Assembly (NCBI RefSeq): GCF_026241335.1
Contig: NZ_JAPHAV010000004.1
Coordinates: forward strand, 124,001-188,000
From: Ochrobactrum chromiisoli
Lineage (GTDB): Bacteria; Pseudomonadota; Alphaproteobacteria; Rhizobiales; Rhizobiaceae
Direction: 5' to 3'
DNA length: 64,000 bases
The notes under the pieces were generated by a model. That model was given only the letters and a program-made list of their open reading frames with translations. It did no database searches and was not told the DNA's origin. This document shows positions 1 to 64,000 of this stretch, one piece after another. How positions within the stretch are numbered: the stretch's first letter is position 1; every line of letters begins with the position of its first letter. The position numbers were made by a program, and so were the translations under genes.

Positions 1-376
1 CCATCGCGCCGATTGTGCCGCCAAAGTAAAGCATGGCAATCACAGCGGTCACGACATTGGGCACAAGCGCGATGATCAGCAGTGTTGGAATGACGCCAAT
101 CGCAAACAGCTTCACCACAGCGCCCGATCCGCGATGCGCCGACAATGCGCCAGCCACCGGCATCATCGAAAGAGAGCCAATGCCAAAGACAAGGATCATC
201 AGGCCCATGCCACTGGTATCAAGCCCAAGACGAGCCGCAAATTCGGGAATTTTCGGTGCCCAGCCACCAAAAATATACCCATTCATCAGAAAGAGCAGCG
301 CCACTGCGATGCGCTCTCTGGTCACGATTGGCGCACGCTCATTCAACGCATCGTTTCGTCCGGCAGCCTGTTCCAT
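1..376 (-). CDS. MFS transporter, N-terminal part (cut by window edge)
   Basis: The reverse strand reads from an ATG at 376 to the window edge without a stop, about 125 codons. The product has alternating hydrophobic helices and Gly/Pro-rich turns typical of the first four membrane segments of a major facilitator superfamily permease; an early motif reads NGYIFGGWAPKIPEFAARLG, as in YbjJ/fucose-permease-like members. Substrate cannot be told. A GAGGA ribosome-binding site lies 5 bases before the ATG. An alternative GTG at 391 would overlap the stop of the DeoR gene upstream by 8 bases, so the two genes are probably one transcript and translationally coupled. The DeoR partner suggests a sugar or sugar-derivative substrate, which is inference. 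Confidence 0.8.
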   Translation of the reverse strand, partial: MEQAAGRNDALNERAPIVTRERIAVALLFLMNGYIFGGWAPKIPEFAARLGLDTSGMGLMILVFGIGSLSMMPVAGALSAHRGSGAVVKLFAIGVIPTLLIIALVPNVVTAVIAMLYFGGTIGAM

Positions 377-383
377 GATGTCC

Positions 384-1166
384 TCAGTCACGCCCTTCTA
401 CAGCGTGTATAACCGTCATGCCCGCAGCCCGATAAGGCGCAAGCACGTCTTCATTTGCATCTTGTTCGACAGCCATAACATTGACCGCCTCAATGGATAT
501 GACATCGTGCGCAGCAACAGTGCCAAGCTTGTCGCTGGTGATTGCCAGCACCACCTTGCGGCTACGTCCGGCAATAACCCGCTTGAATTCCGCATCTTCC
601 AGATGCAGCGCTGTGATACCGATCTCTGCCGCTATACCGCAGGCACCAAGCACACAAAGATCAGGCCGCACCAGTTCCGCATCACGCAAAGCGCGCACAC
701 CGACCGCCGCACTCACACGGCGATCAATCGGACCGCCAATCATCACCACGTCGATCTTGTCTGACTTGAGGACGATGGCAGCAATGGACGGCGTGTTGGT
801 GACAACCGTAATCACTTCACCCCGATCAGCGAGCAGACGCGCAAGTGCCAAATTGGTTGACGAGGAATCCAGAAACACCGTCATGTTCGGCTCGATCAGA
901 GCGGCCAGCGTGGCAGCAAGGGCCGTCTTGGCTTCCGGTCTTTCTGTATCGCGCTCCGCAAGCGGTGCATAAGACGGCGCCGCCTTTAGCGCACCACCAT
1001 AAACACGCTTGCAAAGCCCCGCTGCCGCCATTTCGCGAAGGTCACGGCGGATCGTGTCCTCCGAAACCCCAAAAGACTCCGCAAGCTCACTCGCCAATAC
1101 GCGCCCGGACTGATCAAGCAGTGCGCGAATTTGCGCCTGTCTTTCGTCGAGTAATAGCTCTGTCAT
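384..1166 (-). CDS. DeoR/GlpR-family transcriptional repressor
   Basis: The 260-residue protein has the DeoR layout: an N-terminal winged helix-turn-helix (residues about 6-60, with the signature SEDTIRRDLREMAAAGLCKR and then a YGGA turn) followed by a DeoRC sensor domain (about 75-235) of the sugar-isomerase-like fold that binds phosphorylated sugars in the family. It is followed directly by the MFS transporter gene, so it most likely represses its own operon in response to a sugar phosphate. Two direct repeats upstream of its start (1188-1221) are candidate operators. The effector cannot be told from sequence. Confidence 0.9.
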   Translation of the reverse strand: MTELLLDERQAQIRALLDQSGRVLASELAESFGVSEDTIRRDLREMAAAGLCKRVYGGALKAAPSYAPLAERDTERPEAKTALAATLAALIEPNMTVFLDSSSTNLALARLLADRGEVITVVTNTPSIAAIVLKSDKIDVVMIGGPIDRRVSAAVGVRALRDAELVRPDLCVLGACGIAAEIGITALHLEDAEFKRVIAGRSRKVVLAITSDKLGTVAAHDVISIEAVNVMAVEQDANEDVLAPYRAAGMTVIHAVEGRD

Positions 1167-1187
1167 CGCTCGTTCCTATCACCGCGC

Positions 1188-1221
1188 ACAAACATGCATA
1201 AATCGGTAAAAACGTGCATAA
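1188..1221 (-). promoter_or_regulatory. Putative DeoR operator: two direct repeats 20 bp apart
   Basis: On the minus strand TTATGCACGTTTTT (1221-1208) and TTATGCATGTTTGT (1201-1188) form a direct repeat matching at 12 of 14 positions with a start-to-start distance of exactly 20 bp, two helical turns. It lies 22-55 bp before the ATG of the DeoR-family gene, where an autoregulatory operator would be expected. The assignment to this regulator is inference. Confidence 0.55.
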
Positions 1222-1244
1222 CAGATTTTTATGACCGCGCAAGC

Positions 1245-1280
1245 AAAAGAAAATGCCGCACCCCTTACAGAGCGCGGCAT
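1245..1280 (-). terminator. Rho-independent terminator of pyc
   Basis: Inverted repeat ATGCCGC (1253-1259) / GCGGCAT (1274-1280) lies just past the pyc stop and is followed on the minus strand by TTTCTTTTG, as in an intrinsic terminator. Confidence 0.75.
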
Positions 1281-1307
1281 CTCAACATTTACGGAAATGA
1301 AGCAGAA

Positions 1308-4300
1308 TTATTCTGCGAAGACGATCAGCAAATCCTTCGCATCGATCTGCTCGCCGGGGCGCACAAGCACTTCGGCAATCGAACCGTCGCGCTCAGCGCG
1401 CAGAGCCGTTTCCATCTTCATGGCTTCAATGGAAAGCAGCACATCACCTGCCTTCACATTCTGGCCCTGAGAGACCGCAACCGTTGACACTACACCGGGC
1501 ATCGGCGCGCCAACATGCTTGTCATTGCCGAGTTCCGCCTTGCGCTTCACACCACCCGATGCACCCTTGGCGCGGTTTGGCACCTTGACGCGGCGCGGCT
1601 GACCGTTAAGCTCGAAAAATACAGTGACCATGCCCTTCTCGTCGGTCTCAGACATGGCCTGATTGACGATTACAAGGGTCTTACCCCGTTCGAGATCAAC
1701 GAAGACTTCTTCTTCCGGCTTCAAGCCGTAGAAATAAACCGGCGTTGGCAGAACACTTGTCGGACCATAGTTTTCCTGCGCCGCCGCATAGTCGGTGAAG
1801 ACCTTTGGATACATCAGGTAGGAAGCAAATTCCTGATCCGTGATCTCGCGACCAATCGTTTCCTCAATCGACTTGCGTTCGGCATCAAGGTCAGCGGCTG
1901 GAAGCAGAGAACCCGGACGCACCGTGAACGGCTTTTCGTCTTTCAGAACTTTCTTCTGGAGCGTTTCAGGCCAACCCGATGGCGGCTGACCAAGATCGCC
2001 GCGCATCATCGACACAACGGAGTCCGGGAAGGCAATGTCCTTATCCGGGTTTTCAACATCGGCAACGGTCAGGTCCTGAGAGACCATCATCAGCGCCATA
2101 TCACCCACCACCTTGGAGGATGGCGTGACTTTGACAATATCACCAAACATCCGGTTCACATCGGCATAGGCCTGTGCCACTTCATGCCAGCGGGTCTCTA
2201 AACCCAGCGAACGCGCCTGTTCTTTGAGGTTGGTGAACTGGCCGCCCGGCATTTCGTGAAGATAGACTTCCGAAGCCGGACCCTTAAGGTCGCTTTCAAA
2301 GGCCGCGTACTGATTGCGCACGGCTTCCCAATAAAACGAAATGCGGCGGATCGTTTCCGTATCAAGGCCCGGATCGCGTTCCGAACCATGCAGCGCTTCG
2401 ACAATCGAGCCAAGACATGGCTGCGATGTATTGCCGGAGAAGGCATCCATGGCCGCATCCACCGCATCGACACCGGCATCGACCGCTGCAAGTACCGTTG
2501 CTGCCGAAATACCCGACGTATCATGTGTGTGGAAATGGATCGGCAGATCGGTTTCCTCACGCAGCGCCTTGAACAACACGCGTGCTGCCGCAGGCTTCAA
2601 CAGACCCGCCATATCCTTGAGAGCAATGATATGTGCGCCAGCCTTTTCAACCTGCTTGGCGAGATCGACATAATATTTAAGGTCGTATTTGGCGCGTTCC
2701 GGATTGAGAATATCGCCCGTATAGCAGATGGCCGCTTCGCAGAGCTTGTTTTCTTCCAGCACCGCATCCATCGATACGCGCATGTTCTCAACCCAGTTGA
2801 GACTGTCGAACACGCGGAACAGGTCCATGCCGCCACGTGCTGCTTCGCGCACGAAATATTTGACCACATTGTCCGGATAGGACTTGTAGCCAACGCCGTT
2901 GGCACCGCGCAGCAGCATTTGCAGCAGGATATTCGGCGCACCTTCGCGCACCATTGCCAGACGTTCCCACGGATCTTCCGTGAGGAAGCGCATCGACACA
3001 TCAAAAGTCGCACCGCCCCAGCATTCCAGTGAGAACAGGTTTGGCAGCGCCTGCGCATAGGCATTGGCCACCCGCGCAATGTCATAGGTACGCACGCGTG
3101 TTGCCAGCAATGACTGATGACCGTCACGCATGGTCGTGTCAGTCATCAGAACGCGCTTTTCATTGCGCATCCATTCAGCAAACTTCTGAGGCCCAAGCTT
3201 GTCGAGCAACTGCTTGGTGCCATCCGCGACCGGTCGATCACCAAACCATGGCACTATAGGCTTTGCAGCATCACGCTGAGGCTCCGCACGGCCCTTGGTT
3301 TCCGGGTGCCCGTTGACGGTCACGTCAGCAACATAGGTCAAAAGCTTGGTCGCACGATCCTGACGCTTCATGTGCGTGAACAACTCAGGCGTCGTATCAA
3401 TAAAGCGCGTCGTATAATCATTCGACTGGAATTTCGGATGATTGATAATCGCTTCCACGAAAGTGAGGTTCGTTGCAACACCACGAATACGGAATTCGCG
3501 AAGCGCACGGTCCATACGGCGGATCGCTTCAATCGGGGTTGCGCCTGATGCCGTCACCTTAACCAGTAGCGGATCATAATAACGCGTGATCACCGCGCCC
3601 GAATAGGCCGTGCCGCCATCCAATCGAATGCCGAAACCCGATGCCGAGCGATAGGCCTGAATGCGTCCATAATCGGGAACGAAGTTGTGCTCGGGATCTT
3701 CGGTGGTAATGCGGCACTGAAGCGCATGACCGTTGAGGCGAATATCCTTCTGTTCGGGAACGCCGGATTGAGGCGTTCCGATCGCGTAACCTTCCAGAAT
3801 ATGAATCTGTGCTTTGACGATGTCGATACCCGTCACTTCTTCCGTGACCGTGTGCTCAACCTGAATACGCGGGTTCACTTCGATGAAGTAAAACGCGCCG
3901 GTATCGGCATCCATCAGGAATTCGACCGTGCCTGCACCGATATAATCGGTGGCATGGGCGATTTTGAGACCATAACCCGCCAGTTCCTGACGCTGCGCGT
4001 CATTGAGGTAGGGTGCAGGTGCGCGCTCAACCACTTTCTGATTGCGGCGCTGGATCGAGCAATCGCGCTCATAAAGATGGACCGCATTGCCATGCGTATC
4101 ACCCAGAATCTGCACTTCGACGTGGCGCGCACGCTCAACAAGTTTTTCGAGATAGACTTCATCCTTGCCGAACGCAGCCTTGGCTTCGCGCTTGGCTTCC
4201 GTCACTTCGCGATCAAGGTCTTCCTCAGCACGGATTGCCCGCATACCGCGGCCACCACCACCCCATGATGCCTTCAGCATCAGCGGATAACCGATTTCAG

Positions 4301-4769
4301 CCGCAAGCCTCTTTACTTCTTCAATATTATCCGGCAGCGGATCGGTTGCAGGCACAACCGGAACGCCAATCTCGATTGCGAGATTACGCGCAGCAACCTT
4401 GTTGCCAAGACGGCGCATGGTTTCCGGCTTCGGACCAATGAAGATGATACCGTTCTGCGCACAAGCTTCAGCAAATTCAGGACTTTCCGACAAAAGACCA
4501 TAGCCCGGATGGATTGCATCGGCACCCGAAAGCTTAGCCACACGAATGACTTCATCAATCGACAGATAGCTTTCAATTGGTCCAAGATCACGCGCCAGAT
4601 GCGGCCCGCGACCGACCTGATAGCTCTCATCCGCTTTAAAGCGATGCAGTGAGAGTTTATCTTCCTCTGCCCATATAGCCACCGTTTTTATGCCAAGTTC
4701 ATTGGCTGCACGGAACACGCGGATAGCGATTTCGGAACGGTTGGCAACCAGAATTTTACGGATGGACAA
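1308..4769 (-). CDS. pyc: Pyruvate carboxylase
   Basis: Biotin-dependent anaplerotic enzyme that carboxylates pyruvate to oxaloacetate with ATP and bicarbonate. At about 1,153 residues it is the normal single-chain form: biotin carboxylase first (residues about 1-450, with the ATP-grasp glycine loop KASWGGGGRGMR), then the HMGL-type carboxyltransferase (begins near 540 with TTMRDGHQSLLATR), and a C-terminal biotinyl domain with AMKME, whose lysine is near residue 1118. The reading frame is open to a TTG at 4790, but the TTG at 4769 (product Met-Ser-Ile-Arg-Lys-Ile-Leu) has GGGAG 7 bases upstream and matches where homologues begin, so I chose it. It is a single-gene transcript with its own terminator. 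Confidence 0.96.
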   Translation of the reverse strand: MSIRKILVANRSEIAIRVFRAANELGIKTVAIWAEEDKLSLHRFKADESYQVGRGPHLARDLGPIESYLSIDEVIRVAKLSGADAIHPGYGLLSESPEFAEACAQNGIIFIGPKPETMRRLGNKVAARNLAIEIGVPVVPATDPLPDNIEEVKRLAAEIGYPLMLKASWGGGGRGMRAIRAEEDLDREVTEAKREAKAAFGKDEVYLEKLVERARHVEVQILGDTHGNAVHLYERDCSIQRRNQKVVERAPAPYLNDAQRQELAGYGLKIAHATDYIGAGTVEFLMDADTGAFYFIEVNPRIQVEHTVTEEVTGIDIVKAQIHILEGYAIGTPQSGVPEQKDIRLNGHALQCRITTEDPEHNFVPDYGRIQAYRSASGFGIRLDGGTAYSGAVITRYYDPLLVKVTASGATPIEAIRRMDRALREFRIRGVATNLTFVEAIINHPKFQSNDYTTRFIDTTPELFTHMKRQDRATKLLTYVADVTVNGHPETKGRAEPQRDAAKPIVPWFGDRPVADGTKQLLDKLGPQKFAEWMRNEKRVLMTDTTMRDGHQSLLATRVRTYDIARVANAYAQALPNLFSLECWGGATFDVSMRFLTEDPWERLAMVREGAPNILLQMLLRGANGVGYKSYPDNVVKYFVREAARGGMDLFRVFDSLNWVENMRVSMDAVLEENKLCEAAICYTGDILNPERAKYDLKYYVDLAKQVEKAGAHIIALKDMAGLLKPAAARVLFKALREETDLPIHFHTHDTSGISAATVLAAVDAGVDAVDAAMDAFSGNTSQPCLGSIVEALHGSERDPGLDTETIRRISFYWEAVRNQYAAFESDLKGPASEVYLHEMPGGQFTNLKEQARSLGLETRWHEVAQAYADVNRMFGDIVKVTPSSKVVGDMALMMVSQDLTVADVENPDKDIAFPDSVVSMMRGDLGQPPSGWPETLQKKVLKDEKPFTVRPGSLLPAADLDAERKSIEETIGREITDQEFASYLMYPKVFTDYAAAQENYGPTSVLPTPVYFYGLKPEEEVFVDLERGKTLVIVNQAMSETDEKGMVTVFFELNGQPRRVKVPNRAKGASGGVKRKAELGNDKHVGAPMPGVVSTVAVSQGQNVKAGDVLLSIEAMKMETALRAERDGSIAEVLVRPGEQIDAKDLLIVFAE

Positions 4770-4862
4770 GGCAGAACTCCCACACTGCAATGATCGATAT
4801 GGCTTTGATTAGCCTGCAATGTAAGCAAGCGCAAACAAACTGTGCAACATGAATAGAAAAAC

Positions 4863-4892
4863 AAAATGCCCGGCTAAAAGCCGGGCATTGTG
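4863..4892 (-). terminator. Terminator of first liv substrate-binding gene
   Basis: A perfect 11-bp stem AATGCCCGGCT / AGCCGGGCATT (4865-4875 and 4879-4889), followed on the minus strand by TTGTTTTTC, lies 43 bp after the stop of the substrate-binding protein gene. Confidence 0.85.
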
Positions 4893-4932
4893 ATGAAATT
4901 TCAGTCAATTTATGCTAATATATGAGGCAGAC

Positions 4933-6048
4933 TTACTTCTGGAAGTAATTATACTTGCCATCATCACCCTTGCGCCATTCGAACATGACATAAGGCGACA
5001 AGTTCGGATCACCCTTGTCATCATAAGACAAATCACCAAGCACCGTCTTGAAAGGACCTTTACCCTTCAATGCGGCAGCCACTTCCTGCGGATCATTGTT
5101 TCCAGCGGCATTGGCAGCATCAACCAGCGACTGAACACCTGCGTAAGCGTAGAAAGTGTAAGCCTCAGGCTCAAAGCCCTTGTCACGGAACGCCTTGATG
5201 AGATCGGCATTGGCTGCATCATCACGCGGATCTGGGCCAAAAGTGTTCAGAACACCCGCAACCGCATCGCCTGCAATGGACGCCAATTCGTTGGAGACGA
5301 TGCCGTCACCCGAAATAAACTGAGCCTTCAAGTCCTGATCAGCCATCTGGCGGATGATGAGTGCCGCTTCCGGGTGCATACCACCCCAATAGACAGCAGT
5401 GATTCCAGCAGCTTTCATCTTGGAAATCAGTGCCGAGAAATCCTTGTCGCCCTGATTGACACCTTCATAAAGCGTTTCTTCCTTGCCATTGGCATTGAGC
5501 GACTTCTTGGTTTCATCAGCCAGACCCTGACCATAAGGCGTCTTGTCGTGCAGAATGGCGACTTTGCCGTCTTTGTAATTGTCAGCAATGTATTTGCCAG
5601 CAACGATGCCCTGCTGATCATCCCGGCGGCAGGTGCGGAATGTGTTCCACAAGTCGCGCTCGGTGAAGGTTGGGTTCGTCGTTCCTGGCGCGATCATCAG
5701 CACGCCATTTTCGGCATAAATGTCCGATGTCGGAATGCTGACGCCGGAATTGAAATGGCCGATCACAAACTGCACACCGTCACCAACGAATTTATTGGCG
5801 ACAGAAATCCCTTGACGCGGATCGGCTGCATCATCGCCGTAAACAATCGTGATCTGCTCGCCATTCATGCCACCCTTGGCATTGGCTTCCGCAACAGCAG
5901 CTTCAACGCCGCGCTTGATCTGATCGCCATAGGCTGCCTGACCACCGGTTAACGGTGCTCCAACCCCCAGCAGCACATCGGCAAAAGATGCGCCCCCCAT
6001 TGCCATCAGTGCAGAAAGGCATACGCCGCAGAATAACGACTTCTTCAT
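4933..6048 (-). CDS. Branched-chain amino acid ABC transporter, periplasmic substrate-binding protein (copy 1)
   Basis: 371-residue type I periplasmic binding protein of the LivJ/LivK family that would deliver an amino acid to the LivHMGF complex. It begins with a Sec signal peptide (MKKSLFCGV..., cleavage near ASFA-DVLLG) and continues through a Peripla_BP_6 domain with the expected [12 protein letters not shown] entry and [19 protein letters not shown] hinge region. The frame extends further upstream, but ATG 6048 has GGGAG in front and starts the signal peptide. It is a close paralogue of the next gene (same length, long identical stretches), so this is a tandem duplication; each copy has its own terminator. 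Ligand specificity is not readable. Confidence 0.93.
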
Positions 6049-6298
6049 TTCAACTACTCCCATTTCAAACGTTCTCCGAACAAAATTGCGGAAACGCCAA
6101 CTCCACCAGAAGAGATTATTCAAGCGGGGCGACACCCATCGCCCCTCCTCCATGGCTCGAACTGCCCACCGTGTTTTACGCCAAACAATATCGTCAGGTT
6201 AGGTAAAATGACTTAAGACAGTCTTGTCTACCCATTATATTACCTAAATATGATGTTTTTTTCGCATGACTTAATGCAGCTACAGATTCCATAAAATA

Positions 6299-6327
6299 AA
6301 AATGCCCGACACATGGCCGGGCATTCT
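6299..6327 (-). terminator. Terminator of second liv substrate-binding gene
   Basis: AATGCCCG (6301-6308) pairs with CGGGCATT (6318-6325); on the minus strand it is followed by TTTTATTTTATGG. It lies 32 bp after the stop codon. Confidence 0.8.
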
Positions 6328-6356
6328 TTGGCTTTGCGCAATATTACTGTAAAAAA

Positions 6357-7472
6357 TTACTGCTGAACGTAAGTATATTTCCCGTCAGCACCCTTTTCCC
6401 ACTTATACATAACGTAACCTGGAAGCTTCGGATCACCCTTCTCGTCATAAGACAGATCACCAAGCACTGTAGGGAACGGGCCTTTTTCCTTCAGAGCCTT
6501 GGCAACTTCCTGTGGGTCATTGCTGCCGGCAGCCTTTGCTGCCCCCGCAAGCGACTGCACCGCCGCATAGGAGTAGAGGGTATAGGCTTCTGGCTCAAAG
6601 CCTGCATCGCGGAACTTCTTAACGAGTTCAGCATTTGCCGGGGCATTGCGCGGATCTGGGCCGAACGTGTTCAGCGTGCCTGCAACGGCATCGCCTGCAA
6701 TCGAAGCGAGCTCGTTGGAGACGATACCATCGCCTGAAATGAACTGGACCTTCAGACCCTGATCGGCGAGCTGACGGATGATGAGACCGGCTTCGGCATG
6801 CAGACCACCCCAATAAAGAACGGTGACACCCTGCTGCTTAAGCTTGGCGATCAGCGCTGAGAAATCTTTCTCACCCACATTCACGCCTTCATAGACGGTT
6901 TCTTTGACGCCCAGTTCGTTCAGCTTCTTCTTGGTTTCATCGGCAAGGCCCTGACCATAAGGGGTCTTGTCGTGAATGATAGCAATCTTGCCATCCTTGA
7001 AGTTGTCGAAGATGTACTGCCCGGCAACAATGCCCTGCTGATCATCACGGCCGCATGTACGGAACGTGTTCCACAGACCGCGCTCCGTATAGACCGGGTT
7101 GGTTGCAGCTGGCGAAATTTCGAGAATGCCGTTTTCAGCATAAACATCAGAAGCCGGGATCGAAACGCCCGAGTTGAAGTGACCGATGACATATTTCACA
7201 CCGTCAGCAGCAAACTTGTTGGCAACCGAAATACCCTGCTTGGGATCCGACACGTCGTCGCCAAGCGTGATCGTGATCTTTTCGCCATTGAGGCCACCGG
7301 CATCATTGATTTCTTTGATTGCAGCCTCGGCACCTTTTTGAATCTGCGCGCCATAAACAGCATTCGGACCAGTCAGCGGTGCGCCAATGCCCAACAGCAC
7401 ATCTGCCCAAGCCGAGCCACTAAAAGCCATCACCGCTGCAAGAGCAACGCCTGAAAAAAGCGATTTCTTCAT
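6357..7472 (-). CDS. Branched-chain amino acid ABC transporter, periplasmic substrate-binding protein (copy 2)
   Basis: 371 residues, same architecture as its neighbour at 4933-6048: signal peptide ([20 protein letters not shown], cleavage near AWA-DVLLG) and a Peripla_BP_6 domain with [18 protein letters not shown] near the mature N terminus. ATG 7472 is preceded by GGGAGTTCAAGTA. It lies downstream of the DUF6867-livF-livG-livM-livH genes on the same strand but 207 bp away, so it can be transcribed separately, as is common for binding proteins that must outnumber the membrane complex. Confidence 0.93.
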
Positions 7473-7504
7473 TACTTGAACTCCCGATTATAGTTACCCC
7501 TAAA

Positions 7505-7520
7505 CGATGTTTTTACATCG
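7505..7520 (-). other. Small hairpin in the leader of the second binding-protein gene
   Basis: CGATGT-TTTT-ACATCG forms a 6-bp stem with a 4-base loop, 33-48 bp before the ATG of the substrate-binding gene. It may be the end of the upstream transcript or a leader structure; nothing more can be said. Confidence 0.35.
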
Positions 7521-7679
7521 CCTTATTGTCTTGCTGATCACCCAGCAATATCTACGCTGAATTCTATCCGTTCAACGTGATCTTTTAGGGAAGCTCCGCT
7601 GCAAGCGCCTTGTTTTAAACACGTCTCCCAAAATCGGTTCCCACGTTTGGAAGACATAGATTTGCAGCGAAGCTTCGAA

Positions 7680-8024
7680 TTATTTTGCCTTCCAGCTCAA
7701 AGGCGAAGCTTTTTCGTAGAGCCAGTTATATTGGCGCACCATCTGCTTGGTTCGGGTAAACCGGAATCCGATCGTCCCAATGATGATCAGCACGATCAGG
7801 TCAACCAGATAATAATGCAGCGAAAGCAGCGTGCCCTCAAACAAGGCATAGTGAATGAAGCGAACCGCTGCCGCCAATGGGATAAGATAGAGCAGAAGAT
7901 GCGGATAAGTCCGCCACGTCTGCGCACAGGCCCGTCCTGTCATCCAGGCAGCCCAACCGCCCAAAAGGCACGTGATGAGAAAAAACAGCCAGAACGACGG
8001 TTCTTCGTAGAGAATTCCCTGCAT
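7680..8024 (-). CDS. DUF6867-family small membrane protein in liv operon
   Basis: 114-residue integral membrane protein. Start ATG 8024 has a strong AAGGAGGAAAAC ribosome-binding site and gives MQGILYEEPSFWLFF. Three hydrophobic segments are visible (about 9-30, 40-65 and 70-92), ending in a basic tail QYNWLYEKASPLSWKAK. I recognise it as the DUF6867 family, found in Rhizobiales next to liv ABC genes; its function is unknown. It begins 10 bp after the livF stop, so it is cotranscribed with livH-M-G-F and may be an accessory part of the permease, which is inference from position. Confidence 0.85.
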   Translation of the reverse strand: MQGILYEEPSFWLFFLITCLLGGWAAWMTGRACAQTWRTYPHLLLYLIPLAAAVRFIHYALFEGTLLSLHYYLVDLIVLIIIGTIGFRFTRTKQMVRQYNWLYEKASPLSWKAK

Positions 8025-8034
8025 GTTTTCCTCC

Positions 8035-8781
8035 TTAATGCCTTCCGCCTTCAAGATAGGCTGCACGCACTTCCGGGTCAGCCAAGAGTTCGCGACCAGC
8101 GCCGCTCATGGTGATTGATCCATTGACCATCACATAACCGCGATCAGCAAGTTTCAGCGCACCAAAAGCATTCTGCTCGACGAGAAAGACCGTCAACCCC
8201 TGCGTGCGGTTGAGTTCCTTGATCGCTTCAAAAATCTGCTTGACGATCAATGGTGCAAGGCCAAGGGAAGGCTCATCGAGAAGCAGAAGTTTCGGACGCG
8301 CCATCAGCGCGCGCGCAATTGCCAGCATCTGCTGCTCGCCGCCTGAAAGGGTGCCGCCACGCTGCGTGATGCGTTCCTTGAGACGCGGGAACAAATCAAA
8401 CATCAGCGCAACATCTTCTTCGAAATATTGCTGATTATCGAGACTTGCCCCCATCTGCAGGTTTTCAAGAACCGTCATACGCGGGAAAATGCGACGACCT
8501 TCCGGCGACTGTGCAATACGCAGCTTTGCAATCTCATGCGGCGGCAAAGACGTGATGTCCTTGCCCCCAAAGAGAATACGGCCCGTCCGCGCCCGTGGGG
8601 AGCCGAAAATCGTCATCATCAGCGTGGACTTGCCAGCACCATTCGCACCGATGAGTGCAACGATCTCCCCCTCATTGACCGTCAGATCAATACCCTTGAG
8701 AGCACAGATATTGCCGTAATAGGTCTCAACCTTCTCAACAGCGAGAAGCGGTTGTTTGGTCTGCATGGTTTCAGCCGTCAT
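8035..8781 (-). CDS. livF: Branched-chain amino acid ABC transporter ATP-binding protein LivF
   Basis: 248-residue ABC ATPase of the LivF class, energising branched-chain amino acid uptake at the inner face of the membrane. Walker A GANGAGKST (about 44-52), signature LSGGEQQMLAIARAL (about 144-158) and Walker B LLLLDEPSLGLAP (about 166-178) are intact, and the H-loop region VFLVEQN is present. The ATG at 8781 shares its A with the TAA stop of livG (TAATG), so the two are translationally coupled. Confidence 0.95.
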   Translation of the reverse strand: MTAETMQTKQPLLAVEKVETYYGNICALKGIDLTVNEGEIVALIGANGAGKSTLMMTIFGSPRARTGRILFGGKDITSLPPHEIAKLRIAQSPEGRRIFPRMTVLENLQMGASLDNQQYFEEDVALMFDLFPRLKERITQRGGTLSGGEQQMLAIARALMARPKLLLLDEPSLGLAPLIVKQIFEAIKELNRTQGLTVFLVEQNAFGALKLADRGYVMVNGSITMSGAGRELLADPEVRAAYLEGGRH

Positions 8782-10085
8782 TATTCGCTTCCCTTCTTAG
8801 GCTTCGCCGGAGCTTGAGGCGCTTTGGCAGCTTTTACGGGTGCGCTCTTGTGACTTGTGGGAACATCGCCAGCTTCAACACGCTTTGAAAACTCGGTTGC
8901 TTTGCCTGCGGCAAGCTGGGCCGCCTGTCCAACCCAGTCCTCACGCGCAATGCGCCCATCAAATTCGAGATAGGTTTCAACTTCAACGATGTGGCTTTCA
9001 GTCCACGCGGCAATCTGATCAAAATGATAGATACCGTGCTCGTTCAGTTTCTTCTCATTGACTTCACCAATACCCTTGATGAACGTGAGATTATCGGGCC
9101 GACCATCGCGAGCAGCAGCCAGTCCGCCTGCAAAACGCACGGGCTCCTCGATCTTTTCTTCCTCGATTGCCTCTTCGGCAAGTTGCGTTGCAATGAAATC
9201 AGCCGGATCGCCAGTGCCCGGCTTGTCGGCCACTTCGATCAGATCAGCAATTTCATCATCGTCCACACCGAGATAGGCGGCAATAACGCGCGGATCATTC
9301 TTGACGTGTTCCGGCGAACCGTCAGAGATCTTGGTGCCATATTCAAGCACAATAACATGGTCGGAAATTTCCATCACCACCGACATGTCATGCTCAATCA
9401 GCAAGATCGACGTGCCCGTTTCCTTGCGAATATCAAGCAGCAGCTTGTTCAGCTCTGCCGATTCACGCGGATTAAGACCAGCCGCAGGCTCATCAAGGCA
9501 AAGAATTTCCGGCTCGGTGCACATGGCACGCGCAATTTCCAGACGGCGCTGATCGCCATAAGGCAGATCACCAGCCGGATCATCCGCACGATCAATGAGG
9601 CTGATCTTCTCAAGCCAGTAGCGCGCTTTCTCAATCGCTTCCTTCGCAGCCTTCCTGTAGGTCGGAAAACCAAGCAGACCAAGGATCGTATAGCCCGACG
9701 AGCGCATCAGCGTGTTGTGCTGTGCAACAAGCAGGTTTTCGAGAACCGTCAAGCCCGAGAACAGACGAATATTCTGGAAGGTACGCGCAACACGCGCATC
9801 CTGCGTGATCTTGAAATCAGGCAAGCGCTCTAGAAGGAATTTCTCGCCGGTATTCCGGTTCATTGTGAGCATACCGCCGGTCGGCTTGTAAAACCCGGTA
9901 ATGCAGTTAAAGACCGTGGTCTTGCCAGCACCATTGGGGCCGATGATCGCCGTGATGTCGCCGCGCTTTACATTAAAGCTCAGATCATTGATCGCGACGA
10001 GACCACCAAAGCGCATCGACAGATGCTCAACTGTAAGAATGGTATCTTTCGAACCATTGCCAGCCATAATTTTTGTCTCCGCCAT
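8781..10085 (-). CDS. livG: LivG ABC ATP-binding protein with C-terminal helix-hairpin-helix extension
   Basis: Residues 1 to about 270 are a standard LivG ATPase: Walker A IGPNGAGKTTVFNCITGF, signature YGDQRRLEIARA, Walker B ILCLDEPAAGLNPRE, and the BCA-type C-terminal helix ending in AAYLGVDDDE. The family normally stops near 250-260 residues, but this protein runs to 434. The extra part has an acidic linker rich in Glu/Ile, then at about 332-395 a domain with FIKGIGEVNEKKLNEHGIYH and DGRIAREDWV, which resembles the helix-hairpin-helix module at the C terminus of some alphaproteobacterial NuoE and ribosome-associated proteins. It ends in a Lys/Pro/Ala tail. The frame is continuous, so it is a genuine fusion. 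The ATG overlaps the livM stop (TGATG); ATG 10067 is an alternative start. Confidence 0.93.
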   Translation of the reverse strand: MAETKIMAGNGSKDTILTVEHLSMRFGGLVAINDLSFNVKRGDITAIIGPNGAGKTTVFNCITGFYKPTGGMLTMNRNTGEKFLLERLPDFKITQDARVARTFQNIRLFSGLTVLENLLVAQHNTLMRSSGYTILGLLGFPTYRKAAKEAIEKARYWLEKISLIDRADDPAGDLPYGDQRRLEIARAMCTEPEILCLDEPAAGLNPRESAELNKLLLDIRKETGTSILLIEHDMSVVMEISDHVIVLEYGTKISDGSPEHVKNDPRVIAAYLGVDDDEIADLIEVADKPGTGDPADFIATQLAEEAIEEEKIEEPVRFAGGLAAARDGRPDNLTFIKGIGEVNEKKLNEHGIYHFDQIAAWTESHIVEVETYLEFDGRIAREDWVGQAAQLAAGKATEFSKRVEAGDVPTSHKSAPVKAAKAPQAPAKPKKGSE

Positions 10086-11464
10086 CAGCCGTGCCCTTCC
10101 TTGGTAAAGGCACCCGACACCATCTTCTTCTCGTTCAGGAATGCACTTGGTTCGCGGCTTCCAACAAATCCGCGCGGCTTCCAGACCATGACAACCACCA
10201 TGGCAAGACCGAAGATCAGCATACGATAGAGTTCAGGGGTGAAGTTTGGACCGAAAATGGCTTTCAGGAAGCCCATTTCGCGCAGGATTTCTGTACCACC
10301 AATCATCGCAATCGCCGCAATGGCAATCCCGACGAGCGATCCCATGCCCCCCAGAACCACGATAGCCAGAATAACGGCCGATTCGAGGAACACAAAGGAT
10401 TCAGGACTTACAAACCCCTGACGCGCCGCAAAGAACGAACCGGCAAAACCACCAAACATAGCCCCTGTCGCAAAGGCGGTAAGCTTGGTCGTGGTGGTGT
10501 TGATGCCGAGCGAGCGGCAGGCGATTTCATCCTCACGCAGCGCTTCCCATGCACGACCAACCGGCATGCGGCGCAGACGGATCGTCACCAGTGCCGTGAT
10601 GAGCGCCAAAATGAGAATGATATAGTAAAGGAAGAATTTGTAATGAGCTGCCGAGAAGGTCAGGCCATAATAGGCGGCAAAGCCGTCCTTGCCCGCATTG
10701 AACTGCAGACCGAAGAACGTCGCCTTGGCAATGCCCGAAATACCGAAGGTCCCTTTGGTAAGGTCCGTCCAGTTTATCAGCACAAGTCGGATGATTTCAC
10801 CAAATGCCAGCGTCACAATGGCCAGATAATCGCCGCGCAGGCGCAAAACCGGGAAGCCCAGGATAACACCCCAGGTCGCAGCCAACAGTCCCGCGATTGG
10901 CAGAAGAACCCAGAACGACCAACCAAAATAGGCAGACAAAATGGCGTATGAGTAAGCGCCAACTGCATAGAAAGCGACATAGCCGAGATCAAGCAGACCT
11001 GCGAGACCAACAACGATGTTAAGCCCCCATGCAAGCATCACATAAATGAGGATCTGCACACCGAAATTATCGACCCATTTCAGCGACCCCTGCCAGCCCA
11101 CAAGAGCAACGATCAGGATCGGATAGGCAAAGAGGAATGCAACACCAAAATGCGAAAAGTGCCTGCGGAAGAAAGATGGCGCTTCCGCTGCAACCGAAGC
11201 GCGGCTGGCCTTTTCAAACTTGCGTGCCTGAAGCCAGGGCTGCAGGAATGCGATAAAGGCAAAACGTCCCACAGCCGCGATTGCAACAAGCGTTGCAAGT
11301 GCGCCCCAGCGCTCCGTCAGTACCAGCTCATTGCTGATGTTCTGGTCGGTTTTGAAACCGACAATGAGAACGAAAAGCCCAAACGCCAGAATACCGGCAA
11401 TGAACCCTTCACGAATGGCCCGGACAAAAAGGGAATCCGGGCGTGAACCTGTTTGTACGGCCAT
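10085..11464 (-). CDS. livM: Branched-chain amino acid ABC transporter permease LivM
   Basis: 459-residue inner-membrane permease, one of the two transmembrane subunits of the Liv transporter. Multiple hydrophobic helices surround the conserved block GLNIVVGLAGLLDLGYVAFY and the cytoplasmic coupling motif RVGRAWEALREDEIACRSLG-like segment (MPVGRAWEALREDEIA). The N-terminal ~110 residues add two helices and a charged loop typical of the longer LivM proteins. It begins 2 bp after the livH stop and overlaps the start of livG. Confidence 0.95.
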   Translation of the reverse strand: MAVQTGSRPDSLFVRAIREGFIAGILAFGLFVLIVGFKTDQNISNELVLTERWGALATLVAIAAVGRFAFIAFLQPWLQARKFEKASRASVAAEAPSFFRRHFSHFGVAFLFAYPILIVALVGWQGSLKWVDNFGVQILIYVMLAWGLNIVVGLAGLLDLGYVAFYAVGAYSYAILSAYFGWSFWVLLPIAGLLAATWGVILGFPVLRLRGDYLAIVTLAFGEIIRLVLINWTDLTKGTFGISGIAKATFFGLQFNAGKDGFAAYYGLTFSAAHYKFFLYYIILILALITALVTIRLRRMPVGRAWEALREDEIACRSLGINTTTTKLTAFATGAMFGGFAGSFFAARQGFVSPESFVFLESAVILAIVVLGGMGSLVGIAIAAIAMIGGTEILREMGFLKAIFGPNFTPELYRMLIFGLAMVVVMVWKPRGFVGSREPSAFLNEKKMVSGAFTKEGHG

Positions 11465-11466
11465 GA

Positions 11467-12375
11467 TTACACCTTTTCGACTTCAGGTCGGCCAAGAATG
11501 CCGGACGGCATGAAGATGAGGACGATGGCAAGGATCGAAAACGCGGCAACATCCTTGTAATCGATCGAGAAATATGCGGACCAAAGCGCTTCAATGAGAC
11601 CGATCAGCAGACCGCCAACCACCGCACCCGGCAACGACCCAATCCCGCCCAGAACCGCCGCGGTGAAAGCCTTGACGCCGGGGATAAACCCGTCAGCAAA
11701 GGAAATAACGCCGTAGAAGGAGAGATAAAGCGTACCCGCAACAGCCGCCAGCATGGCACCCATGACAAAGGTCAGTGAGATCACCCGGTCAACATTGATG
11801 CCAAGCAACGCTGCCATCTTGCGGTCCTGCTCACACGCACGCTGCGCACGCCCCAGAGAGGTCCGATTGACGATATACCAGAAAATCGTCAACAACACCG
11901 CGGTCACCACGATAACCACGATCTGCTTGAGCGAGACAGTCACATCGGTTCCAAAGAGGCTGTATGAGCCGTTCAGCAACTGCGGAACCGGCTTGTTGCG
12001 CGGCCCTTGTGTCACCTGAACAAAGTTGGACAATGCAATTGACATACCGATCGCTGTGATCAGCGGCGCCAGTCGAAACGACCCACGCAGAGGCCGGTAA
12101 GCCGCCCGCTCAATCGTCCAGCTCCAGAGCCCTGTCAGAACCATTGCAACGACCATCATCAAAAGCAACATGAGCGCTATTGGCAGCGCACCTATGAACG
12201 TTGTGATGATCAGAAAAACAATCAGCGCCATGAAAGCGCCGAGCATAAACACATCGCCGTGAGCAAAGTTGATCATGCCGATAATGCCGTAGACCATCGT
12301 GTAACCGATGGCGATCAGGCCATAAATCGATCCGAGCGCAAGCCCGTTGATCACTTGCTGGAAGAAATATTCCAT
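11467..12375 (-). CDS. livH: Branched-chain amino acid ABC transporter permease LivH
   Basis: Second membrane subunit of the Liv transporter, about 302 residues from ATG 12375 (MEYFFQQVINGLALGSIYGL, the usual N terminus of LivH). An in-frame ATG at 12390 would add five residues. The sequence shows about eight hydrophobic helices, MINFAHGDVFMLGAF near residue 40 and the coupling-loop motif RACEQDRKMAALLGINVDR. It is the first gene of the livH-M-G-F-DUF6867 operon; the 290-bp gap upstream carries palindromes described separately. Confidence 0.95.
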   Translation of the reverse strand: MEYFFQQVINGLALGSIYGLIAIGYTMVYGIIGMINFAHGDVFMLGAFMALIVFLIITTFIGALPIALMLLLMMVVAMVLTGLWSWTIERAAYRPLRGSFRLAPLITAIGMSIALSNFVQVTQGPRNKPVPQLLNGSYSLFGTDVTVSLKQIVVIVVTAVLLTIFWYIVNRTSLGRAQRACEQDRKMAALLGINVDRVISLTFVMGAMLAAVAGTLYLSFYGVISFADGFIPGVKAFTAAVLGGIGSLPGAVVGGLLIGLIEALWSAYFSIDYKDVAAFSILAIVLIFMPSGILGRPEVEKV

Positions 12376-12436
12376 CGAGAAGCCACCCATTTAACTCTAC
12401 CCGGTATTATTGCCGCATCATTATTTCGTGCGGCTT

Positions 12437-12460
12437 CGTTTTATTCCCGGATAATTACAC
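12437..12460 (-). other. Hairpin in livH leader
   Basis: GCCGC...GCGGC flanks a 13-base AT-rich loop around 12413-12435 to 12437 in the region 35-60 bp upstream of livH. It could be an attenuation or stability element of the liv mRNA; boundaries are approximate and no leader peptide was recognised. Confidence 0.25.
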
Positions 12461-12489
12461 CTAACGGCTGTATTAAGGATTGCAAGCCC

Positions 12490-12508
12490 CTTTTGTCTCA
12501 GACAAAAG
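12490..12508. promoter_or_regulatory. Perfect 19-bp palindrome, probable operator upstream of livH
   Basis: CTTTTGTCT-C-AGACAAAAG is a perfect inverted repeat of 9-bp arms around one base, 115 bp before livH. The core GTCTCAGACAAAA recurs at 12615-12627, exactly 120 bp away, next to the end of the hydroxyproline genes. The shape fits a GntR/FCD-type or similar dimeric regulator. Which protein binds is unknown. Confidence 0.55.
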
Positions 12509-12614
12509 ACTAATGACTTACTTCCTCCACAAACTAGTTATGTCCCCTATGAAGTACCCTGTATATATATTTTTCTCCTATTAAGAGGCCAGTATTCCAC
12601 ATTTTTCCCGAGAC

Positions 12615-12627
12615 GTCTCAGACAAAA
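12615..12627. repeat. Second copy of GTCTCAGACAAAA element
   Basis: The 13-bp sequence repeats that at 12495-12507 in direct orientation, here preceded by GAGAC so that GAGACGTCTC forms its own palindrome. It could be a second half-operator for the livH promoter region. Confidence 0.4.
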
Positions 12628-12651
12628 AATAGGGAGTTTCTCCCTATTTTT
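12625..12651 (-). terminator. Terminator after hydroxyproline epimerase gene
   Basis: AAAAATAGGGAG-TTT-CTCCCTATTTTT is a perfect 12-bp stem with a 3-base loop, flanked by A and T runs so it works in both directions. It lies 17 bp past the stop of the epimerase gene. Confidence 0.88.
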
Positions 12652-12667
12652 GCCTGCCGTACCGGTT

Positions 12668-13669
12668 TTACGCAACCGTGAATCCGTGTGCGAAGGGATC
12701 ACGATCATCAATGAAGATCGTATTATAGCCTGTCATGCGTGCCCAACCGGCGATTGAAGGGATGATTCCCTGCTTTCCAGCCACCTCCACAGCACGCTCA
12801 ACTCGCCCATGAAACAGCGATCCGATAATGGATTCGTGCACGAAATCGTCGCCCGGCTTCAGCTTTCCCTTGGCCGCAAGCTGTGCCATGCGCGCGGAAG
12901 TGCCTGTACCGCAAGGGGAACGGTCAATGGCCTTCTCCCCGTAGAAAACGGCATTGCGGGCATGGGCTTCCGGCTGAGTCGGCTTGCCTGTCCACAAAAT
13001 ATGGGTCAGACGATTGATGTCGGGCAATTCAGGGTGCTGGAACTTATATTTCTCATTCAGGCGTTCGCGCAGCACCGGGCTCCACGCAATAAGCTGCAAC
13101 GCGGAATAATCTTTCATGTCGGTATAATTTTCTTGCGCCTCGACAATCGCATAGAAATTTCCACCATAGGCAACATCGACCTTGATCGGCCCAAGGTCCG
13201 GACATTCCACTTCAAGACCTTCTGCATAAAGGAAGGCCGGAACATTGGTCAGACGCACACGGTCGACATATTGTCCGTTTTGCTCATATTCGATTGCAAC
13301 CAGACCTGCCGGTGTTTCAAGATTGAGCTTACCCGGCGTCTTTGGCGTCACCAGCCCCTGCTCAATCGCCATAGTAACCGTGCCAATCGTGCCATGACCA
13401 CACATCGGCAGGCAGCCCGATGTTTCAATGAAGAGCACCGCGACATCGCAATCGGCGCGTGTTGGCGGGTAAAGGATTGAGCCGGACATCATGTCGTGGC
13501 CGCGCGGCTCAAACATGAGGCCCGTGCGGATCCAATCATACTCGCGCAAGAAATGTGCGCGCTTTTCCATCATGTTGGCACCAACGAGGTTGGGGCCGCC
13601 GCCCGCAACCAGACGCACTGGATTGCCGCATGTATGTCCGTCGACGCAGAAAAAGGAATGTCTTGCCAT
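12668..13669 (-). CDS. 4-hydroxyproline 2-epimerase (proline racemase family)
   Basis: 333 residues of the proline racemase superfamily. The two acid/base residues are both cysteine: Cys90 in PMCGHGTIGTV and Cys253 in DRSPCGTGTSARMA, the pattern of cofactor-independent proline racemases and trans-4-hydroxy-L-proline 2-epimerases. In Brucella the orthologue (PrpA/HyPRE) has the same catalytic numbering, acts on hydroxyproline and has been reported as a B-cell mitogen. Here it is followed by a terminator and lies 5 bp after a FAD-dependent D-amino acid dehydrogenase gene, which fits the route trans-4-hydroxy-L-proline to cis-4-hydroxy-D-proline and then oxidation. Proline racemase activity cannot be excluded. 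Confidence 0.9.
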   Translation of the reverse strand: MARHSFFCVDGHTCGNPVRLVAGGGPNLVGANMMEKRAHFLREYDWIRTGLMFEPRGHDMMSGSILYPPTRADCDVAVLFIETSGCLPMCGHGTIGTVTMAIEQGLVTPKTPGKLNLETPAGLVAIEYEQNGQYVDRVRLTNVPAFLYAEGLEVECPDLGPIKVDVAYGGNFYAIVEAQENYTDMKDYSALQLIAWSPVLRERLNEKYKFQHPELPDINRLTHILWTGKPTQPEAHARNAVFYGEKAIDRSPCGTGTSARMAQLAAKGKLKPGDDFVHESIIGSLFHGRVERAVEVAGKQGIIPSIAGWARMTGYNTIFIDDRDPFAHGFTVA

Positions 13670-13674
13670 GATGG

Positions 13675-14937
13675 TCAGTTCCGAAAACGTTGTGGCTTGA
13701 AAGGTTCTATATCGATTGCTGGCGCAGTGCCGGTGATCAAATCACATATGATACGTCCTGTCGCCGCCGATTGTGTAAGTCCCAAATGTCCGTGGCCAAA
13801 GCCATAGTAAATATTCCCGCCTGCTGATGCGCGGCCGATAACCGGCATAGAATCGGGCATGGACGGACGATAGCCCATCCATTGCCGCCCGCCTTCGGTC
13901 TTCAAGCCCGGCAAAAACATCGCAGCTTTTTTGAGCATGGCGGCAGAGCGCGCGTAATTGGGCGGCAGATCAAGGCCACCGAACTCGACGGCCCCACCGA
14001 CCCGTAGCCCCGTTGCCATCGGGCTGATAACAAAACCATGTCCAGGGAAGGTCAGTTGCCGCTTCACATCGAAGCTACCAACCGGCAATGTCGTATTATA
14101 GCCGCGCTCCGTATCGAGCGGCACCAGATCGCCAAAACCTTTTGCGAGGTCTTTCGACCATGCACCGGCCATCAGAACGAGATGCGTGGCATCAATCTGC
14201 ATCGCATTGTCGAGGCGCACAACCGCGCCCCCATTTTCAGCCTGCGCGCTTGCCACAGAAGCTTTGAGAAAACGCGCACCCTTTGTTTCGGCATAGGCCC
14301 AGATCGCCTGACCGAAAAGCTTGGGATCACTGACATTCTTCCAGCCCGGAACAAAGGTGCCTGCGACAAAGCGCGGATCAAGCCCCGGCTGCAACGCTTT
14401 CAAGCGCTCGCCGCGCACATGCTCATAGGCAATCCCGGCCTTTGCCTTTGCATCCCAGCCCGCCTGGGACGCAGCAAGCTCGCCTTCGCTTTCATAAAGC
14501 TCCAGATTGCCAGCTTCCTGCAAACGGTCCCGCAAGCCTGCCCTATCAATCAATCCCAGCATCTCGCTTTGCGCAAGTTGCATCATATTGCCCTGCGCAA
14601 CGGTCGTTTTTTCCAGCGCCTGCGCGCTGCTCGCCCGCCAGAAGCGATAAAGCCATGGGATCATTTTTGGAAAATAAGACGCGCGGATCGTGAATGGTCC
14701 AAGCGGGTCCATCAACCAACCCGGAACCTTGCCCATAACGCCTTTGGAGGCCATCGGCAGAATATCAGAAAAGGCCAGCGCTGCCGCATTGCCGGAACTC
14801 GTTTCCTCGCAAATGCCGCTTCGGTCAATCACCAGAACATCGCGACCAGCCTCGGCCAGCAGGGCAGCCGTTGCCACGCCAACAATGCCGCCACCGATGA
14901 TGACAATATCATACCGCCGCTTCGAATCAGAGTTCAT
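13675..14937 (-). CDS. FAD-dependent D-amino acid / D-hydroxyproline dehydrogenase (DadA-like)
   Basis: 420 residues of the DAO family. The N-terminal Rossmann motif IIGGGIVGVATAALLAEAG (residues about 13-31) binds FAD, the following strand ends in VIDR, and the C terminus has the GYRPSMPDSMPVIGRASAGG and GHGHLGLTQSAATG segments typical of DadA-type dehydrogenases. With the epimerase gene directly downstream it most likely oxidises cis-4-hydroxy-D-proline to the pyrroline carboxylate, the second step of hydroxyproline catabolism. The remaining pathway genes are not in this window. A divergent GntR-type gene lies upstream. Confidence 0.88.
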   Translation of the reverse strand: MNSDSKRRYDIVIIGGGIVGVATAALLAEAGRDVLVIDRSGICEETSSGNAAALAFSDILPMASKGVMGKVPGWLMDPLGPFTIRASYFPKMIPWLYRFWRASSAQALEKTTVAQGNMMQLAQSEMLGLIDRAGLRDRLQEAGNLELYESEGELAASQAGWDAKAKAGIAYEHVRGERLKALQPGLDPRFVAGTFVPGWKNVSDPKLFGQAIWAYAETKGARFLKASVASAQAENGGAVVRLDNAMQIDATHLVLMAGAWSKDLAKGFGDLVPLDTERGYNTTLPVGSFDVKRQLTFPGHGFVISPMATGLRVGGAVEFGGLDLPPNYARSAAMLKKAAMFLPGLKTEGGRQWMGYRPSMPDSMPVIGRASAGGNIYYGFGHGHLGLTQSAATGRIICDLITGTAPAIDIEPFKPQRFRN

Positions 14938-15115
14938 AAATGCACGGCTCCCAACCAGTATTCATCTAAGCTGACACCTGTGATGCATTTTCATAGCGCT
15001 CACATGGATCGTCTAACCATTTTTTGGAATGACTCCATGTCAAAAGCTCGCTATCGATGATCATCGCGCAAGCGTGGCGTTCTGCTTAGTGTGCGATGTC
15101 ACAGCGTCAATTGTT

Positions 15116-15134
15116 GATATATCAGAGATATATC
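15116..15134. promoter_or_regulatory. Double GATATATC palindrome, probable GntR operator
   Basis: GATATATC-AGA-GATATATC: two self-complementary 8-mers separated by 3 bp, together one 19-bp inverted repeat (with TTGATATATCA at the left). It lies between the divergent dehydrogenase (start 14937) and GntR-type (start 15214) genes, the expected place for the regulator to control both. Binding by this protein is inference. Confidence 0.6.
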
Positions 15135-15213
15135 TATAGGATTAATTTGTGTCAATTCCCATCGGTACAAGGCTTAGATCTGCATGGAACATGCAAGTGT
15201 CGGCGAGAAAAAC

Positions 15214-15867
15214 ATGAAAAGCAGCACAGCTCTGATCGACAGCTGGGGTAACGAAAGCCTTGCTGAACAGGCTTATCGCGTGCTGGAACGCCTGATCGTT
15301 ACACTGGAACTGGAGCCCGGCTCGATCGTTAACGAGCGCACGCTGATTGAAATGACGAATATGGGGCGCACTCCGATCCGTGAAGCCATCCAGCGGCTGG
15401 CATGGGAGGGACTGGTTGAAGTTCGGCCACGCTCCGGCATCGCGATTGCACAGATTGATCCGAAAGATTTCGGTAAAGTTCTGGATGCGCGCGAAGGCGT
15501 CGAGCGGGTGCTGGCACGTGATGCTGCACGCTTTGGCAGCGCACGCGATTATGAGCGGCTGAAAGCTGCCGCCGATGCGATGCGTCAGGCCGTACCATCA
15601 GAAGACGTGTCGCTGTTTCTGGATGCTGACAAGGCATTTGATATCGTGCTGGGCAGCGCCGCCGGCAATCATTATGCTGCGCGTGTTGCAGCGCCGCTGC
15701 AAACCCATAGCCGCAGGTTCTGGTTCAGACTGCGGCCTTCAACCGGGATAACCGGCTCTGCCAAGGCCCATGCGGAACTGATCGAAGCGATTATTTCCCG
15801 CGAACCTGAACGGGCAAGCGATACGGCCAGCAAACTGATGGAATATTTGCGCACACTCGCGCCTTGA
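15214..15867 (+). CDS. GntR-family (FCD/VanR-like) transcriptional regulator
   Basis: About 217 residues. N-terminal winged helix (residues about 12-75) with the family pattern LAEQAYRVLERLIVTLELEP, then GRTPIREAIQRLAWEGLVEV and RPRSGIAIA; the C-terminal all-helical FCD ligand-binding domain (about 85-215) carries conserved Asp/His-type metal-ligand positions seen in the family. I chose ATG 15214 because GGCGAGA lies 6 bases upstream; ATG 15184 is in frame. Divergently placed to the hydroxyproline genes, it probably controls them in response to hydroxyproline or a product. Confidence 0.88.
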   Translation: MKSSTALIDSWGNESLAEQAYRVLERLIVTLELEPGSIVNERTLIEMTNMGRTPIREAIQRLAWEGLVEVRPRSGIAIAQIDPKDFGKVLDAREGVERVLARDAARFGSARDYERLKAAADAMRQAVPSEDVSLFLDADKAFDIVLGSAAGNHYAARVAAPLQTHSRRFWFRLRPSTGITGSAKAHAELIEAIISREPERASDTASKLMEYLRTLAP

Positions 15868-15886
15868 GCGTCGTGCAATCGTACTC

Positions 15887-15986
15887 GCGCATCCCGAAAA
15901 GTGTGAAACGGTTTTCGGACAAAAATGCTGGTTAAAGCAAAGCATGAGAGCGTTGATCTGGTCCAATCAGATCGACACGCGCTCTA
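15887..15986. repeat. RIME-like intergenic palindromic repeat
   Basis: The stretch starting CATCCCGAAAAGTGTGAAAC and ending in a long hairpin (AGAGCG..GATCTG at 15947-15960 with CAGATC..CGCTCT at 15968-15985) resembles the intergenic mosaic elements widespread in Rhizobiales. It runs into the stop codon of the MarR gene (TAG at 15986-15984), so the repeat supplies the last codons of that gene. Related fragments occur near 17075, 18750 and 30188. Confidence 0.6.
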
Positions 15987-16421
15987 ATGCGCATTGTTCA
16001 TCGAATCCGACATCTTGCGCATCACGTTGAGCGCAGTGCTCAACTCTTCATCGCTGACGCCTTCGAGCAAATCGGCGCGCACGTCACCAGCAAGCTTGAC
16101 CACCTCTTCGGCAAGACGCTTGCCTTGTTCCGTCATCACAATCCGCTTCGCCCGACGATCACCATCGACGGCCCGCCGTTCAACAAAGGCCTGCCGCTCC
16201 AGCCCATCAATCAGACGAACCATGGTTGCGTTTTCAATCTCAAGAACCTCTGCCAGTTCCTTCTGATAGAGACCTTCCTGTTCTATCAGCGTCAACAACG
16301 TGCGTGCGCGTGCCAGTGTAAGGCCGCGTTCCTTTACGCGAGCATCAAACACAGTACGAAGTCTGCGATTAACCTTGGTCATCGCATCAATCATGTCTGC
16401 ACTGAGATCCGCTCTGTTCAT
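15984..16421 (-). CDS. MarR-family transcriptional regulator
   Basis: 145 residues with the MarR winged-helix fold: RARTLLTLIEQEGLYQKELAEVLEIENATMVRLIDGLERQ is the helix-turn-helix region (residues about 40-75, quoted in part: QKELAEVLEIENATMVRL), then the wing DGDRRAKRIVMTEQGKRLAE. Such proteins are dimeric repressors released by phenolic or oxidising ligands. No transporter or enzyme gene lies beside it, so its target other than itself is unknown. A TTAGC-TC-GCTAA palindrome sits just upstream. Its 3' end coincides with the end of an intergenic repeat. Confidence 0.9.
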   Translation of the reverse strand: MNRADLSADMIDAMTKVNRRLRTVFDARVKERGLTLARARTLLTLIEQEGLYQKELAEVLEIENATMVRLIDGLERQAFVERRAVDGDRRAKRIVMTEQGKRLAEEVVKLAGDVRADLLEGVSDEELSTALNVMRKMSDSMNNAH

Positions 16422-16436
16422 AACGACTACCTTATA

Positions 16437-16448
16437 TTAGCGAGCTAA
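16437..16448. promoter_or_regulatory. Palindrome upstream of marR-type gene, probable autoregulatory site
   Basis: TTAGC-GA-GCTAA is a perfect inverted repeat with a 2-bp centre, 16-27 bp before the regulator's ATG, in the size range of MarR operators. Confidence 0.45.
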
Positions 16449-16576
16449 CAATTATTGATGGGATAAATTGGCAACTCAATATTTTCAAGCGGTCTTTTGA
16501 TTCTCACGCAAGCGTGATGGACATAAAACATGGTCCAGCCAGCCCCATGTATGGGTCGGTAAAAGTATGTTTCAAA

Positions 16577-16606
16577 TAAAAAAAAGCGGGCCAAAACCCG
16601 CTCTTT
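16577..16606 (-). terminator. Terminator of the atp operon
   Basis: AGCGGG (16585-16590) and CCCGCT (16597-16602) form a stem that on the minus strand is followed by a run of eight T, 39 bp past the atpC stop. Confidence 0.9.
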
Positions 16607-16644
16607 CAAATTCTGTCTTAATGGGAAGCCGTAGCCTGACCTTT

Positions 16645-17052
16645 TCAGGCCGGAAGCACCTGCCCCTGAAGCGTCATCAGCTGATGCAGAAAAACTTCTG
16701 CCTTCGTGCGATGTTCGTTCGTCGCGGCATCTTCGATATGCTTGCGCGCAAGGTCAATACGCTTCTGAATATCAGCAGAATCGATGTCATCAACATGGAT
16801 TGCCGATTCGGCCAGAACTGTGCAGCCCTGCGGCGTAATGTCGGCAAAGCCGCCAAAAACCACATAAGAATCAGATTTGCCGTCGCTCTGCTTCACCGAA
16901 ACGACACCCGGCATGATCGTCGTCATCAGCGGCGAATGTCCTGCAAGAGCCGTCAGGTAGCCTTCGCTGCCCGGAATGACGACTTCCGTCACCTCAGCCG
17001 AAAGCAGGAGGCGTTCTGGCGACACGAGTTCGAATTGGAAAGCTTGAGCCAT
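16645..17052 (-). CDS. atpC: ATP synthase F1 epsilon subunit
   Basis: 135 residues from ATG 17052 (MAQAFQFELVSPERLLLS), the standard length for the group. The N-terminal beta-sandwich contains the conserved PGSEGYLTALAGHSPLMT loop and GGFADITP; a short helical C-terminal part follows. It sits in the central stalk and can inhibit ATP hydrolysis. Last gene of the atpH-A-G-D-C operon, separated from atpD by 120 bp with a hairpin. Confidence 0.96.
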   Translation of the reverse strand: MAQAFQFELVSPERLLLSAEVTEVVIPGSEGYLTALAGHSPLMTTIMPGVVSVKQSDGKSDSYVVFGGFADITPQGCTVLAESAIHVDDIDSADIQKRIDLARKHIEDAATNEHRTKAEVFLHQLMTLQGQVLPA

Positions 17053-17133
17053 GGTTCTCACTTAAATTTCTGGAGCCTGATCCCGAAAAAATCCGTTTCG
17101 GTCAATGATCACACTCAAACAAATGAACAGGCA

Positions 17134-17163
17134 TTTTCGGCGGACCAACAAGCCCGCCGAAAA
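17134..17163 (-). other. Intercistronic hairpin between atpD and atpC
   Basis: TTTTCGGCGG (17134-17143) pairs perfectly with CCGCCGAAAA (17154-17163) around a 10-base loop. On the minus strand no T-run follows, so it is more likely an mRNA-stabilising or partial attenuation structure than a full terminator; epsilon is needed at lower copy than beta. Confidence 0.6.
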
Positions 17164-17172
17164 CTCAATTCA

Positions 17173-18788
<1,616 letters not shown>

Positions 18789-18803
18789 CGATGAACCTTA
18801 ACT

Positions 18804-19682
18804 CTAAAGCGCTTCCGCGCCCGAAATGATTTCGATCAGTTCCTTGGTGATCTGAGCCTGACGCTGACGGTTATACGTGATCGACAACTTGTTGATCATG
18901 TCACCGGCATTGCGCGTCGCATTATCCATTGCGCTCATCTTCGCGCCCATTTCGCCCGCCACATTTTCCAGCAGAGCGCGGAAAATCTGGACCGAAATAT
19001 TGCGTGGGATCAGCGTGCTCAGGATCGCCGCAGGATCAGGTTCGTACTCATAAACCGCACCGCCAGCCGTATCCGCCTGCTCAGCACTTCCAGCCGAAGC
19101 CGGAATAATCTGCTGCGCGGTCGGAATCTGTGCGATCACCGACTTGAACTCGGAATAGAACAGCGTGCAGACGTCAAACTCGCCCTTTTCAAACAGCTCG
19201 ATCACTTTCTGGCCGATCTGATCGGCGTGAACGAAAGCGAGTTGCTTGACTTCGCGCAAATTGACATGGTCGATGATCAGCGAGGCGAATTCACGACGCA
19301 GAATATCTGCGCCCTTTTTACCAACAGTGATGATCTTAACCGTCTTGCCTTCAGCGAGGAGCTTACGAGCATGATCGCGCGCCAGACGTGCGATCTGCGA
19401 GTTGAAACCGCCGCAAAGGCCGCGTTCTGCAGTCGCGACGACGAGCAGATGCACGTCGTCCTTACCCGTACCCGCCATCAGTGCCGGTGCGTCTTCGCCG
19501 CTCACGTTCTGCGCGATATTAGCGAGGACGGCACCCATGCGCTGCGAGTAAGGCCGTGCGGCCTCCGCAGCTTCCTGGGCACGGCGCAGCTTCGCCGCGG
19601 CGACCATCTGCATCGCCTTGGTGATTTTCTGCGTCGCCTTGACCGAGGCGATACGGTTTCTCAGATCCTTTAGTGAAGGCAT
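18804..19682 (-). CDS. atpG: ATP synthase F1 gamma subunit
   Basis: 292 residues, the rotating central shaft of F1. It starts [20 protein letters not shown] and ends with the conserved helix [20 protein letters not shown] and [21 protein letters not shown]. Standard alphaproteobacterial length. 21 bp after atpA. Confidence 0.97.
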
Positions 19683-19703
19683 CCGTTCATCCCGTCACAA
19701 AAT

Positions 19704-21233
19704 TCAAGCAAAAGACTTGGCGAACGCGTCAACCGCTGCCTTGAGATTTGCTTTGATGTTGTCGGTGAGTGCCTTTTCGTCGCGGATCGCATCGAGAACA
19801 TCTTTGTGCTCGGTGCGCAGCGAAGAAAGAAGACCTGCTTCAAACTTGCCAACCTGGTCAACGGCAATCTTATCGAGATAGCCATTCACACCAGCGTAAA
19901 TCACGGCAACCTGTTCTTCCGTCTTGAGCGGGGAGAACTGTGGCTGCTTGAGAAGTTCTGTCAGGCGTGCACCGCGGTTAAGCAAACGCTGTGTCGAAGC
20001 ATCAAGATCCGAACCGAACTGAGCAAACGCTGCCATTTCACGATACTGGGCGAGTTCACCCTTAATCGAACCGGCAACCTGCTTCATGGCCTTGATCTGA
20101 GCGGACGAACCAACGCGCGAAACCGACAGACCGACGTTAACAGCCGGACGGATACCCTGATAGAACAGGTTGGTTTCGAGGAAGATCTGGCCGTCGGTGA
20201 TCGAGATCACGTTGGTCGGAATAAACGCGGAAACGTCGTTACCCTGCGTTTCGATGACTGGCAGAGCCGTCAGCGAACCAGCGCCGTTTTCGTCGTTGAG
20301 CTTTGCAGCGCGTTCAAGAAGACGCGAATGCAGATAGAAAACGTCGCCTGGGTAAGCTTCACGGCCCGGAGGACGACGAAGCAGAAGCGACATCTGACGA
20401 TAAGCAACGGCCTGCTTGGACAGATCGTCATAGCCGATCAGAGCATGCTGGCCATTGTCACGGAAATATTCACCGATCGCGCAGCCTGCGAATGGTGCAA
20501 GGTACTGCATCGGAGCCGGATCGGAAGCGGTAGCCGCGATCACGACAGAATATTCAAGAGCGCCGCGTTCTTCGAGAACCTTAACGAACTGAGCAACAGT
20601 CGAACGCTTCTGGCCGATAGCAACGTAAACGCAATAAAGCTTTTCTTTGTCAGGGCCGTTGTCGTGGATTGGCTTCTGGTTCAGGAAGGTATCAAGAATG
20701 ATTGCGGTCTTGCCGGTCTGACGGTCACCAATGACCAGCTCGCGCTGACCACGACCAACAGGGATCAGAGCATCAACAGCCTTGAGACCGGTCGACATTG
20801 GCTCATGAACCGACTTGCGCGGGATGATGCCCGGTGCCTTGACGTCGACGCGGCGACGCTCAGTAGCAACAATTGGGCCCTTGCCGTCGATTGGATTGCC
20901 GAGAGCATCGACAACGCGGCCGAGCAGGCCCGGACCGACTGGAACGTCAACGATCGCGCCGGTACGCTTGACGACGTCGCCTTCCTTGATGTCACGGTCG
21001 GCACCGAAAATAACCACACCGACATTGTCGGTTTCAAGGTTAAGCGCCATGCCGCGAATACCACCGGGGAATTCGACCATTTCGCCAGCCTGAACATTGT
21101 CCAGACCGTAAACGCGGGCGATACCGTCGCCGACGGACAGAACCTGACCGACTTCGGAGACCTCAGCCTCCTTGCCGAAGTTCTTGATTTGCTCTTTCAG
21201 GATAGCGGAAATTTCCGCGGCGCGGATGTCCAT
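19704..21233 (-). CDS. atpA: ATP synthase F1 alpha subunit
   Basis: 509 residues. Non-catalytic nucleotide-binding subunit with P-loop [15 protein letters not shown], the N-terminal [20 protein letters not shown] and the conserved [20 protein letters not shown] segment. The ATG shares its first base with the atpH stop (TGATG), indicating translational coupling. Confidence 0.97.
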
Positions 21234-21793
21234 CAGCCGACCTCTTTCAGTGCAAGCTTGAGAGAAGAAAGTTTAGTGCGAAGGGACGTGTCGATCTGAC
21301 GCGAACCCATTTTGACGATAAGACCGCCGAGGATCGACGGATCGACGGTGACATTGATCGTCACGTCCTTGCCGGCCACGCCCTTCAGCGTTGCCTTCAA
21401 TTCGTTCTGCTGAGCTGTGGTCAGCTCATGTGCAGAAATAACATCTGCGGAAACTTCACCGCGATGTTCGGCTGCAATCTCACGGAAAGCGGCGATGATG
21501 CCCGGCAGCGTAAACAGGCGACGATTGGACGCCACGACGCGCAGGAAATTGCCGACCAGACCCTTGATGCCAGCCTTGTCAGCAATCGCGCCGATGGCGT
21601 GAAGCTGGTCTTCAGCATTGAAGACCGGGCTGGAAATCAGACGCTTCAGGTCTTCGCTTCCGCTCAGAAGCGCCTCGAAACGGCCAAGATCTTTTTCCAC
21701 AGCAGCAACGGAATTCGCATCGAGCGCGAGCTCAAATAACGATCCGGCGTAGCGCTGTGCGACACCTGAAATGAGCGAAGACGTTTCTGCCAC
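21233..21793 (-). CDS. atpH: ATP synthase F1 delta subunit
   Basis: 186 residues from a GTG at 21793 ([20 protein letters not shown]), the usual N terminus; the open frame runs further up to 22030 but that part has no homology pattern. It shows the OSCP/delta layout with [10 protein letters not shown] at the start and [25 protein letters not shown] near the end. First gene of the F1 operon; the operon promoter should lie in 21794-22064. Confidence 0.95.
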
Positions 21794-22064
21794 GAACAAC
21801 CTGCTCTCTACGTTGAAACCATCTTTTTGGGAGTTCAGCAGGACCGATTGGCCCAAGCAGATGATTTTATTGAATGTTTCCGGGGAACCCCTGACGCGCG
21901 AGCGCGACAACACCGAAATGTGATTGCCGTCTAGCATAGACGAACCGGACTCGCAACACGCGAATCCCGCAGTTTTGTGTAAGTTTTGCCGCAGTTTTAG
22001 CTCAGAAAAGCACGAGGCATGCCCGCTCATACAGCGCAGAGCACTTTAGCGCAGCAATCCGACT

Positions 22065-22454
22065 TCATCTCACAAGGCCGAAAGCATAGAGCAAGGCCCC
22101 AGCAGCCAGCGCAAATTCGATGACAGCGGCAATGATATTATAGAAACTGCCGCCTTTATCCGACATCATCGAAATGAAGCGGCCGAACAGCGCAAATCCC
22201 CACACGGCCCCCAGCACAACCCATAAAAATGGCTGTGCAAAAATAAGACAACCAAGCCCTATTCCCAGATAGGGGCCCGCCAGAACCGCACGAATGGAGC
22301 TATAGGCTTCCGGGCGCGCATTGATCGGCTGAAGCCTGAGCAGCTTCATCGTGATGCCGGGCGCAAACAGCATAACAATGCCTGCCAAAGCCGTGACGAC
22401 CGCAGCACTCCATGCGAGCCATTCGCCCGTTGTCGCGGGAAGATAGAATTCCAT
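22065..22454 (-). CDS. Small four-helix membrane protein (DUF4345-like)
   Basis: 129 residues, nearly all hydrophobic, with four likely membrane helices (about 12-32, 52-70, 75-95 and 103-125) and little between them. A conserved-looking RPEAYSSIRAVLAGPYLG segment follows helix 1, as in DUF4345/AGROH-type small proteins of Rhizobiales, but I recognise the family only loosely. Function unknown. It lies between priA and the atp operon on the same strand as both, with 67 bp to priA. Confidence 0.7.
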   Translation of the reverse strand: MEFYLPATTGEWLAWSAAVVTALAGIVMLFAPGITMKLLRLQPINARPEAYSSIRAVLAGPYLGIGLGCLIFAQPFLWVVLGAVWGFALFGRFISMMSDKGGSFYNIIAAVIEFALAAGALLYAFGLVR

Positions 22455-22521
22455 TGCGTTTCAACCTCTTCGTTTCCAGCCCTATAGCGAAAAACCCAAC
22501 GGGTTTCCATAGCCCCGGTTT

Positions 22522-24732
22522 TTACAAAAAGCTTTGCGGATCAATATCCACCTGCACGCGGACAGACCCGCGTTCTTTGGGAGCTGCGGCCAGCAATGCC
22601 CGAATAAACCCTTGAATATCCGCCCTTTTTGTCCCGTGAACAAGGATGCGGAACCGATGTCTGCCGCGCACCAGTGCAAGCGGCGCTTCCGCCGGTCCAA
22701 GCACCGAAACCTCTTGAGAATGCGGTGCTGCACGACGAAGCGCGCGCGCATGATTTTCGGCATCAGGCCGGTTATCGGCAGAAATAATCAGCGCCGCAAG
22801 CCTCCCAAAGGGCGGCAGGGCACTGCGTTCACGCTCTTCGATTTCACGCGCATAAAATGCGTCCGAATCACCGCTGACGATAGCGCGCATCACCGGATGA
22901 TCAGGCTGATAGGTCTGAAGCAGACCAAGACTTTTGCGACCTGTTCGCCCTGCACGGCCTGTCACCTGATTGAGCAACTGGAAAGTGCGTTCGGCTGCAC
23001 GCGGATCGCCATTGGCAAGGCCAAGATCGGCATCCACCACGCCCACCAGCGTCATATTGGGGAAATTATGCCCCTTGGCCACGAGCTGCGTGCCGATGAC
23101 GATATCCGCCTCGCCCTTGGCAATCGCATCCAGTTCTAGCCGAAGACGCTTCACACCACCCGCCATATCCGACGAAAGAACAATGATTCGCGCATCCGGG
23201 AAGGTTGCAGCCACTTCCTCGGCAATGCGTTCAACACCCGGTCCACATGCAACCAGATGATCCAGCGTGCCGCATTCCGGGCAGGCTTCCGGAACCGGCT
23301 CATGATAGCCGCATTGATGGCACATCAACTGTCCGCGAAAGCGGTGCTCGACCAGCCAGCTTGAACATTGCGGACACTGAAAGCGATGACCGCACACCCG
23401 GCAAAGCGTCAGCGGTGCATAGCCGCGCCTGTTGAGAAACAGCAGTGCCTGCTCGCCGCGCTCCACCGTTTTCCCCACAGCCTCAGTCAAGGCTGGCGAC
23501 AAAAACCGTCCCGGCGGCGGCGGAGAGCGCCGCATATCAATGGTCTTGAGTGTCGGAAGTGCCGCTTCCGCATAGCGGCCATAGAGCTTGATTCGCTTAT
23601 AGCGCCCCTGATCGGCATTCACCTGACTTTCGATAGAAGGTGTCGCCGATGCCAATATCACCGGAAAGCCGCCAATATGGCCACGCACGACAGCCATATC
23701 GCGTGCATTATAGAAAACGCGATCTTCCTGCTTGTAAGCCGGATCGTGCTCTTCATCGACCACAATCAGCCCAAGCTCTTTGAACGGCAAAAACAAAGCC
23801 GAGCGCGCACCCGCAACAACACGCACCGTCCCTTCAGCAACCTGCCGCCAGACGCGTTCCCGTGTGCGTGGTGCCAGATCGGAATGCCATTCGGCAGGCT
23901 TTGAACCAAACCGATCATGGAACCGGTCGAGAAACTGCTGTGTCAGCGCGATTTCCGGCAGCAGAATCAGCACCTGCCTGCCCATCTCCAACGCTTTTGC
24001 CACGGCTTCGAAATAGACTTCCGTCTTGCCCGAACCGGTCACACCATCGAGCAGTGAGACCGAAAAAGCGTTTTCTTCAACCGATTCCGCCAGCATTTCT
24101 GCAGCAGCCTGTTGGTCCTCTGACAGAGTGGCCCGCGCATAATCAGGATCAGGTGTCGCAACGACCGCAGGCGGCGGAAGCATCACGTCCTCAAACACGC
24201 CCTGCATTTTCAAACCGTCCACAACGCTCAGCGAAACACCGGCTGCATGGGCCAGCCCGGAGCGCGTCCATGCCAAGCCATCGCGTGCCAGTTCCATCAC
24301 CCGGGCACGGGCATCCGTCATGCGTTCCGGCGCATGACCACAATAGCGAACGCCCGGCACTTTGGGCTCTGGATCAAAGGCTGCGGGCGCACGAAGCACC
24401 ATACGCGCCACCATTCCGGGCGGCGAAAGCGTATAATCCGCAGCCCAGCGCATGAAGCGCAACATATGCGCATCCACGGGTGGGCAATCGAAAACTTCCG
24501 AAATTGCACGCAGCTTTTTGGCATCAACCGCATCGGTCGCGCCATCACAAACAATGCCCGCAACCTCACGCGGCCCCAAAGGCACACGCACGATGGAGCC
24601 GGGCTGGACCTGCATTCCTTCCGGCACCATATAAGAATATGGACGCTCAGCGGGCATAGGTACGAGTACAGGCACCACGCTTCGGGTGGGCTGTGCAAAA
24701 AGGTTTAAAATATCGTGCGAATCTTTCGACAT
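22522..24732 (-). CDS. priA: Primosomal replication protein N' (PriA helicase)
   Basis: 736 residues. Restarts stalled replication forks by loading the primosome. After the N-terminal DNA-binding part there is a helicase core with Walker A DGVTGSGKTEVYFEA (about residue 220-235), DEEH box VVDEEHDPAYKQED, then the zinc-binding cluster with paired cysteines (CRVCGHRFQCPQC, CHQCGYH, CPECG) at about 430-480, and helicase motifs VVDADLGLANGDPRAAERTF and QVTGRAGR. All key motifs are intact and length is normal. Confidence 0.96.
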   Translation of the reverse strand: MSKDSHDILNLFAQPTRSVVPVLVPMPAERPYSYMVPEGMQVQPGSIVRVPLGPREVAGIVCDGATDAVDAKKLRAISEVFDCPPVDAHMLRFMRWAADYTLSPPGMVARMVLRAPAAFDPEPKVPGVRYCGHAPERMTDARARVMELARDGLAWTRSGLAHAAGVSLSVVDGLKMQGVFEDVMLPPPAVVATPDPDYARATLSEDQQAAAEMLAESVEENAFSVSLLDGVTGSGKTEVYFEAVAKALEMGRQVLILLPEIALTQQFLDRFHDRFGSKPAEWHSDLAPRTRERVWRQVAEGTVRVVAGARSALFLPFKELGLIVVDEEHDPAYKQEDRVFYNARDMAVVRGHIGGFPVILASATPSIESQVNADQGRYKRIKLYGRYAEAALPTLKTIDMRRSPPPPGRFLSPALTEAVGKTVERGEQALLFLNRRGYAPLTLCRVCGHRFQCPQCSSWLVEHRFRGQLMCHQCGYHEPVPEACPECGTLDHLVACGPGVERIAEEVAATFPDARIIVLSSDMAGGVKRLRLELDAIAKGEADIVIGTQLVAKGHNFPNMTLVGVVDADLGLANGDPRAAERTFQLLNQVTGRAGRTGRKSLGLLQTYQPDHPVMRAIVSGDSDAFYAREIEERERSALPPFGRLAALIISADNRPDAENHARALRRAAPHSQEVSVLGPAEAPLALVRGRHRFRILVHGTKRADIQGFIRALLAAAPKERGSVRVQVDIDPQSFL

Positions 24733-24836
24733 GATTGCGTGACCTTGGCGCGGCTTTGCGCTAAAGAAAAGCCACCTTGCTGGATTTAAATCAATTTAAA
24801 TCCCCTAACCCGCGCCCATTATGGAGGAATTCTGTT

Positions 24837-25490
24837 ATGAAGTTTTTCGTCGACACTGCGGACGTCAAGGAAATCCGCGAACTCAATGACCTTGGTCTGG
24901 TTGATGGTGTGACCACCAATCCTTCGCTGATCCTCAAATCCGGCCGCGACATCATCGAAGTCACCAAGGAAATCTGCTCTTTCGTCAAGGGTCCGGTTTC
25001 GGCTGAAGTTGCTGCGACCGAATATGAGCAGATCATGAAGGAAGCTGCCGTCATTGCCAAAATTGCAGACAATATCTGCATCAAGCTGCCATTGACGCTC
25101 GACGGCCTCAAGGCTTGTAAGGCACTGACATCCGATGGTCACAAGACCAACGTAACGCTCTGCTTCTCAGCCAATCAGGCTCTGCTCGCAGCAAAAGCTG
25201 GCGCGACCTTCGTATCGCCATTCATCGGTCGTCTTGACGACACCGGCATCAACGGCATGGAACTGATTGCTGAAATCCGTACCATCTTCGACAACTACGA
25301 TTTCCGCACTGAAATTCTCGCTGCTTCGGTTCGCACCGTAAACCACGTCAAGGAAGCAGCCCTTATCGGCGCCGACGTCGTTACCGCGCCTCCGGCAACG
25401 CTCAAGGCACTCGTCAAGCACCCACTGACCGACAAGGGCCTTGAAGCTTTCCTCGCCGACTGGGCGAAGACCGGCCAGAAAATCGCTTAA
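24837..25490 (+). CDS. Fructose-6-phosphate aldolase / small transaldolase
   Basis: 217 residues from ATG 24837 with GGAGGAAT upstream. Short transaldolase of the TalC/Fsa (subfamily 3B) type: [33 protein letters not shown], the Schiff-base lysine in [29 protein letters not shown] and GRLDDTG. It catalyses either dihydroxyacetone transfer (transaldolase) or reversible fructose-6-phosphate cleavage; sequence alone does not decide. Monocistronic with a strong terminator. Confidence 0.93.
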
Positions 25491-25511
25491 TCAGCACGCT
25501 GACTAGAATGT

Positions 25512-25542
25512 AAAAACGGCGGATCATTGATCCGCCGTTTTT
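25512..25542 (+). terminator. Terminator of transaldolase gene
   Basis: A perfect 15-bp stem, AAAAACGGCGGATCA / TGATCCGCCGTTTTT, with a 1-base centre, 21 bp after the stop; A/T flanks on both sides allow bidirectional use. Confidence 0.92.
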
Positions 25543-25552
25543 GTTTGTCTCA

Positions 25553-25582
25553 ACAAAAAAGCGGCACAGAATGCGCCGCCTT
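25553..25582 (-). terminator. Terminator of the leuS-lptE operon
   Basis: On the minus strand GGCGGC...GTGCCGC pairs and is followed by TTTTTTGTTGAG, 26 bp past the lptE stop. Confidence 0.65.
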
Positions 25583-25607
25583 TTCAAACTCGATCAAGCT
25601 GAACACC

Positions 25608-26189
25608 TCAGAGCTTCGACATCTGCATGGCGATCGCCAGATAAATCTGCTCGGCCAGTTCTTCCGCCGCACGCTTGGTCGCATCGCGTTCAGCACGCAG
25701 ATTGGCGAATTCCTGACGCGGACGGTCAAACGAGGCGCCGACCGTGCGGGTGCCGGATTTCAGCGGTTTGCCATCCTTATCGAACAAAACGAAATTCGAA
25801 GTCGCATTGACCGTACCAGCCGAAGGACGGCCCGTGCGGTCCGTTCGATCACCAACATCGACACTCACGAAAGATGTAACCGATTTGCTTAAGCCCAGAC
25901 GCAGCTTGTAGTTCGGATTGGCAGGCTCACCAGCACCGCCGGAAAGCAGGAAGATCAGCCGATTACGAACCTGAACACCGTAAATGCTGTTTTCAGGATC
26001 GACCGAAATCGATGCGAGCTTCGCGCGCATATCCGGCGTCACACTGCCGCCAATCGTACTGCCTGCACTGCCACCGCCCGAATAGAGCGGCTGCACCGTA
26101 CAGCCAGCAAGAAGAACTACGGCTCCGATGGCCACAATCGCCACACGGAGATTCTGAAAAGCGGAAATCAAGCGATCAGGCAACGACAT
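25608..26189 (-). CDS. lptE: LPS-assembly lipoprotein LptE
   Basis: 193 residues from ATG 26189. A lipoprotein signal peptide ends in the lipobox LLAGC (about residues 26-30), followed by VQPLYSGG, the hallmark beginning of alphaproteobacterial LptE, and then a small alpha/beta domain with conserved YKLRLGLS and R-rich C-terminal helix. It plugs the LptD barrel in the outer membrane for LPS insertion. Its start lies 14 bp inside the end of leuS, as in other Rhizobiales, so expression depends on leuS. In many relatives holA follows; here a terminator and a convergent gene follow instead. Confidence 0.87.
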
Positions 26190-28809
26190 TGACGATCCTT
26201 TGTGGCACCACGATGATCTTCTTCGGCGAGCCCCCTTCGAGCGCGGCCTTGACAAAATCAAGTTCGAGCACCGCCTGCTGGATTGTAGCTTGATCAGCGT
26301 CGCGCGCGATTGTCAAATCCCCACGCTTCTTACCGTTGATCTGAACCGGCATAACGATCTCGTTTTCCACGATCAAAGCGGCATCGAACTGCGGCCAAGG
26401 TGCACGGGCAACCAGCGTTTCCCGACCAGCAATCTTGCCACCAAGCTCTATGGCGCACTGTTCGGCCAGATGCGGCATCATTGGGGCGAGCATCATGATC
26501 AGCATTTCAGTTGCTTCACGCACTGCCGCCTTCAGCTCATCGTCCGCTTTACCGGCTGCAACCTGCTGCAATGGTGCTGCAAGCGCATTGACCAATTCAT
26601 AAAGACGGGCAACAGCGCGGTTGAAGGCGAGTTTTTCAATGTCGTCACCGACGGCCTGAACGGCCTTGTGAGCAGCCTTGGATACGGCAATTGCATCACC
26701 CTGCGTGCCTGCCTTGGGTGCCACATCCTTCAAGCCGACAGCGGCTTCCGAAACCAGACGCCAGACGCGCTGCACAAAACGATGCGCACCTTCGGCACCC
26801 GCTTCCGTCCAGATAACGTCGCGTTCCGGCGGACTGTCGGACAGCATGAACCACCGCGCAGTATCGGCACCATAAGACGAGATAATGTCGTCGGGATCGA
26901 CCACATTCTTCTTCGACTTCGACATTTTTTCGATCGAACCGATTTCAACCGGAGCACCGCTGTCGAGCATGGTGGCCGTGCGTTTACCGTCTGATTCTTC
27001 AATACGAATATCGGCCGGTGCAACCCACTGACCATTGGCCTTGTAGGTTTCATGCACAACCATGCCCTGCGTGAACAGACCCTTGAATGGCTCTTCAATG
27101 CCAACATGACCCGCCACTTTCATGGCGCGGGTGAAAAAGCGCGAATAAAGCAGATGCAAAATCGCATGCTCAACACCGCCAATATACTGATCAACCGGCA
27201 ACCAGTGATCGGCAATTGCGCGGTCGGTCGGCTCATTTTCCCAAGGGGCTGTAAAGCGCGTGTAATACCAGGACGAATCAACAAACGTATCCATCGTGTC
27301 GGTCTCACGACGGGCTTCGCCACCGCATTTCGGGCACTTCACATGACGCCATGTTGCATGACGATCGAGCGGATTGCCCGGACGATCGAACTCAACATCA
27401 TCCGGCAGCTTGACCGGCAAATCGGCGCGCGGCACCGGATTAACGCCACAGCTTTCGCAATGGATCATCGGGATCGGGCAACCCCAGTAACGCTGGCGCG
27501 AAATACCCCAATCGCGCAGACGGAACTGAACTTTGCGTTCAGCCTGTGGGCGGCCATCGAACTCGGTCTTTTCCAGACGTTCCGCCACTTCGTTAAACGC
27601 TGCTTCCGGCGTCATACCGTCGAGGAAGCGTGAATTCACCATCACGCCATCATCGGTATAAGCCGTGTCGCCGATAACAAAACTCGCCGCATCTTCGCCC
27701 TTTGGGAGAACGACAGGCGTCACCTTCAAACCATATTTGTTGGCGAAATCCAGATCGCGCTGATCATGGCCGGGGCAGCCGAAAATCGCACCCGTTCCAT
27801 AGTCCATCAGCACGAAGTTTGCGACGTAAACCGGCAGTTCCCAATTCTCGTCAAACGGGTGCTTAACCTTGATGCCAGTGTCGAAGCCCTTCTTTTCAGC
27901 GGTTTCAAGCGCTGCAACAGAGGTGCCCGTGCGTCGGCATTCATCTGCAAACTCAGCCAGATTGGCATTGGTTTCCGCGAGCTTTTTGGCCAGCGGATGA
28001 TCGGCAGCAATCGCCACAAAGGATGCACCAAACAGCGTATCCGGGCGGGTGGTGTAAACTTCCACTTCCGAGAAACCGGACGGCGCAGTCTTGCTATCCA
28101 GCGCGAAGCGAACCTGCAGGCCTTCCGACTTGCCGATCCAGTTCTTCTGCATGACGCGGACTTTTTCCGGCCACTGGTCAAGCGTATCAAGACCAGCCAG
28201 CAGATCTTCGCTGAAATCGGTGATCTTGAAGAACCACTGCGTCAGCTCGCGCTGTTCTACCAGCGCACCGGAACGCCAGCCACGACCATCCACAACCTGC
28301 TCATTGGCAAGCACGGTGTTGTCAACCGGATCCCAGTTGACCTTGGACGTCTTGCGCGTCACCAGACCTTTTTCAAACAGATCGATGAACAGCATCTGCT
28401 GACGATGGTAATATTCGACATCGCAGGTCGCAAATTCACGGGTCCAGTCGAGCGACAGTCCCATGGATTTGAGCTGACGCTTCATGGTTGCGATATTCTG
28501 ATAGGTCCATTCCTTCGGATGCACCTTGTTCTGCATCGCCGCATTTTCCGCAGGCATGCCAAACGCGTCCCAGCCCATTGGGTGAAGCACGTTGAACCCC
28601 TTGGCGCGCTTATAACGCGCGACCACGTCACCCATCGCATAGTTGCGCACATGGCCCATATGAATGCGCCCCGATGGATAAGGGAACATTTCGAGCACGT
28701 AGTACTTCTCGCGGGGATCGCTATTGTCGGTTTCGAAAGTCTGGTTTTCTTCCCAGATTTTCTGCCAATGAGCTTCCGCCACGCGCGGATTATAACGTTC
28801 GGCTGCCAT
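26176..28809 (-). CDS. leuS: Leucyl-tRNA synthetase
   Basis: 877 residues from ATG 28809 ([20 protein letters not shown]). Class I synthetase with the HIGH-type motif [12 protein letters not shown] near residue 50 and [10 protein letters not shown] near 625; the editing (CP1) domain with its conserved Thr-rich [16 protein letters not shown] lies between. It charges tRNA-Leu. The longer open frame upstream includes a TTG/GTG-started extension and was not used. Confidence 0.97.
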
Positions 28810-28930
28810 GAGCGTATTTACTCGTACGAAGATGATGCAATAAGGAGAGTCGTCATTAATGGCGACCTTCACCACGTATTGGCGAAAGCGTCAAGTTTTT
28901 GCGGACGAAAAGCCTGAAAGCGAGAGTTTC

Positions 28931-29611
28931 ATGTCAGATATTGGTGCAAACCTGAACAACGTCAAGGCATCCATTGCGCGCGCCGAGGAGGAAGCCCGTC
29001 GTGATAAAGGGTCAGTGACGCTCGTGGCTGTGTCGAAAACATTCGATGCAGATGAAATACGTCCGGCGCTTGATCTCGGTCAGCGGGTCTTCGGTGAAAA
29101 CCGCGTTCAGGAAGCGCAAGGCAAATGGCCAGCACTTCGCGAAGCCTATTCCGGTATTGAGCTGCACCTGATCGGACCACTGCAATCCAACAAAGCAGCC
29201 GATGCAGTCAAGCTGTTCGATGTGATTGAAACCGTCGACCGCGAAAAGATTGCGGCAGCCCTTGCCAGTGAGATTAAAAAACAAGGCAAGAGTCCAAAGC
29301 TTTACGTGCAGGTCAATACCGGCCTTGAAGAGCAGAAGGCTGGTATCCCGCCAAAAGAGGCTGTCGCTTTTGTTGAACGCTGCCGCAAGGAACATGGCCT
29401 TTCAATCGAAGGCCTGATGTGCATCCCGCCTGCAGATGAAAATCCGGGGCCGCATTTTGCGCTTTTGGAAAAACTTGCGCGTGAAGCTCAGGTCGAAAAG
29501 CTCTCCATGGGCATGTCAGGCGATTATGAAACCGCCATCGGCTTCGGTGCGACTTCAGTGCGTGTGGGGTCGGCAATCTTTGGCGGACGCAGCTATTCCC
29601 CGCCCGCCTGA
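28931..29611 (+). CDS. YggS-family PLP-binding protein
   Basis: 226 residues from ATG 28931. PLP homeostasis protein of the alanine-racemase-like TIM barrel family, without known catalytic activity. The PLP lysine is in VTLVAVSKTF, and RVFGENRVQEAQGKW, LHLIGPLQSNKA, GLMCIPP and SMGMSGDYETAI-type phosphate loop are all present. Family members keep free PLP and amino/keto acid pools balanced. Divergent from leuS across about 120 bp. Confidence 0.94.
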   Translation: MSDIGANLNNVKASIARAEEEARRDKGSVTLVAVSKTFDADEIRPALDLGQRVFGENRVQEAQGKWPALREAYSGIELHLIGPLQSNKAADAVKLFDVIETVDREKIAAALASEIKKQGKSPKLYVQVNTGLEEQKAGIPPKEAVAFVERCRKEHGLSIEGLMCIPPADENPGPHFALLEKLAREAQVEKLSMGMSGDYETAIGFGATSVRVGSAIFGGRSYSPPA

Positions 29612-29619
29612 TTGTTTTT

Positions 29620-29907
29620 TCAATGAAGCAGCATCTCGCCTTTTAAAGGATGCCAATCCGACGGACCAAGCAAACGGTTATGCGCGTAAACGACCGAATG
29701 CAACGGTCCGTCGATCTTTTCCTTCCAGAATTCAATAAAGCCGTGAAGCACTGGAAAGTCTGGCGCCAGATCATAGTCTTGCCAGACATAGAGCTGCAAA
29801 AGATGCGGATGATCCGGCATATGATAAAAGATTTTTGCCGTCGTCAGACCGTAACCGGCAAGCTGCAATTCAAAGGCAGACTTTGAAGTAAAAGCGGTTG
29901 TCGTCAT
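29620..29907 (-). CDS. usg: Usg family protein
   Basis: 95 residues from ATG 29907 (GGGGAAATCGCC upstream). Recognised as the small Usg protein of alphaproteobacteria: LAGYGLTTAKIFYHMPDHPH, LQLYVWQDYDLAPDFP and the C-terminal HSVVYAHNRLLGPSDW block. The family was named for its occurrence upstream of trp genes; its biochemical role is unknown. Convergent with the YggS gene, 8 bp apart. Confidence 0.88.
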   Translation of the reverse strand: MTTTAFTSKSAFELQLAGYGLTTAKIFYHMPDHPHLLQLYVWQDYDLAPDFPVLHGFIEFWKEKIDGPLHSVVYAHNRLLGPSDWHPLKGEMLLH

Positions 29908-30296
29908 GGCGATTTCCCCTTTTTTAGGGAGCCGATTATAAATATCCCGTGGCTCCGGCAATATTTAGAATAGCAAAATATAGTTTTTAAATAGTAAAAA
30001 CAATATGTTAGAAACACATCAAGGTGAGTGCTGCCATGTTTTTCAATTTTTTGTGCTGCGTCACTGTGGACCATAGTCGATCCCAATGTCTAATTTACGT
30101 TGAGCCAGACAGATTGTAGATGAGTTTGGCGATAGCTTCGCCCTCATGCGGGCTATTGATTTCGGCGGGAGGATCGCTGGACAGTTAAAGCATTTCCAGC
30201 AAAAGTGGGAACCGTTTTTGCGTCCGGAAATGCGTAAAGCAAAAATATAGCGCTTCCATAGTTTGTCATCAACGGGAGGCGCTCAAGGAGGAAGAT
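29908..30296. other. Intergenic region upstream of acs
   Basis: 389 bp without a credible gene. It is AT-rich on the left (29930-30060) and holds a repeat at 30186-30240. It must contain the acs promoter and the usg promoter; no sigma-54 or other clear site was recognised. Confidence 0.5.
30186..30240. repeat. Short palindromic intergenic repeat
   Basis: GCATTTCC (30188-30195) pairs with GGAAATGC (30224-30231) around CAGCAAAAGTGGGAACCG-like sequence, a form of short repeat common between genes of Brucella/Ochrobactrum. Role unknown. Confidence 0.5.
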
Positions 30297-32252
30297 ATGT
30301 CGGAAAAGCTTTACCCTGTACTGCCGGGGGCAAAGAAGAATACGCTCATCGACAACGAGAAATATCTCGAATGGTACAATGAGAGCGTGACCGACCCGGA
30401 TGGTTTCTGGGCCAAGCACGGCCGACGGATTGACTGGTTCAAGCCCTTCACCAAAGTCAAGAATACGGATTTCAACGGCGACGTATCGATCAAGTGGTAT
30501 GAGGATGGCGTCACCAACGTTTCCTACAACTGTATAGACCGCCACCTCAAAAGCCGTGGCGATAAGGTTGCGATCATCTGGGAAGGTGACAATCCGTATA
30601 TCGACAAGAAAATCACCTATCTTGAACTCTACGAAAATGTCTGCCGTCTCGCCAATGTGCTCAAAAAGCATGGCGTGAAAAAAGGTGACCGTGTCACCAT
30701 CTATCTGCCGATGATCCCGGAAGCCACCTATGCGATGCTCGCCTGCGCCCGTATTGGTGCGGTGCATTCCGTCGTCTTTGCCGGTTTCTCACCGGAGGCG
30801 CTCGCCGGTCGTATCGTCGATTGTGAATCCACGTTCATCATCACGGCAGATGAAGGCGTGCGCGGCGGCAAGCCGGTTCCACTCAAGGAAAACACCGACA
30901 CCGCCATCGACATTGCCGCCAAGCAATATGTCATGGTCAACAAGGTTCTGACTGTGCGTCGTACCGGCGGCAAGGTCAGCTGGGGACCAGGCCGCGATCT
31001 GTGGTATCATCAGGAAGTCGCAAGCGTCGAACCGACCTGCGATCCAGAACCTATGAATGCGGAAGATCCGCTGTTCATCCTCTATACGTCCGGCTCCACC
31101 GGCAAGCCAAAGGGTGTCTTGCACACCACCGGCGGCTATCTCGTCTACGCTTCGATGACCCATCAATATGTCTTCGACTATCATGATGGCGATATCTACT
31201 GGTGCACAGCGGATGTGGGCTGGGTCACAGGCCATTCCTATATCGTTTATGGGCCGCTTGCGAATGGCGCAACCACGCTGATGTTTGAAGGTGTGCCAAA
31301 CTTCCCCGATCAGGGACGTTTCTGGGAAGTCATCGACAAGCATCACGTCAACATTTTCTACACCGCACCAACCGCGATCCGTGCGCTGATGGGCGCTGGC
31401 GACGAATTCGTCACCCGTTCATCACGTTCAACACTGCGCCTTCTCGGCTCAGTGGGCGAGCCGATCAATCCCGAAGCCTGGGAATGGTATTATAACGTCG
31501 TGGGTGACCAGCAATCACCAATCGTTGACACATGGTGGCAGACGGAAACGGGCGGCATCCTCATCACCCCGCTTCCTGGGGCAACCGATCTCAAGCCCGG
31601 TTCGGCAACCCGTCCATTCTTTGGCGTCAAGCCGCAGCTTGTGGACAACGAAGGCGCTGTGATTGAAGGCGCAACCGATGGCAATCTCTGCATCATCGAT
31701 AGCTGGCCGGGCCAGATGCGCACGCTTTATGGTGACCACAAGCGCTTCATCGAGGCTTACTTCTCCACTTATAAGGGCAAGTATTTCACGGGTGATGGCT
31801 GCCGCCGCGACGATGACGGCTATTACTGGATCACAGGCCGCGTCGATGACGTACTCAACATTTCCGGCCATCGCCTTGGCACGGCGGAAATCGAATCGGC
31901 CCTCGTTTCGCATCACTCGGTTTCGGAAGCTGCCGTTGTCGGCTACCCGCATCCAATCAAAGGACAGGGCATTTATTGCTATGTCACACTGATGAGTGGT
32001 GCAGAAACACAAGATGCCGATGCTCTGCGCAAAGAGCTGACGCTACATGTGCGCAAGGAAATCGGTCCGATTGCCACGCCGGACAAGATTCAGTTCTCTC
32101 CCGGCCTGCCAAAGACCCGTTCAGGCAAGATCATGCGCCGCATTCTGCGCAAGATCGCCGAAGACGAATTCAGTGCACTGGGGGATACATCGACCCTTGC
32201 CGATCCGGGTGTGGTGAACGATCTGATCGAAAACCGCCAGAACAAGAAGTAA
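30297..32252 (+). CDS. acs: Acetyl-CoA synthetase (AMP-forming)
   Basis: 651 residues. Activates acetate to acetyl-CoA through acetyl-AMP. ATP-binding P-loop [20 protein letters not shown] (around residue 262), the A-domain motif [11 protein letters not shown] and the C-terminal hinge [20 protein letters not shown] are intact, and the C-terminal [16 protein letters not shown] contains the lysine that is acetylated in the family to switch the enzyme off. The start ATG follows GGAGGAAGAT. Monocistronic, with a terminator after it. Confidence 0.97.
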
Positions 32253-32260
32253 AAAAGAAG

Positions 32261-32285
32261 AGGCCGGGATTTCCCGGCCTTTTTG
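32261..32285 (+). terminator. Terminator of acs
   Basis: AGGCCGGGA-TT-TCCCGGCCT followed by TTTTT, 8 bp past the acs stop. Confidence 0.92.
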
Positions 32286-32385
32286 CTAACACCATCACCT
32301 GAAATTCTGACTTGAGCATTGATAAAAAGTGCAAAGCATCTTTGCGTAGAGCAATACGTAACAACAAACCGATCCGGAACTCGTC

Positions 32386-33429
32386 TCAGCTTTCCTGCTT
32401 ATCCATGCGTGACTGAAAGCTGCGAAAAGTCGCCTTTCCGCCATTCTTCGCAGCGTAAAGCGCCGCATCTGCATTGCTGAAAACATCCGATGCAGAATAA
32501 CCCGATATCGGCGCAATCCCAACGGATGCACCAAGCACTAACGAGCGGCCATTGAAATCGACGGGTTCACACAGACGATCAATAATGGCTTGAGCAAAAG
32601 TCTCTGTTGCTTGCTGATCATAAGAACCCGATGTGATGATGGCAAACTCATCTCCACCGATCCTGAAAATACGACTGCCGGGATCATTCAAATCCCGAAG
32701 GCGATTGCCCATTTCTCTTATACATTCATCGCCTGCAAGATGGCCAAACCTGTCATTTATGTTTTTAAACCCGTCAAGGTCGATCAACATAAGAAAACCG
32801 GGTATCTTGTCATTGCTGGCAGCATCCAGCGTCGAAGACAGCTTTACATGAAACTGGCTTTTATTGGCCAGACCAGACATTTGATCATACTCGGCAAGAT
32901 ATATAATCCGATCAAACAACGCCTTCTGATCTGTGATATCTTGTTTCATCCCGAAAATTCGAACGGGCACATCTCCCTGGCATTCAATCGACGCAGTGAT
33001 GCGTATCCAGCGTTTGTTACCGCGAAAAGTGGTTATCTCAGCTTCGAATGTAAAACCGCTACGCTGCGCGATTGCGTCTGATCGGCGCTTTTGCAGCTCC
33101 GCCCTTGACGCTTCCGTATAACACGCCAGCGTATCAGCGCGTGAAAGCACTGCACCGCGAGGCAACTCGAAAATGTCATAGGCATAGTCGGACCAGGTCA
33201 ATTCTTCATCCGGCAAAGTGCATTCCCAGATACCGATCTGAGCGACAATGGAAGACTGTCCATAAATTTTTTTGAAATGCGCAAGCGTCTGTGCCTGCGC
33301 ATTGATGAACTGATCTTTGATTTCCAATTCAAGCCGCAGGCGCTGCAGCTCTTCTTGCAACTGGCTCAGCACGGTTTCATCCTTGGTTGGCACTAAAATA
33401 TCCACCGTTTCAGCAACAACAACGCTCAA
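32386..33429 (-). CDS. Diguanylate cyclase with PAS domain
   Basis: 347 residues. An N-terminal coiled stretch (about 18-55) is followed by a PAS-like sensor domain (about 60-170, with a PAC-type IRITASIECQGDVPVRIFG end), then a GGDEF domain with the intact motif RIGGDEFAII (GGDEF at 258-262). No RxxD inhibitory site is in the usual place five residues before it. It should make cyclic di-GMP, which in this family often controls exopolysaccharide and motility. The start is TTG, whose TTGA overlaps the TGA stop of the DUF6880 gene, so the two genes are translationally coupled. No membrane segment is present, so it is cytoplasmic. Confidence 0.88.
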   Translation of the reverse strand: MSVVVAETVDILVPTKDETVLSQLQEELQRLRLELEIKDQFINAQAQTLAHFKKIYGQSSIVAQIGIWECTLPDEELTWSDYAYDIFELPRGAVLSRADTLACYTEASRAELQKRRSDAIAQRSGFTFEAEITTFRGNKRWIRITASIECQGDVPVRIFGMKQDITDQKALFDRIIYLAEYDQMSGLANKSQFHVKLSSTLDAASNDKIPGFLMLIDLDGFKNINDRFGHLAGDECIREMGNRLRDLNDPGSRIFRIGGDEFAIITSGSYDQQATETFAQAIIDRLCEPVDFNGRSLVLGASVGIAPISGYSASDVFSNADAALYAAKNGGKATFRSFQSRMDKQES

Positions 33430-34862
33430 CTTATCAAATCCCAGAATCTCTGCTTCTTGCCGTGTTGCTTGCGGAGATTGTCGAGATAAACACTATGCTG
33501 AACGACAGAGCCGTAGTCCGCAATATTGCGATCCATAGCACTGCACTCCATCACATGTCGTGCTGCATGTTTGTAGCGGCTGGAGCGGGCATATGTGAGT
33601 GTAAAATCAATCATTGCACGAAGTGCAAGCGTCGCAGCAAGCGGATATCTATCCGCCAGCTTTTCTGCCGCTTGCGACAAGAGTTCATAATTATTGCCAT
33701 CCAGCTCGGAAGCACGCTTTACAACAAGCCTGTCTGCTTCGCTCAAAGCGGGATATTGAAGAAAGAAAAGCAGCGCACGATTGGCATCAGGGTAATCTGC
33801 AATAAAAGCAAACGCCTTGTCTTCCGCTTCCATATCATCGAAATCAGGCAGACGTCGCAAAAACTCACGTAAAAGCACATCGTTGAGCGTCTGTTCAAAG
33901 CATTGCCAGCGAAATTGCTGCGCGTCTTCGCTGTGTCCAAGCGCTTCCAGAACATCGGCACGCGTCGCCTGCCACTCTGGCAAGACGTCCCTGTGACCGT
34001 CGAACTCCGCCTTATCAAGCGCCCTCAGGGCTTCTTCAGCGCGCCCTGCCGCAAGCAGTCTTTGAGCGATTTCAGTCGAAATGCGCGGAATGATATGCGT
34101 GTGCGCAGGATATTGCGCAATAAAAAGATCCACATCACCGAGCGCATCTGCAATTTGCTGGAGTACAAACTGAGCGGTCATCGACTTGTCGTCCGCATGA
34201 AGCCGGTCTTCGTAAATCGGACCAGTGCTGCTCCATCCAATGATCTGCTTATAGTGCACAGATCGTATAGGCTCCGGCTCAGCAGCCCATGCCTCAACGT
34301 CCGTCTGCAGCTGTCTTAAGCCCATATCACCAAGCGCAGGACGCATGGAATCAATCAGTCGATCAAACTGACCATAGCCGTTATCCTGAAGCGCATTGAA
34401 AACTTTCTCAACCAGACGATCCTTAGGAATACCGGCCAGCATCGCTATATGACCGGCATCATCACTTGCAGCGTGAAAACGCTCGATGAGCGTGCCGCTG
34501 CCATCACCCGAGCGTTCGAAAATCGAATCTGCGAGCGAAAGGAACTGCCATATAAGTTCAAACCCCTCTTCAGGATCATGCGGGGCAATTTTTTCAACGA
34601 TAGTCCTGCGTTGATTTTCAAGGTCCGCACAAAAGGGCTTAACCTTCTTCCAATCTATCCAGCTCTTTGCGCGCGCAATGCTGCCCAGCCGCTTTCGAAC
34701 CTCCCGAGCAAGCTCGACGCCGCTTGAATGACCCGCCAGTTCCATCCGAAGCCGGCGCTTGTGATTGGCATTGCCAGTGCTGATCTCTATCAGAAGTGCA
34801 GCCAGACGCTCCACACCAAGCGCCTGAAGGTGTTTCGCGTTCAGAGTGGTCTTCGAGGACAT
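33426..34862 (-). CDS. DUF6880-family protein (helical-repeat, unknown function)
   Basis: 478 residues, mostly amphipathic helices with a repeat-like, TPR/ARM-type rhythm (for example GRAEEALRALDKAEFDGHRD and EDKAFAFIADYPDANRALLF). I recognise the family as DUF6880, unknown function, cytoplasmic. It begins MSSKTTLNAKHLQALGVERL. Its stop overlaps the start of the diguanylate cyclase gene by 4 bp, so they form an operon and may act together. Confidence 0.75.
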   Translation of the reverse strand: MSSKTTLNAKHLQALGVERLAALLIEISTGNANHKRRLRMELAGHSSGVELAREVRKRLGSIARAKSWIDWKKVKPFCADLENQRRTIVEKIAPHDPEEGFELIWQFLSLADSIFERSGDGSGTLIERFHAASDDAGHIAMLAGIPKDRLVEKVFNALQDNGYGQFDRLIDSMRPALGDMGLRQLQTDVEAWAAEPEPIRSVHYKQIIGWSSTGPIYEDRLHADDKSMTAQFVLQQIADALGDVDLFIAQYPAHTHIIPRISTEIAQRLLAAGRAEEALRALDKAEFDGHRDVLPEWQATRADVLEALGHSEDAQQFRWQCFEQTLNDVLLREFLRRLPDFDDMEAEDKAFAFIADYPDANRALLFFLQYPALSEADRLVVKRASELDGNNYELLSQAAEKLADRYPLAATLALRAMIDFTLTYARSSRYKHAARHVMECSAMDRNIADYGSVVQHSVYLDNLRKQHGKKQRFWDLIS

Positions 34863-35045
34863 CCGTCATCCCATTTTTTGAGCCAAAGAATATAGATCAA
34901 GCCCAAAGACATAAGATATTTTAGCAATTGGTTAAATATCGAATAACCGGATAGTGTACCATTTATTTGAACATCGAACCGAACAAACATCGGCTGTTGC
35001 GATTTTAATGATTCAACTCCATCCAGAAATGCTCTAGATGGTCTT

Positions 35046-35714
35046 ATGCGTGTTCCATCGTCCGACGATCCTATTTATAACCCGCCATTAGAGCCTTATA
35101 TATCCATCATTCATCGTGATGAGGACATTCTGGTGCTTGATAAACCAAGCGGGCTGTTATCCGTAGCCGGACGACATCCGGCCTTGTCGGACAGTCTTGC
35201 CACACGTGTGCAAAAGCAATTTCCGAATGCTCTCATGATCAACCGTCTGGACAAGGATACGTCGGGACTGGTTTTGATGTCGCTCAATCGCAAAGCACAT
35301 GCAGCTGTTGCAGCGCAGTTTGAAACCCGCACAACCCAGAAATCTTATATCGCAGAAGTATGGGGGCACGTGGAAGGCGATAGCGGCCTGATCGACTTGC
35401 CTCTGGCAATCGACCATGAGAACAAGCCGCGTCATCGCGTAGACCATGAGAACGGCAAACCCGCACAAACGCGCTGGCAAGTTTTAGAGCGCGGCAAACA
35501 CACAACGCGGCTACAATTGTCTCCGTTAACGGGTCGAACGCACCAGCTGCGTGTTCACATGAAGGCGATAGGACACGTCATCCTTGGCGATGCGTTTTAT
35601 GCTGAGGGCGCCGCATTGAGCGCATCCGCACGTTTAATGCTTCATGCTGAGCAACTGGCCTTCCGGCATCCGGATGGGCATAACGTAAAATTTTCCATCC
35701 CCTGCCCATTCTGA
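35046..35714 (+). CDS. RluA-family pseudouridine synthase
   Basis: 222 residues. Short RluA-type enzyme, without an S4 domain. The catalytic aspartate is Asp69 in INRLDKDTSGLVLMS; VLDKPSGLLSV and LSPLTGRTHQLRVHM are the other signatures. Of the E. coli enzymes it is closest in size and pattern to RluA (23S rRNA position 746 and tRNA position 32), but the target is inferred. The next gene begins 8 bp on. Confidence 0.92.
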   Translation: MRVPSSDDPIYNPPLEPYISIIHRDEDILVLDKPSGLLSVAGRHPALSDSLATRVQKQFPNALMINRLDKDTSGLVLMSLNRKAHAAVAAQFETRTTQKSYIAEVWGHVEGDSGLIDLPLAIDHENKPRHRVDHENGKPAQTRWQVLERGKHTTRLQLSPLTGRTHQLRVHMKAIGHVILGDAFYAEGAALSASARLMLHAEQLAFRHPDGHNVKFSIPCPF

Positions 35715-35722
35715 GATCAAGC

Positions 35723-36346
35723 ATGACGCAAAAGGCGGAACCATCAGAGCTCATCATTGATTTTGTAGGCGGCGCAGTCGGCCATAGGTTCCGGTCCGGC
35801 GAAGGACGCGATCAGGCGCTTGCAAAAGCGGTAGGCTTCTCGCGCGGCGTCACGCCCGATATTGTGGACGCGACAGCTGGCCTTGGCCGTGATGCCTTTC
35901 TGCTTGCATCCCTTGGCGCGACTGTAACGCTGATTGAGCGCTCAAAGAAAATGTATGATTTGCTGAGTGACGCTCTCGCCCGTGCGCATTCCGAGGGCGG
36001 CAGATATGCGCAGACAATCGCGCGGATGACATTATTGCATGGCGATTCTTGCCTGCTCTTACCCGAATTGAAGCCGAAAGTGGTGCTGGTCGACCCGATG
36101 CATCCCCCACGCGGCAATTCGGCACTGGTCAAAAAAGAAATGCGACAAATCCGGGAGATCGTCGGCACGGACCCCGATTCAGAAAAGCTGATGCAAATCG
36201 CATTGGAAGTGGCAGAGAATCGCGTCGTTCTGAAATGGCCTTTAAGAGCCGAACCGATGCCGGGCCTACGCAAACCATCGCATCAGATCTTAGGCAAAAG
36301 CACGCGCTATGATGTGTTCGTCAAAACGAAAATCGTTGCACAATGA
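35723..36346 (+). CDS. rsmJ: 16S rRNA (guanine1516-N2)-methyltransferase RsmJ-like
   Basis: 207 residues. SAM-dependent methyltransferase with motif I DATAGLGRDAFLLASLGA (about 49-66) and motif IV VDPMHPPR followed by ALVKKEMRQIREIVG, both characteristic of RsmJ, which methylates G1516 of 16S rRNA in E. coli. It is cotranscribed with the pseudouridine synthase gene, so the pair forms a small rRNA-modification operon ending at the terminator 36445-36473. Confidence 0.88.
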   Translation: MTQKAEPSELIIDFVGGAVGHRFRSGEGRDQALAKAVGFSRGVTPDIVDATAGLGRDAFLLASLGATVTLIERSKKMYDLLSDALARAHSEGGRYAQTIARMTLLHGDSCLLLPELKPKVVLVDPMHPPRGNSALVKKEMRQIREIVGTDPDSEKLMQIALEVAENRVVLKWPLRAEPMPGLRKPSHQILGKSTRYDVFVKTKIVAQ

Positions 36347-36444
36347 ATAAATGACTGAATCTCTGAATTAAACCGGATGAACTGCGCGCAGATCTTGACT
36401 ATTTAGAGCTTGCGTTTTGGTTGTACAGGGCCCTTAAACAACAA

Positions 36445-36473
36445 AACCCGCCGCTGATGCGACGGGTTTTTTT
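36445..36473. terminator. Bidirectional terminator at the backbone/island junction
   Basis: AACCCG...CGGGTT stem with inner CGC/GCG pairs, followed by TTTTTTT on the plus strand and TTTTGTTGTTT on the minus strand. It would end rsmJ and also lies just after the 3' end of the tRNA remnant on the minus strand. Confidence 0.8.
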
Positions 36474-36480
36474 GATATTT

Positions 36481-36494
36481 TGGTTGCGGGGGCA
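36481..36494 (-). other. Remnant of the 3' end of an initiator tRNA (attachment-site-like)
   Basis: On the minus strand TGCCCCCGCAACCA is identical to the 3' acceptor end, with CCA, of alphaproteobacterial tRNA-fMet as I remember it. Upstream of it the expected T-arm is absent and foreign sequence begins. A terminator sits 8 bp past it, as for a real tRNA gene. This is the footprint left at the distal end of an island integrated in the 3' end of a tRNA gene; the intact tRNA should lie beyond the right edge of the window. Confidence 0.6.
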
Positions 36495-36610
36495 CGCAAC
36501 TACCGATACAGACATTCGCTGCAGGTGGCGGTATAGGAGCGCGCTGATATCATATCACTAATCGTCCCTACCCTTTTTTGCACCTTTAGGCTCGACCCGC
36601 ACGCACGCAG

Positions 36611-36802
36611 TCATACGAAGGCTTCTTCGGTAGGCTGAAAACAGAACTGTTTTATCCGCGCGATTGGAAGAGCAGTACGCTTGAGCAGTTTATCAAAGAA
36701 GTTGATGGCTACATTCGGTGGTACAACGAGAAGCGGATCAAGATATCACTTAGTGCACGAAGCCCAATAGAATATCGAAACAGTCTTGGCATTGTGACAT
36801 AA
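36611..36802 (+). pseudogene. IS3-family transposase (orfB) C-terminal fragment
   Basis: A 63-codon frame without a start encodes SYEGFFGRLKTELFYPRDW ... YIRWYNEKRIKISLSARSP and ends in TAA. This is the C-terminal piece of an IS3-family DDE transposase, with the last catalytic glutamate in YEGFFGRLK. The rest of the element is missing. Confidence 0.85.
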
Positions 36803-36919
36803 AACCAGTGCAAGTTTTCGTCCGCCCCCCTCCATCACTTCCGGGTGGAAATCAACAGCCTGAGAAATTCTGCCTTTATAAGCGGGTTGCTACTAAACGA
36901 ACCAATCTATCATAATGCT
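36803..36919. other. Noncoding stretch between IS fragment and ion channel gene
   Basis: With the part from 36495 to 36610 this makes about 230 bp of noncoding sequence around the IS fragment. No tRNA, ORF or integrase-like sequence was seen. Confidence 0.4.
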
Positions 36920-37393
36920 TCAACTCATACGTTGCGCCGAACTCCGTCTCAAATTTCTGGTTACTACGCTAGATTCCTCTAAGGAAATCGTGAGCACTTG
37001 GAAAAGAACTGCCGTCGACCATCCAAAAAGCATCACCCCGTTCATAGCAGTCATCGGTCCCATCAAATGCCAGTGCGCGAGTGGAATGATGTCGCCATAA
37101 CCAAGTGATGTAAAATTTACAAACGCAAAATAAAAATCATCCGAATCCTGCGAGATAGCGCCGATTATACTATAGGAAAGAGACCAGACTGCAATCTCTA
37201 ATACCTGCGCGGCCAAGAGAACCGAAGCGGTCAAAGTCATCGCTATTATGAGCTGCAAATACGGTGCTCTAAACTTAATCCGAGTCAAAAAAATCACCAG
37301 CTTAATGACAAAAATCGTCGCTAAAGCATGTATAACAATACTAGTTAGTCCGACCGCACTTCCGAGTCCCAACTGTATGATGCTTGATGGCAT
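36920..37393 (-). CDS. Two-helix potassium-channel-like protein
   Basis: 157 residues from ATG 37393 with a strong GGGGGGTGAC ribosome-binding site. Hydrophobic segments lie at about 14-36, 46-68 and 112-134, and the pore loop carries TSLGYGD (95-101), the potassium selectivity filter. The architecture fits the Ion_trans_2 family of small potassium channels, with no ligand-binding domain. It sits between IS3 elements, at the entrance of the island, and does not belong to the polysaccharide operon. Physiological role unknown. Confidence 0.78.
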   Translation of the reverse strand: MPSSIIQLGLGSAVGLTSIVIHALATIFVIKLVIFLTRIKFRAPYLQLIIAMTLTASVLLAAQVLEIAVWSLSYSIIGAISQDSDDFYFAFVNFTSLGYGDIIPLAHWHLMGPMTAMNGVMLFGWSTAVLFQVLTISLEESSVVTRNLRRSSAQRMS

Positions 37394-37643
37394 GTCACCC
37401 CCCGCTTTGTATTCTCAATTATAACAAATCCCAAAAGCAGGATCAGCGTTCATCACAATATGTGCGTAAAACGAAAAAATGAACATTTTAAACAACTTGA
37501 CTCAATGGATACCGGCACCCCCTAAGAATTAGGCTCTCCGACGACCATCAGCTTGAATAAGCGATTAGCATCTTTAAACTGCAGAAGTGGTTCGGTTTGT
37601 CTGAACAGTTTCGGGCGTTTTGTTAAGTGGACTTCCGCCTCGC

Positions 37644-38474
37644 TTATGCCGCCACCATCATTGGTGTCAGCGCGTTAAAGTAGACCTGATCCGGTGTTTG
37701 TCGGTCAAGCGATGAATGTGGGCGTCGGCTGTTGTAGAAATTCAGATATCTGCCGATGCCAGTGCGGGCCTCGGACACGGTTTTGTAGGCGTGAAGATAA
37801 ACCTCTTCGTATTTGATTGATCGCCAGAGCCGCTCGACAAAGACATTGTCCCGCCACGAACCCTTGCCATCCATCGAGATGGCGATCTCTGCCTTTTTCA
37901 ACACGTTAGTGAAGTCGATGGACGTGAACTGTGATCCTTGATCGGTGTTGAATATTTCCGGCTTTCCATAGCGGTCCAGAGCTTCCTCAACCGCTTCGAT
38001 GCAGAAGTCCGCCTCCATCGTTATCGACAGTCGCCATGACAGAACCCGGCGGCTGAACCAGTCGACGACAGCGCACAGATAGACAAAACCACGAGCCATC
38101 GGAATATACGTTATATCCATTGCCCACACCTGATTGGGTCTGGTGACCGCTAGCTTGCGCAGGAGATAGGGATAGATTTTATGCCCTGGCGTTGGCTTGG
38201 AGGTGTTTGGGCGACGGTAAATCGCTTCAAGGCTCATCTTCTTCATCAGTGTTGAGACATGCAGCCGCCCAACCTCAAGCCCTTCTCCTTTCAAAAGCCC
38301 CTGCAACATCCGACTTCCCGCGAATGGATATTCCAGATGCAATTCATCGATCCGGCGCATCAGTGCCAAATCGCCATCCGATACAGGGCGCGGTGAATAG
38401 TAGACACTGCTACGGCTGAACCCGAGGAGCTTTGCCTGTCGGGCGACCGAAAGCTTGTGAGCGCGGTCGATCAT
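37644..38474 (-). CDS. IS3-family transposase OrfB
   Basis: 276 residues with the complete DDE triad: Asp120 in WAMDITYIP, Asp178 in FNTDQGSQF and Glu214 in NVFVERLWR, with 35 residues between the last two as required for the family. The ATG overlaps the orfA stop (ATGA), so it is either coupled or made by frameshift. Appears intact and may be active. Confidence 0.92.
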   Translation of the reverse strand: MIDRAHKLSVARQAKLLGFSRSSVYYSPRPVSDGDLALMRRIDELHLEYPFAGSRMLQGLLKGEGLEVGRLHVSTLMKKMSLEAIYRRPNTSKPTPGHKIYPYLLRKLAVTRPNQVWAMDITYIPMARGFVYLCAVVDWFSRRVLSWRLSITMEADFCIEAVEEALDRYGKPEIFNTDQGSQFTSIDFTNVLKKAEIAISMDGKGSWRDNVFVERLWRSIKYEEVYLHAYKTVSEARTGIGRYLNFYNSRRPHSSLDRQTPDQVYFNALTPMMVAA

Positions 38475-38803
38475 TTCCTTCCGCCCAGCAATCCCGCCTT
38501 GCTGAGCGCTCCGGCTAAAAAATCGTTCTCCAGAGTTAGCTCACCGATCTTGGCATGCAGCGTTTTAACGTCGACGGTTGGCTCTGCTGGTTCCGCCTTG
38601 GTATCGTGGCCGAAAACACCGATCGCCCCCTCAAGAAGCTGATCTTTCCATTGCTTTATCTGGTTCGCGTGCACGTCAAACTGCTGGGATAATTCCATTA
38701 GCGTCTGCTCGCCTCTGATCGCAGCGACCGCAACTTTTGCCTTGAAAGCTGGGCTATGGTTTCGGCGTGGTCGTCTCGTCATGGTATCTCCTGTTCCCGG
38801 CAT
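38471..38803 (-). CDS. IS3-family transposase OrfA
   Basis: Up to 110 residues; the real start is probably the ATG at 38782 (MTRRPRRNHSPAFKAKVAV). Helix-turn-helix of the HTH_Tnp_1 type (LMELSQQFDVHANQIKQWKD) followed by a leucine-zipper-like helix (LHAKIGELTLENDFLAGAL). Recognises the element ends and cooperates with OrfB. Confidence 0.9.
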   Translation of the reverse strand: MPGTGDTMTRRPRRNHSPAFKAKVAVAAIRGEQTLMELSQQFDVHANQIKQWKDQLLEGAIGVFGHDTKAEPAEPTVDVKTLHAKIGELTLENDFLAGALSKAGLLGGRK

Positions 38804-38840
38804 CTAAGCCGAACTCAGGCAGAATTTCCACTTATCCTGG

Positions 38841-39698
38841 CTGTGCAGATTTCCCGAGCCACTTCTTTCCACACAGCGCATGATCGCAAAGACTCCGGAT
38901 GATGAAGCGGCGTTGACCGCAGACATCACGACGCTTGCCCTCCAGTACGGCCGTTATGGCTATCGTCGTATAACGACGATGCTGCACCAAGCTGGATGGA
39001 TCGTGAACGTCAAACGGGTCGAGCGAATCTGGCGACGGGAGGGGCTGAAAGTGCCTCACAAGCAACCGAAACGCAGCCGACTGTGGTTGAACGACAGTTC
39101 GTGCATCCGGCTTCGGCCGGAATATCCCAACCATGTCTGGTCCTACGACTTCGTCGAGGATCGCACGCATAACGACAGGAAAATCCGCATGCTCAACGTG
39201 ATCGATGAGTTCACGCGGGAATGCATCGCTATCAGGGTCGAGAGAAAGCTGAAGGCCGTCGATGTCATCGACGTGCTTTCCGACCTTTTCATCCTACGCG
39301 GCGTCCCCACCCATATTCGTTCCGACAATGGGCCGGAGTTCATCGCCAAGGCGCTACGGGAGTGGATCGCAGCAGTCGGTTCCAAGACCGCCTACATCAT
39401 GCCGGGCAGTCCATGGGAAAACGGCTATTGCGAGAGCTTCAACTCGAAACTCCGTGACGAACTGCTCAACGGCGAAATCTTCTACACGCTCAAGGGTGAG
39501 GTGGAAAAGCAATCGATCCGGTGAATCGATTGCCCACCAAACAAGATCATCATCGAAAACTGGCGACAGCATTACAATACAGTGCGGCCCCATTCATCAC
39601 TGGGCTACAAGCCACCGGCACCCGAAACAGTCGTCTGGCCTAAACAAAATGGCCCAGCGTCAACACCAGCAGTGGCAAGTCGACCCAGCATGCACTAA
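38841..39698 (+). pseudogene. Truncated and disrupted IS3-family transposase OrfB (second element)
   Basis: The frame encodes rve-domain residues: GRYGYRRITTMLHQAGW, then VWSYDFVEDRTHNDRKIRML (first Asp), HIRSDNGPEFIAKALREW (second Asp) and ENGYCESFNSKLRDELL (Glu). Its 5' part and the orfA are missing, cut by the neighbouring IS. After TLKGEVEKQSIR a stop occurs; the normal end (IIIENWRQHYNTVRPHSSLG) follows in another frame to a stop at 39698, separated by a palindromic insert. It cannot be functional. Confidence 0.9.
39493..39542. repeat. Palindromic insert interrupting the transposase
   Basis: GCAATCGAT-CCGGTGA-ATCGATTGC, flanked by GTGG and CCAC, stands where the transposase should read straight from TLK to IIIENW. 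It looks like a small REP/hairpin-type element that has landed in the dead IS. Borders are approximate. Confidence 0.55.
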
Positions 39699-39752
39699 CA
39701 ATAAACACGGATCACCCGATGGGGCAGACCAGGCCGTTACAATTATCCATCA

Positions 39753-41060
39753 CTAATTCCGACTATACTGTTCAATTCCCGATGGCACTTCTGCTTCACG
39801 TCTATTACCATAAGAGAAAAAAAGTGCATTCAGGAAAGCAAAGATCATCACAACACCCATCGTTCGCAATGGATAGTCAACCGTCGAGTGAATAAAAATG
39901 ACAAAGATGGACAACAATACCAGTCTTGCGAGGGGCTGTTTTCTTACATCGATAAACTTTTTAATTAATAAATAAATATAAATTATAAAGAGCGTGAATG
40001 CTGGAATTCCACCCTCTAGTAATATCTCTAGATAATCATTATGGGCATGATTCACGTAATGTGAAAAAACCATCAACGGATCCTCATATAGTGGATAAAC
40101 CATATCAAAGGTTCCAAATCCGGTACCTAGTATCCAGTTTTGAATAATTGCGTGCCATGTAGTTACAGCAAATTCTAGACGGCCCAAATTGGGATCCAGT
40201 GCCCTGGAGCTAATTTGCTCATAAGCTCCATAGCTGACAATCGCTATTGTAGCTAGCAATACCAGTGAAGAAACGACACCCAGGCGTCCACTCCATAGAA
40301 GTGATATCACCGATACAATCACAACAGTCAGGCCTATCAAGATCCCGGCGCGAGAACCGGCGGCTAGGAGAATTAACAATATAAAAACAATCGAGAAACT
40401 TGGCGCTAATACCCGATTATTCATAAAACCAAAGAATATAATTAAAGGTATGCTTGAAAAGATCAGCGTAGCAAAATGATTTCTGTTAGCAAACATTCCG
40501 ACCATAACCTCGTAACCGAGAAAATCGCCAAGATTATTATTGCCGCTAAACGAATATTGTAATCCAGCCGCGATCAAATTTGCCCATAATCCTATCATGA
40601 AAAATGGAACAACACTGAAAACCTTGCCTTGGGGAAGGCTTACCAATGCTGTAAAGAACATTAACGGCGTCAATGCGAATAGCAATGCTTGGACTGTACG
40701 CGTACTACCTACGCTTAGACTTGCAACGTAGATTGGAGATTCTACCGAGATACCCAACGGTAGCAAATCAAATGGACGTGCCCATTCGAGAAAACCAATC
40801 GGAAGCGGCACAACCTGTAATATGAAGAGTGCCAAAACGCATAGCATCATAACTAAGCCTAAACGCGCTGCATTGTTCCAGTTTTCTCTGGAAAATAATA
40901 CGTAGGCTGTGATAGTCACTGTTAGCAACTGCAATGTGAGATCGACACTTAAATATCGGGCGGTCCCTCCACCCACTAGCATGCACAACAATAGACAGAA
41001 GCCTAGCATATTCCTTTGTAACAAGATCTTGTTCTTAGATATATTGCCTGCAATAGCCAT
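39753..41060 (-). CDS. O-antigen ligase / polymerase-like membrane protein (Wzy_C family)
   Basis: 435 residues with about ten to twelve hydrophobic helices and a large external loop containing FGTFDMVYPLYEDP...YVNHAHNDYLEILLEGG; the HAHNDYLE motif is the signature of the O-antigen ligase-related (PF04932) family. It could polymerise the repeat unit or ligate the chain to lipid A or protein. Last gene of the polysaccharide cluster, 5 bp after the TPR-like gene, with which it probably pairs. A second, unlike polymerase candidate is encoded at 54086, so this one may be a ligase. Confidence 0.85.
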   Translation of the reverse strand: MAIAGNISKNKILLQRNMLGFCLLLCMLVGGGTARYLSVDLTLQLLTVTITAYVLFSRENWNNAARLGLVMMLCVLALFILQVVPLPIGFLEWARPFDLLPLGISVESPIYVASLSVGSTRTVQALLFALTPLMFFTALVSLPQGKVFSVVPFFMIGLWANLIAAGLQYSFSGNNNLGDFLGYEVMVGMFANRNHFATLIFSSIPLIIFFGFMNNRVLAPSFSIVFILLILLAAGSRAGILIGLTVVIVSVISLLWSGRLGVVSSLVLLATIAIVSYGAYEQISSRALDPNLGRLEFAVTTWHAIIQNWILGTGFGTFDMVYPLYEDPLMVFSHYVNHAHNDYLEILLEGGIPAFTLFIIYIYLLIKKFIDVRKQPLARLVLLSIFVIFIHSTVDYPLRTMGVVMIFAFLNALFFSYGNRREAEVPSGIEQYSRN

Positions 41061-41065
41061 GTTGA

Positions 41066-42295
41066 TTATTCTTTAATAATGCGAATATAATTGAAGCGAA
41101 CCTGTCCACTGTAACGGTCGTTCCAACTTTCTACCATTGCAGTTGTTCTCAAAGATAAAGTTTGAACGTGACATCCTTCGGATATATTAAAACTTGCGCG
41201 GATTACACGGTCATTGTAGTCACCTTGCGGAACTTCTGATTTTAGAATATTTTTATTTGGATCTGAACACATTAAATTCCAGATCAGTGCTTTCGGCATA
41301 TCTGCACGGGTTGCCGAAACGCTATACTCAAGTGAAAAACTGCCAGGTGGAAGCTTCAAAGTCTGCTGCAATCCCAATCGAATGATTGGAGTATTGGCAA
41401 ATTCTATCAACGCACCTTTTTGCTTTGCGGGTATAGTAATTTTAGCTCCGGGCTGCTGCCTTATCTGCCAGCCAAAAATTCGATTCTCGGAAGCAGCTTC
41501 GAACTCGGCATCAAAAATATATCCAGACAATCTTCGCTCATCTGGCGGTAACGTGAAAAGAAATGTTTGGTATGCAAGATCGTACGCTTTTTCCTTAAAT
41601 AGACTGGCTAAGATGGTTCTTGTATCTTCGGTGGTTGGTGGATTGCGACCCGATGCTAGCTCCGTTAGAAGCTGCGCAGTGAATGCCTTATTTGGCGATG
41701 TCTCCTCACTCATCACATTTATGAGAGCTCTTCTCCACGGCGGACCAGCACTTAGTTTTTCAGAAAAGATCTCAAAAGCGTCTGGGCTTTGAAAGAGAGT
41801 GGGGATAACAGAAGCTAAGCGTTTGATCTCATCCGGCCAACGACGAAACAGCAAATCTAACTTTTTTGATGCGGTATCGAAGTCACTTTCTATAACGGCG
41901 CGCTGAATCGACCACAGCAACGCGAACTTTTCAGTAGGCGCTAATGTCAGGGCATGACCAAACATCTGAACTTCGATAGATGACTGACCCTTCCTTCGAG
42001 CAATTTCACCTAATAAGCTATAGATTCTCGCATCGCCAGAATTAAAGGGGATCGCAGAGCGTAGAAGCTGTTCCACTTCCTCAAGCTGCGCGTCTGAGTT
42101 AGTGCTAGCTATTACTCTGCTACTGTAACTCAGCACTGCCTCGACATTGATTGCCGGTGCTGATAGCAGTAGATTGGTATGCCTCGTCTCAAGATATCGA
42201 CTTGAAACGCTCAATAAGCTGAGCAAAATAACCGTTAAAACGACGATTAATAAAGGCCAACGTCCATTTTCTGTCGTTACCTGCCGAATTGCCAT
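41066..42295 (-). CDS. Membrane-anchored TPR-like protein of the polysaccharide cluster
   Basis: 409 residues. A single N-terminal membrane helix (PLLIVVLTVILLSLLSV, about 13-31), then helical TPR-like repeats (about 70-270; for example ARIYSLLGEIARRKGQSSIE) and a C-terminal beta-rich part (about 290-409) reminiscent of carbohydrate-binding modules. The family is not recognised by name. It overlaps the end of the wzc-type gene by 107 bp and precedes the ligase-like gene. It could be a periplasmic scaffold for polymerase or ligase, as TPR domains are in some WaaL/PglL systems (inference). Confidence 0.7.
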   Translation of the reverse strand: MAIRQVTTENGRWPLLIVVLTVILLSLLSVSSRYLETRHTNLLLSAPAINVEAVLSYSSRVIASTNSDAQLEEVEQLLRSAIPFNSGDARIYSLLGEIARRKGQSSIEVQMFGHALTLAPTEKFALLWSIQRAVIESDFDTASKKLDLLFRRWPDEIKRLASVIPTLFQSPDAFEIFSEKLSAGPPWRRALINVMSEETSPNKAFTAQLLTELASGRNPPTTEDTRTILASLFKEKAYDLAYQTFLFTLPPDERRLSGYIFDAEFEAASENRIFGWQIRQQPGAKITIPAKQKGALIEFANTPIIRLGLQQTLKLPPGSFSLEYSVSATRADMPKALIWNLMCSDPNKNILKSEVPQGDYNDRVIRASFNISEGCHVQTLSLRTTAMVESWNDRYSGQVRFNYIRIIKE

Positions 42296-44570
42296 TGTCG
42301 ATGCCCAATTTATTTTCTGGTTTCGAAGTCACATCCTCCGACTGATAGTAATTATAGCTAAGGTACTTATAGTCATAATTATAGTCGAACTTTTTAATGG
42401 AGAATTTGGTAAATACTGCACCGACCACACTTGAGCCTGCGATACGTAACCGCTTAAGAGCATTGGCTGCAGCCTTGCGAGTAACCTGATCCGAGGAAAC
42501 AACTAGTAATGTTGCTTCTGATAATCGCCCTAGAATAAGTGCATCTGAAAGCCCAATCACAGGCGGGGAATCTATCAAGATCAGATCATGGCTTCGGCTG
42601 AGCTTTTCTAATATTAAACCCATTCTGCTGGATGACAGCAGATCAGCAGGATTTGGAGGAATTGTTCCCGCCGTTATGAGGCTTAAATGCGGTTTGATTT
42701 GCTTCACCAACATTTTTTGATCACTTTGGCGTATAGTTCGAGTCAGCAAATTGCTCAGACCCACGGCATTATCTACCTTGAAAAGACGGTGCAGCATTGG
42801 ACGGCGCATATCGGCATCTATAACTAATACCTTGGCCCCTAAGGCAGCAAAATCTTCCGCGAGCTTAAGTATCGTTGTCGATTTGCCTTCAGACGGCTCT
42901 GAACTTGTAACTGCAAGGATTTGTGGCGCGCCTTCTTCACCCGAGAACTGCAACGATGTACGTAGCGATCGATAAGCCTCGGATAAACCCGATTGCGGAT
43001 CTGAAACTGACCGAGCAAAGTCTGCATCGCTCGTAGACGGAATAATCCCCAATAGAGGTAACTGAAGTTCCTTTTCGATTTGGTCGGGCGTGGCAAATGT
43101 ATTGTTGAGTAACTCCAATACATAAATCGCTGCAACGCCAATCATAACTGACAATATAAGCCCAATAGCAAGATTTAGACTTAATCGAGGAGAATATGGC
43201 CTCTGGGGTGCAACGGCGAGGTCAACAATGGCGGCATTTTCGTTTTTGAGCTCTGAACTAATCGAGACTTCATTTAGTTTTGCGATCAAACTATCATACT
43301 GTGACCGATTTGAATCAACTTCACGTTTGAGAATTGTGTATTGAATATTTTTATCTTGATAAGCTGACTGATCCGCTTCAAGTTGACTCAACTTTGACTG
43401 TAAGTCAGTTATTTTAGCTTGCGTTTCTTGATATCTAAGTCTGATAGAATCGGTTATTGCGCGCACGCCAAGGTTAATCTGATTTTCAAGCTCTCCAATT
43501 TGAGAACGAAGCTGCTGCATCTCAGGAAAACTTGGCTTAAACAAGCTCAGTTTCTGCTGATATTCACCGTTAAGTTCAGCCAGGCGTACACGTAATTTAT
43601 CCAGACCTTCACTCTTAAGAACCTGTTCCAAGCTTGCACCTTGACCACTATCAATTTGCTGTACAAGCCGCCCATAGCTTAGGTTTTCCTGAACTGCACT
43701 ACCAAGTGCCTCGTTGATCTTGACAAGGCTTTCTGTGATAAGTGAGTTGTTATCGCCTGTGATCGTTAAACCAACCTTTTTCGCATACTCAACAAGCTCT
43801 TCTTCAGATTGCTGCAATCGACCTTTCGCGTGCACTACTTGCTCTTGTATAAATTTGCGTGCCTGCGAAGATGTATCACTAGCCTGGTCAACTCTTTGAT
43901 CAATAAAACTCTGAGCCACTTGATTTGCGATTTCATAAGTGTACTTAGGCGTTTGATCTGTATAAGTTATTGAGAGCAGGCTTGTGTTAGCTAATAAGCT
44001 TATGTTTAGATTTTTTTGAACGCGATCCACGGCCATGCGCACGCGCTCTTCAGGCGAGAAGTCTGACAATTCGCTGCTGCCCGCAGCGCCTCCGAATGCA
44101 CGTGTAAATATGTTCAAGGGCGAAAAACTTGGCCTTGGAAAAAGAAAGTCAGCGCGTTCACTTAACCCGAGATTGAATACAACTCTTTCTGCGATCGCAC
44201 GACTGCGGAGCTTCTCACTTGCAGTTTGAAAGGCTCGGATATCACCACTTTCCGTGGTGACTTCAATGTCTTGGAAAACCTTCGCAGATGGAACCAACAC
44301 CTCTAATTGTGCCGATGCTCGGTATTTGGGAGTGACCATCATTGTAATTGCGAGAGCGGAAAAGATGCCTATTACTGCAAGCGTAAGCAGCATCCAACGA
44401 TACTTCAAAACGTATAAAAAAAGACGAAATAGGTCTATTTCCTTTTCGTCAGGTGCAACCCCGTAACCGTATCCTAGGTGGGTGTAGGGCTGGGCTTCAA
44501 AGGCCACCGAGGTATTCTGAGGTCGTCCTGCCGCGTTAGGTGAACCAATTTTACGGAGATGGTTCGACAT
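42189..44570 (-). CDS. Polysaccharide co-polymerase with tyrosine autokinase (Wzc/ExoP type)
   Basis: 793 residues from ATG 44570 (MSNHLRKIGS). Wzz chain-length domain between membrane helices at about 52-73 and 468-490, with a long periplasmic coiled coil, then a cytoplasmic BY-kinase: Walker A SSEPSEGKSTTI (near 560), Walker A' VLVIDADMRRP (near 585), Walker B LILIDSPPVIG (near 667). The C terminus has a tyrosine cluster (FDYNYDYKYLSYNYYQSE, about 732-747), the autophosphorylation site. It sets chain length and couples synthesis to export with Wza. About 45 residues follow the tyrosine cluster and overlap the next gene. Confidence 0.93.
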   Translation of the reverse strand: MSNHLRKIGSPNAAGRPQNTSVAFEAQPYTHLGYGYGVAPDEKEIDLFRLFLYVLKYRWMLLTLAVIGIFSALAITMMVTPKYRASAQLEVLVPSAKVFQDIEVTTESGDIRAFQTASEKLRSRAIAERVVFNLGLSERADFLFPRPSFSPLNIFTRAFGGAAGSSELSDFSPEERVRMAVDRVQKNLNISLLANTSLLSITYTDQTPKYTYEIANQVAQSFIDQRVDQASDTSSQARKFIQEQVVHAKGRLQQSEEELVEYAKKVGLTITGDNNSLITESLVKINEALGSAVQENLSYGRLVQQIDSGQGASLEQVLKSEGLDKLRVRLAELNGEYQQKLSLFKPSFPEMQQLRSQIGELENQINLGVRAITDSIRLRYQETQAKITDLQSKLSQLEADQSAYQDKNIQYTILKREVDSNRSQYDSLIAKLNEVSISSELKNENAAIVDLAVAPQRPYSPRLSLNLAIGLILSVMIGVAAIYVLELLNNTFATPDQIEKELQLPLLGIIPSTSDADFARSVSDPQSGLSEAYRSLRTSLQFSGEEGAPQILAVTSSEPSEGKSTTILKLAEDFAALGAKVLVIDADMRRPMLHRLFKVDNAVGLSNLLTRTIRQSDQKMLVKQIKPHLSLITAGTIPPNPADLLSSSRMGLILEKLSRSHDLILIDSPPVIGLSDALILGRLSEATLLVVSSDQVTRKAAANALKRLRIAGSSVVGAVFTKFSIKKFDYNYDYKYLSYNYYQSEDVTSKPENKLGIDNGNSAGNDRKWTLAFINRRFNGYFAQLIERFKSIS

Positions 44571-44738
44571 TCTAGTCCAATCTTTCAATATCTGATGGCG
44601 TAGGCACCATTTGTGAGTTTATGATATACAATAATCACAAAACCACTCGTGTGTTCTTAACTCTAACGTTTGTCAGCTTTTTTACCACCACATAAAAAAG
44701 AATGGTGCTCAGGAACAAACGTTCTAATGGCTTGTAAT

Positions 44739-45494
44739 TTAAGGAATGATAACCGCTCGGCTTGCAGTAGCTGCCATCCCCAAAGATTCTTTCAAGTTAT
44801 TGATAGCCACCCGCTGACGTGAGGTAAATACCATTATGGTGTCTCCGCCGTAAATTCGCGGGTTGGCTAGTCGACCACTACGAATGTCTTCGACGCTATA
44901 ATTCGCTACTAATTTGCTATTACCAACATCCCTGAAGACAAAAACCTTTTTTTGATCTGCAATATCCCGCAACCCGCCCGATAAAGCGATTGCATCGAGC
45001 AACGTTGTCTGAGCTGTCACGGGATATAGGCCCGCTCGTGCTACCTCTCCGTCAACTGTTACCCGTTGGCGAGCAGACTCTTTTAAGAAAACAGTGATAT
45101 TTGGTGACTGTAAATATGATGCACCGTATAAGCGAATAAGCTCTTGCTCGACCTCTCGCACGCTTTTACCATTGACATTGACAACCCCAACGAGTGGCAA
45201 AGATATGCGTCCGCCAGAGTCAACTTGAACCGTGCTGTTTAATGTTGGCACGCCAAAAAAATTAACATCCAGAATATCGTTTGAAGAAATAAGCTGGTCT
45301 GCTCCGTCATTCGTACCAGCAGGTGCTGGTAGTGTTTTTACCAACCTCAGGCTGCCATCGTTACTGACTGAAGCCGATGCATTCGACTGCAATGATAATA
45401 CATCTGTAGGAGAAGCTCCGGTGTTAGCAGTACCTGTGCAACCAGACACGAAGCCCACCAATACAGACAAAACTGCTATTTGATTTATTGACAT
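44739..45494 (-). CDS. Polysaccharide export outer-membrane lipoprotein (Wza type)
   Basis: 251 residues. Lipobox VSGC at Cys19, then a Poly_export domain (SNDILDVNFFGVPTLNSTVQ, SLPLVGVVNVNGKSVREVEQ) and SLBB domains (VTVDGEVARAGLYPVTAQTT). It forms the outer-membrane pore for the polymer. It is 4 bp from the start of nothing else downstream and lies between the phosphatase and kinase genes, a typical export module. Confidence 0.92.
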   Translation of the reverse strand: MSINQIAVLSVLVGFVSGCTGTANTGASPTDVLSLQSNASASVSNDGSLRLVKTLPAPAGTNDGADQLISSNDILDVNFFGVPTLNSTVQVDSGGRISLPLVGVVNVNGKSVREVEQELIRLYGASYLQSPNITVFLKESARQRVTVDGEVARAGLYPVTAQTTLLDAIALSGGLRDIADQKKVFVFRDVGNSKLVANYSVEDIRSGRLANPRIYGGDTIMVFTSRQRVAINNLKESLGMAATASRAVIIP

Positions 45495-45497
45495 AAA

Positions 45498-46307
45498 TCA
45501 CCTGTCTCCAAAGATCCGGCTAATTACTTTAACCATTGCATTGCCAGATGACCGGCTCTTCTCGACATCGGATTTGCGTTTGAACGAAAACTTAATTTCT
45601 TGATTGGACACAATTGCCATAGGTCGCTTAACAAAAAGTTCTTCTGCTTCAGATTTTCCGATTTTAGCAGCAATATGATTATAGGCTAATGACAACAAGG
45701 GACGTCGATACTTTATTCCATGAGCATCGGTAGCAACAATTCCGGCGCGACCTTCGGCAAGTATGCGCTCAGCTACTTTTTTTGCAAGCGACCCGAAATC
45801 GCCCAACAGAGAACCAGCGGTCAATTGTAGTAAGCATCCCATGTCTGACAGTTTGATAAACACCTCATAATGCCTATCACCCCACAACAATCTCTCTGGA
45901 TGAGTGATAATAGGAACATATCCTGCTAATAAGGCTTTCTCTGCCAAATCTGGCAATCGCGGTGGTAAGACCTCGTGAGGTGGCTCCAGGAGAAAGTAGC
46001 GAGAGCCATTTAAGGTTGGGACTTCACCCAACGTAATCCGATCAATCAAATCAATAGACACGTGCGCATCTGCGCCACACATCAACCTAAGAGCGATTTT
46101 TTTTTCATTGAGTACAGATTGCAAGGCTTTAATAGCCGGTAAAATAATAGCGGAATTATTTTCATACTTCCCAGGAAATATGTGCGGCGTACAAGCCATA
46201 TGGGTAATTCCATCAGCAACTGCAATTCGCGCCATTTCAACAGACACTTCGATATCTGAAGCACCATCATCTATGCCGTGTAATATATGTGAATGAAGAT
46301 CAATCAT
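45498..46307 (-). CDS. PHP-type protein-tyrosine phosphatase (CpsB/CapC/YwqE family)
   Basis: 269 residues. Metal-dependent phosphatase: HSHILHGIDDGA at residues 4-15 supplies metal ligands, followed by ACTPHIFPGKY, LMCGADAHVSIDL, ITHPERLLWGD and VATDAHGIKYRRP. Family members dephosphorylate the tyrosine-rich tail of polysaccharide kinases. Most proteobacterial clusters instead have a Wzb low-molecular-weight phosphatase; none is seen here. 3 bp before the wza-type gene. Confidence 0.92.
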   Translation of the reverse strand: MIDLHSHILHGIDDGASDIEVSVEMARIAVADGITHMACTPHIFPGKYENNSAIILPAIKALQSVLNEKKIALRLMCGADAHVSIDLIDRITLGEVPTLNGSRYFLLEPPHEVLPPRLPDLAEKALLAGYVPIITHPERLLWGDRHYEVFIKLSDMGCLLQLTAGSLLGDFGSLAKKVAERILAEGRAGIVATDAHGIKYRRPLLSLAYNHIAAKIGKSEAEELFVKRPMAIVSNQEIKFSFKRKSDVEKSRSSGNAMVKVISRIFGDR

Positions 46308-46410
46308 TAGGTGAAATCAATTTCATGAAAACCTCTGCCGCGTTGTTACTGAACGATGCTATACAAGGTTCGAATTTTTAATTAATCTCGAATGTAAATC
46401 TTCATAAAAT

Positions 46411-46436
46411 CACGGCGCCCAACTCGGAGCGCCGCG
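46411..46436 (-). terminator. Hairpin after FecR-like gene, weak terminator
   Basis: CGGCGC...GCGCCG pairs around a 10-base loop, about 18 bp beyond the stop of the 46454-46987 gene, followed on the minus strand by GTGATTTTATG. Confidence 0.45.
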
Positions 46437-46453
46437 GGATAACTCATAATCAA

Positions 46454-46987
46454 TTAACGGCTAACGGATCGATCGCGGTTCGCGACACTAATAACTACCG
46501 CACTGGCACCGATGGTTGCCGCGATGGTTACAGGGGTCACCAACACAGGACCAACAGATGCACCAGCCACGCCAATTGGTGCACCATAAACTGTAGACGC
46601 GCTACTTATATCTGCCACTGAACCACCAGCACTGATGTTGGAAGTCACGCTTAAGCACTGATTGCCATTTTGCAATTTCGAGACGAGGGTCGCATTATCG
46701 GCCAAACGCAAAGAGCAACTGGAACCAAAATTAATAGTTGACGCCGATTTTGGGCCAGACACGACAGAGCTATCTGCTGAAACACGCATCGCTTTAATAA
46801 GCGGCACAGCCCCGTTCGACTGCGAAACATATACCGCTCCTCGAACGGCCTCAACAACACCTACAGAACCTTCTGGAACTAGACAAGTACATTCATTCGA
46901 CTGCGCTAACGAACTTGCCGAAGACAGCAAGAGAACCACTGTGGTCCCAGTGAGGCACTTAGCAAAAGCCCGAGCCAATACAGACAT
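46454..46987 (-). CDS. Exported FecR-like small protein, unknown function
   Basis: 177 residues with GAGGGAAATTTC before the ATG. Signal peptide to about residue 29 (LLLSSASSLAQ). The mature part has VEAVRGAVYVSQSNGAVPLI and SADSSVVSGPKSASTINFGS, the layout of a FecR beta-domain, with three cysteines (two in CTC near the mature N terminus, one in CSLRLAD, one in QCLSV). It ends in a hydrophobic helix (VTIAATIGASAVVISVA) and a basic RDRSVSR tail. It stands between the two halves of the polysaccharide cluster. Function unknown. Confidence 0.6.
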   Translation of the reverse strand: MSVLARAFAKCLTGTTVVLLLSSASSLAQSNECTCLVPEGSVGVVEAVRGAVYVSQSNGAVPLIKAMRVSADSSVVSGPKSASTINFGSSCSLRLADNATLVSKLQNGNQCLSVTSNISAGGSVADISSASTVYGAPIGVAGASVGPVLVTPVTIAATIGASAVVISVANRDRSVSR

Positions 46988-47380
46988 GAAATTTCCCTCT
47001 AAGATTCCTAATTACTCAGACTTTATAGCCTAATATGAAGTCGAGTCAATGAACGACTTCAGGAGGGTGACACGAACGCTATCTGATGCGCACATTAGAA
47101 ATAAGGCGCTTGTCTCTTCTTCGCCGAAAAAATGGAAGACAAAGCGCTTATAATTGAAATTATGCCTAAAAGCTGATTAAACGATACATTCTAAGGGAAA
47201 GTATCTTTACTGGCCGTCAATGTCCCGATTTCCCAAATTGCAGCAATAAATAGTCAATTGTATATGTAGAAAATCTTCCACTCAGACCGATGGCGCTCTG
47301 GATCTATTAAGACTTCCCAAATCCATGAATTGCTAATATTATGATATACAACCAAGCAATGGTATAATTTTCCTGATTAA
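46988..47380. other. AT-rich intergenic region in polysaccharide cluster
   Basis: 393 bp without an ORF of note. It probably carries the promoter for the FecR-like and export genes. I saw no clear operator or terminator. Confidence 0.45.
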
Positions 47381-47845
47381 TTAACAGGGACGGTAATAGC
47401 CACCAGATTGTGCAGGGAGATCACAAAAAATACCTTCCTCACTTAATATACGTGCGACATCTCGTTTATCGCTCGTAAGGCACTGCACGACAATAACTTC
47501 GCCGAAGCGAGTGGCCGAATTTCCATCGCAAGGCGTTCCTCCACCCACCTGTGTGCATTTAACTTCACTGCCTTGAAGGCTTCTGCGGGCTCCAGCAAGC
47601 ATGAGATCCTCAAATTGTCTGGGTTTGGTGAACGATACACCACATAATGCTATTTTTCGCCCAGACACACGTAAATCGGAAAGTGAATTAATGTTTAACT
47701 GACCGGACAAATGGATAGGATCGGTACTCTGAGTATCATTTATATTTGAACGAGCGATTTTTCTTTGTTCGGCCAATAAATATAGAACAAATGAAATGAA
47801 GCATAAAAATACCAATAATAATAAAATTGTCTTTTTTATACTCAT
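47381..47845 (-). CDS. Membrane-anchored SNase-like protein, probably non-catalytic
   Basis: About 154 residues from ATG 47845. N-terminal membrane helix (ILLLLVFLCFISFVLYLLA), then a linker and a domain resembling a thermonuclease OB-fold: GRKIALCGVSF in place of the usual IRLxGIDAPE, RRSLQGSEVKCTQ, RFGEVIVVQC in place of DRYGRxVAxC, and ARILSEEGIFCDL. The catalytic Arg/Glu residues of staphylococcal nuclease are not visible, and several cysteines suggest disulfides outside the cytoplasm. Family call is tentative. Lone gene, 89 bp before the next one upstream. Confidence 0.55.
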   Translation of the reverse strand: MSIKKTILLLLVFLCFISFVLYLLAEQRKIARSNINDTQSTDPIHLSGQLNINSLSDLRVSGRKIALCGVSFTKPRQFEDLMLAGARRSLQGSEVKCTQVGGGTPCDGNSATRFGEVIVVQCLTSDKRDVARILSEEGIFCDLPAQSGGYYRPC

Positions 47846-47934
47846 AGGCACAGCACCTTACTATATCTAAGACGTTCTCTCCATACAACCATACAGCGGT
47901 AGTAGGTGAACGTTAATAGGGAGATAAAACAATG

Positions 47935-49158
47935 CTAAGATACGACGTCTAACAATACTTCTCGCATTTTGTATGCCAACTCCCGTCGATCAAATTGTTG
48001 CGCACTTTCTTGGCAATTTTGTGCCAGATTTTCGCGAAGGTCGCTGTTGGTATGCAACTCTATAACTGCCTGCGTCATTTCACCTGCTGATTCCGGTTCA
48101 ATTAATAACCCAACTTCATGATGGCGAACAATATCAGCAGCTTCCCCCTTTACACCAAATAGAACAGGCACTCCCATTGCCATGCTCTCAAACAGTTTCG
48201 AAGGAATGACTGACTTGAAGAGATCGTCATTTTTTAGATGAATTAAAGAAACGTCCAAAAGAGACCAATAACGAGTGACCTCGCTTTTCGGAACAGATTC
48301 CAAAAAGAGGACGTTATGTATGCGTTCAGTTTCTACGCGCTTCATCAGGTGTTTTTTCTGAGCCCCGTCCCCGAGCATTAATATGCGGATATCCGTAAGT
48401 CCCAACTTACTGATGTTTTTAGCTGTATCAAGAACTGTGTCTAGGCCATGAGCCATGCCCATCGTGCCAATATAGCCCAATATAAAACAGTCCTGTAATT
48501 CGTATCGTTTGATTAAATTCTCGTCTTTTGCCATTGGCTTGTAGCGTGAAAGATCTGCACCATTTGTAACAACGTGTATCTTTTCAGCCGGAACAGCCCG
48601 CGCAATCAGGTTATCACGAAATGAGTTTGTGACCGAAATCACTGCATCTGCGCGATGATATAAAAATAGTTCTAATCTCTCTAACATGTCGAGTAGCGAA
48701 GACTTTTTCATAGCGCCCACTACACGAATTGATTCTGGCCACAGATCACGAAGTTCAAAAACCCAAGGACGACGCTTAAGCAAGCCCGTAAGCCATCCAG
48801 CGACGGCGGTGAAAAATTGTGGCGACGTAGCGACAATAAGGTCCACCCTTTTGACGAAAAGGGCAGCTACAGTAGCAGAAATCATAAAGCTTATATAATC
48901 GAGGCTGCGTCGAATGAACCCTTCATTTGCTGAGATGTAGCTCCACACTCGAATTACCTGGACGCCCTCAATTTCCTCGCGCTGCCAAAGCCGATTAGTA
49001 TAACCGGCAAATACACGGCCTTTTGGAAAATTGGGAACGCACGTTATTACTGTGACCTGGTGACCATCCTGAACCCATTCTCGAGCGTGTTCAAATGTAC
49101 GGGATGCAGGTGCGTTAACTTCTGGTGGGAAATTATCAGTCAGAAACAGTATATGCAT
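47935..49158 (-). CDS. GT4 glycosyltransferase, WbuB-like
   Basis: About 407 residues from ATG 49158, whose ATG overlaps the stop of the heparinase-like gene (TAATG). N-terminal HILFLTDNFPPEVNAPASRT, VVTCVPNFPKGRVF-type segment and WQREEIEGVQVIRVW match WbuB-type transferases, which add L-fucosamine-type residues in some O antigens. The GT4 end has GYIGTMGMAHGLD and VPVLFGVKGEAADIVRHHEVG (nucleotide-sugar site with the Glu of the E-x7-E motif). No L-FucNAc synthesis genes are in view, so the donor may differ. Confidence 0.88.
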   Translation of the reverse strand: MHILFLTDNFPPEVNAPASRTFEHAREWVQDGHQVTVITCVPNFPKGRVFAGYTNRLWQREEIEGVQVIRVWSYISANEGFIRRSLDYISFMISATVAALFVKRVDLIVATSPQFFTAVAGWLTGLLKRRPWVFELRDLWPESIRVVGAMKKSSLLDMLERLELFLYHRADAVISVTNSFRDNLIARAVPAEKIHVVTNGADLSRYKPMAKDENLIKRYELQDCFILGYIGTMGMAHGLDTVLDTAKNISKLGLTDIRILMLGDGAQKKHLMKRVETERIHNVLFLESVPKSEVTRYWSLLDVSLIHLKNDDLFKSVIPSKLFESMAMGVPVLFGVKGEAADIVRHHEVGLLIEPESAGEMTQAVIELHTNSDLRENLAQNCQESAQQFDRRELAYKMREVLLDVVS

Positions 49159-50792
49159 TATTTTGCCCAATGGATTTCTATTGCTAACCGACCGTTATTA
49201 AGCGGAATAGCTAAACATGTTGTCGTTTCGCTTATCCCGAACTCAGGATGCCATGTAGTCGTCTCCGTATTAAATGTCGCGTCACCAAAGTCCAGCCACA
49301 AGACCTTACCATTTTCTAATTTTAACTCAGGAATACCATCACTTACGGTAAATTTGACCTTCGGATGTAGATGTAACCGAGCCACTGAAGACGTGATCGG
49401 TGTTGAAGAAACGACCTGATCCTCAACTCGTAACTTCTTATTCATCAACAAAAATCTTCGGCGATGCACAGGTTTCCCGGGTAGATAAGAATAGCCGTCG
49501 TGACTAGCGGATGCGATTAAAGAATTACTGGAGGGCAGTACATCAATTTCTGATACACGCGCACGCCTGCCAACTCGAAAACCTCCCCAAACCTCCGAAC
49601 TATTTTGGCCGTTGAGGACGACCGTATTGTGAGCTGCTGTGCCACGCTGTCGCAAACGCTCTGTACTATTTCCATACTCACCAGTCCCGCTATTGACGAA
49701 TACACGTTGCCCAAAGCAGGAAAATTCAAAGCTTAAAGTGTCTGCGTGCGCATGACCGGGTAAATAATCTGGACCGATCTCTGCAAAATCGGCAATTACC
49801 ACCGCTGGCCCTGCAGTTAAACGTACATAGCCAGAAGAGCTAAGATGTTCAACCGGTCCAGGGATGGACGGTGGTCGTATGTCTAGCGCATCCGAATAGA
49901 GTCCCAATGAATCATTATCTGGCGCAACGCCGAACGCTGCATCATTAAAGAACGCTATACCGCCATCTGGATGACTGAGCCTGTCAAGCCATTCTCGAGC
50001 GCTCACTGCACGACTATCAAGCTTAGACCTGAGTTCTGAAGAGAGCAGTTCAGGAAATGATCGCGCCAAATTGAGTATGTCCAATAGATCTTCAAGCGCC
50101 AAAGCATGATACATCGTTGAAAGTTCAAACTGCCCACCATCGCCTAAAAATTGCTCATCCAGTTGCCGCAGTAATATTGTCTGGGCTTTGTGAAGCCATA
50201 GTTCAGCTTCTTTCCCTTCGAAAAAGTGGCCCGCAAATAGCAACGCCTTAGCATTTGCAAACAAATGATTACCCAGAAGATGCCATTCTAAACGCTCCGA
50301 TAAAGCCCGAGTTTGCACCGCCAAAGAGTGCCGTGCCGTAATCGAGAGTTTACCACTGGATAAGTGCCATTTAATCCAGTTAACAATACGTAGCGACAAC
50401 GGGTAGGGCTCCCAACCAGAGCCGTATCCAGGAGCATTGTCGTTAATCCAACGCTCAATTAAATCACTATGCCAAGCGTGACGGCTCTGCCAATCTTTTG
50501 CTTGTAGATCGTTAAAATAATGAAGATTATATCGCCACAGTTTAGGCATTGTTGGGCTATCCCACCCCACGCTTCCTAAATCATGTTCAGAATTAAGGAA
50601 GCGGAAACGTTGTGGCCCAAGCTGACCGCACTCTCGCATAGCTGGCTGGGACCATTTTCCAAACTGCCTCCGCATTGGAGGAGCTGGACTCAAGTCAGGT
50701 TTAATCTTCTTGAGCCGAAACCATACTCGTCCGTAGATTTGAATGGGCTTAAGGTAACGAACGGTGCGCCACAGACGAGGTATGGCAATCAT
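49158..50792 (-). CDS. Heparinase II/III-family protein
   Basis: 544 residues. An alpha-helical toroid in the N-terminal two-thirds (RYNLHYFNDLQAKDWQS, YGSGWEPYPLSLRIVNWIKW, WHLLGNHLFANAKALLFAG) is followed by the Hepar_II_III beta domain (YLPGHAHADTLSFEFSCFGQ with the catalytic-type His/Tyr, AHNTVVLNGQNSSEVWG). It has no obvious signal peptide. In the same order with a two-domain oxidoreductase and a WbuB-like transferase this gene occurs in several O-antigen/EPS clusters; it may modify or trim the uronic polymer. Its ATG overlaps the upstream gene by 4 bp. Confidence 0.88.
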   Translation of the reverse strand: MIAIPRLWRTVRYLKPIQIYGRVWFRLKKIKPDLSPAPPMRRQFGKWSQPAMRECGQLGPQRFRFLNSEHDLGSVGWDSPTMPKLWRYNLHYFNDLQAKDWQSRHAWHSDLIERWINDNAPGYGSGWEPYPLSLRIVNWIKWHLSSGKLSITARHSLAVQTRALSERLEWHLLGNHLFANAKALLFAGHFFEGKEAELWLHKAQTILLRQLDEQFLGDGGQFELSTMYHALALEDLLDILNLARSFPELLSSELRSKLDSRAVSAREWLDRLSHPDGGIAFFNDAAFGVAPDNDSLGLYSDALDIRPPSIPGPVEHLSSSGYVRLTAGPAVVIADFAEIGPDYLPGHAHADTLSFEFSCFGQRVFVNSGTGEYGNSTERLRQRGTAAHNTVVLNGQNSSEVWGGFRVGRRARVSEIDVLPSSNSLIASASHDGYSYLPGKPVHRRRFLLMNKKLRVEDQVVSSTPITSSVARLHLHPKVKFTVSDGIPELKLENGKVLWLDFGDATFNTETTTWHPEFGISETTTCLAIPLNNGRLAIEIHWAK

Positions 50793-52915
50793 ACATTCGT
50801 ACTCCCTAGCGTTTGAGCAATCTCAATTGATAGGCGAGCACTTTCAATAATTTCCTCATGTGGAATGGGTGACGCGCTCCCTTCCTTCACTGCACGCAAA
50901 AACGCAGCGGTGCAGGCCAACTGCCCCTTATCTTGACGCCACAGGTTCATTTTGCTGAAGCCAGACCAACCCCACCCTTTCAACTTACGGAAATTGTCAA
51001 GTTGTAGAACGCGGCCACCGGCAAATACTTCTATTCGCTCCTTAGGAAAACCCTTATGCCCATTCGCAAGATACAGTATTGATCCAATCGATCCGTCCGA
51101 GAATGTTAATGTTATGACGGCCTTATCTTCGCGAATTGCCAAGCCAGGATGTGCTCCGAGCGACTGCGCGGTAAATCCAGTTATTGGATGGCCGACTAAA
51201 TGGCGCAATAGGTCGATGAAATGGCAGGCCTCACCTATAATACGCCCACCGCCGACTGCAGGATCCTGCGTCCAGTGATCGGCAGGAATGTCTCCCGCAT
51301 TAACAGTTACAATAAAATTCTTGGGCACCGACAAGGGAGCAAGCAGTGATTTCATCTTCACAACATGCGGCGCAAAACGGCGGTTGAAGCCCACCATCAA
51401 TAGTTGATTCGGCCTTGCGTTAGATTCTTCATTAATCGAGTCCAGTTCGACCTGCGTCAGGCAAAGTGGTTTTTCGCAGAAGACATGTTTCCCTGCCCTA
51501 AGGGCCGCCAGCGTTTGACGAGCATGAGCGTCATGCCGTGTGGCAATAACGATAGTATCAATCGCCGTATCCGACAACAGTGTCGTCTCGTCACTCGAGG
51601 CTTTCGTGAAACCAAATTTTCGGCCAAAATGAACAGCGCTGACCCCACCAGAACTGACTACACCGTGGAGACTCGCCCCCGCGGCTTTGAACGCCGGGAT
51701 CAATACCCTCCCGGCATAATTACCCGCACCTAGGAAGCCTACAACACCCTTGCCTTTCGTTACGCTGTTAGAAACGTCAGTGAGCATTACATAGCGTTCA
51801 GGCTCGGTAGTTGTTTTGGGGTAATCCAGCAAAATCCCCAACGAGGGCTGTCCAGAAGACAGCAGATCCATCGCCTCTCCTGCGTCTTCTATGGCGAAGC
51901 GATGAGTAATGAGTGGCTCAAGATTGAATGCTCCGGCCGCCATCAGGTCAAGCACGGCCTCGAAATTGCGCTGCTCGGTCCAACGTACGAAGCCGATTGG
52001 GTAATCTTGTCCCTGCTCCTCGTAAGCTGAATCGTAGCGTCCCGGACCGTATGAACAGGAGACTTGAAAGCTAAGCTCTTTTTCGTAGAACTCGGCTCGA
52101 CTCAGCTCTAGCCCGACTACACCCACTAGAACGATGCGGCCACGCTTGCGACACATACGCGCGGCTTGCGAAACCGGCTCGTTGCTTTTCGTGGACGCCG
52201 TGATGATTACCGCATCCACGCCTCGACCACGCGAAAAGGCTTGCGCCCGCGCGAGCGTATCTTCGCCCGCGCCAGGGTTGACGGTCTCCGCGCCTAAGCG
52301 GCGCGCGATCTCCAATCGGGCTGGATCAAAATCGATGCCCAGAACACGACAGCCCTGTGCACGCAACATCTGCACTGTGAGCAGTCCGATCAGACCGAGG
52401 CCTGTGACAACTACACATTCGCCAATTGTTGGGTTTGCTAATCGAATTCCCTGAAGTCCTATCGAGGCGAGAACGGTGAAGCTCGCTGTATCATCACTCA
52501 CATTTTCGGGAATTTTCGCGCAGAGATTTTGCGGGACAGCGACGATTTCGGCATGTTTACCGTTAGAAACAACTCGATCACCCGGCGCAAATCCCGTGGC
52601 TTGGCTTTCTATCACTTGACCGACATTACAATATCCCAGCGCCAAAGGCTGATCGAGCTTCGAGCGCACCGCTTCGATGGTGGTTACGAGACCGTCCGTC
52701 TTGATTTTTTCCAACACCATTCGCACTTTGTCAGGTTGTGAGCGGGCTTTATTAACTAGGTTCGCTTTTCCAAAATCCACAAGCATCCGCTCTGTTCCGG
52801 CAGAGACGAGGCTGATCGAAGTACGGATCAAAACTTGTCCTTTCCCAATGAGTGGCGCGGGAACGTCTGCCACTTCGGTAGATCCGTCCTTAAGCGATTG
52901 GAGAAGCTGTTTCAT
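50789..52915 (-). CDS. Two-domain oxidoreductase (Zn-type alcohol dehydrogenase + Gfo/Idh/MocA)
   Basis: 708 residues. N-terminal half: medium-chain dehydrogenase (residues 1 to about 370) with VVTGLGLIGLLTVQMLRAQG as NAD-binding motif and GYCNVGQVIESQATGFAPGD. C-terminal half: Gfo/Idh/MocA (about 390-708) with VGFLGAGNYAGRVLIPAFKA, CEKPLCLT (the EKP motif) and FNRRFAPHV. Such natural fusions are common in O-antigen and EPS clusters; the substrate is unknown, presumably a nucleotide-bound or lipid-bound sugar. Overlaps neighbours by 4 bp on both sides. Confidence 0.9.
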   Translation of the reverse strand: MKQLLQSLKDGSTEVADVPAPLIGKGQVLIRTSISLVSAGTERMLVDFGKANLVNKARSQPDKVRMVLEKIKTDGLVTTIEAVRSKLDQPLALGYCNVGQVIESQATGFAPGDRVVSNGKHAEIVAVPQNLCAKIPENVSDDTASFTVLASIGLQGIRLANPTIGECVVVTGLGLIGLLTVQMLRAQGCRVLGIDFDPARLEIARRLGAETVNPGAGEDTLARAQAFSRGRGVDAVIITASTKSNEPVSQAARMCRKRGRIVLVGVVGLELSRAEFYEKELSFQVSCSYGPGRYDSAYEEQGQDYPIGFVRWTEQRNFEAVLDLMAAGAFNLEPLITHRFAIEDAGEAMDLLSSGQPSLGILLDYPKTTTEPERYVMLTDVSNSVTKGKGVVGFLGAGNYAGRVLIPAFKAAGASLHGVVSSGGVSAVHFGRKFGFTKASSDETTLLSDTAIDTIVIATRHDAHARQTLAALRAGKHVFCEKPLCLTQVELDSINEESNARPNQLLMVGFNRRFAPHVVKMKSLLAPLSVPKNFIVTVNAGDIPADHWTQDPAVGGGRIIGEACHFIDLLRHLVGHPITGFTAQSLGAHPGLAIREDKAVITLTFSDGSIGSILYLANGHKGFPKERIEVFAGGRVLQLDNFRKLKGWGWSGFSKMNLWRQDKGQLACTAAFLRAVKEGSASPIPHEEIIESARLSIEIAQTLGSTNV

Positions 52916-54093
52916 GAGCTGGACTTTCTTATAGAACTGGGAGTGCGGGCGTCGAGTATTACACGCTGCAAAAAAGCAAAAGTTTCGTTTGCGCAGCGTT
53001 GCCAGTTGAAGTCGGATGCCAAGTCACGCGTGCGCCTAGAAAGGTTGCCGCGCAGCACGGGATCGTCGATTAGTTGTCGCAAAGCTTCAGCAATTGAGGA
53101 CGGGTCTTCAGGGTTAAAATAAATACCTCCATCGCGGAGGCACTCCGGCATTGGTCCCCGATCTGAGCACGCCAAAGGTAAGCCGGCTGCCATCTTCTCA
53201 AGCAGGATATTGGGCATATTTTCGCAACTTGATGCAAAAACACCGATATCTGCCTTAGCCAAATAATCCTGCACAGTAGCCTGTGGTTGAGGAGGATGAA
53301 GATAAGCCCAGCTGCCTTGTGGATCATGTAGCGCTATGGCTGCTTTGATACGTCCTACGCTTGCGGGCACCGAGTGCGGCCCCATCATGTCAAACTGTAA
53401 TGGCAAACCGGTTTGCCTTCGCAATCCAGCCAAAGCAGCAATGACGTGCCATTGATGCTTGTAAGGACTCGCATGCGAAATATAGACAATGCGCAACGGC
53501 GCATCGTCCGTGAATTCTGAGCGCGACCGGAATTGTCGTTGAGGCACAGAGAAATTGTTGCTTACCCCATGTGATATAGTCGCAATCTGCGCCCCGACCG
53601 ATCCACTGGCCTCCAGCACACTTTGACGGGCGAAGTGAGTTAAGAAGATCAACCCATCAGCACGGCGAAAACTGCGTGCTTGCATCATACGCAACAGTTC
53701 GAGCCTGAAACGTTTGATTCCCCATCCATAGCGCGCCACCTCAATGCGATCAAAAGGAAGCATATTGCGGCTCATCGTGACGAAAGGGTGGAAATTACCC
53801 GGCACATTGCCACCCGGAGCGAAAAGTAGATCACAACCTGCCGCCAGTGCCTCTTCTGGCAATGTATGACGCTGCCATCGCGCGCGCGCGAACTGGCCTT
53901 CCTCCATCACAGGCGGAGAGCGCAGTTCCAGCCATGCACGTTCATTGATACGAGCAACGGTGTTCCTGTTTCCCCAGACGATGACCCGTTTAATACCGTA
54001 GTTCTGCGGATGGGCGGCGGATAGCAATTCAACAAGATGGGTGACGCCTCCGCCCTCGCGAAGGTTGGAAGCATCAAGGGCAACACTAAACAT
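52912..54093 (-). CDS. GT4 family glycosyltransferase
   Basis: 393 residues. GT-B fold, with N-terminal ALDASNLREGGGVTHLVELL (the glycine-rich acceptor loop) and C-terminal IGVFASSCENMPNILLEKMA, containing the nucleotide-sugar E-x7-E region with PNILLEKMAAGLPLACSDRG. Adds one sugar to the growing undecaprenyl-linked repeat in the cytoplasm. Starts inside the end of the wzy-like gene (8 bp overlap). Confidence 0.9.
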   Translation of the reverse strand: MFSVALDASNLREGGGVTHLVELLSAAHPQNYGIKRVIVWGNRNTVARINERAWLELRSPPVMEEGQFARARWQRHTLPEEALAAGCDLLFAPGGNVPGNFHPFVTMSRNMLPFDRIEVARYGWGIKRFRLELLRMMQARSFRRADGLIFLTHFARQSVLEASGSVGAQIATISHGVSNNFSVPQRQFRSRSEFTDDAPLRIVYISHASPYKHQWHVIAALAGLRRQTGLPLQFDMMGPHSVPASVGRIKAAIALHDPQGSWAYLHPPQPQATVQDYLAKADIGVFASSCENMPNILLEKMAAGLPLACSDRGPMPECLRDGGIYFNPEDPSSIAEALRQLIDDPVLRGNLSRRTRDLASDFNWQRCANETFAFLQRVILDARTPSSIRKSSS

Positions 54094-55420
54094 GTCTTGT
54101 TCTTCCTATTCGAGACAAATCCTTCATAATGGTGAATGTGATCCAAATAACCAAAAAAAGGATAATGAGATTGTGAAGATATACATACCCATAATAAAAA
54201 AACCTTTGTGAATACAAAGCAAACGACAGCAAGAACCAAGAGGCGAAAAAACTCCGTGGTGCAGCTACCATCAGCTTTCGCATCAGTACGGACAAAAATA
54301 GTCCCATGACTGCAGCTCCGAACACTCCAAAATTCATATATCCTTCACCGAGGATTCCGAAGCCCCCCATCGTTTGGTATGTACTTTCGAACATTCGATA
54401 GGGATCGACATACCGCTCCCAAGGTGTCGGAATGAAGGATGGGATGATATTGATGAACTGACCGAAAAACGTCATTCCGTAATATGCGCCCCACCTTTTT
54501 GATGCGTCGATTGCAACCACGCCACTGTAGACTGACGAGCCAACTGTAGACACGCTGAGATGGTTTTCCTGAAACATCTGGCCGAACACCGATGCAAACA
54601 TCGACTCAGACCCACCCGCCCCACCTCTAATGAGACCCACAAAACTAAAAACAACAAAACCGAAAAACAACACCAACAAGGCCACCAAGTTTTTCTGCTT
54701 TTCACTATTCAAAGAAAGCGCTGAAATCAAATAAGTAACATTAGAAAATATAACAAAAGTGAGTATCTCTGATCTGTTTCCAGCCATTATCCAATAAAAT
54801 GCAATAAGATTAGTTGCAAAAAAGAATGCTATATTCGGTTTTCTGTAATTAAGACAAAATGCAGCCATCAGCAACACAAATATAGCAGGGAGGCCGGACC
54901 AGTACGAGTTCTGATTACCCGAGTACTGACCGGATAGAACAAAGCCTGTTCTGTTAATAAAAAAGGAAACTAACAAACCTGCTGCCCAAATCGCCCATGT
55001 CCGTAGATTGGCTTTGCGATAAAAGAAAACGGATTCAACCTTCTGATTTTCCAAGCAAAATGTCATCAAATAGAGAACCTGTGCTGCGCCAATTAAAGCA
55101 TCGTCTAGATGACCTGCATTGAACGTCGCCCATCTTGCGGGCGTATACATCACCGGCATTACATTAAGGATCACGCAAGCTATCAGAACAATCATCCATA
55201 AAAAATGGAGAACGATGACTAGAGAAATTGCTAGTTTTAAAGGAGTACCTGCACTGAGAGCTTTCATACTGTATAAGGAGAGGCCGACGAATCCCCACAA
55301 CAGAAAACTCCATTGACCTATCTCATAAAGCATAGAGATGGATATGCATAAGATAAATCTTACCAGCAAGAGCCCGCCCCACGTTAGTCTGATATGCGAC
55401 TTAGCGAGCCGTATTATCAT
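54086..55420 (-). CDS. Wzy-like polysaccharide polymerase
   Basis: About 444 residues from ATG 55420, one base after the wzx stop. About eleven hydrophobic helices and a big periplasmic loop with NSYWSGLPAIF upstream and VGSSVYSGVVAIDASKRWGA in the middle; it ends in a basic tail. No named family is obvious, but position between flippase and glycosyltransferase and the topology fit Wzy, which polymerises the repeat units at the periplasmic face. Confidence 0.72.
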   Translation of the reverse strand: MIIRLAKSHIRLTWGGLLLVRFILCISISMLYEIGQWSFLLWGFVGLSLYSMKALSAGTPLKLAISLVIVLHFLWMIVLIACVILNVMPVMYTPARWATFNAGHLDDALIGAAQVLYLMTFCLENQKVESVFFYRKANLRTWAIWAAGLLVSFFINRTGFVLSGQYSGNQNSYWSGLPAIFVLLMAAFCLNYRKPNIAFFFATNLIAFYWIMAGNRSEILTFVIFSNVTYLISALSLNSEKQKNLVALLVLFFGFVVFSFVGLIRGGAGGSESMFASVFGQMFQENHLSVSTVGSSVYSGVVAIDASKRWGAYYGMTFFGQFINIIPSFIPTPWERYVDPYRMFESTYQTMGGFGILGEGYMNFGVFGAAVMGLFLSVLMRKLMVAAPRSFFASWFLLSFALYSQRFFYYGYVYLHNLIILFLVIWITFTIMKDLSRIGRTRHV

Positions 55421-55421
55421 G

Positions 55422-56666
55422 TTAAGCCGCTCCCATGCTATGTGAGCGACCAACTAATAAGAGAGCCAGATAAATAGTGTATGCCACCACTACTAAAATC
55501 ACCATTTGAATAGAGGTCGTAATATGGACAATCATCGGTATTAATACGATGAGGAGCCACCATACCAATGTCGACCAAAACACCGCATGGTAACGTGCTT
55601 CAGCTACTAATACGCTCGATATAACCGTAATTGGCGCTGCTACGATTGCTGCCGCCACAAAAAGTGTAAGAGACCACCGGCTGCCTGCGAGCTCTGTTCC
55701 ATAAAAACCAATTAAAAAAGGCCCCAGCAAGAGAACTCCAACAAGTACCGCAATTGCTCCAAAAGCAGAAAATAATTGGGCTTGCTTTATCGTTTTATGC
55801 TGATCATCAATGTCCCGCGTCCAGACATTACGTGCCAACCTTGGCATAACTGTGCGAGAAATAATATTTGATGCCATCTGTGCCAAACCAAACCATTGCA
55901 TCCCCAAGGCGAATTCGGCAAAGGCTGTACCTCCTCCAACCCCGCCAATCAAAGAACGCCCAGCCAGCCACAGCCCAGTGTTGGTCATCGTCGTAGCCAG
56001 AAACATCGGCCCCAGATAAGCCCAGACCACTTTAATATTGGAAGAATTCAGCACTGCGCCTTGTTTAGTGTAGCGCCGGACAATCTGGCCTAGTCCTCCT
56101 GGGACTAGGATCAACAACGAAATGCATGTGGCAAGCAGATATATACGCAATGGCCACTGTGATTCGTCGAGAAGAACCGCGATCAACGTTCCTCCAATTA
56201 AAATTATGCCCAACACAAAGCTAGAAATGGTTACCCAGCCGAATCGCTCAAAGCCGTTGCTCACCCCTACCAGCAGGTTGTTCAATCCAATTCCTAAAAT
56301 TAAAGCAGCTAAAACGCCTTTTTTCGCCGGTTCAGACAGCCCTATTATTTCAGCTGGCACGACCAGTACGGTGATCATCGCCATTGCCAGACCTACAACT
56401 ACTACACCTGCCGCCAAAATCACCTGCGTCAACGCATCGACGGAAGCGTCCACTGTCATTCGCGCGCAGAAACGAGGTAACCCCTTCATCATACCTAACA
56501 TAGCCATATTCGACAAAGAGGTTGCGGTCAGATGGACAAATGTGAATAAAGCAAACGCTTCAGCTCCAAATGCCCTTGCCACCAACGCGGAAGCTAAAAC
56601 AACTGCTCCGCGTGAGAACAACATCGCCAGAGTAAGAAATAAAGATCCCTTCAATAAACCAGACAT
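55422..56666 (-). CDS. Oligosaccharide flippase, Wzx type
   Basis: About 414 residues with twelve or so predicted membrane helices and few charged loops. It resembles the polysaccharide_synt/MATE-like flippase fold that moves the undecaprenyl-linked repeat across the inner membrane (GSLFLTLAMLFSRGAVVLAS at the start, QWFGLAQMASNIISRTVMPR mid-protein). ATG 56666 has GAAGGGTGACC upstream; GTG 56678 is an in-frame alternative overlapping the previous stop. Confidence 0.85.
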   Translation of the reverse strand: MSGLLKGSLFLTLAMLFSRGAVVLASALVARAFGAEAFALFTFVHLTATSLSNMAMLGMMKGLPRFCARMTVDASVDALTQVILAAGVVVVGLAMAMITVLVVPAEIIGLSEPAKKGVLAALILGIGLNNLLVGVSNGFERFGWVTISSFVLGIILIGGTLIAVLLDESQWPLRIYLLATCISLLILVPGGLGQIVRRYTKQGAVLNSSNIKVVWAYLGPMFLATTMTNTGLWLAGRSLIGGVGGGTAFAEFALGMQWFGLAQMASNIISRTVMPRLARNVWTRDIDDQHKTIKQAQLFSAFGAIAVLVGVLLLGPFLIGFYGTELAGSRWSLTLFVAAAIVAAPITVISSVLVAEARYHAVFWSTLVWWLLIVLIPMIVHITTSIQMVILVVVAYTIYLALLLVGRSHSMGAA

Positions 56667-56674
56667 ACCTACGG

Positions 56675-57331
56675 TCACCCTTCATAGTTCGTCGGATGAT
56701 GACCATGCGCTTTGAAGGGTTGTGCAAAGTATTTACTTGTTCGATCAAGCTCGCGTCTTGGGGCAGCCGGGCTACCTGCAAGTACGACGTATTCCTCTTT
56801 ATGCTGGCGCGCAACTACGCTGCCCATACCGACAAATGTACCATTGTTCACCAGCGAACCTGGGATAAAACGGCACGCCGCCCCGATATAACACCAGTCT
56901 CCGATTTCCACTGAGCGCGTCACAGTAATATTCAATGGGTCAGCACTATGAGTATAAATAATCGTTGATCGCCCGGCAATGATAGTGTTATTTCCTATTC
57001 TCACACCGCCTGAAGCCTCGATAAAATGGAACCTGCGGATGGAACTGTTACGCCCTAATCTTAGCCACCCTTTACCAGCTCCCGTGATCCAATTGAGAGA
57101 TTCAATCTTTGAACCGCTTGCCATTTCGAGTTCTGATAATCGGTGCAAAAGATTAAAATGCCCGATCCTTACATAATCTCCAAGGTGAAGCCTACGTACA
57201 TTTACAAGCGAACAACCAATGTAGCAACCTCGCCCGATCTTTGCACCACCGGCTCTCAGCAAAACAATCTTGAGAGGGTTGGGGATCACAGCTATTAATA
57301 AAGTGATAAGTAGACACAAAGCGCGCTTCAT
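56675..57331 (-). CDS. Left-handed beta-helix acyltransferase
   Basis: 218 residues. Hexapeptide-repeat rhythm ([67 protein letters not shown]) of the WbbJ/LbH family, preceded by a hydrophobic stretch at the N terminus. Probably O-acetylates a sugar of the repeat; the acceptor is unknown. Its ATG overlaps the TviB stop by 4 bp. Confidence 0.87.
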
Positions 57332-58605
57332 AACCGCAAATCCACGCTGTCAACTGGAAGCACATTTTTAAGATCGTAGACGACATGCTCCTGCTTGCCG
57401 TAGGAACGTATAGTTTCAATCCCAAGCTTAGTGAATTCTTTGTGCGCCACCGTCAGAATAATCGCGTCGTAGGCACCACTTTGAACCTCGTCAATAGGCT
57501 TCAAGCCATACTCGCGTTCAGCCTCTACTGCATCAATCCATGGGTCACAGACATCAACATGTATACCGTAGTCGTGTAGTTCCGTGATGACGTCGACTAC
57601 CCGAGTATTACGCAGATCAGGACAGTTCTCCTTGAACGAAAGACCCAGTACCAAGACGCGAGCGCCATTGACTTGTATGCGTCGTTTGAGCATCGCTTTA
57701 ATGGTCTGGCCAGCTACATATGAACCCATGCCATCATTGATGCGACGACCGGCAAGAATCACCTGCGGATGGTAGCCGAGGCTTTCGGCTTTGTGTGTCA
57801 GATAATAGGGATCAACACCGATGCAGTGCCCTCCTACCAACCCTGGACGGAATGGAAGAAAATTCCATTTTGTACCAGCTGCTCTCAATACAGCTTCGGT
57901 ATCAATTCCCATGCGGTTGAAGATGATGGCCAGTTCGTTGATGAGAGCGATATTGAGATCGCGCTGCGTGTTTTCGATCACCTTTGCAGCCTCCGCCACA
58001 CGGATGCTTTCAGCCTTGTACGTTCCGGCGGTAACGATAGAGGCATAAAGTTCATTCACCGTATCGGCAATTTGTGGCGTCGAGCCTGAAGTCACTTTGC
58101 AGATTGTAGTCAACCGGTGCGCCTTATCACCGGGATTAATGCGTTCAGGCGAATACCCGGCAAAGAAATCAACATTAAACTTCAGTTCCGACATCCGCTC
58201 AAGTACCGGAACACAGTCATCTTCCGTTGCACCGGGATAAACAGTGGATTCGTAGATAACGATATCGCCCTTCTTTAGCACCCGCCCAACGGTTTCAGAA
58301 GCTCGGAGCAACGGAGTAAGATCAGGTCGCTTATGAGCGTCGATTGGTGTAGGCACTGTGACGATGTAGATATTGGCTTTAGCCAACTCTTTCATTTCCG
58401 ACGTCAAATCAAGTTGAGCTGCCTCGGCCAATTCCTCCGCCGAAACTTCCTGTGTATGATCTTTGCCTGCGCGTAGTTCCGTGATTCTGTCCTGATTAAT
58501 ATCAAAACCGATTACAGCGTACTTCTTACCGAACTCGACTGCCAAAGGCAGGCCTACATATCCTAAGCCAATTACAGCGATGATCGGTTCTTTTAAAACG
58601 CTCAT
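57328..58605 (-). CDS. UDP-N-acetylglucosamine 6-dehydrogenase, TviB-like
   Basis: About 425 residues from ATG 58605 (CAGGAAAC before it). NAD site [20 protein letters not shown], catalytic cysteine in [20 protein letters not shown], and [16 protein letters not shown] near the end. It matches TviB of the Salmonella Vi antigen over its whole length as I remember that sequence, including the [15 protein letters not shown] core and the [15 protein letters not shown] ending. TviB oxidises UDP-GlcNAc to UDP-GlcNAcA. Next to an epimerase, the pathway may go on to a galacto acid. Confidence 0.9.
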
Positions 58606-58615
58606 GTTTCCTGCA

Positions 58616-59629
58616 TCACTTTCCATAATATTCGCGAAACCAAGCTACGAATTTCGCGATACCATCGCGGAAGTCGGTTTGCGGGCGGTATCCGGTCAGC
58701 CGTTGCAGCAGTTCGGCATTGGCCCATGTTGCAGGTACATCACCCTTCTGCATTCCTAAATAATTACGACTTGCTTTTTTTCCCACGCATTCTTCAATTG
58801 AATCAATAAAATCGAGCAATCGCACCTTGTCTGAATTACCTATATTTACAATACGAAAGGGTGCGACTGGTGAAAGACTATCACCAGGGACAATCTCCTC
58901 CTTAGTCAGCGGACGTATAGGGGGCGTATCGATCAAAAGACGGATGCCACGCACTAAATCATCAACATAAGTAAAGTCACGATGCATATCGCCGTTATTA
59001 TATACGTCAATCGGCCGGTCATCGAGGATTGCATCTACGAATTTGTAAAGCGCTAAATCTGGGCGCCCCCAAGTGCCATATACTGTAAAGAACCGAAACA
59101 TCGTAGTAGGCAAATCCCACAAATGTGCATAGGCGTGCGCCATGCTTTCATTCGCTTTCTTGGTTGCCGCATATATCGTCAGTTGAGTATCGGCCTTCTC
59201 TGTTTCAATAAACGGCATCTCGTCATTCGCACCATAAACCGACGACGTTGAAGCCATTAGCAAATGTTCCACAGTCAATCGTCGCGCCGCTTCCATAACA
59301 TTGAAAGTTCCGATCACATTTGAGTCGAGGTAAGCGCGTGGATTTTCGAGACTATAACGTACCCCTGCCTGAGCTGCGAGATGGACGATAACATCCGGAC
59401 GAAAATCATCGGCGATGCTATCAAAAAGCGCCTGATCTTCAAGCATGCCTTCAGTTGTGGAGAAATTACCATTCTGCAGGAGCATCTCCTGACGACGACG
59501 CTTTAAATTTACGTCGTAATAATCCGTAATACCATCATAGCCATGGACACGGAAACCTTCCGATAAAAGAAGACACGCCAAATGGAACCCGATGAAACCA
59601 GCCGTTCCAGTGATTAAAACGCGCTTCAT
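58616..59629 (-). CDS. NAD-dependent sugar epimerase, UDP-glucuronate 4-epimerase-like
   Basis: About 338 residues. Extended [23 protein letters not shown] (NAD), [14 protein letters not shown] with Ser/Tyr, and catalytic YAATKKANE. The [20 protein letters not shown] segment is characteristic of UDP-glucuronate 4-epimerases (LpsL/GlaKE type). It lies between tviB-like and wecC-like genes, so it may epimerise UDP-GlcNAcA or UDP-GlcA. It begins in the wecC stop (ATGA). Confidence 0.9.
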
Positions 59630-60891
59630 GCCCATATACCCCGTGTATCAACAATGCGGCCGTTGCTTGGGCGTTGATCGGCGAACAAATTGTGGTCCAC
59701 TAACATGACATGAACGTCACTGTTTTTAGCCACTTCAAGACTAGAGAGTCTGGCGTTCCCCAACCCCTCTGGCAGCCTTTCAATATTTGGCTCTACTATC
59801 AGCAACAGGCCGGCGTGTTCTTTGGCCAAATCTCGCGCGATTTCTAGTGCTGGGCTTTCGCGCAAATCATCAATGTTCGGTTTGAATGCTAAGCCGTAAA
59901 TGGAGAGGCTCACTTCACTAGCACTTTTCGCCCCTCTCTCCATTAAATGCGCACCGACTGCTGCACGGACTTTTTCTATTACCCATTTTGGTTTTGAGTC
60001 ATTAACATCACGCGCTGCTCGTATTAACTTTGCCTGTTCAGGTGCAGAAGAAATAAGGAACCAAGGATCTACCGCGATGCAATGACCACCGACGCCCGGC
60101 CCCGGTTGTAGAACTTTGACCCGAGGATGACGATTTGCTAGTTCAATTAATTCCCAAACGTCGATATGCATGCGATCACAAATCAACGACAATTCATTAG
60201 CAAACGCGATATTTACATCTCTAAAGCTATTTTCCGTCAGCTTTGCCATCTCTGCGACACGCGGATTGCTTGCAATAACGCATTCGCCTGTAACAAATGT
60301 TTGATAGAGATCTGCTGCCACCTTTGAACAGTAAGAGGTCATCCCTCCAATGACTCGGTCGTTGGATATCAATTCCATCATAACTTTACCTGGAAGCACA
60401 CGTTCGGGACAATGAGCGATACGAATGTCTGATTCTTCACCATGCGTTTGTGGAAATGTGAGATCAGGACGAGCCTTAGCCAGCCATTCAGCCATTAACT
60501 CCGTGGCTCCGACAGGAGAGGTGCTCTCCAAGATTACTAAATTTCCGGTTACTAGTACGGGAGCAATAGCGTTGGCAGCCTTCTCAATATAGCTTAAGTC
60601 TGGGTCATGGTTCTCTCCGTTAAACGGAGTTGGTACAGCTATCAAAAACGCTTCGGCAGGCTCCGGCATCAAGGTTGCCCGCAGCAACTTCTGTTGCACA
60701 GTTGCTCGAACTACAATGTCCAATTCGGGTTCAATAATATGAACCCCTCCACCATTAATTGTGTCAGCCACGCTCGCATTAACGTCTACCCCGATTACTT
60801 CTATCCCGCGCGAAGCAAACAATGCAGCCGTTGGCAATCCTATGTAACCCAAACCGATAACCGAAATCCGGTGGAATATCCTAGTTCTCAT
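59626..60891 (-). CDS. wecC: UDP-N-acetyl-D-mannosamine dehydrogenase, WecC-like
   Basis: About 421 residues from ATG 60891. Nucleotide-sugar dehydrogenase with ISVIGLGYIGLPTAALFASR (NAD), catalytic Cys in GPGVGGHCIAVDPWFL and IYGLAFKPNIDDLRESPALE. With WecB directly upstream, it oxidises UDP-ManNAc to UDP-ManNAcA. The open frame reaches 61014 but the upstream part overlaps wecB and lacks family features. Confidence 0.92.
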   Translation of the reverse strand: MRTRIFHRISVIGLGYIGLPTAALFASRGIEVIGVDVNASVADTINGGGVHIIEPELDIVVRATVQQKLLRATLMPEPAEAFLIAVPTPFNGENHDPDLSYIEKAANAIAPVLVTGNLVILESTSPVGATELMAEWLAKARPDLTFPQTHGEESDIRIAHCPERVLPGKVMMELISNDRVIGGMTSYCSKVAADLYQTFVTGECVIASNPRVAEMAKLTENSFRDVNIAFANELSLICDRMHIDVWELIELANRHPRVKVLQPGPGVGGHCIAVDPWFLISSAPEQAKLIRAARDVNDSKPKWVIEKVRAAVGAHLMERGAKSASEVSLSIYGLAFKPNIDDLRESPALEIARDLAKEHAGLLLIVEPNIERLPEGLGNARLSSLEVAKNSDVHVMLVDHNLFADQRPSNGRIVDTRGIWA

Positions 60892-60898
60892 GTCTGTT

Positions 60899-62062
60899 CT
60901 AATCTTTTCCAGCTGTTGCAAATTCACGAATAGCAGCGAGAATTCTACCCGCGGCTTTACCATCGCCATATGGATTTTGAACTTTCGACATTGTCTTCGA
61001 TAATGTGGGATCATCTAAAAGACGTGAGACTTCTTTAACTATGAGCTCAGCATCCGTTCCTACAAGTCTAACTGAACCCGCCTCTACCGCCTCTGGTCGT
61101 TCCGTTGTTTGACGCATTACCAGTACCGGCTTGCCTAACGAGGGAGCTTCCTCTTGCACACCCCCGGAGTCGGTCAAGATTATATCTGCACGATCCATTA
61201 ACCACACAAATGGTAAATATTCCTGCGGTTCTATCAACTGAATATTGGGATGGGCACCTAACCGTTCATTAACCGGCCTACCCACGTTGGGATTAAGATG
61301 AACTGGGTATATAATTTGGATGTCGTCTCGCTGAGCCAACAAAGAAAGTGCGTCGCAAATCCTATCAAATCCTGCACCAAAACTCTCTCGTCTATGTCCC
61401 GTCACCAATATGAGCCGCTTGTTGTCATTAATATTGAACTTATCTGAATAAACCCTATTTATTTTTTTGTCGGCACGTAGCAGCTTTATTACATCAAATA
61501 GGGCATCAATTACCGTGTTACCGGTAACATAAATCGTTTGATCAGAAACATTCTCGGCTAGTAGGTTATAACGTGATGTTTGGGTGGGTGCAAAATGGAG
61601 CTGCGCAATTACCGCGGTCAGTCTTCTATTTACCTCTTCCGGCCAAGGTGAATAAATATTGCCTGTCCTCAAACCAGCTTCTACATGCCCAACTGCGATC
61701 TGACTATAATATGCCGCTAAAGAAGCACTGAACGCTGTAGTTGTATCACCATGCACAAGCACTAAGTCTGGACTAAAATCATTGATTACAGACTTGACCC
61801 CATCTAATACACCAATGGTGATCTCCGTTAACCCTTGCCCTGGCTGCATCAAATTGAGATCATAGTCTGGTACTATGTCAAACAATGAAAGAACTTGGTC
61901 TAACATTTCACGATGCTGCGCGGTAATACAAACACGAGATTCAATATCTTCCGCAGAATTAAGCGCACTGATGATTGGCGCCATTTTAATTGCTTCCGGT
62001 CGGGTTCCAAAAATCGATAAAACTCGCAGTTTTTTGCTCTTCAGATTCATTATGATATCCAT
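60899..62062 (-). CDS. wecB: UDP-N-acetylglucosamine 2-epimerase (non-hydrolysing)
   Basis: About 387 residues. Typical Wec[21 protein letters not shown] near the start, [10 protein letters not shown], and [20 protein letters not shown] followed by RQTTERPEA. Interconverts UDP-GlcNAc and UDP-ManNAc and so feeds WecC. ATG at 62062 or 62050 are both possible starts; neither has a strong ribosome-binding site. Confidence 0.93.
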
Positions 62063-62147
62063 CAATACTTTTGTTCAAGCACACTGTGGTTCACAGAAAA
62101 TTATCGGACCAAATAGTTGTTACTTCACTCCGTTTAGAAATTCCACG

Positions 62148-63416
62148 CTATCGCGCTCCATAACCGGTGAGAACAATCCGAATTGTTCTAAGAACTATCA
62201 CAATATCAAGCCACAACGAGAAATTTTTAATATAATAAAAATCATAGTAAAGCTTCTCATTTACTTCATTTACTGACGCAACGTGCCCCTGTTTTACCTG
62301 AGCCCAACCTGTAATACCAGGATGGACAATATGTCGGTAACTATAAAACGGAAGTTCGGATTCATACCATAGCGACAACACATCGGCTTCTGGTCGGGGG
62401 CCAATCCAACTCATCTCACCACGAAGCACATTTACTATTTGAGGCAGTTCATCGAGGCGTGATTTACGAAGAAACCGCCCGAGCCTGGTTATGCGAGGGT
62501 CGTCATCCAAGGTTATTGCCTTATCTCGTGAGGATCCAGACAGATCATTCTCAACTCTCATGGTTCTAAACTTATAGACCGTGAATACCGCTCCGCGATA
62601 TCCCATCCGTGTCTGCCTAAACAAAGCTGGACCAGGCGTGTCAAGTCGGATTGCCAAGCCGACTATTATTAGTAAAGGTAGCCCGAGAATTAGGACGATT
62701 AGTGCAATAAACCGATCAATTATGCGCTTTATGGGGAGGTATAGCTGACTAGGTGTAAGAGAACCCAGTGTATTTTCGGATAAGTGCTCAATCGTTACTC
62801 GACCGGTTAACGATTCTATAACTTGCTTTACATGATAAACTGGCGTGCCGGCCAAAACTGTATCAGTAATAAATCGCTCCCAATCGGGAGAGAAATCTGT
62901 TCTCAAATCTGCGACAACGCCGTGTATACTTGATAATTTCTGTTCAGGCTGATCAATTAGCAACCAACGAACTGACTTGATCGTCTTGAGTTGATCTGTT
63001 TGACCTCCTGGAATAATTGCAAGATGAAAGGGTTTCATCTTGGCATTAAAAATGTAAACTCCAAAGTACCAAATAGAAGAGATTAAAAAGGATCCTCCCG
63101 CCTGCAATCGGCTATACTCAATTCGGAACAAAAGAATACTGACAAAAACTATTCCGTAACCTAATACGAATGCTGGCAATATCGTACTAAATCCTGTTGT
63201 ACCAGGAAAAGATTCCAGTCTTTTGTAAATGGCATAACCACTCAAGTGTGCTATTATAGCAGCAATAACCGTTACTTGATAATTAACAGTCTCCAATGTA
63301 TCCCAAGCATAAAGGATGCGGAATATTATTGGCAACCCTATGGCGGTCAGTAGTCCACCGATGAGTTGATATCGCATTCGCGACATAAAATGCCGCCCTG
63401 ATCGAGACGCAATCAT
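62148..63416 (-). CDS. Polyprenyl-phosphate sugar phosphotransferase (initiating enzyme, WbaP/ExoY class)
   Basis: About 422 residues from ATG 63416. Four to five N-terminal membrane helices, a small loop domain, then the C-terminal bacterial sugar transferase domain (about 225-420): KRIIDRFIALIVLILGLPLL, PALFRQTRMGYRGAVFTVYK, KFRTMR, KSRLDELPQIVNVLRGEMSW and IGPRPE. Transfers a sugar-1-phosphate to undecaprenyl phosphate and starts each repeat. GTG 63470 is an alternative start with poor ribosome-binding site. First gene of the operon. Confidence 0.93.
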   Translation of the reverse strand: MIASRSGRHFMSRMRYQLIGGLLTAIGLPIIFRILYAWDTLETVNYQVTVIAAIIAHLSGYAIYKRLESFPGTTGFSTILPAFVLGYGIVFVSILLFRIEYSRLQAGGSFLISSIWYFGVYIFNAKMKPFHLAIIPGGQTDQLKTIKSVRWLLIDQPEQKLSSIHGVVADLRTDFSPDWERFITDTVLAGTPVYHVKQVIESLTGRVTIEHLSENTLGSLTPSQLYLPIKRIIDRFIALIVLILGLPLLIIVGLAIRLDTPGPALFRQTRMGYRGAVFTVYKFRTMRVENDLSGSSRDKAITLDDDPRITRLGRFLRKSRLDELPQIVNVLRGEMSWIGPRPEADVLSLWYESELPFYSYRHIVHPGITGWAQVKQGHVASVNEVNEKLYYDFYYIKNFSLWLDIVIVLRTIRIVLTGYGAR

Positions 63417-63836
63417 ATTGGCATATGCCTTCGAACTATACCTCCAGTCCGCCACGAACGTTCTGGACACCCCACCGAGACAAAGAAGCGAAACCGCCTC
63501 TCTTCATCCTAACTTACACTTCCTGAGTGACATTTATATGTTAATATAATAATAACTATAAAATAATTACTGCTTGTGGCAGTCTTATCAGACTGCATCA
63601 CAGATTTACTATAACCGTTCAAACAGTTCCGTAATACAAGATATATTCTCTTATAAGCTCCCCTCCACCAACAGGTCGCTAGCCTTGTTAATGATTTATC
63701 CCCGCTTATATTTCATCAACCATCTTGTCAACAGCCAAATCGACGATTAGGTCTTATCAGAATTCTTGCTTCTGCCAATTTGACGACGGCGAGATAGTTC
63801 CGCGGTCTTTATCATAACGGGTGGCGATGCCTCTTA
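63417..63836. other. Upstream region of the polysaccharide operon
   Basis: About 420 bp, very AT-rich around 63530-63620, without a believable gene. The promoter for the large minus-strand operon should lie here. The plus and minus ORFs that can be read are short and lack a ribosome-binding site. Confidence 0.45.
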
Positions 63837-64000
63837 GAGTCTGAATCATAATGAATGTAAGGATATCATTCCCTTGCGATGCGCCGGGTGAGCAGGCGAA
63901 TGTTTGCGATGTAGATCCATGCTTCAGCAGACGTGACGGTTTTCTCAAAGTCTTTGGCTAATCTGCGGCATCGACCTAACCATGCAAATGTGCGCTCAAC
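63837..64000 (-). mobile_element. IS5-family insertion sequence, end of element (cut by window edge)
   Basis: Inverted-repeat-like end GAGTCTGAATCA begins near 63837, preceded by TTA, the target type of IS427-group elements. The transposase reading frame starts inside and runs off the right edge. Confidence 0.75.
63866..64000 (-). CDS. IS5-family transposase C-terminal part (partial)
   Basis: The minus strand reads VERTFAWLGRCRRLAKDFEK, then SAEAWIYIANIRLLTRRI and a TGA at 63868-63866. VERTFAW contains the last catalytic Glu of the DDE domain, and the rest is the typical IS427/IS1031-like tail. Its 5' part lies outside the window. Confidence 0.88.
   Translation of the reverse strand, partial: VERTFAWLGRCRRLAKDFEKTVTSAEAWIYIANIRLLTRRIARE

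What the first reader, a model, noticed from the sequence alone, without database searches (positions are those of the whole stretch)
36481..36494. Genomic-island boundary at a tRNA-fMet 3' end
TGCCCCCGCAACCA (minus strand) equals the acceptor end of alphaproteobacterial initiator tRNA, is followed by a terminator as in a real tRNA gene, but the T-arm and the rest are missing and IS-rich, AT-richer DNA begins at once. This is the pattern left when an element integrates into the 3' end of a tRNA gene. It makes everything from about 36.5 kb to beyond the window edge a candidate mobile island carrying the polysaccharide locus. No integrase is in view, so it should lie further right, next to the intact tRNA.
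Basis: partly seen in the sequence, partly recalled or inferred. Interest (0 to 1): 0.7.

Follow-up and report, generated by a model that had tools for sequence, protein, structure and literature searches.

The report
Genomic island at initiator tRNA gene
A 90-kilobase block of foreign DNA carrying a surface-polysaccharide locus sits in the tail of an initiator-tRNA gene, probably put there by an enzyme of the large serine recombinase type, many of whose relatives sit at methionine-tRNA genes in other bacteria of this class.

Summary
Confirmed. The 14-mer at 36,481-36,494 (-) is the displaced 3' end of tRNA-fMet; its next 79 bases, terminator included, equal those behind an intact fMet gene elsewhere in this genome. 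They are large serine recombinases (LSRs), not tyrosine recombinases. The island (C45:160,481-250,209) carries the polysaccharide locus, IS elements, a SIR2-HerA defence pair and an autotransporter; none of three conjugation-gene families tested lies in it. A relative (G015) has a 104-kb island of another LSR subtype at the same place. LSR2's last codons and stop lie inside the tRNA; the stop is the antisense of U33 plus two anticodon bases. This recurs in 63 of 66 distinct LSRs at intact fMet genes. Of 158 distinct LSRs (chosen by similarity, not at random), 124 abut an fMet 3' end, 9 an elongator tRNA-Met, 24 neither. tRNA-associated islands are ordinary; LSRs at tRNA genes are described as rare, so an LSR clade specialised on tRNA-Met is the interesting part. 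Integration and excision are inferred, not shown.

The parts
35723..36346 (+). rsmJ (SAM-dependent methyltransferase), last chromosomal gene before the island
   Evidence: Pfam SAM_MT PF04445 E 3.9e-65; rsmJ-sized match in 29 of the 34 other genomes searched in the genus
36443..36473 (-). intrinsic terminator of the original tRNA-fMet / rRNA operon, left behind by the insertion (limits by eye)
   Evidence: 93 bases from the core start identical to those behind the intact fMet on C8; similar terminators behind fMet genes of relatives
36481..36494 (-). displaced 3' end of tRNA-fMet: core of the left attachment site (attL)
   Evidence: exact 14-mer; direct repeat with C45:250,196-250,209
36495..36514 (-). 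left arm of the island's attachment site; its outer 10 bases TGTCTGTATC are an inverted copy of GATACAGACA in the right arm at C45:250,184-250,193
   Evidence: same left arm at two displaced cores of a Pseudochrobactrum contig and in Bradyrhizobium locus L163
36600..36800 (+). remnant of an IS3-family transposase (approximate limits)
   Evidence: read by eye; not tested by a family search
36920..37393 (-). ion-channel-domain protein
   Evidence: Pfam Ion_trans_2 E 1.2e-9
37644..38803 (-). IS3-family element, two ORFs
   Evidence: Pfam rve, HTH_21 for 37644-38474; 38471-38803 by position only
38880..39524 (+). second IS3-family transposase ORF
   Evidence: Pfam rve E 2.4e-20
39753..63470 (-). 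surface-polysaccharide locus: Wzy_C-domain protein, Wzz-tyrosine-kinase type protein, polysaccharide export protein, CpsB/CapC phosphatase type, glycosyltransferases, heparinase-like, UDP-sugar dehydrogenases and epimerases, sugar transferase
   Evidence: Pfam scans; homologue of the Wzy_C protein in 1 of the 34 other genomes searched in the genus

Best explanation
The window's right 27.5 kb is the left part of an 89.7-kb genomic island inserted into the 3' end of a tRNA-fMet gene, most likely the last gene of an rRNA operon. Most likely mechanism: a large serine recombinase of the island (LSR2, next to the tRNA, perhaps with its tandem partner LSR1) recombined an island site, whose centre copies the tRNA's 3' end, with the same stretch in the tRNA gene. 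The island's copy rebuilt the tRNA on the right; the original 14-nt end, with its terminator, was pushed to the left beside rsmJ. Shown: direct repeat, rebuilt tRNA, displaced end and terminator, LSR genes beside the tRNA, shared arm and module in Pseudochrobactrum, a parallel island at the same locus in G015, strong linkage of this LSR family to tRNA-Met 3' ends. Inferred: that LSR2 catalyses the reaction, that LSR1 helps, that the element can still excise.
For: Same-strand 14-bp repeat 89,715 bp apart, one copy in an intact tRNA-fMet. Terminator and flank identical to those of the fMet on C8. Two LSR ORFs without internal stops at the tRNA; LSR2 runs into the tRNA. Inverted 10-bp arms flank the two core copies. 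G015: rsmJ, then a displaced core at C3:2,130,619, then 104.2 kb further an LSR and an intact fMet core at C3:2,234,802, same orientation, with arms CGCAAGTAAAGAT and ATCTTTACTTGCG that are exact inverted copies. In the named scan, 62 of 79 LSR ORFs with enough flank abut an fMet 3' end. In the genus, 24 of 30 Recombinase-domain loci examined (of 64 matches) abut fMet or elongator tRNA-Met. Pseudochrobactrum asaccharolyticum carries LSR2-like (61%) and LSR1-like (56%) genes in the same order at fMet, with displaced cores 58 and 70 kb away bearing the same left arm. rsmJ lies 2.9-4.4 kb from an intact fMet in 11 of 14 regions fetched from relatives; 23S and 5S rRNA genes precede fMet in the one checked.
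Against: No orthologous empty site with the window's 135-bp rsmJ-to-core spacing and an intact tRNA was found. In 3 of 14 fetched regions no intact fMet was found near rsmJ: G015 is an occupied site, G005 holds a 45-nt fragment, and G026 showed nothing in 10 kb. One of the 11 intact ones (G008) is a base short. The contig ends 50 bp beyond the tRNA, so the rRNA operon is not seen in this assembly. A shuffle test of overall arm similarity was weak for this island (386 of 5000 as good). LSR1 has no attachment core at its own end. On the tree LSR2 is sister to the Pseudochrobactrum protein, yet it is more identical (71%) to others. 24 of 158 distinct LSRs show no tRNA or core. Excision was not tested.
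Confidence: 0.92

Rival explanations
1. The truncated end is a relic of a lost rRNA operon: recombination between rrn copies deleted all but the last 14 bases of fMet and its terminator, and the neighbouring foreign DNA is coincidental.
For: Terminator and flank are shared with another fMet copy; rRNA operons recombine readily (general knowledge).
Against: The break falls where the displaced ends of related LSR islands break, next to the same arm found in a Pseudochrobactrum contig; the intact fMet and LSR genes at the other end, and the parallel island in G015, are unexplained.
Confidence: 0.04
2. Composite region: a shorter LSR island near the tRNA, with the polysaccharide locus brought in separately by IS elements. 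As a history this is compatible with the best explanation, so the odds overlap.
For: Ten ORFs with transposase domains among the island proteins scanned; lower GC on the polysaccharide side (46.6% against 50.5% beyond).
Against: The polysaccharide locus lies between the two cores, and no other exact core in this orientation lies between them; the two partial matches inside, an 11-mer at C45:222,989 and a 2-mismatch copy at C45:228,187, are in the other orientation.
Confidence: 0.3
3. A tyrosine integrase, since lost, made the insertion, and the LSRs arrived later.
For: Tyrosine integrases are the usual users of tRNA 3' ends (PMC4383910, passages read); a 45-nt displaced fMet fragment in G005 may be the mark of another element class; fMet genes are linked to tyrosine-integrase elements in Sinorhizobium meliloti (PMC11476347, passages read).
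Against: LSRs abut fMet with recurring arms in many genera; no tyrosine-integrase domain turned up in the island proteins scanned with Pfam, but these are 46 of 97 ORFs of 60 aa or more.
Confidence: 0.04

Closest known systems
tRNA-associated genomic islands as defined by Islander (PMC4383910)
   Same: regenerated tRNA at one end, displaced fragment at the other, recombinase gene next to the tRNA
   Different: recombinase is a large serine recombinase; [quoted passage not shown]
Serine-recombinase elements at tRNA genes: eight Mycobacterium recombinases at tRNA-Leu and phage phiRSM1 at tRNA-Ser (PMC3218068, passages read)
   Same: serine recombinase using a tRNA gene, described there as rare
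   Different: those are at other tRNAs; here an alphaproteobacterial clade uses tRNA-fMet and related LSRs elongator tRNA-Met, with the gene's stop codon inside the tRNA. Not compared by sequence here
Mesorhizobium ICEs and IMEs (PMC8627217, passages read)
   Same: alphaproteobacterial elements, some at tRNA-Met; 6 of 79 carry serine recombinases
   Different: 73 of 79 carry tyrosine recombinases; the passages read do not say which site the serine ones use; this island has none of three conjugation-gene families tested
Staphylococcal cassette chromosome recombinases CcrA/CcrB/CcrC
   Same: CcrB is the best-scoring NCBIfam model for both LSRs; CcrA and CcrB also form a pair of adjacent LSRs (pairing recalled)
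   Different: scores far below the model's cut-off (83 and 65 against 900 bits); the SCC target is rlmH (recalled), not a tRNA

Membership tests
tRNA-associated genomic island | direct repeat of the tRNA 3' end at both ends | tested here: met
   14-mer at C45:160,481 and C45:250,196, same strand
tRNA-associated genomic island | intact tRNA at one end, truncated copy at the other | tested here: met
tRNA-associated genomic island | integrase gene beside the intact tRNA | tested here: met
   LSR2 abuts and overlaps the tRNA
tRNA-associated genomic island | unoccupied orthologous site in a relative | tested here: inconclusive
   paralogous C8 site identical over 93 bases from the core; 11 of 14 relatives have intact fMet 2.9-4.4 kb from rsmJ, but none with the window's 135-bp spacing
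tRNA-associated genomic island | excision to a circle | not testable with these tools
   needs reads or a bench test
Large serine recombinase | Resolvase, Recombinase and zinc-ribbon domains in this order | tested here: met
   all three in both proteins above Pfam cut-offs
Large serine recombinase | catalytic serine and arginines conserved | tested here: inconclusive
   Y-A-R-Y-S-S stretch invariant in 7 of 7 aligned; which serine is catalytic is recalled, not tested
Integrative and conjugative element | relaxase and type IV secretion genes inside the element | tested here: not met
   PF03135, PF03432 and PF03389 have one match each in the genome, on C7, C7 and C2, none in the island; other relaxase families not searched
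SCC element / Ccr recombinases | Ccr family score and rlmH target | tested here: not met
   far below NCBIfam cut-offs; site is tRNA-fMet

The most novel reading that the evidence does not exclude
A large, old clade of alphaproteobacterial serine recombinases is dedicated to tRNA-Met genes, initiator and elongator. The recombinase gene is built to end inside its target: the host tRNA supplies its last codons, and the CAU anticodon (with U33), read antisense, supplies its stop. On excision the frame would run into the other arm, so the protein's tail, and perhaps its directionality, would change with the integration state. In the window's element two LSRs work as a pair.
Probability: 0.25. Interest if true: 0.75.

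Novelty: new variant of a known kind. Interest (0 to 1): 0.52.

Why it matters
It explains how a whole surface-polysaccharide locus, with a defence pair, could be gained in one step at the end of an rRNA operon, and gives its borders. [quoted passage not shown] Island finders that pair tRNAs only with tyrosine integrases would miss such elements, and assemblies that break at rRNA operons hide them at contig ends. A recombinase with a fixed site in a conserved tRNA is also of interest for strain engineering.

Tried and rejected
Chance match: rejected by the 93-base identity with C8. Elongator or other tRNA as target: rejected; the intact copy is tRNA-Met(CAT) with the initiator-type C1-A72 (sequence; meaning recalled). 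ICE: three marker families lie elsewhere. Tripartite-ICE integrases IntG/IntM as the model: they are tyrosine recombinases (PMC5882170, passages). A second att core between LSR1 and LSR2 as a sign of nested islands: none seen. Distant LSRs as a negative control failed as a control: of 39 not at a contig end, 29 sit at fMet and 7 at elongator tRNA-Met, 3 at neither. A first adjacency count used too narrow a window and gave 49 'none' of 180; with a wider window gave 25. Among the 17 'none' of the named set at least one (L124, second ORF) looks like a spurious frame, judged by its very long branch; it was left in the count. Rfam at gathering threshold found nothing in the window. The TIGER paper PMC7192596 is not held, so its data on serine integrases at tRNAs were not seen.

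Full report
1. Observation. The 14-mer TGCCCCCGCAACCA is at 36,481-36,494 on the minus strand, exact and unique as an exact match in the window; no tRNA gene is predicted in the window. The window is G000:C45:124,001-188,000 of a 4.65-Mb, 52-contig genome; the 14-mer occurs 5 times in it. Four are the ends of complete tRNA-Met(CAT) genes at contig ends, each with the same 50 bases upstream, as expected where an assembly breaks at rRNA operons; the fifth is the window copy. The first 93 bases from the start of the core, terminator included, are identical to those behind the intact fMet of contig C8. Upstream of the core the T-arm is missing.

2. The other end. C45 goes on for 62 kb beyond the window. 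At its end lies an intact tRNA-fMet, C45:250,196-250,272 (-), in the same orientation as the truncated copy and 89,715 bp from it. The island therefore runs from C45:160,481 to 250,209. Two recombinase genes in tandem point at the tRNA: LSR1 (558 aa, C45:245,660-247,336) and LSR2 (ORF of 605 aa, C45:248,422-250,239; the homologous part begins near residue 41, so the true start may be there), with a GGDEF-like ORF (by eye) between them on the other strand. Both have Resolvase, Recombinase and zinc-ribbon domains, so they are large serine recombinases; they are 51% identical.

3. Attachment sites. Left of the core the island begins TGTCTGTATC-GGTAGTTGCG; right of the other core it begins CT-GATACAGACA. 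The outer 10 bases are inverted copies, and that 10-mer has no other exact match in the 126-kb stretch. A loose shuffle test of arm similarity is not convincing by itself (386 of 5000). The left arm recurs, as TGTCGGTATCGGT(A/G)GTTG, at displaced cores in Pseudochrobactrum and in Bradyrhizobium locus L163.

4. The same place in relatives. In the genus, 35 genomes (own included) were searched with rsmJ plus terminator; 32 match, 30 of them over rsmJ. I fetched 14 regions downstream of rsmJ: 11 hold an intact tRNA-Met in the window's relative orientation 2.9-4.4 kb away, one of them (G008) a base short. Of the other 3, G005 has a 45-nt displaced fragment, G026 showed neither tRNA nor core in 10 kb, and G015 has a 13-nt displaced end. 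G015 is the best parallel: its displaced core (C3:2,130,619) is followed 104.2 kb to the right by an LSR (46% to LSR2) running into an intact fMet (core C3:2,234,802), same orientation; the arms there, CGCAAGTAAAGAT and ATCTTTACTTGCG, are exact inverted copies. G002 (L042, not among the 14) also has a 13-nt displaced end, with an LSR beside it. G002 and G015 lack the Wzy_C homologue. In G007 23S and 5S rRNA genes lie just upstream of fMet. No region has the window's 135-bp spacing with an intact tRNA; G019 comes close (about 0.3 kb), but its contig ends 16 bases into the tRNA. The clearest empty site is therefore the paralogous C8 locus.

5. Same genome, other sites. C6: intact fMet followed by the C-terminal remnant of another LSR type (query residues 532-572, 71%), with a displaced core plus a similar terminator 16.9 kb away. 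C22: fMet followed by a C-terminal LSR remnant (residues 513-609, 68%). C8: native-type terminator, read as unoccupied. So 3 of 4 fMet loci here carry LSR marks.

6. The LSR family. 90 of 297 genomes of the family (own included) hold a match to LSR2 at E 1e-60 or better. In 77 of these 80, 85 LSR ORFs of 420 aa or more were found; leaving out 6 at contig ends, 62 of 79 have an fMet 3' end within 330 bp of the ORF end, 17 do not. Hosts with it include Paracoccus, Agrobacterium, Neorhizobium, Gluconacetobacter, Acetobacter, Sphingobium, Mesorhizobium and Bradyrhizobium. Of 40 more distant loci that I picked as intended controls, 1 is at a contig end, 29 are at fMet, 7 at elongator tRNA-Met, 3 at neither. 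In the genus, 24 of 30 Recombinase-domain loci examined (of 64 matches) abut fMet or elongator Met; of the other 6, one is at a contig end, one (L232, 34%) has no tRNA, and four (no hit, or 23-24% to LSR2) are not at tRNA-Met, one of them lying at tRNA-Arg. Pooled and made distinct by their last 300 residues: 167 LSRs, LSR2 included and LSR1 not; 9 at contig ends; of 158, 124 fMet, 9 elongator Met (sequences read), 1 tRNA-Arg, 24 none. All sets were chosen by similarity or score, so these shares are not population estimates. On a quick tree of 109 LSRs the site state changes 14 times against a shuffled mean of 42 (0 of 200 as low); one subclade with tails like RLSVSVKTRA has no tRNA and probably uses another site. 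Long branches make deep joins unsure.

7. Gene into tRNA. In 63 of 66 distinct LSRs at intact fMet and 8 of 9 at elongator Met the stop codon lies inside the tRNA; in 60 and 8 of them it is 44 nt from the 3' end, in 3 more 41 nt, consistent with the three Acetobacteraceae genes that lack an encoded CCA. There the gene reads TCA: U33 (numbering recalled) and the first two anticodon bases, whose antisense is the stop TGA. Typical tails read VAGAGFEPAAFRL. Whether this matters for function is open; by geometry the frame would run into the other arm in an excised circle.

8. Module. On the tree, window LSR1 and LSR2 are each sister (support 100 and 99) to a protein of Pseudochrobactrum asaccharolyticum DSM 25619, although LSR2 is more identical (71%) to others. 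The two genes stand there in the same order at fMet (61% and 56%), preceded by homologues of the island's 363-aa protein (60%) and, weakly, of its 96-aa protein (40% over 48 residues); a 755-aa helicase-like protein is shared too (48%); displaced cores lie 58 and 70 kb away. The 363-aa protein occurs in 3 of 394 family genomes, own included. This looks like one element family with changing cargo, so far seen in two genomes with both LSRs; the 96-aa protein as a directionality factor is a guess.

9. Cargo. Polysaccharide locus 39,753-63,470; a homologue of its Wzy_C protein in 1 of 34 other genus genomes. Beyond the window: IS110, IS4/5-type and IS3-type transposases, a 2236-aa autotransporter, a GlmS-like enzyme, helicases, SIR2 and HerA. 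Conjugation markers tested lie on C7 and C2, not here, so transfer would probably need help from elsewhere. 46 of 97 island ORFs of 60 aa or more were scanned with Pfam.

10. Organism. G010:C18 has the length (20,317) of NZ_VEWK01000025.1, Brucella pecoris, and an LSR of like identity, so the window's GTDB genus is taken to be Brucella in the wide sense that includes Ochrobactrum (inference).

11. Literature. [quoted passage not shown] PMC3218068 says such use is rare and names tRNA-Leu and tRNA-Ser cases (passages); the LSR survey PMC10083194 has no occurrence of 'tRNA' in its main text; in PMC11476347 on Sinorhizobium meliloti the integrases are tyrosine type, one with likeness to a serine recombinase too (passages). 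The passages I saw of PMC8627217, PMC10654092, PMC5704250, PMC12884075, PMC12424338, PMC7426155, PMC13386836 and PMC3925955 describe no tRNA-Met-specific LSR. In the lists of ten searches (several capped at 10-15 of more papers) no title or abstract start describes one. The library lacks most subscription papers and the TIGER paper.

Noticed in passing
G000 contig C6, 1-17,055 (L010, L257): A second, smaller (16.9 kb) remnant island between an intact fMet with an LSR C-terminal fragment and a displaced core with a native-type terminator.
   Followed up: partly
G000 contig C2, 66,725-66,735 (L256): Displaced fMet-like core with the arm of another LSR subtype (CGCAAGTAAAGAT); a MobA/MobL relaxase lies 17 kb away (C2:83,608).
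   Followed up: no
L053 and L217 (G015:C3:2,130,619-2,234,812): A 104-kb island of another LSR subtype at the same rsmJ-side fMet site in a relative.
   Followed up: partly
L046 (G024) 5,426-5,593 and L050 (G021) 5,668-5,834, locus coordinates: A stretch of about 170 bp between an intact fMet and a second copy of its 3' end in two species, too small for a gene island; partly shared sequence, nature unknown.
   Followed up: no
L043 (G005): A 45-nt displaced fMet fragment starting at the anticodon loop, pointing to another element class at the same hotspot.
   Followed up: no
L228 (G032:C1:1,151,621-1,154,932): An LSR outside the main clade whose gene overlaps a tRNA-Arg(CCG).
   Followed up: no
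L086, L143, L149, L151, L160: LSR subclade with tails like RLSVSVKTRA and no tRNA nearby; it probably uses a different conserved site.
   Followed up: no
C45:232,161-235,593 (L008:4,161-7,593): SIR2-HerA defence pair in the island, followed by a poly-gamma-glutamate-hydrolase-domain gene that overlaps it; role of the third gene unknown.
   Followed up: partly
L067, L121, L132, L133, L137: Convergent LSR pairs with an fMet core between them, as expected at the junction of tandem islands.
   Followed up: partly
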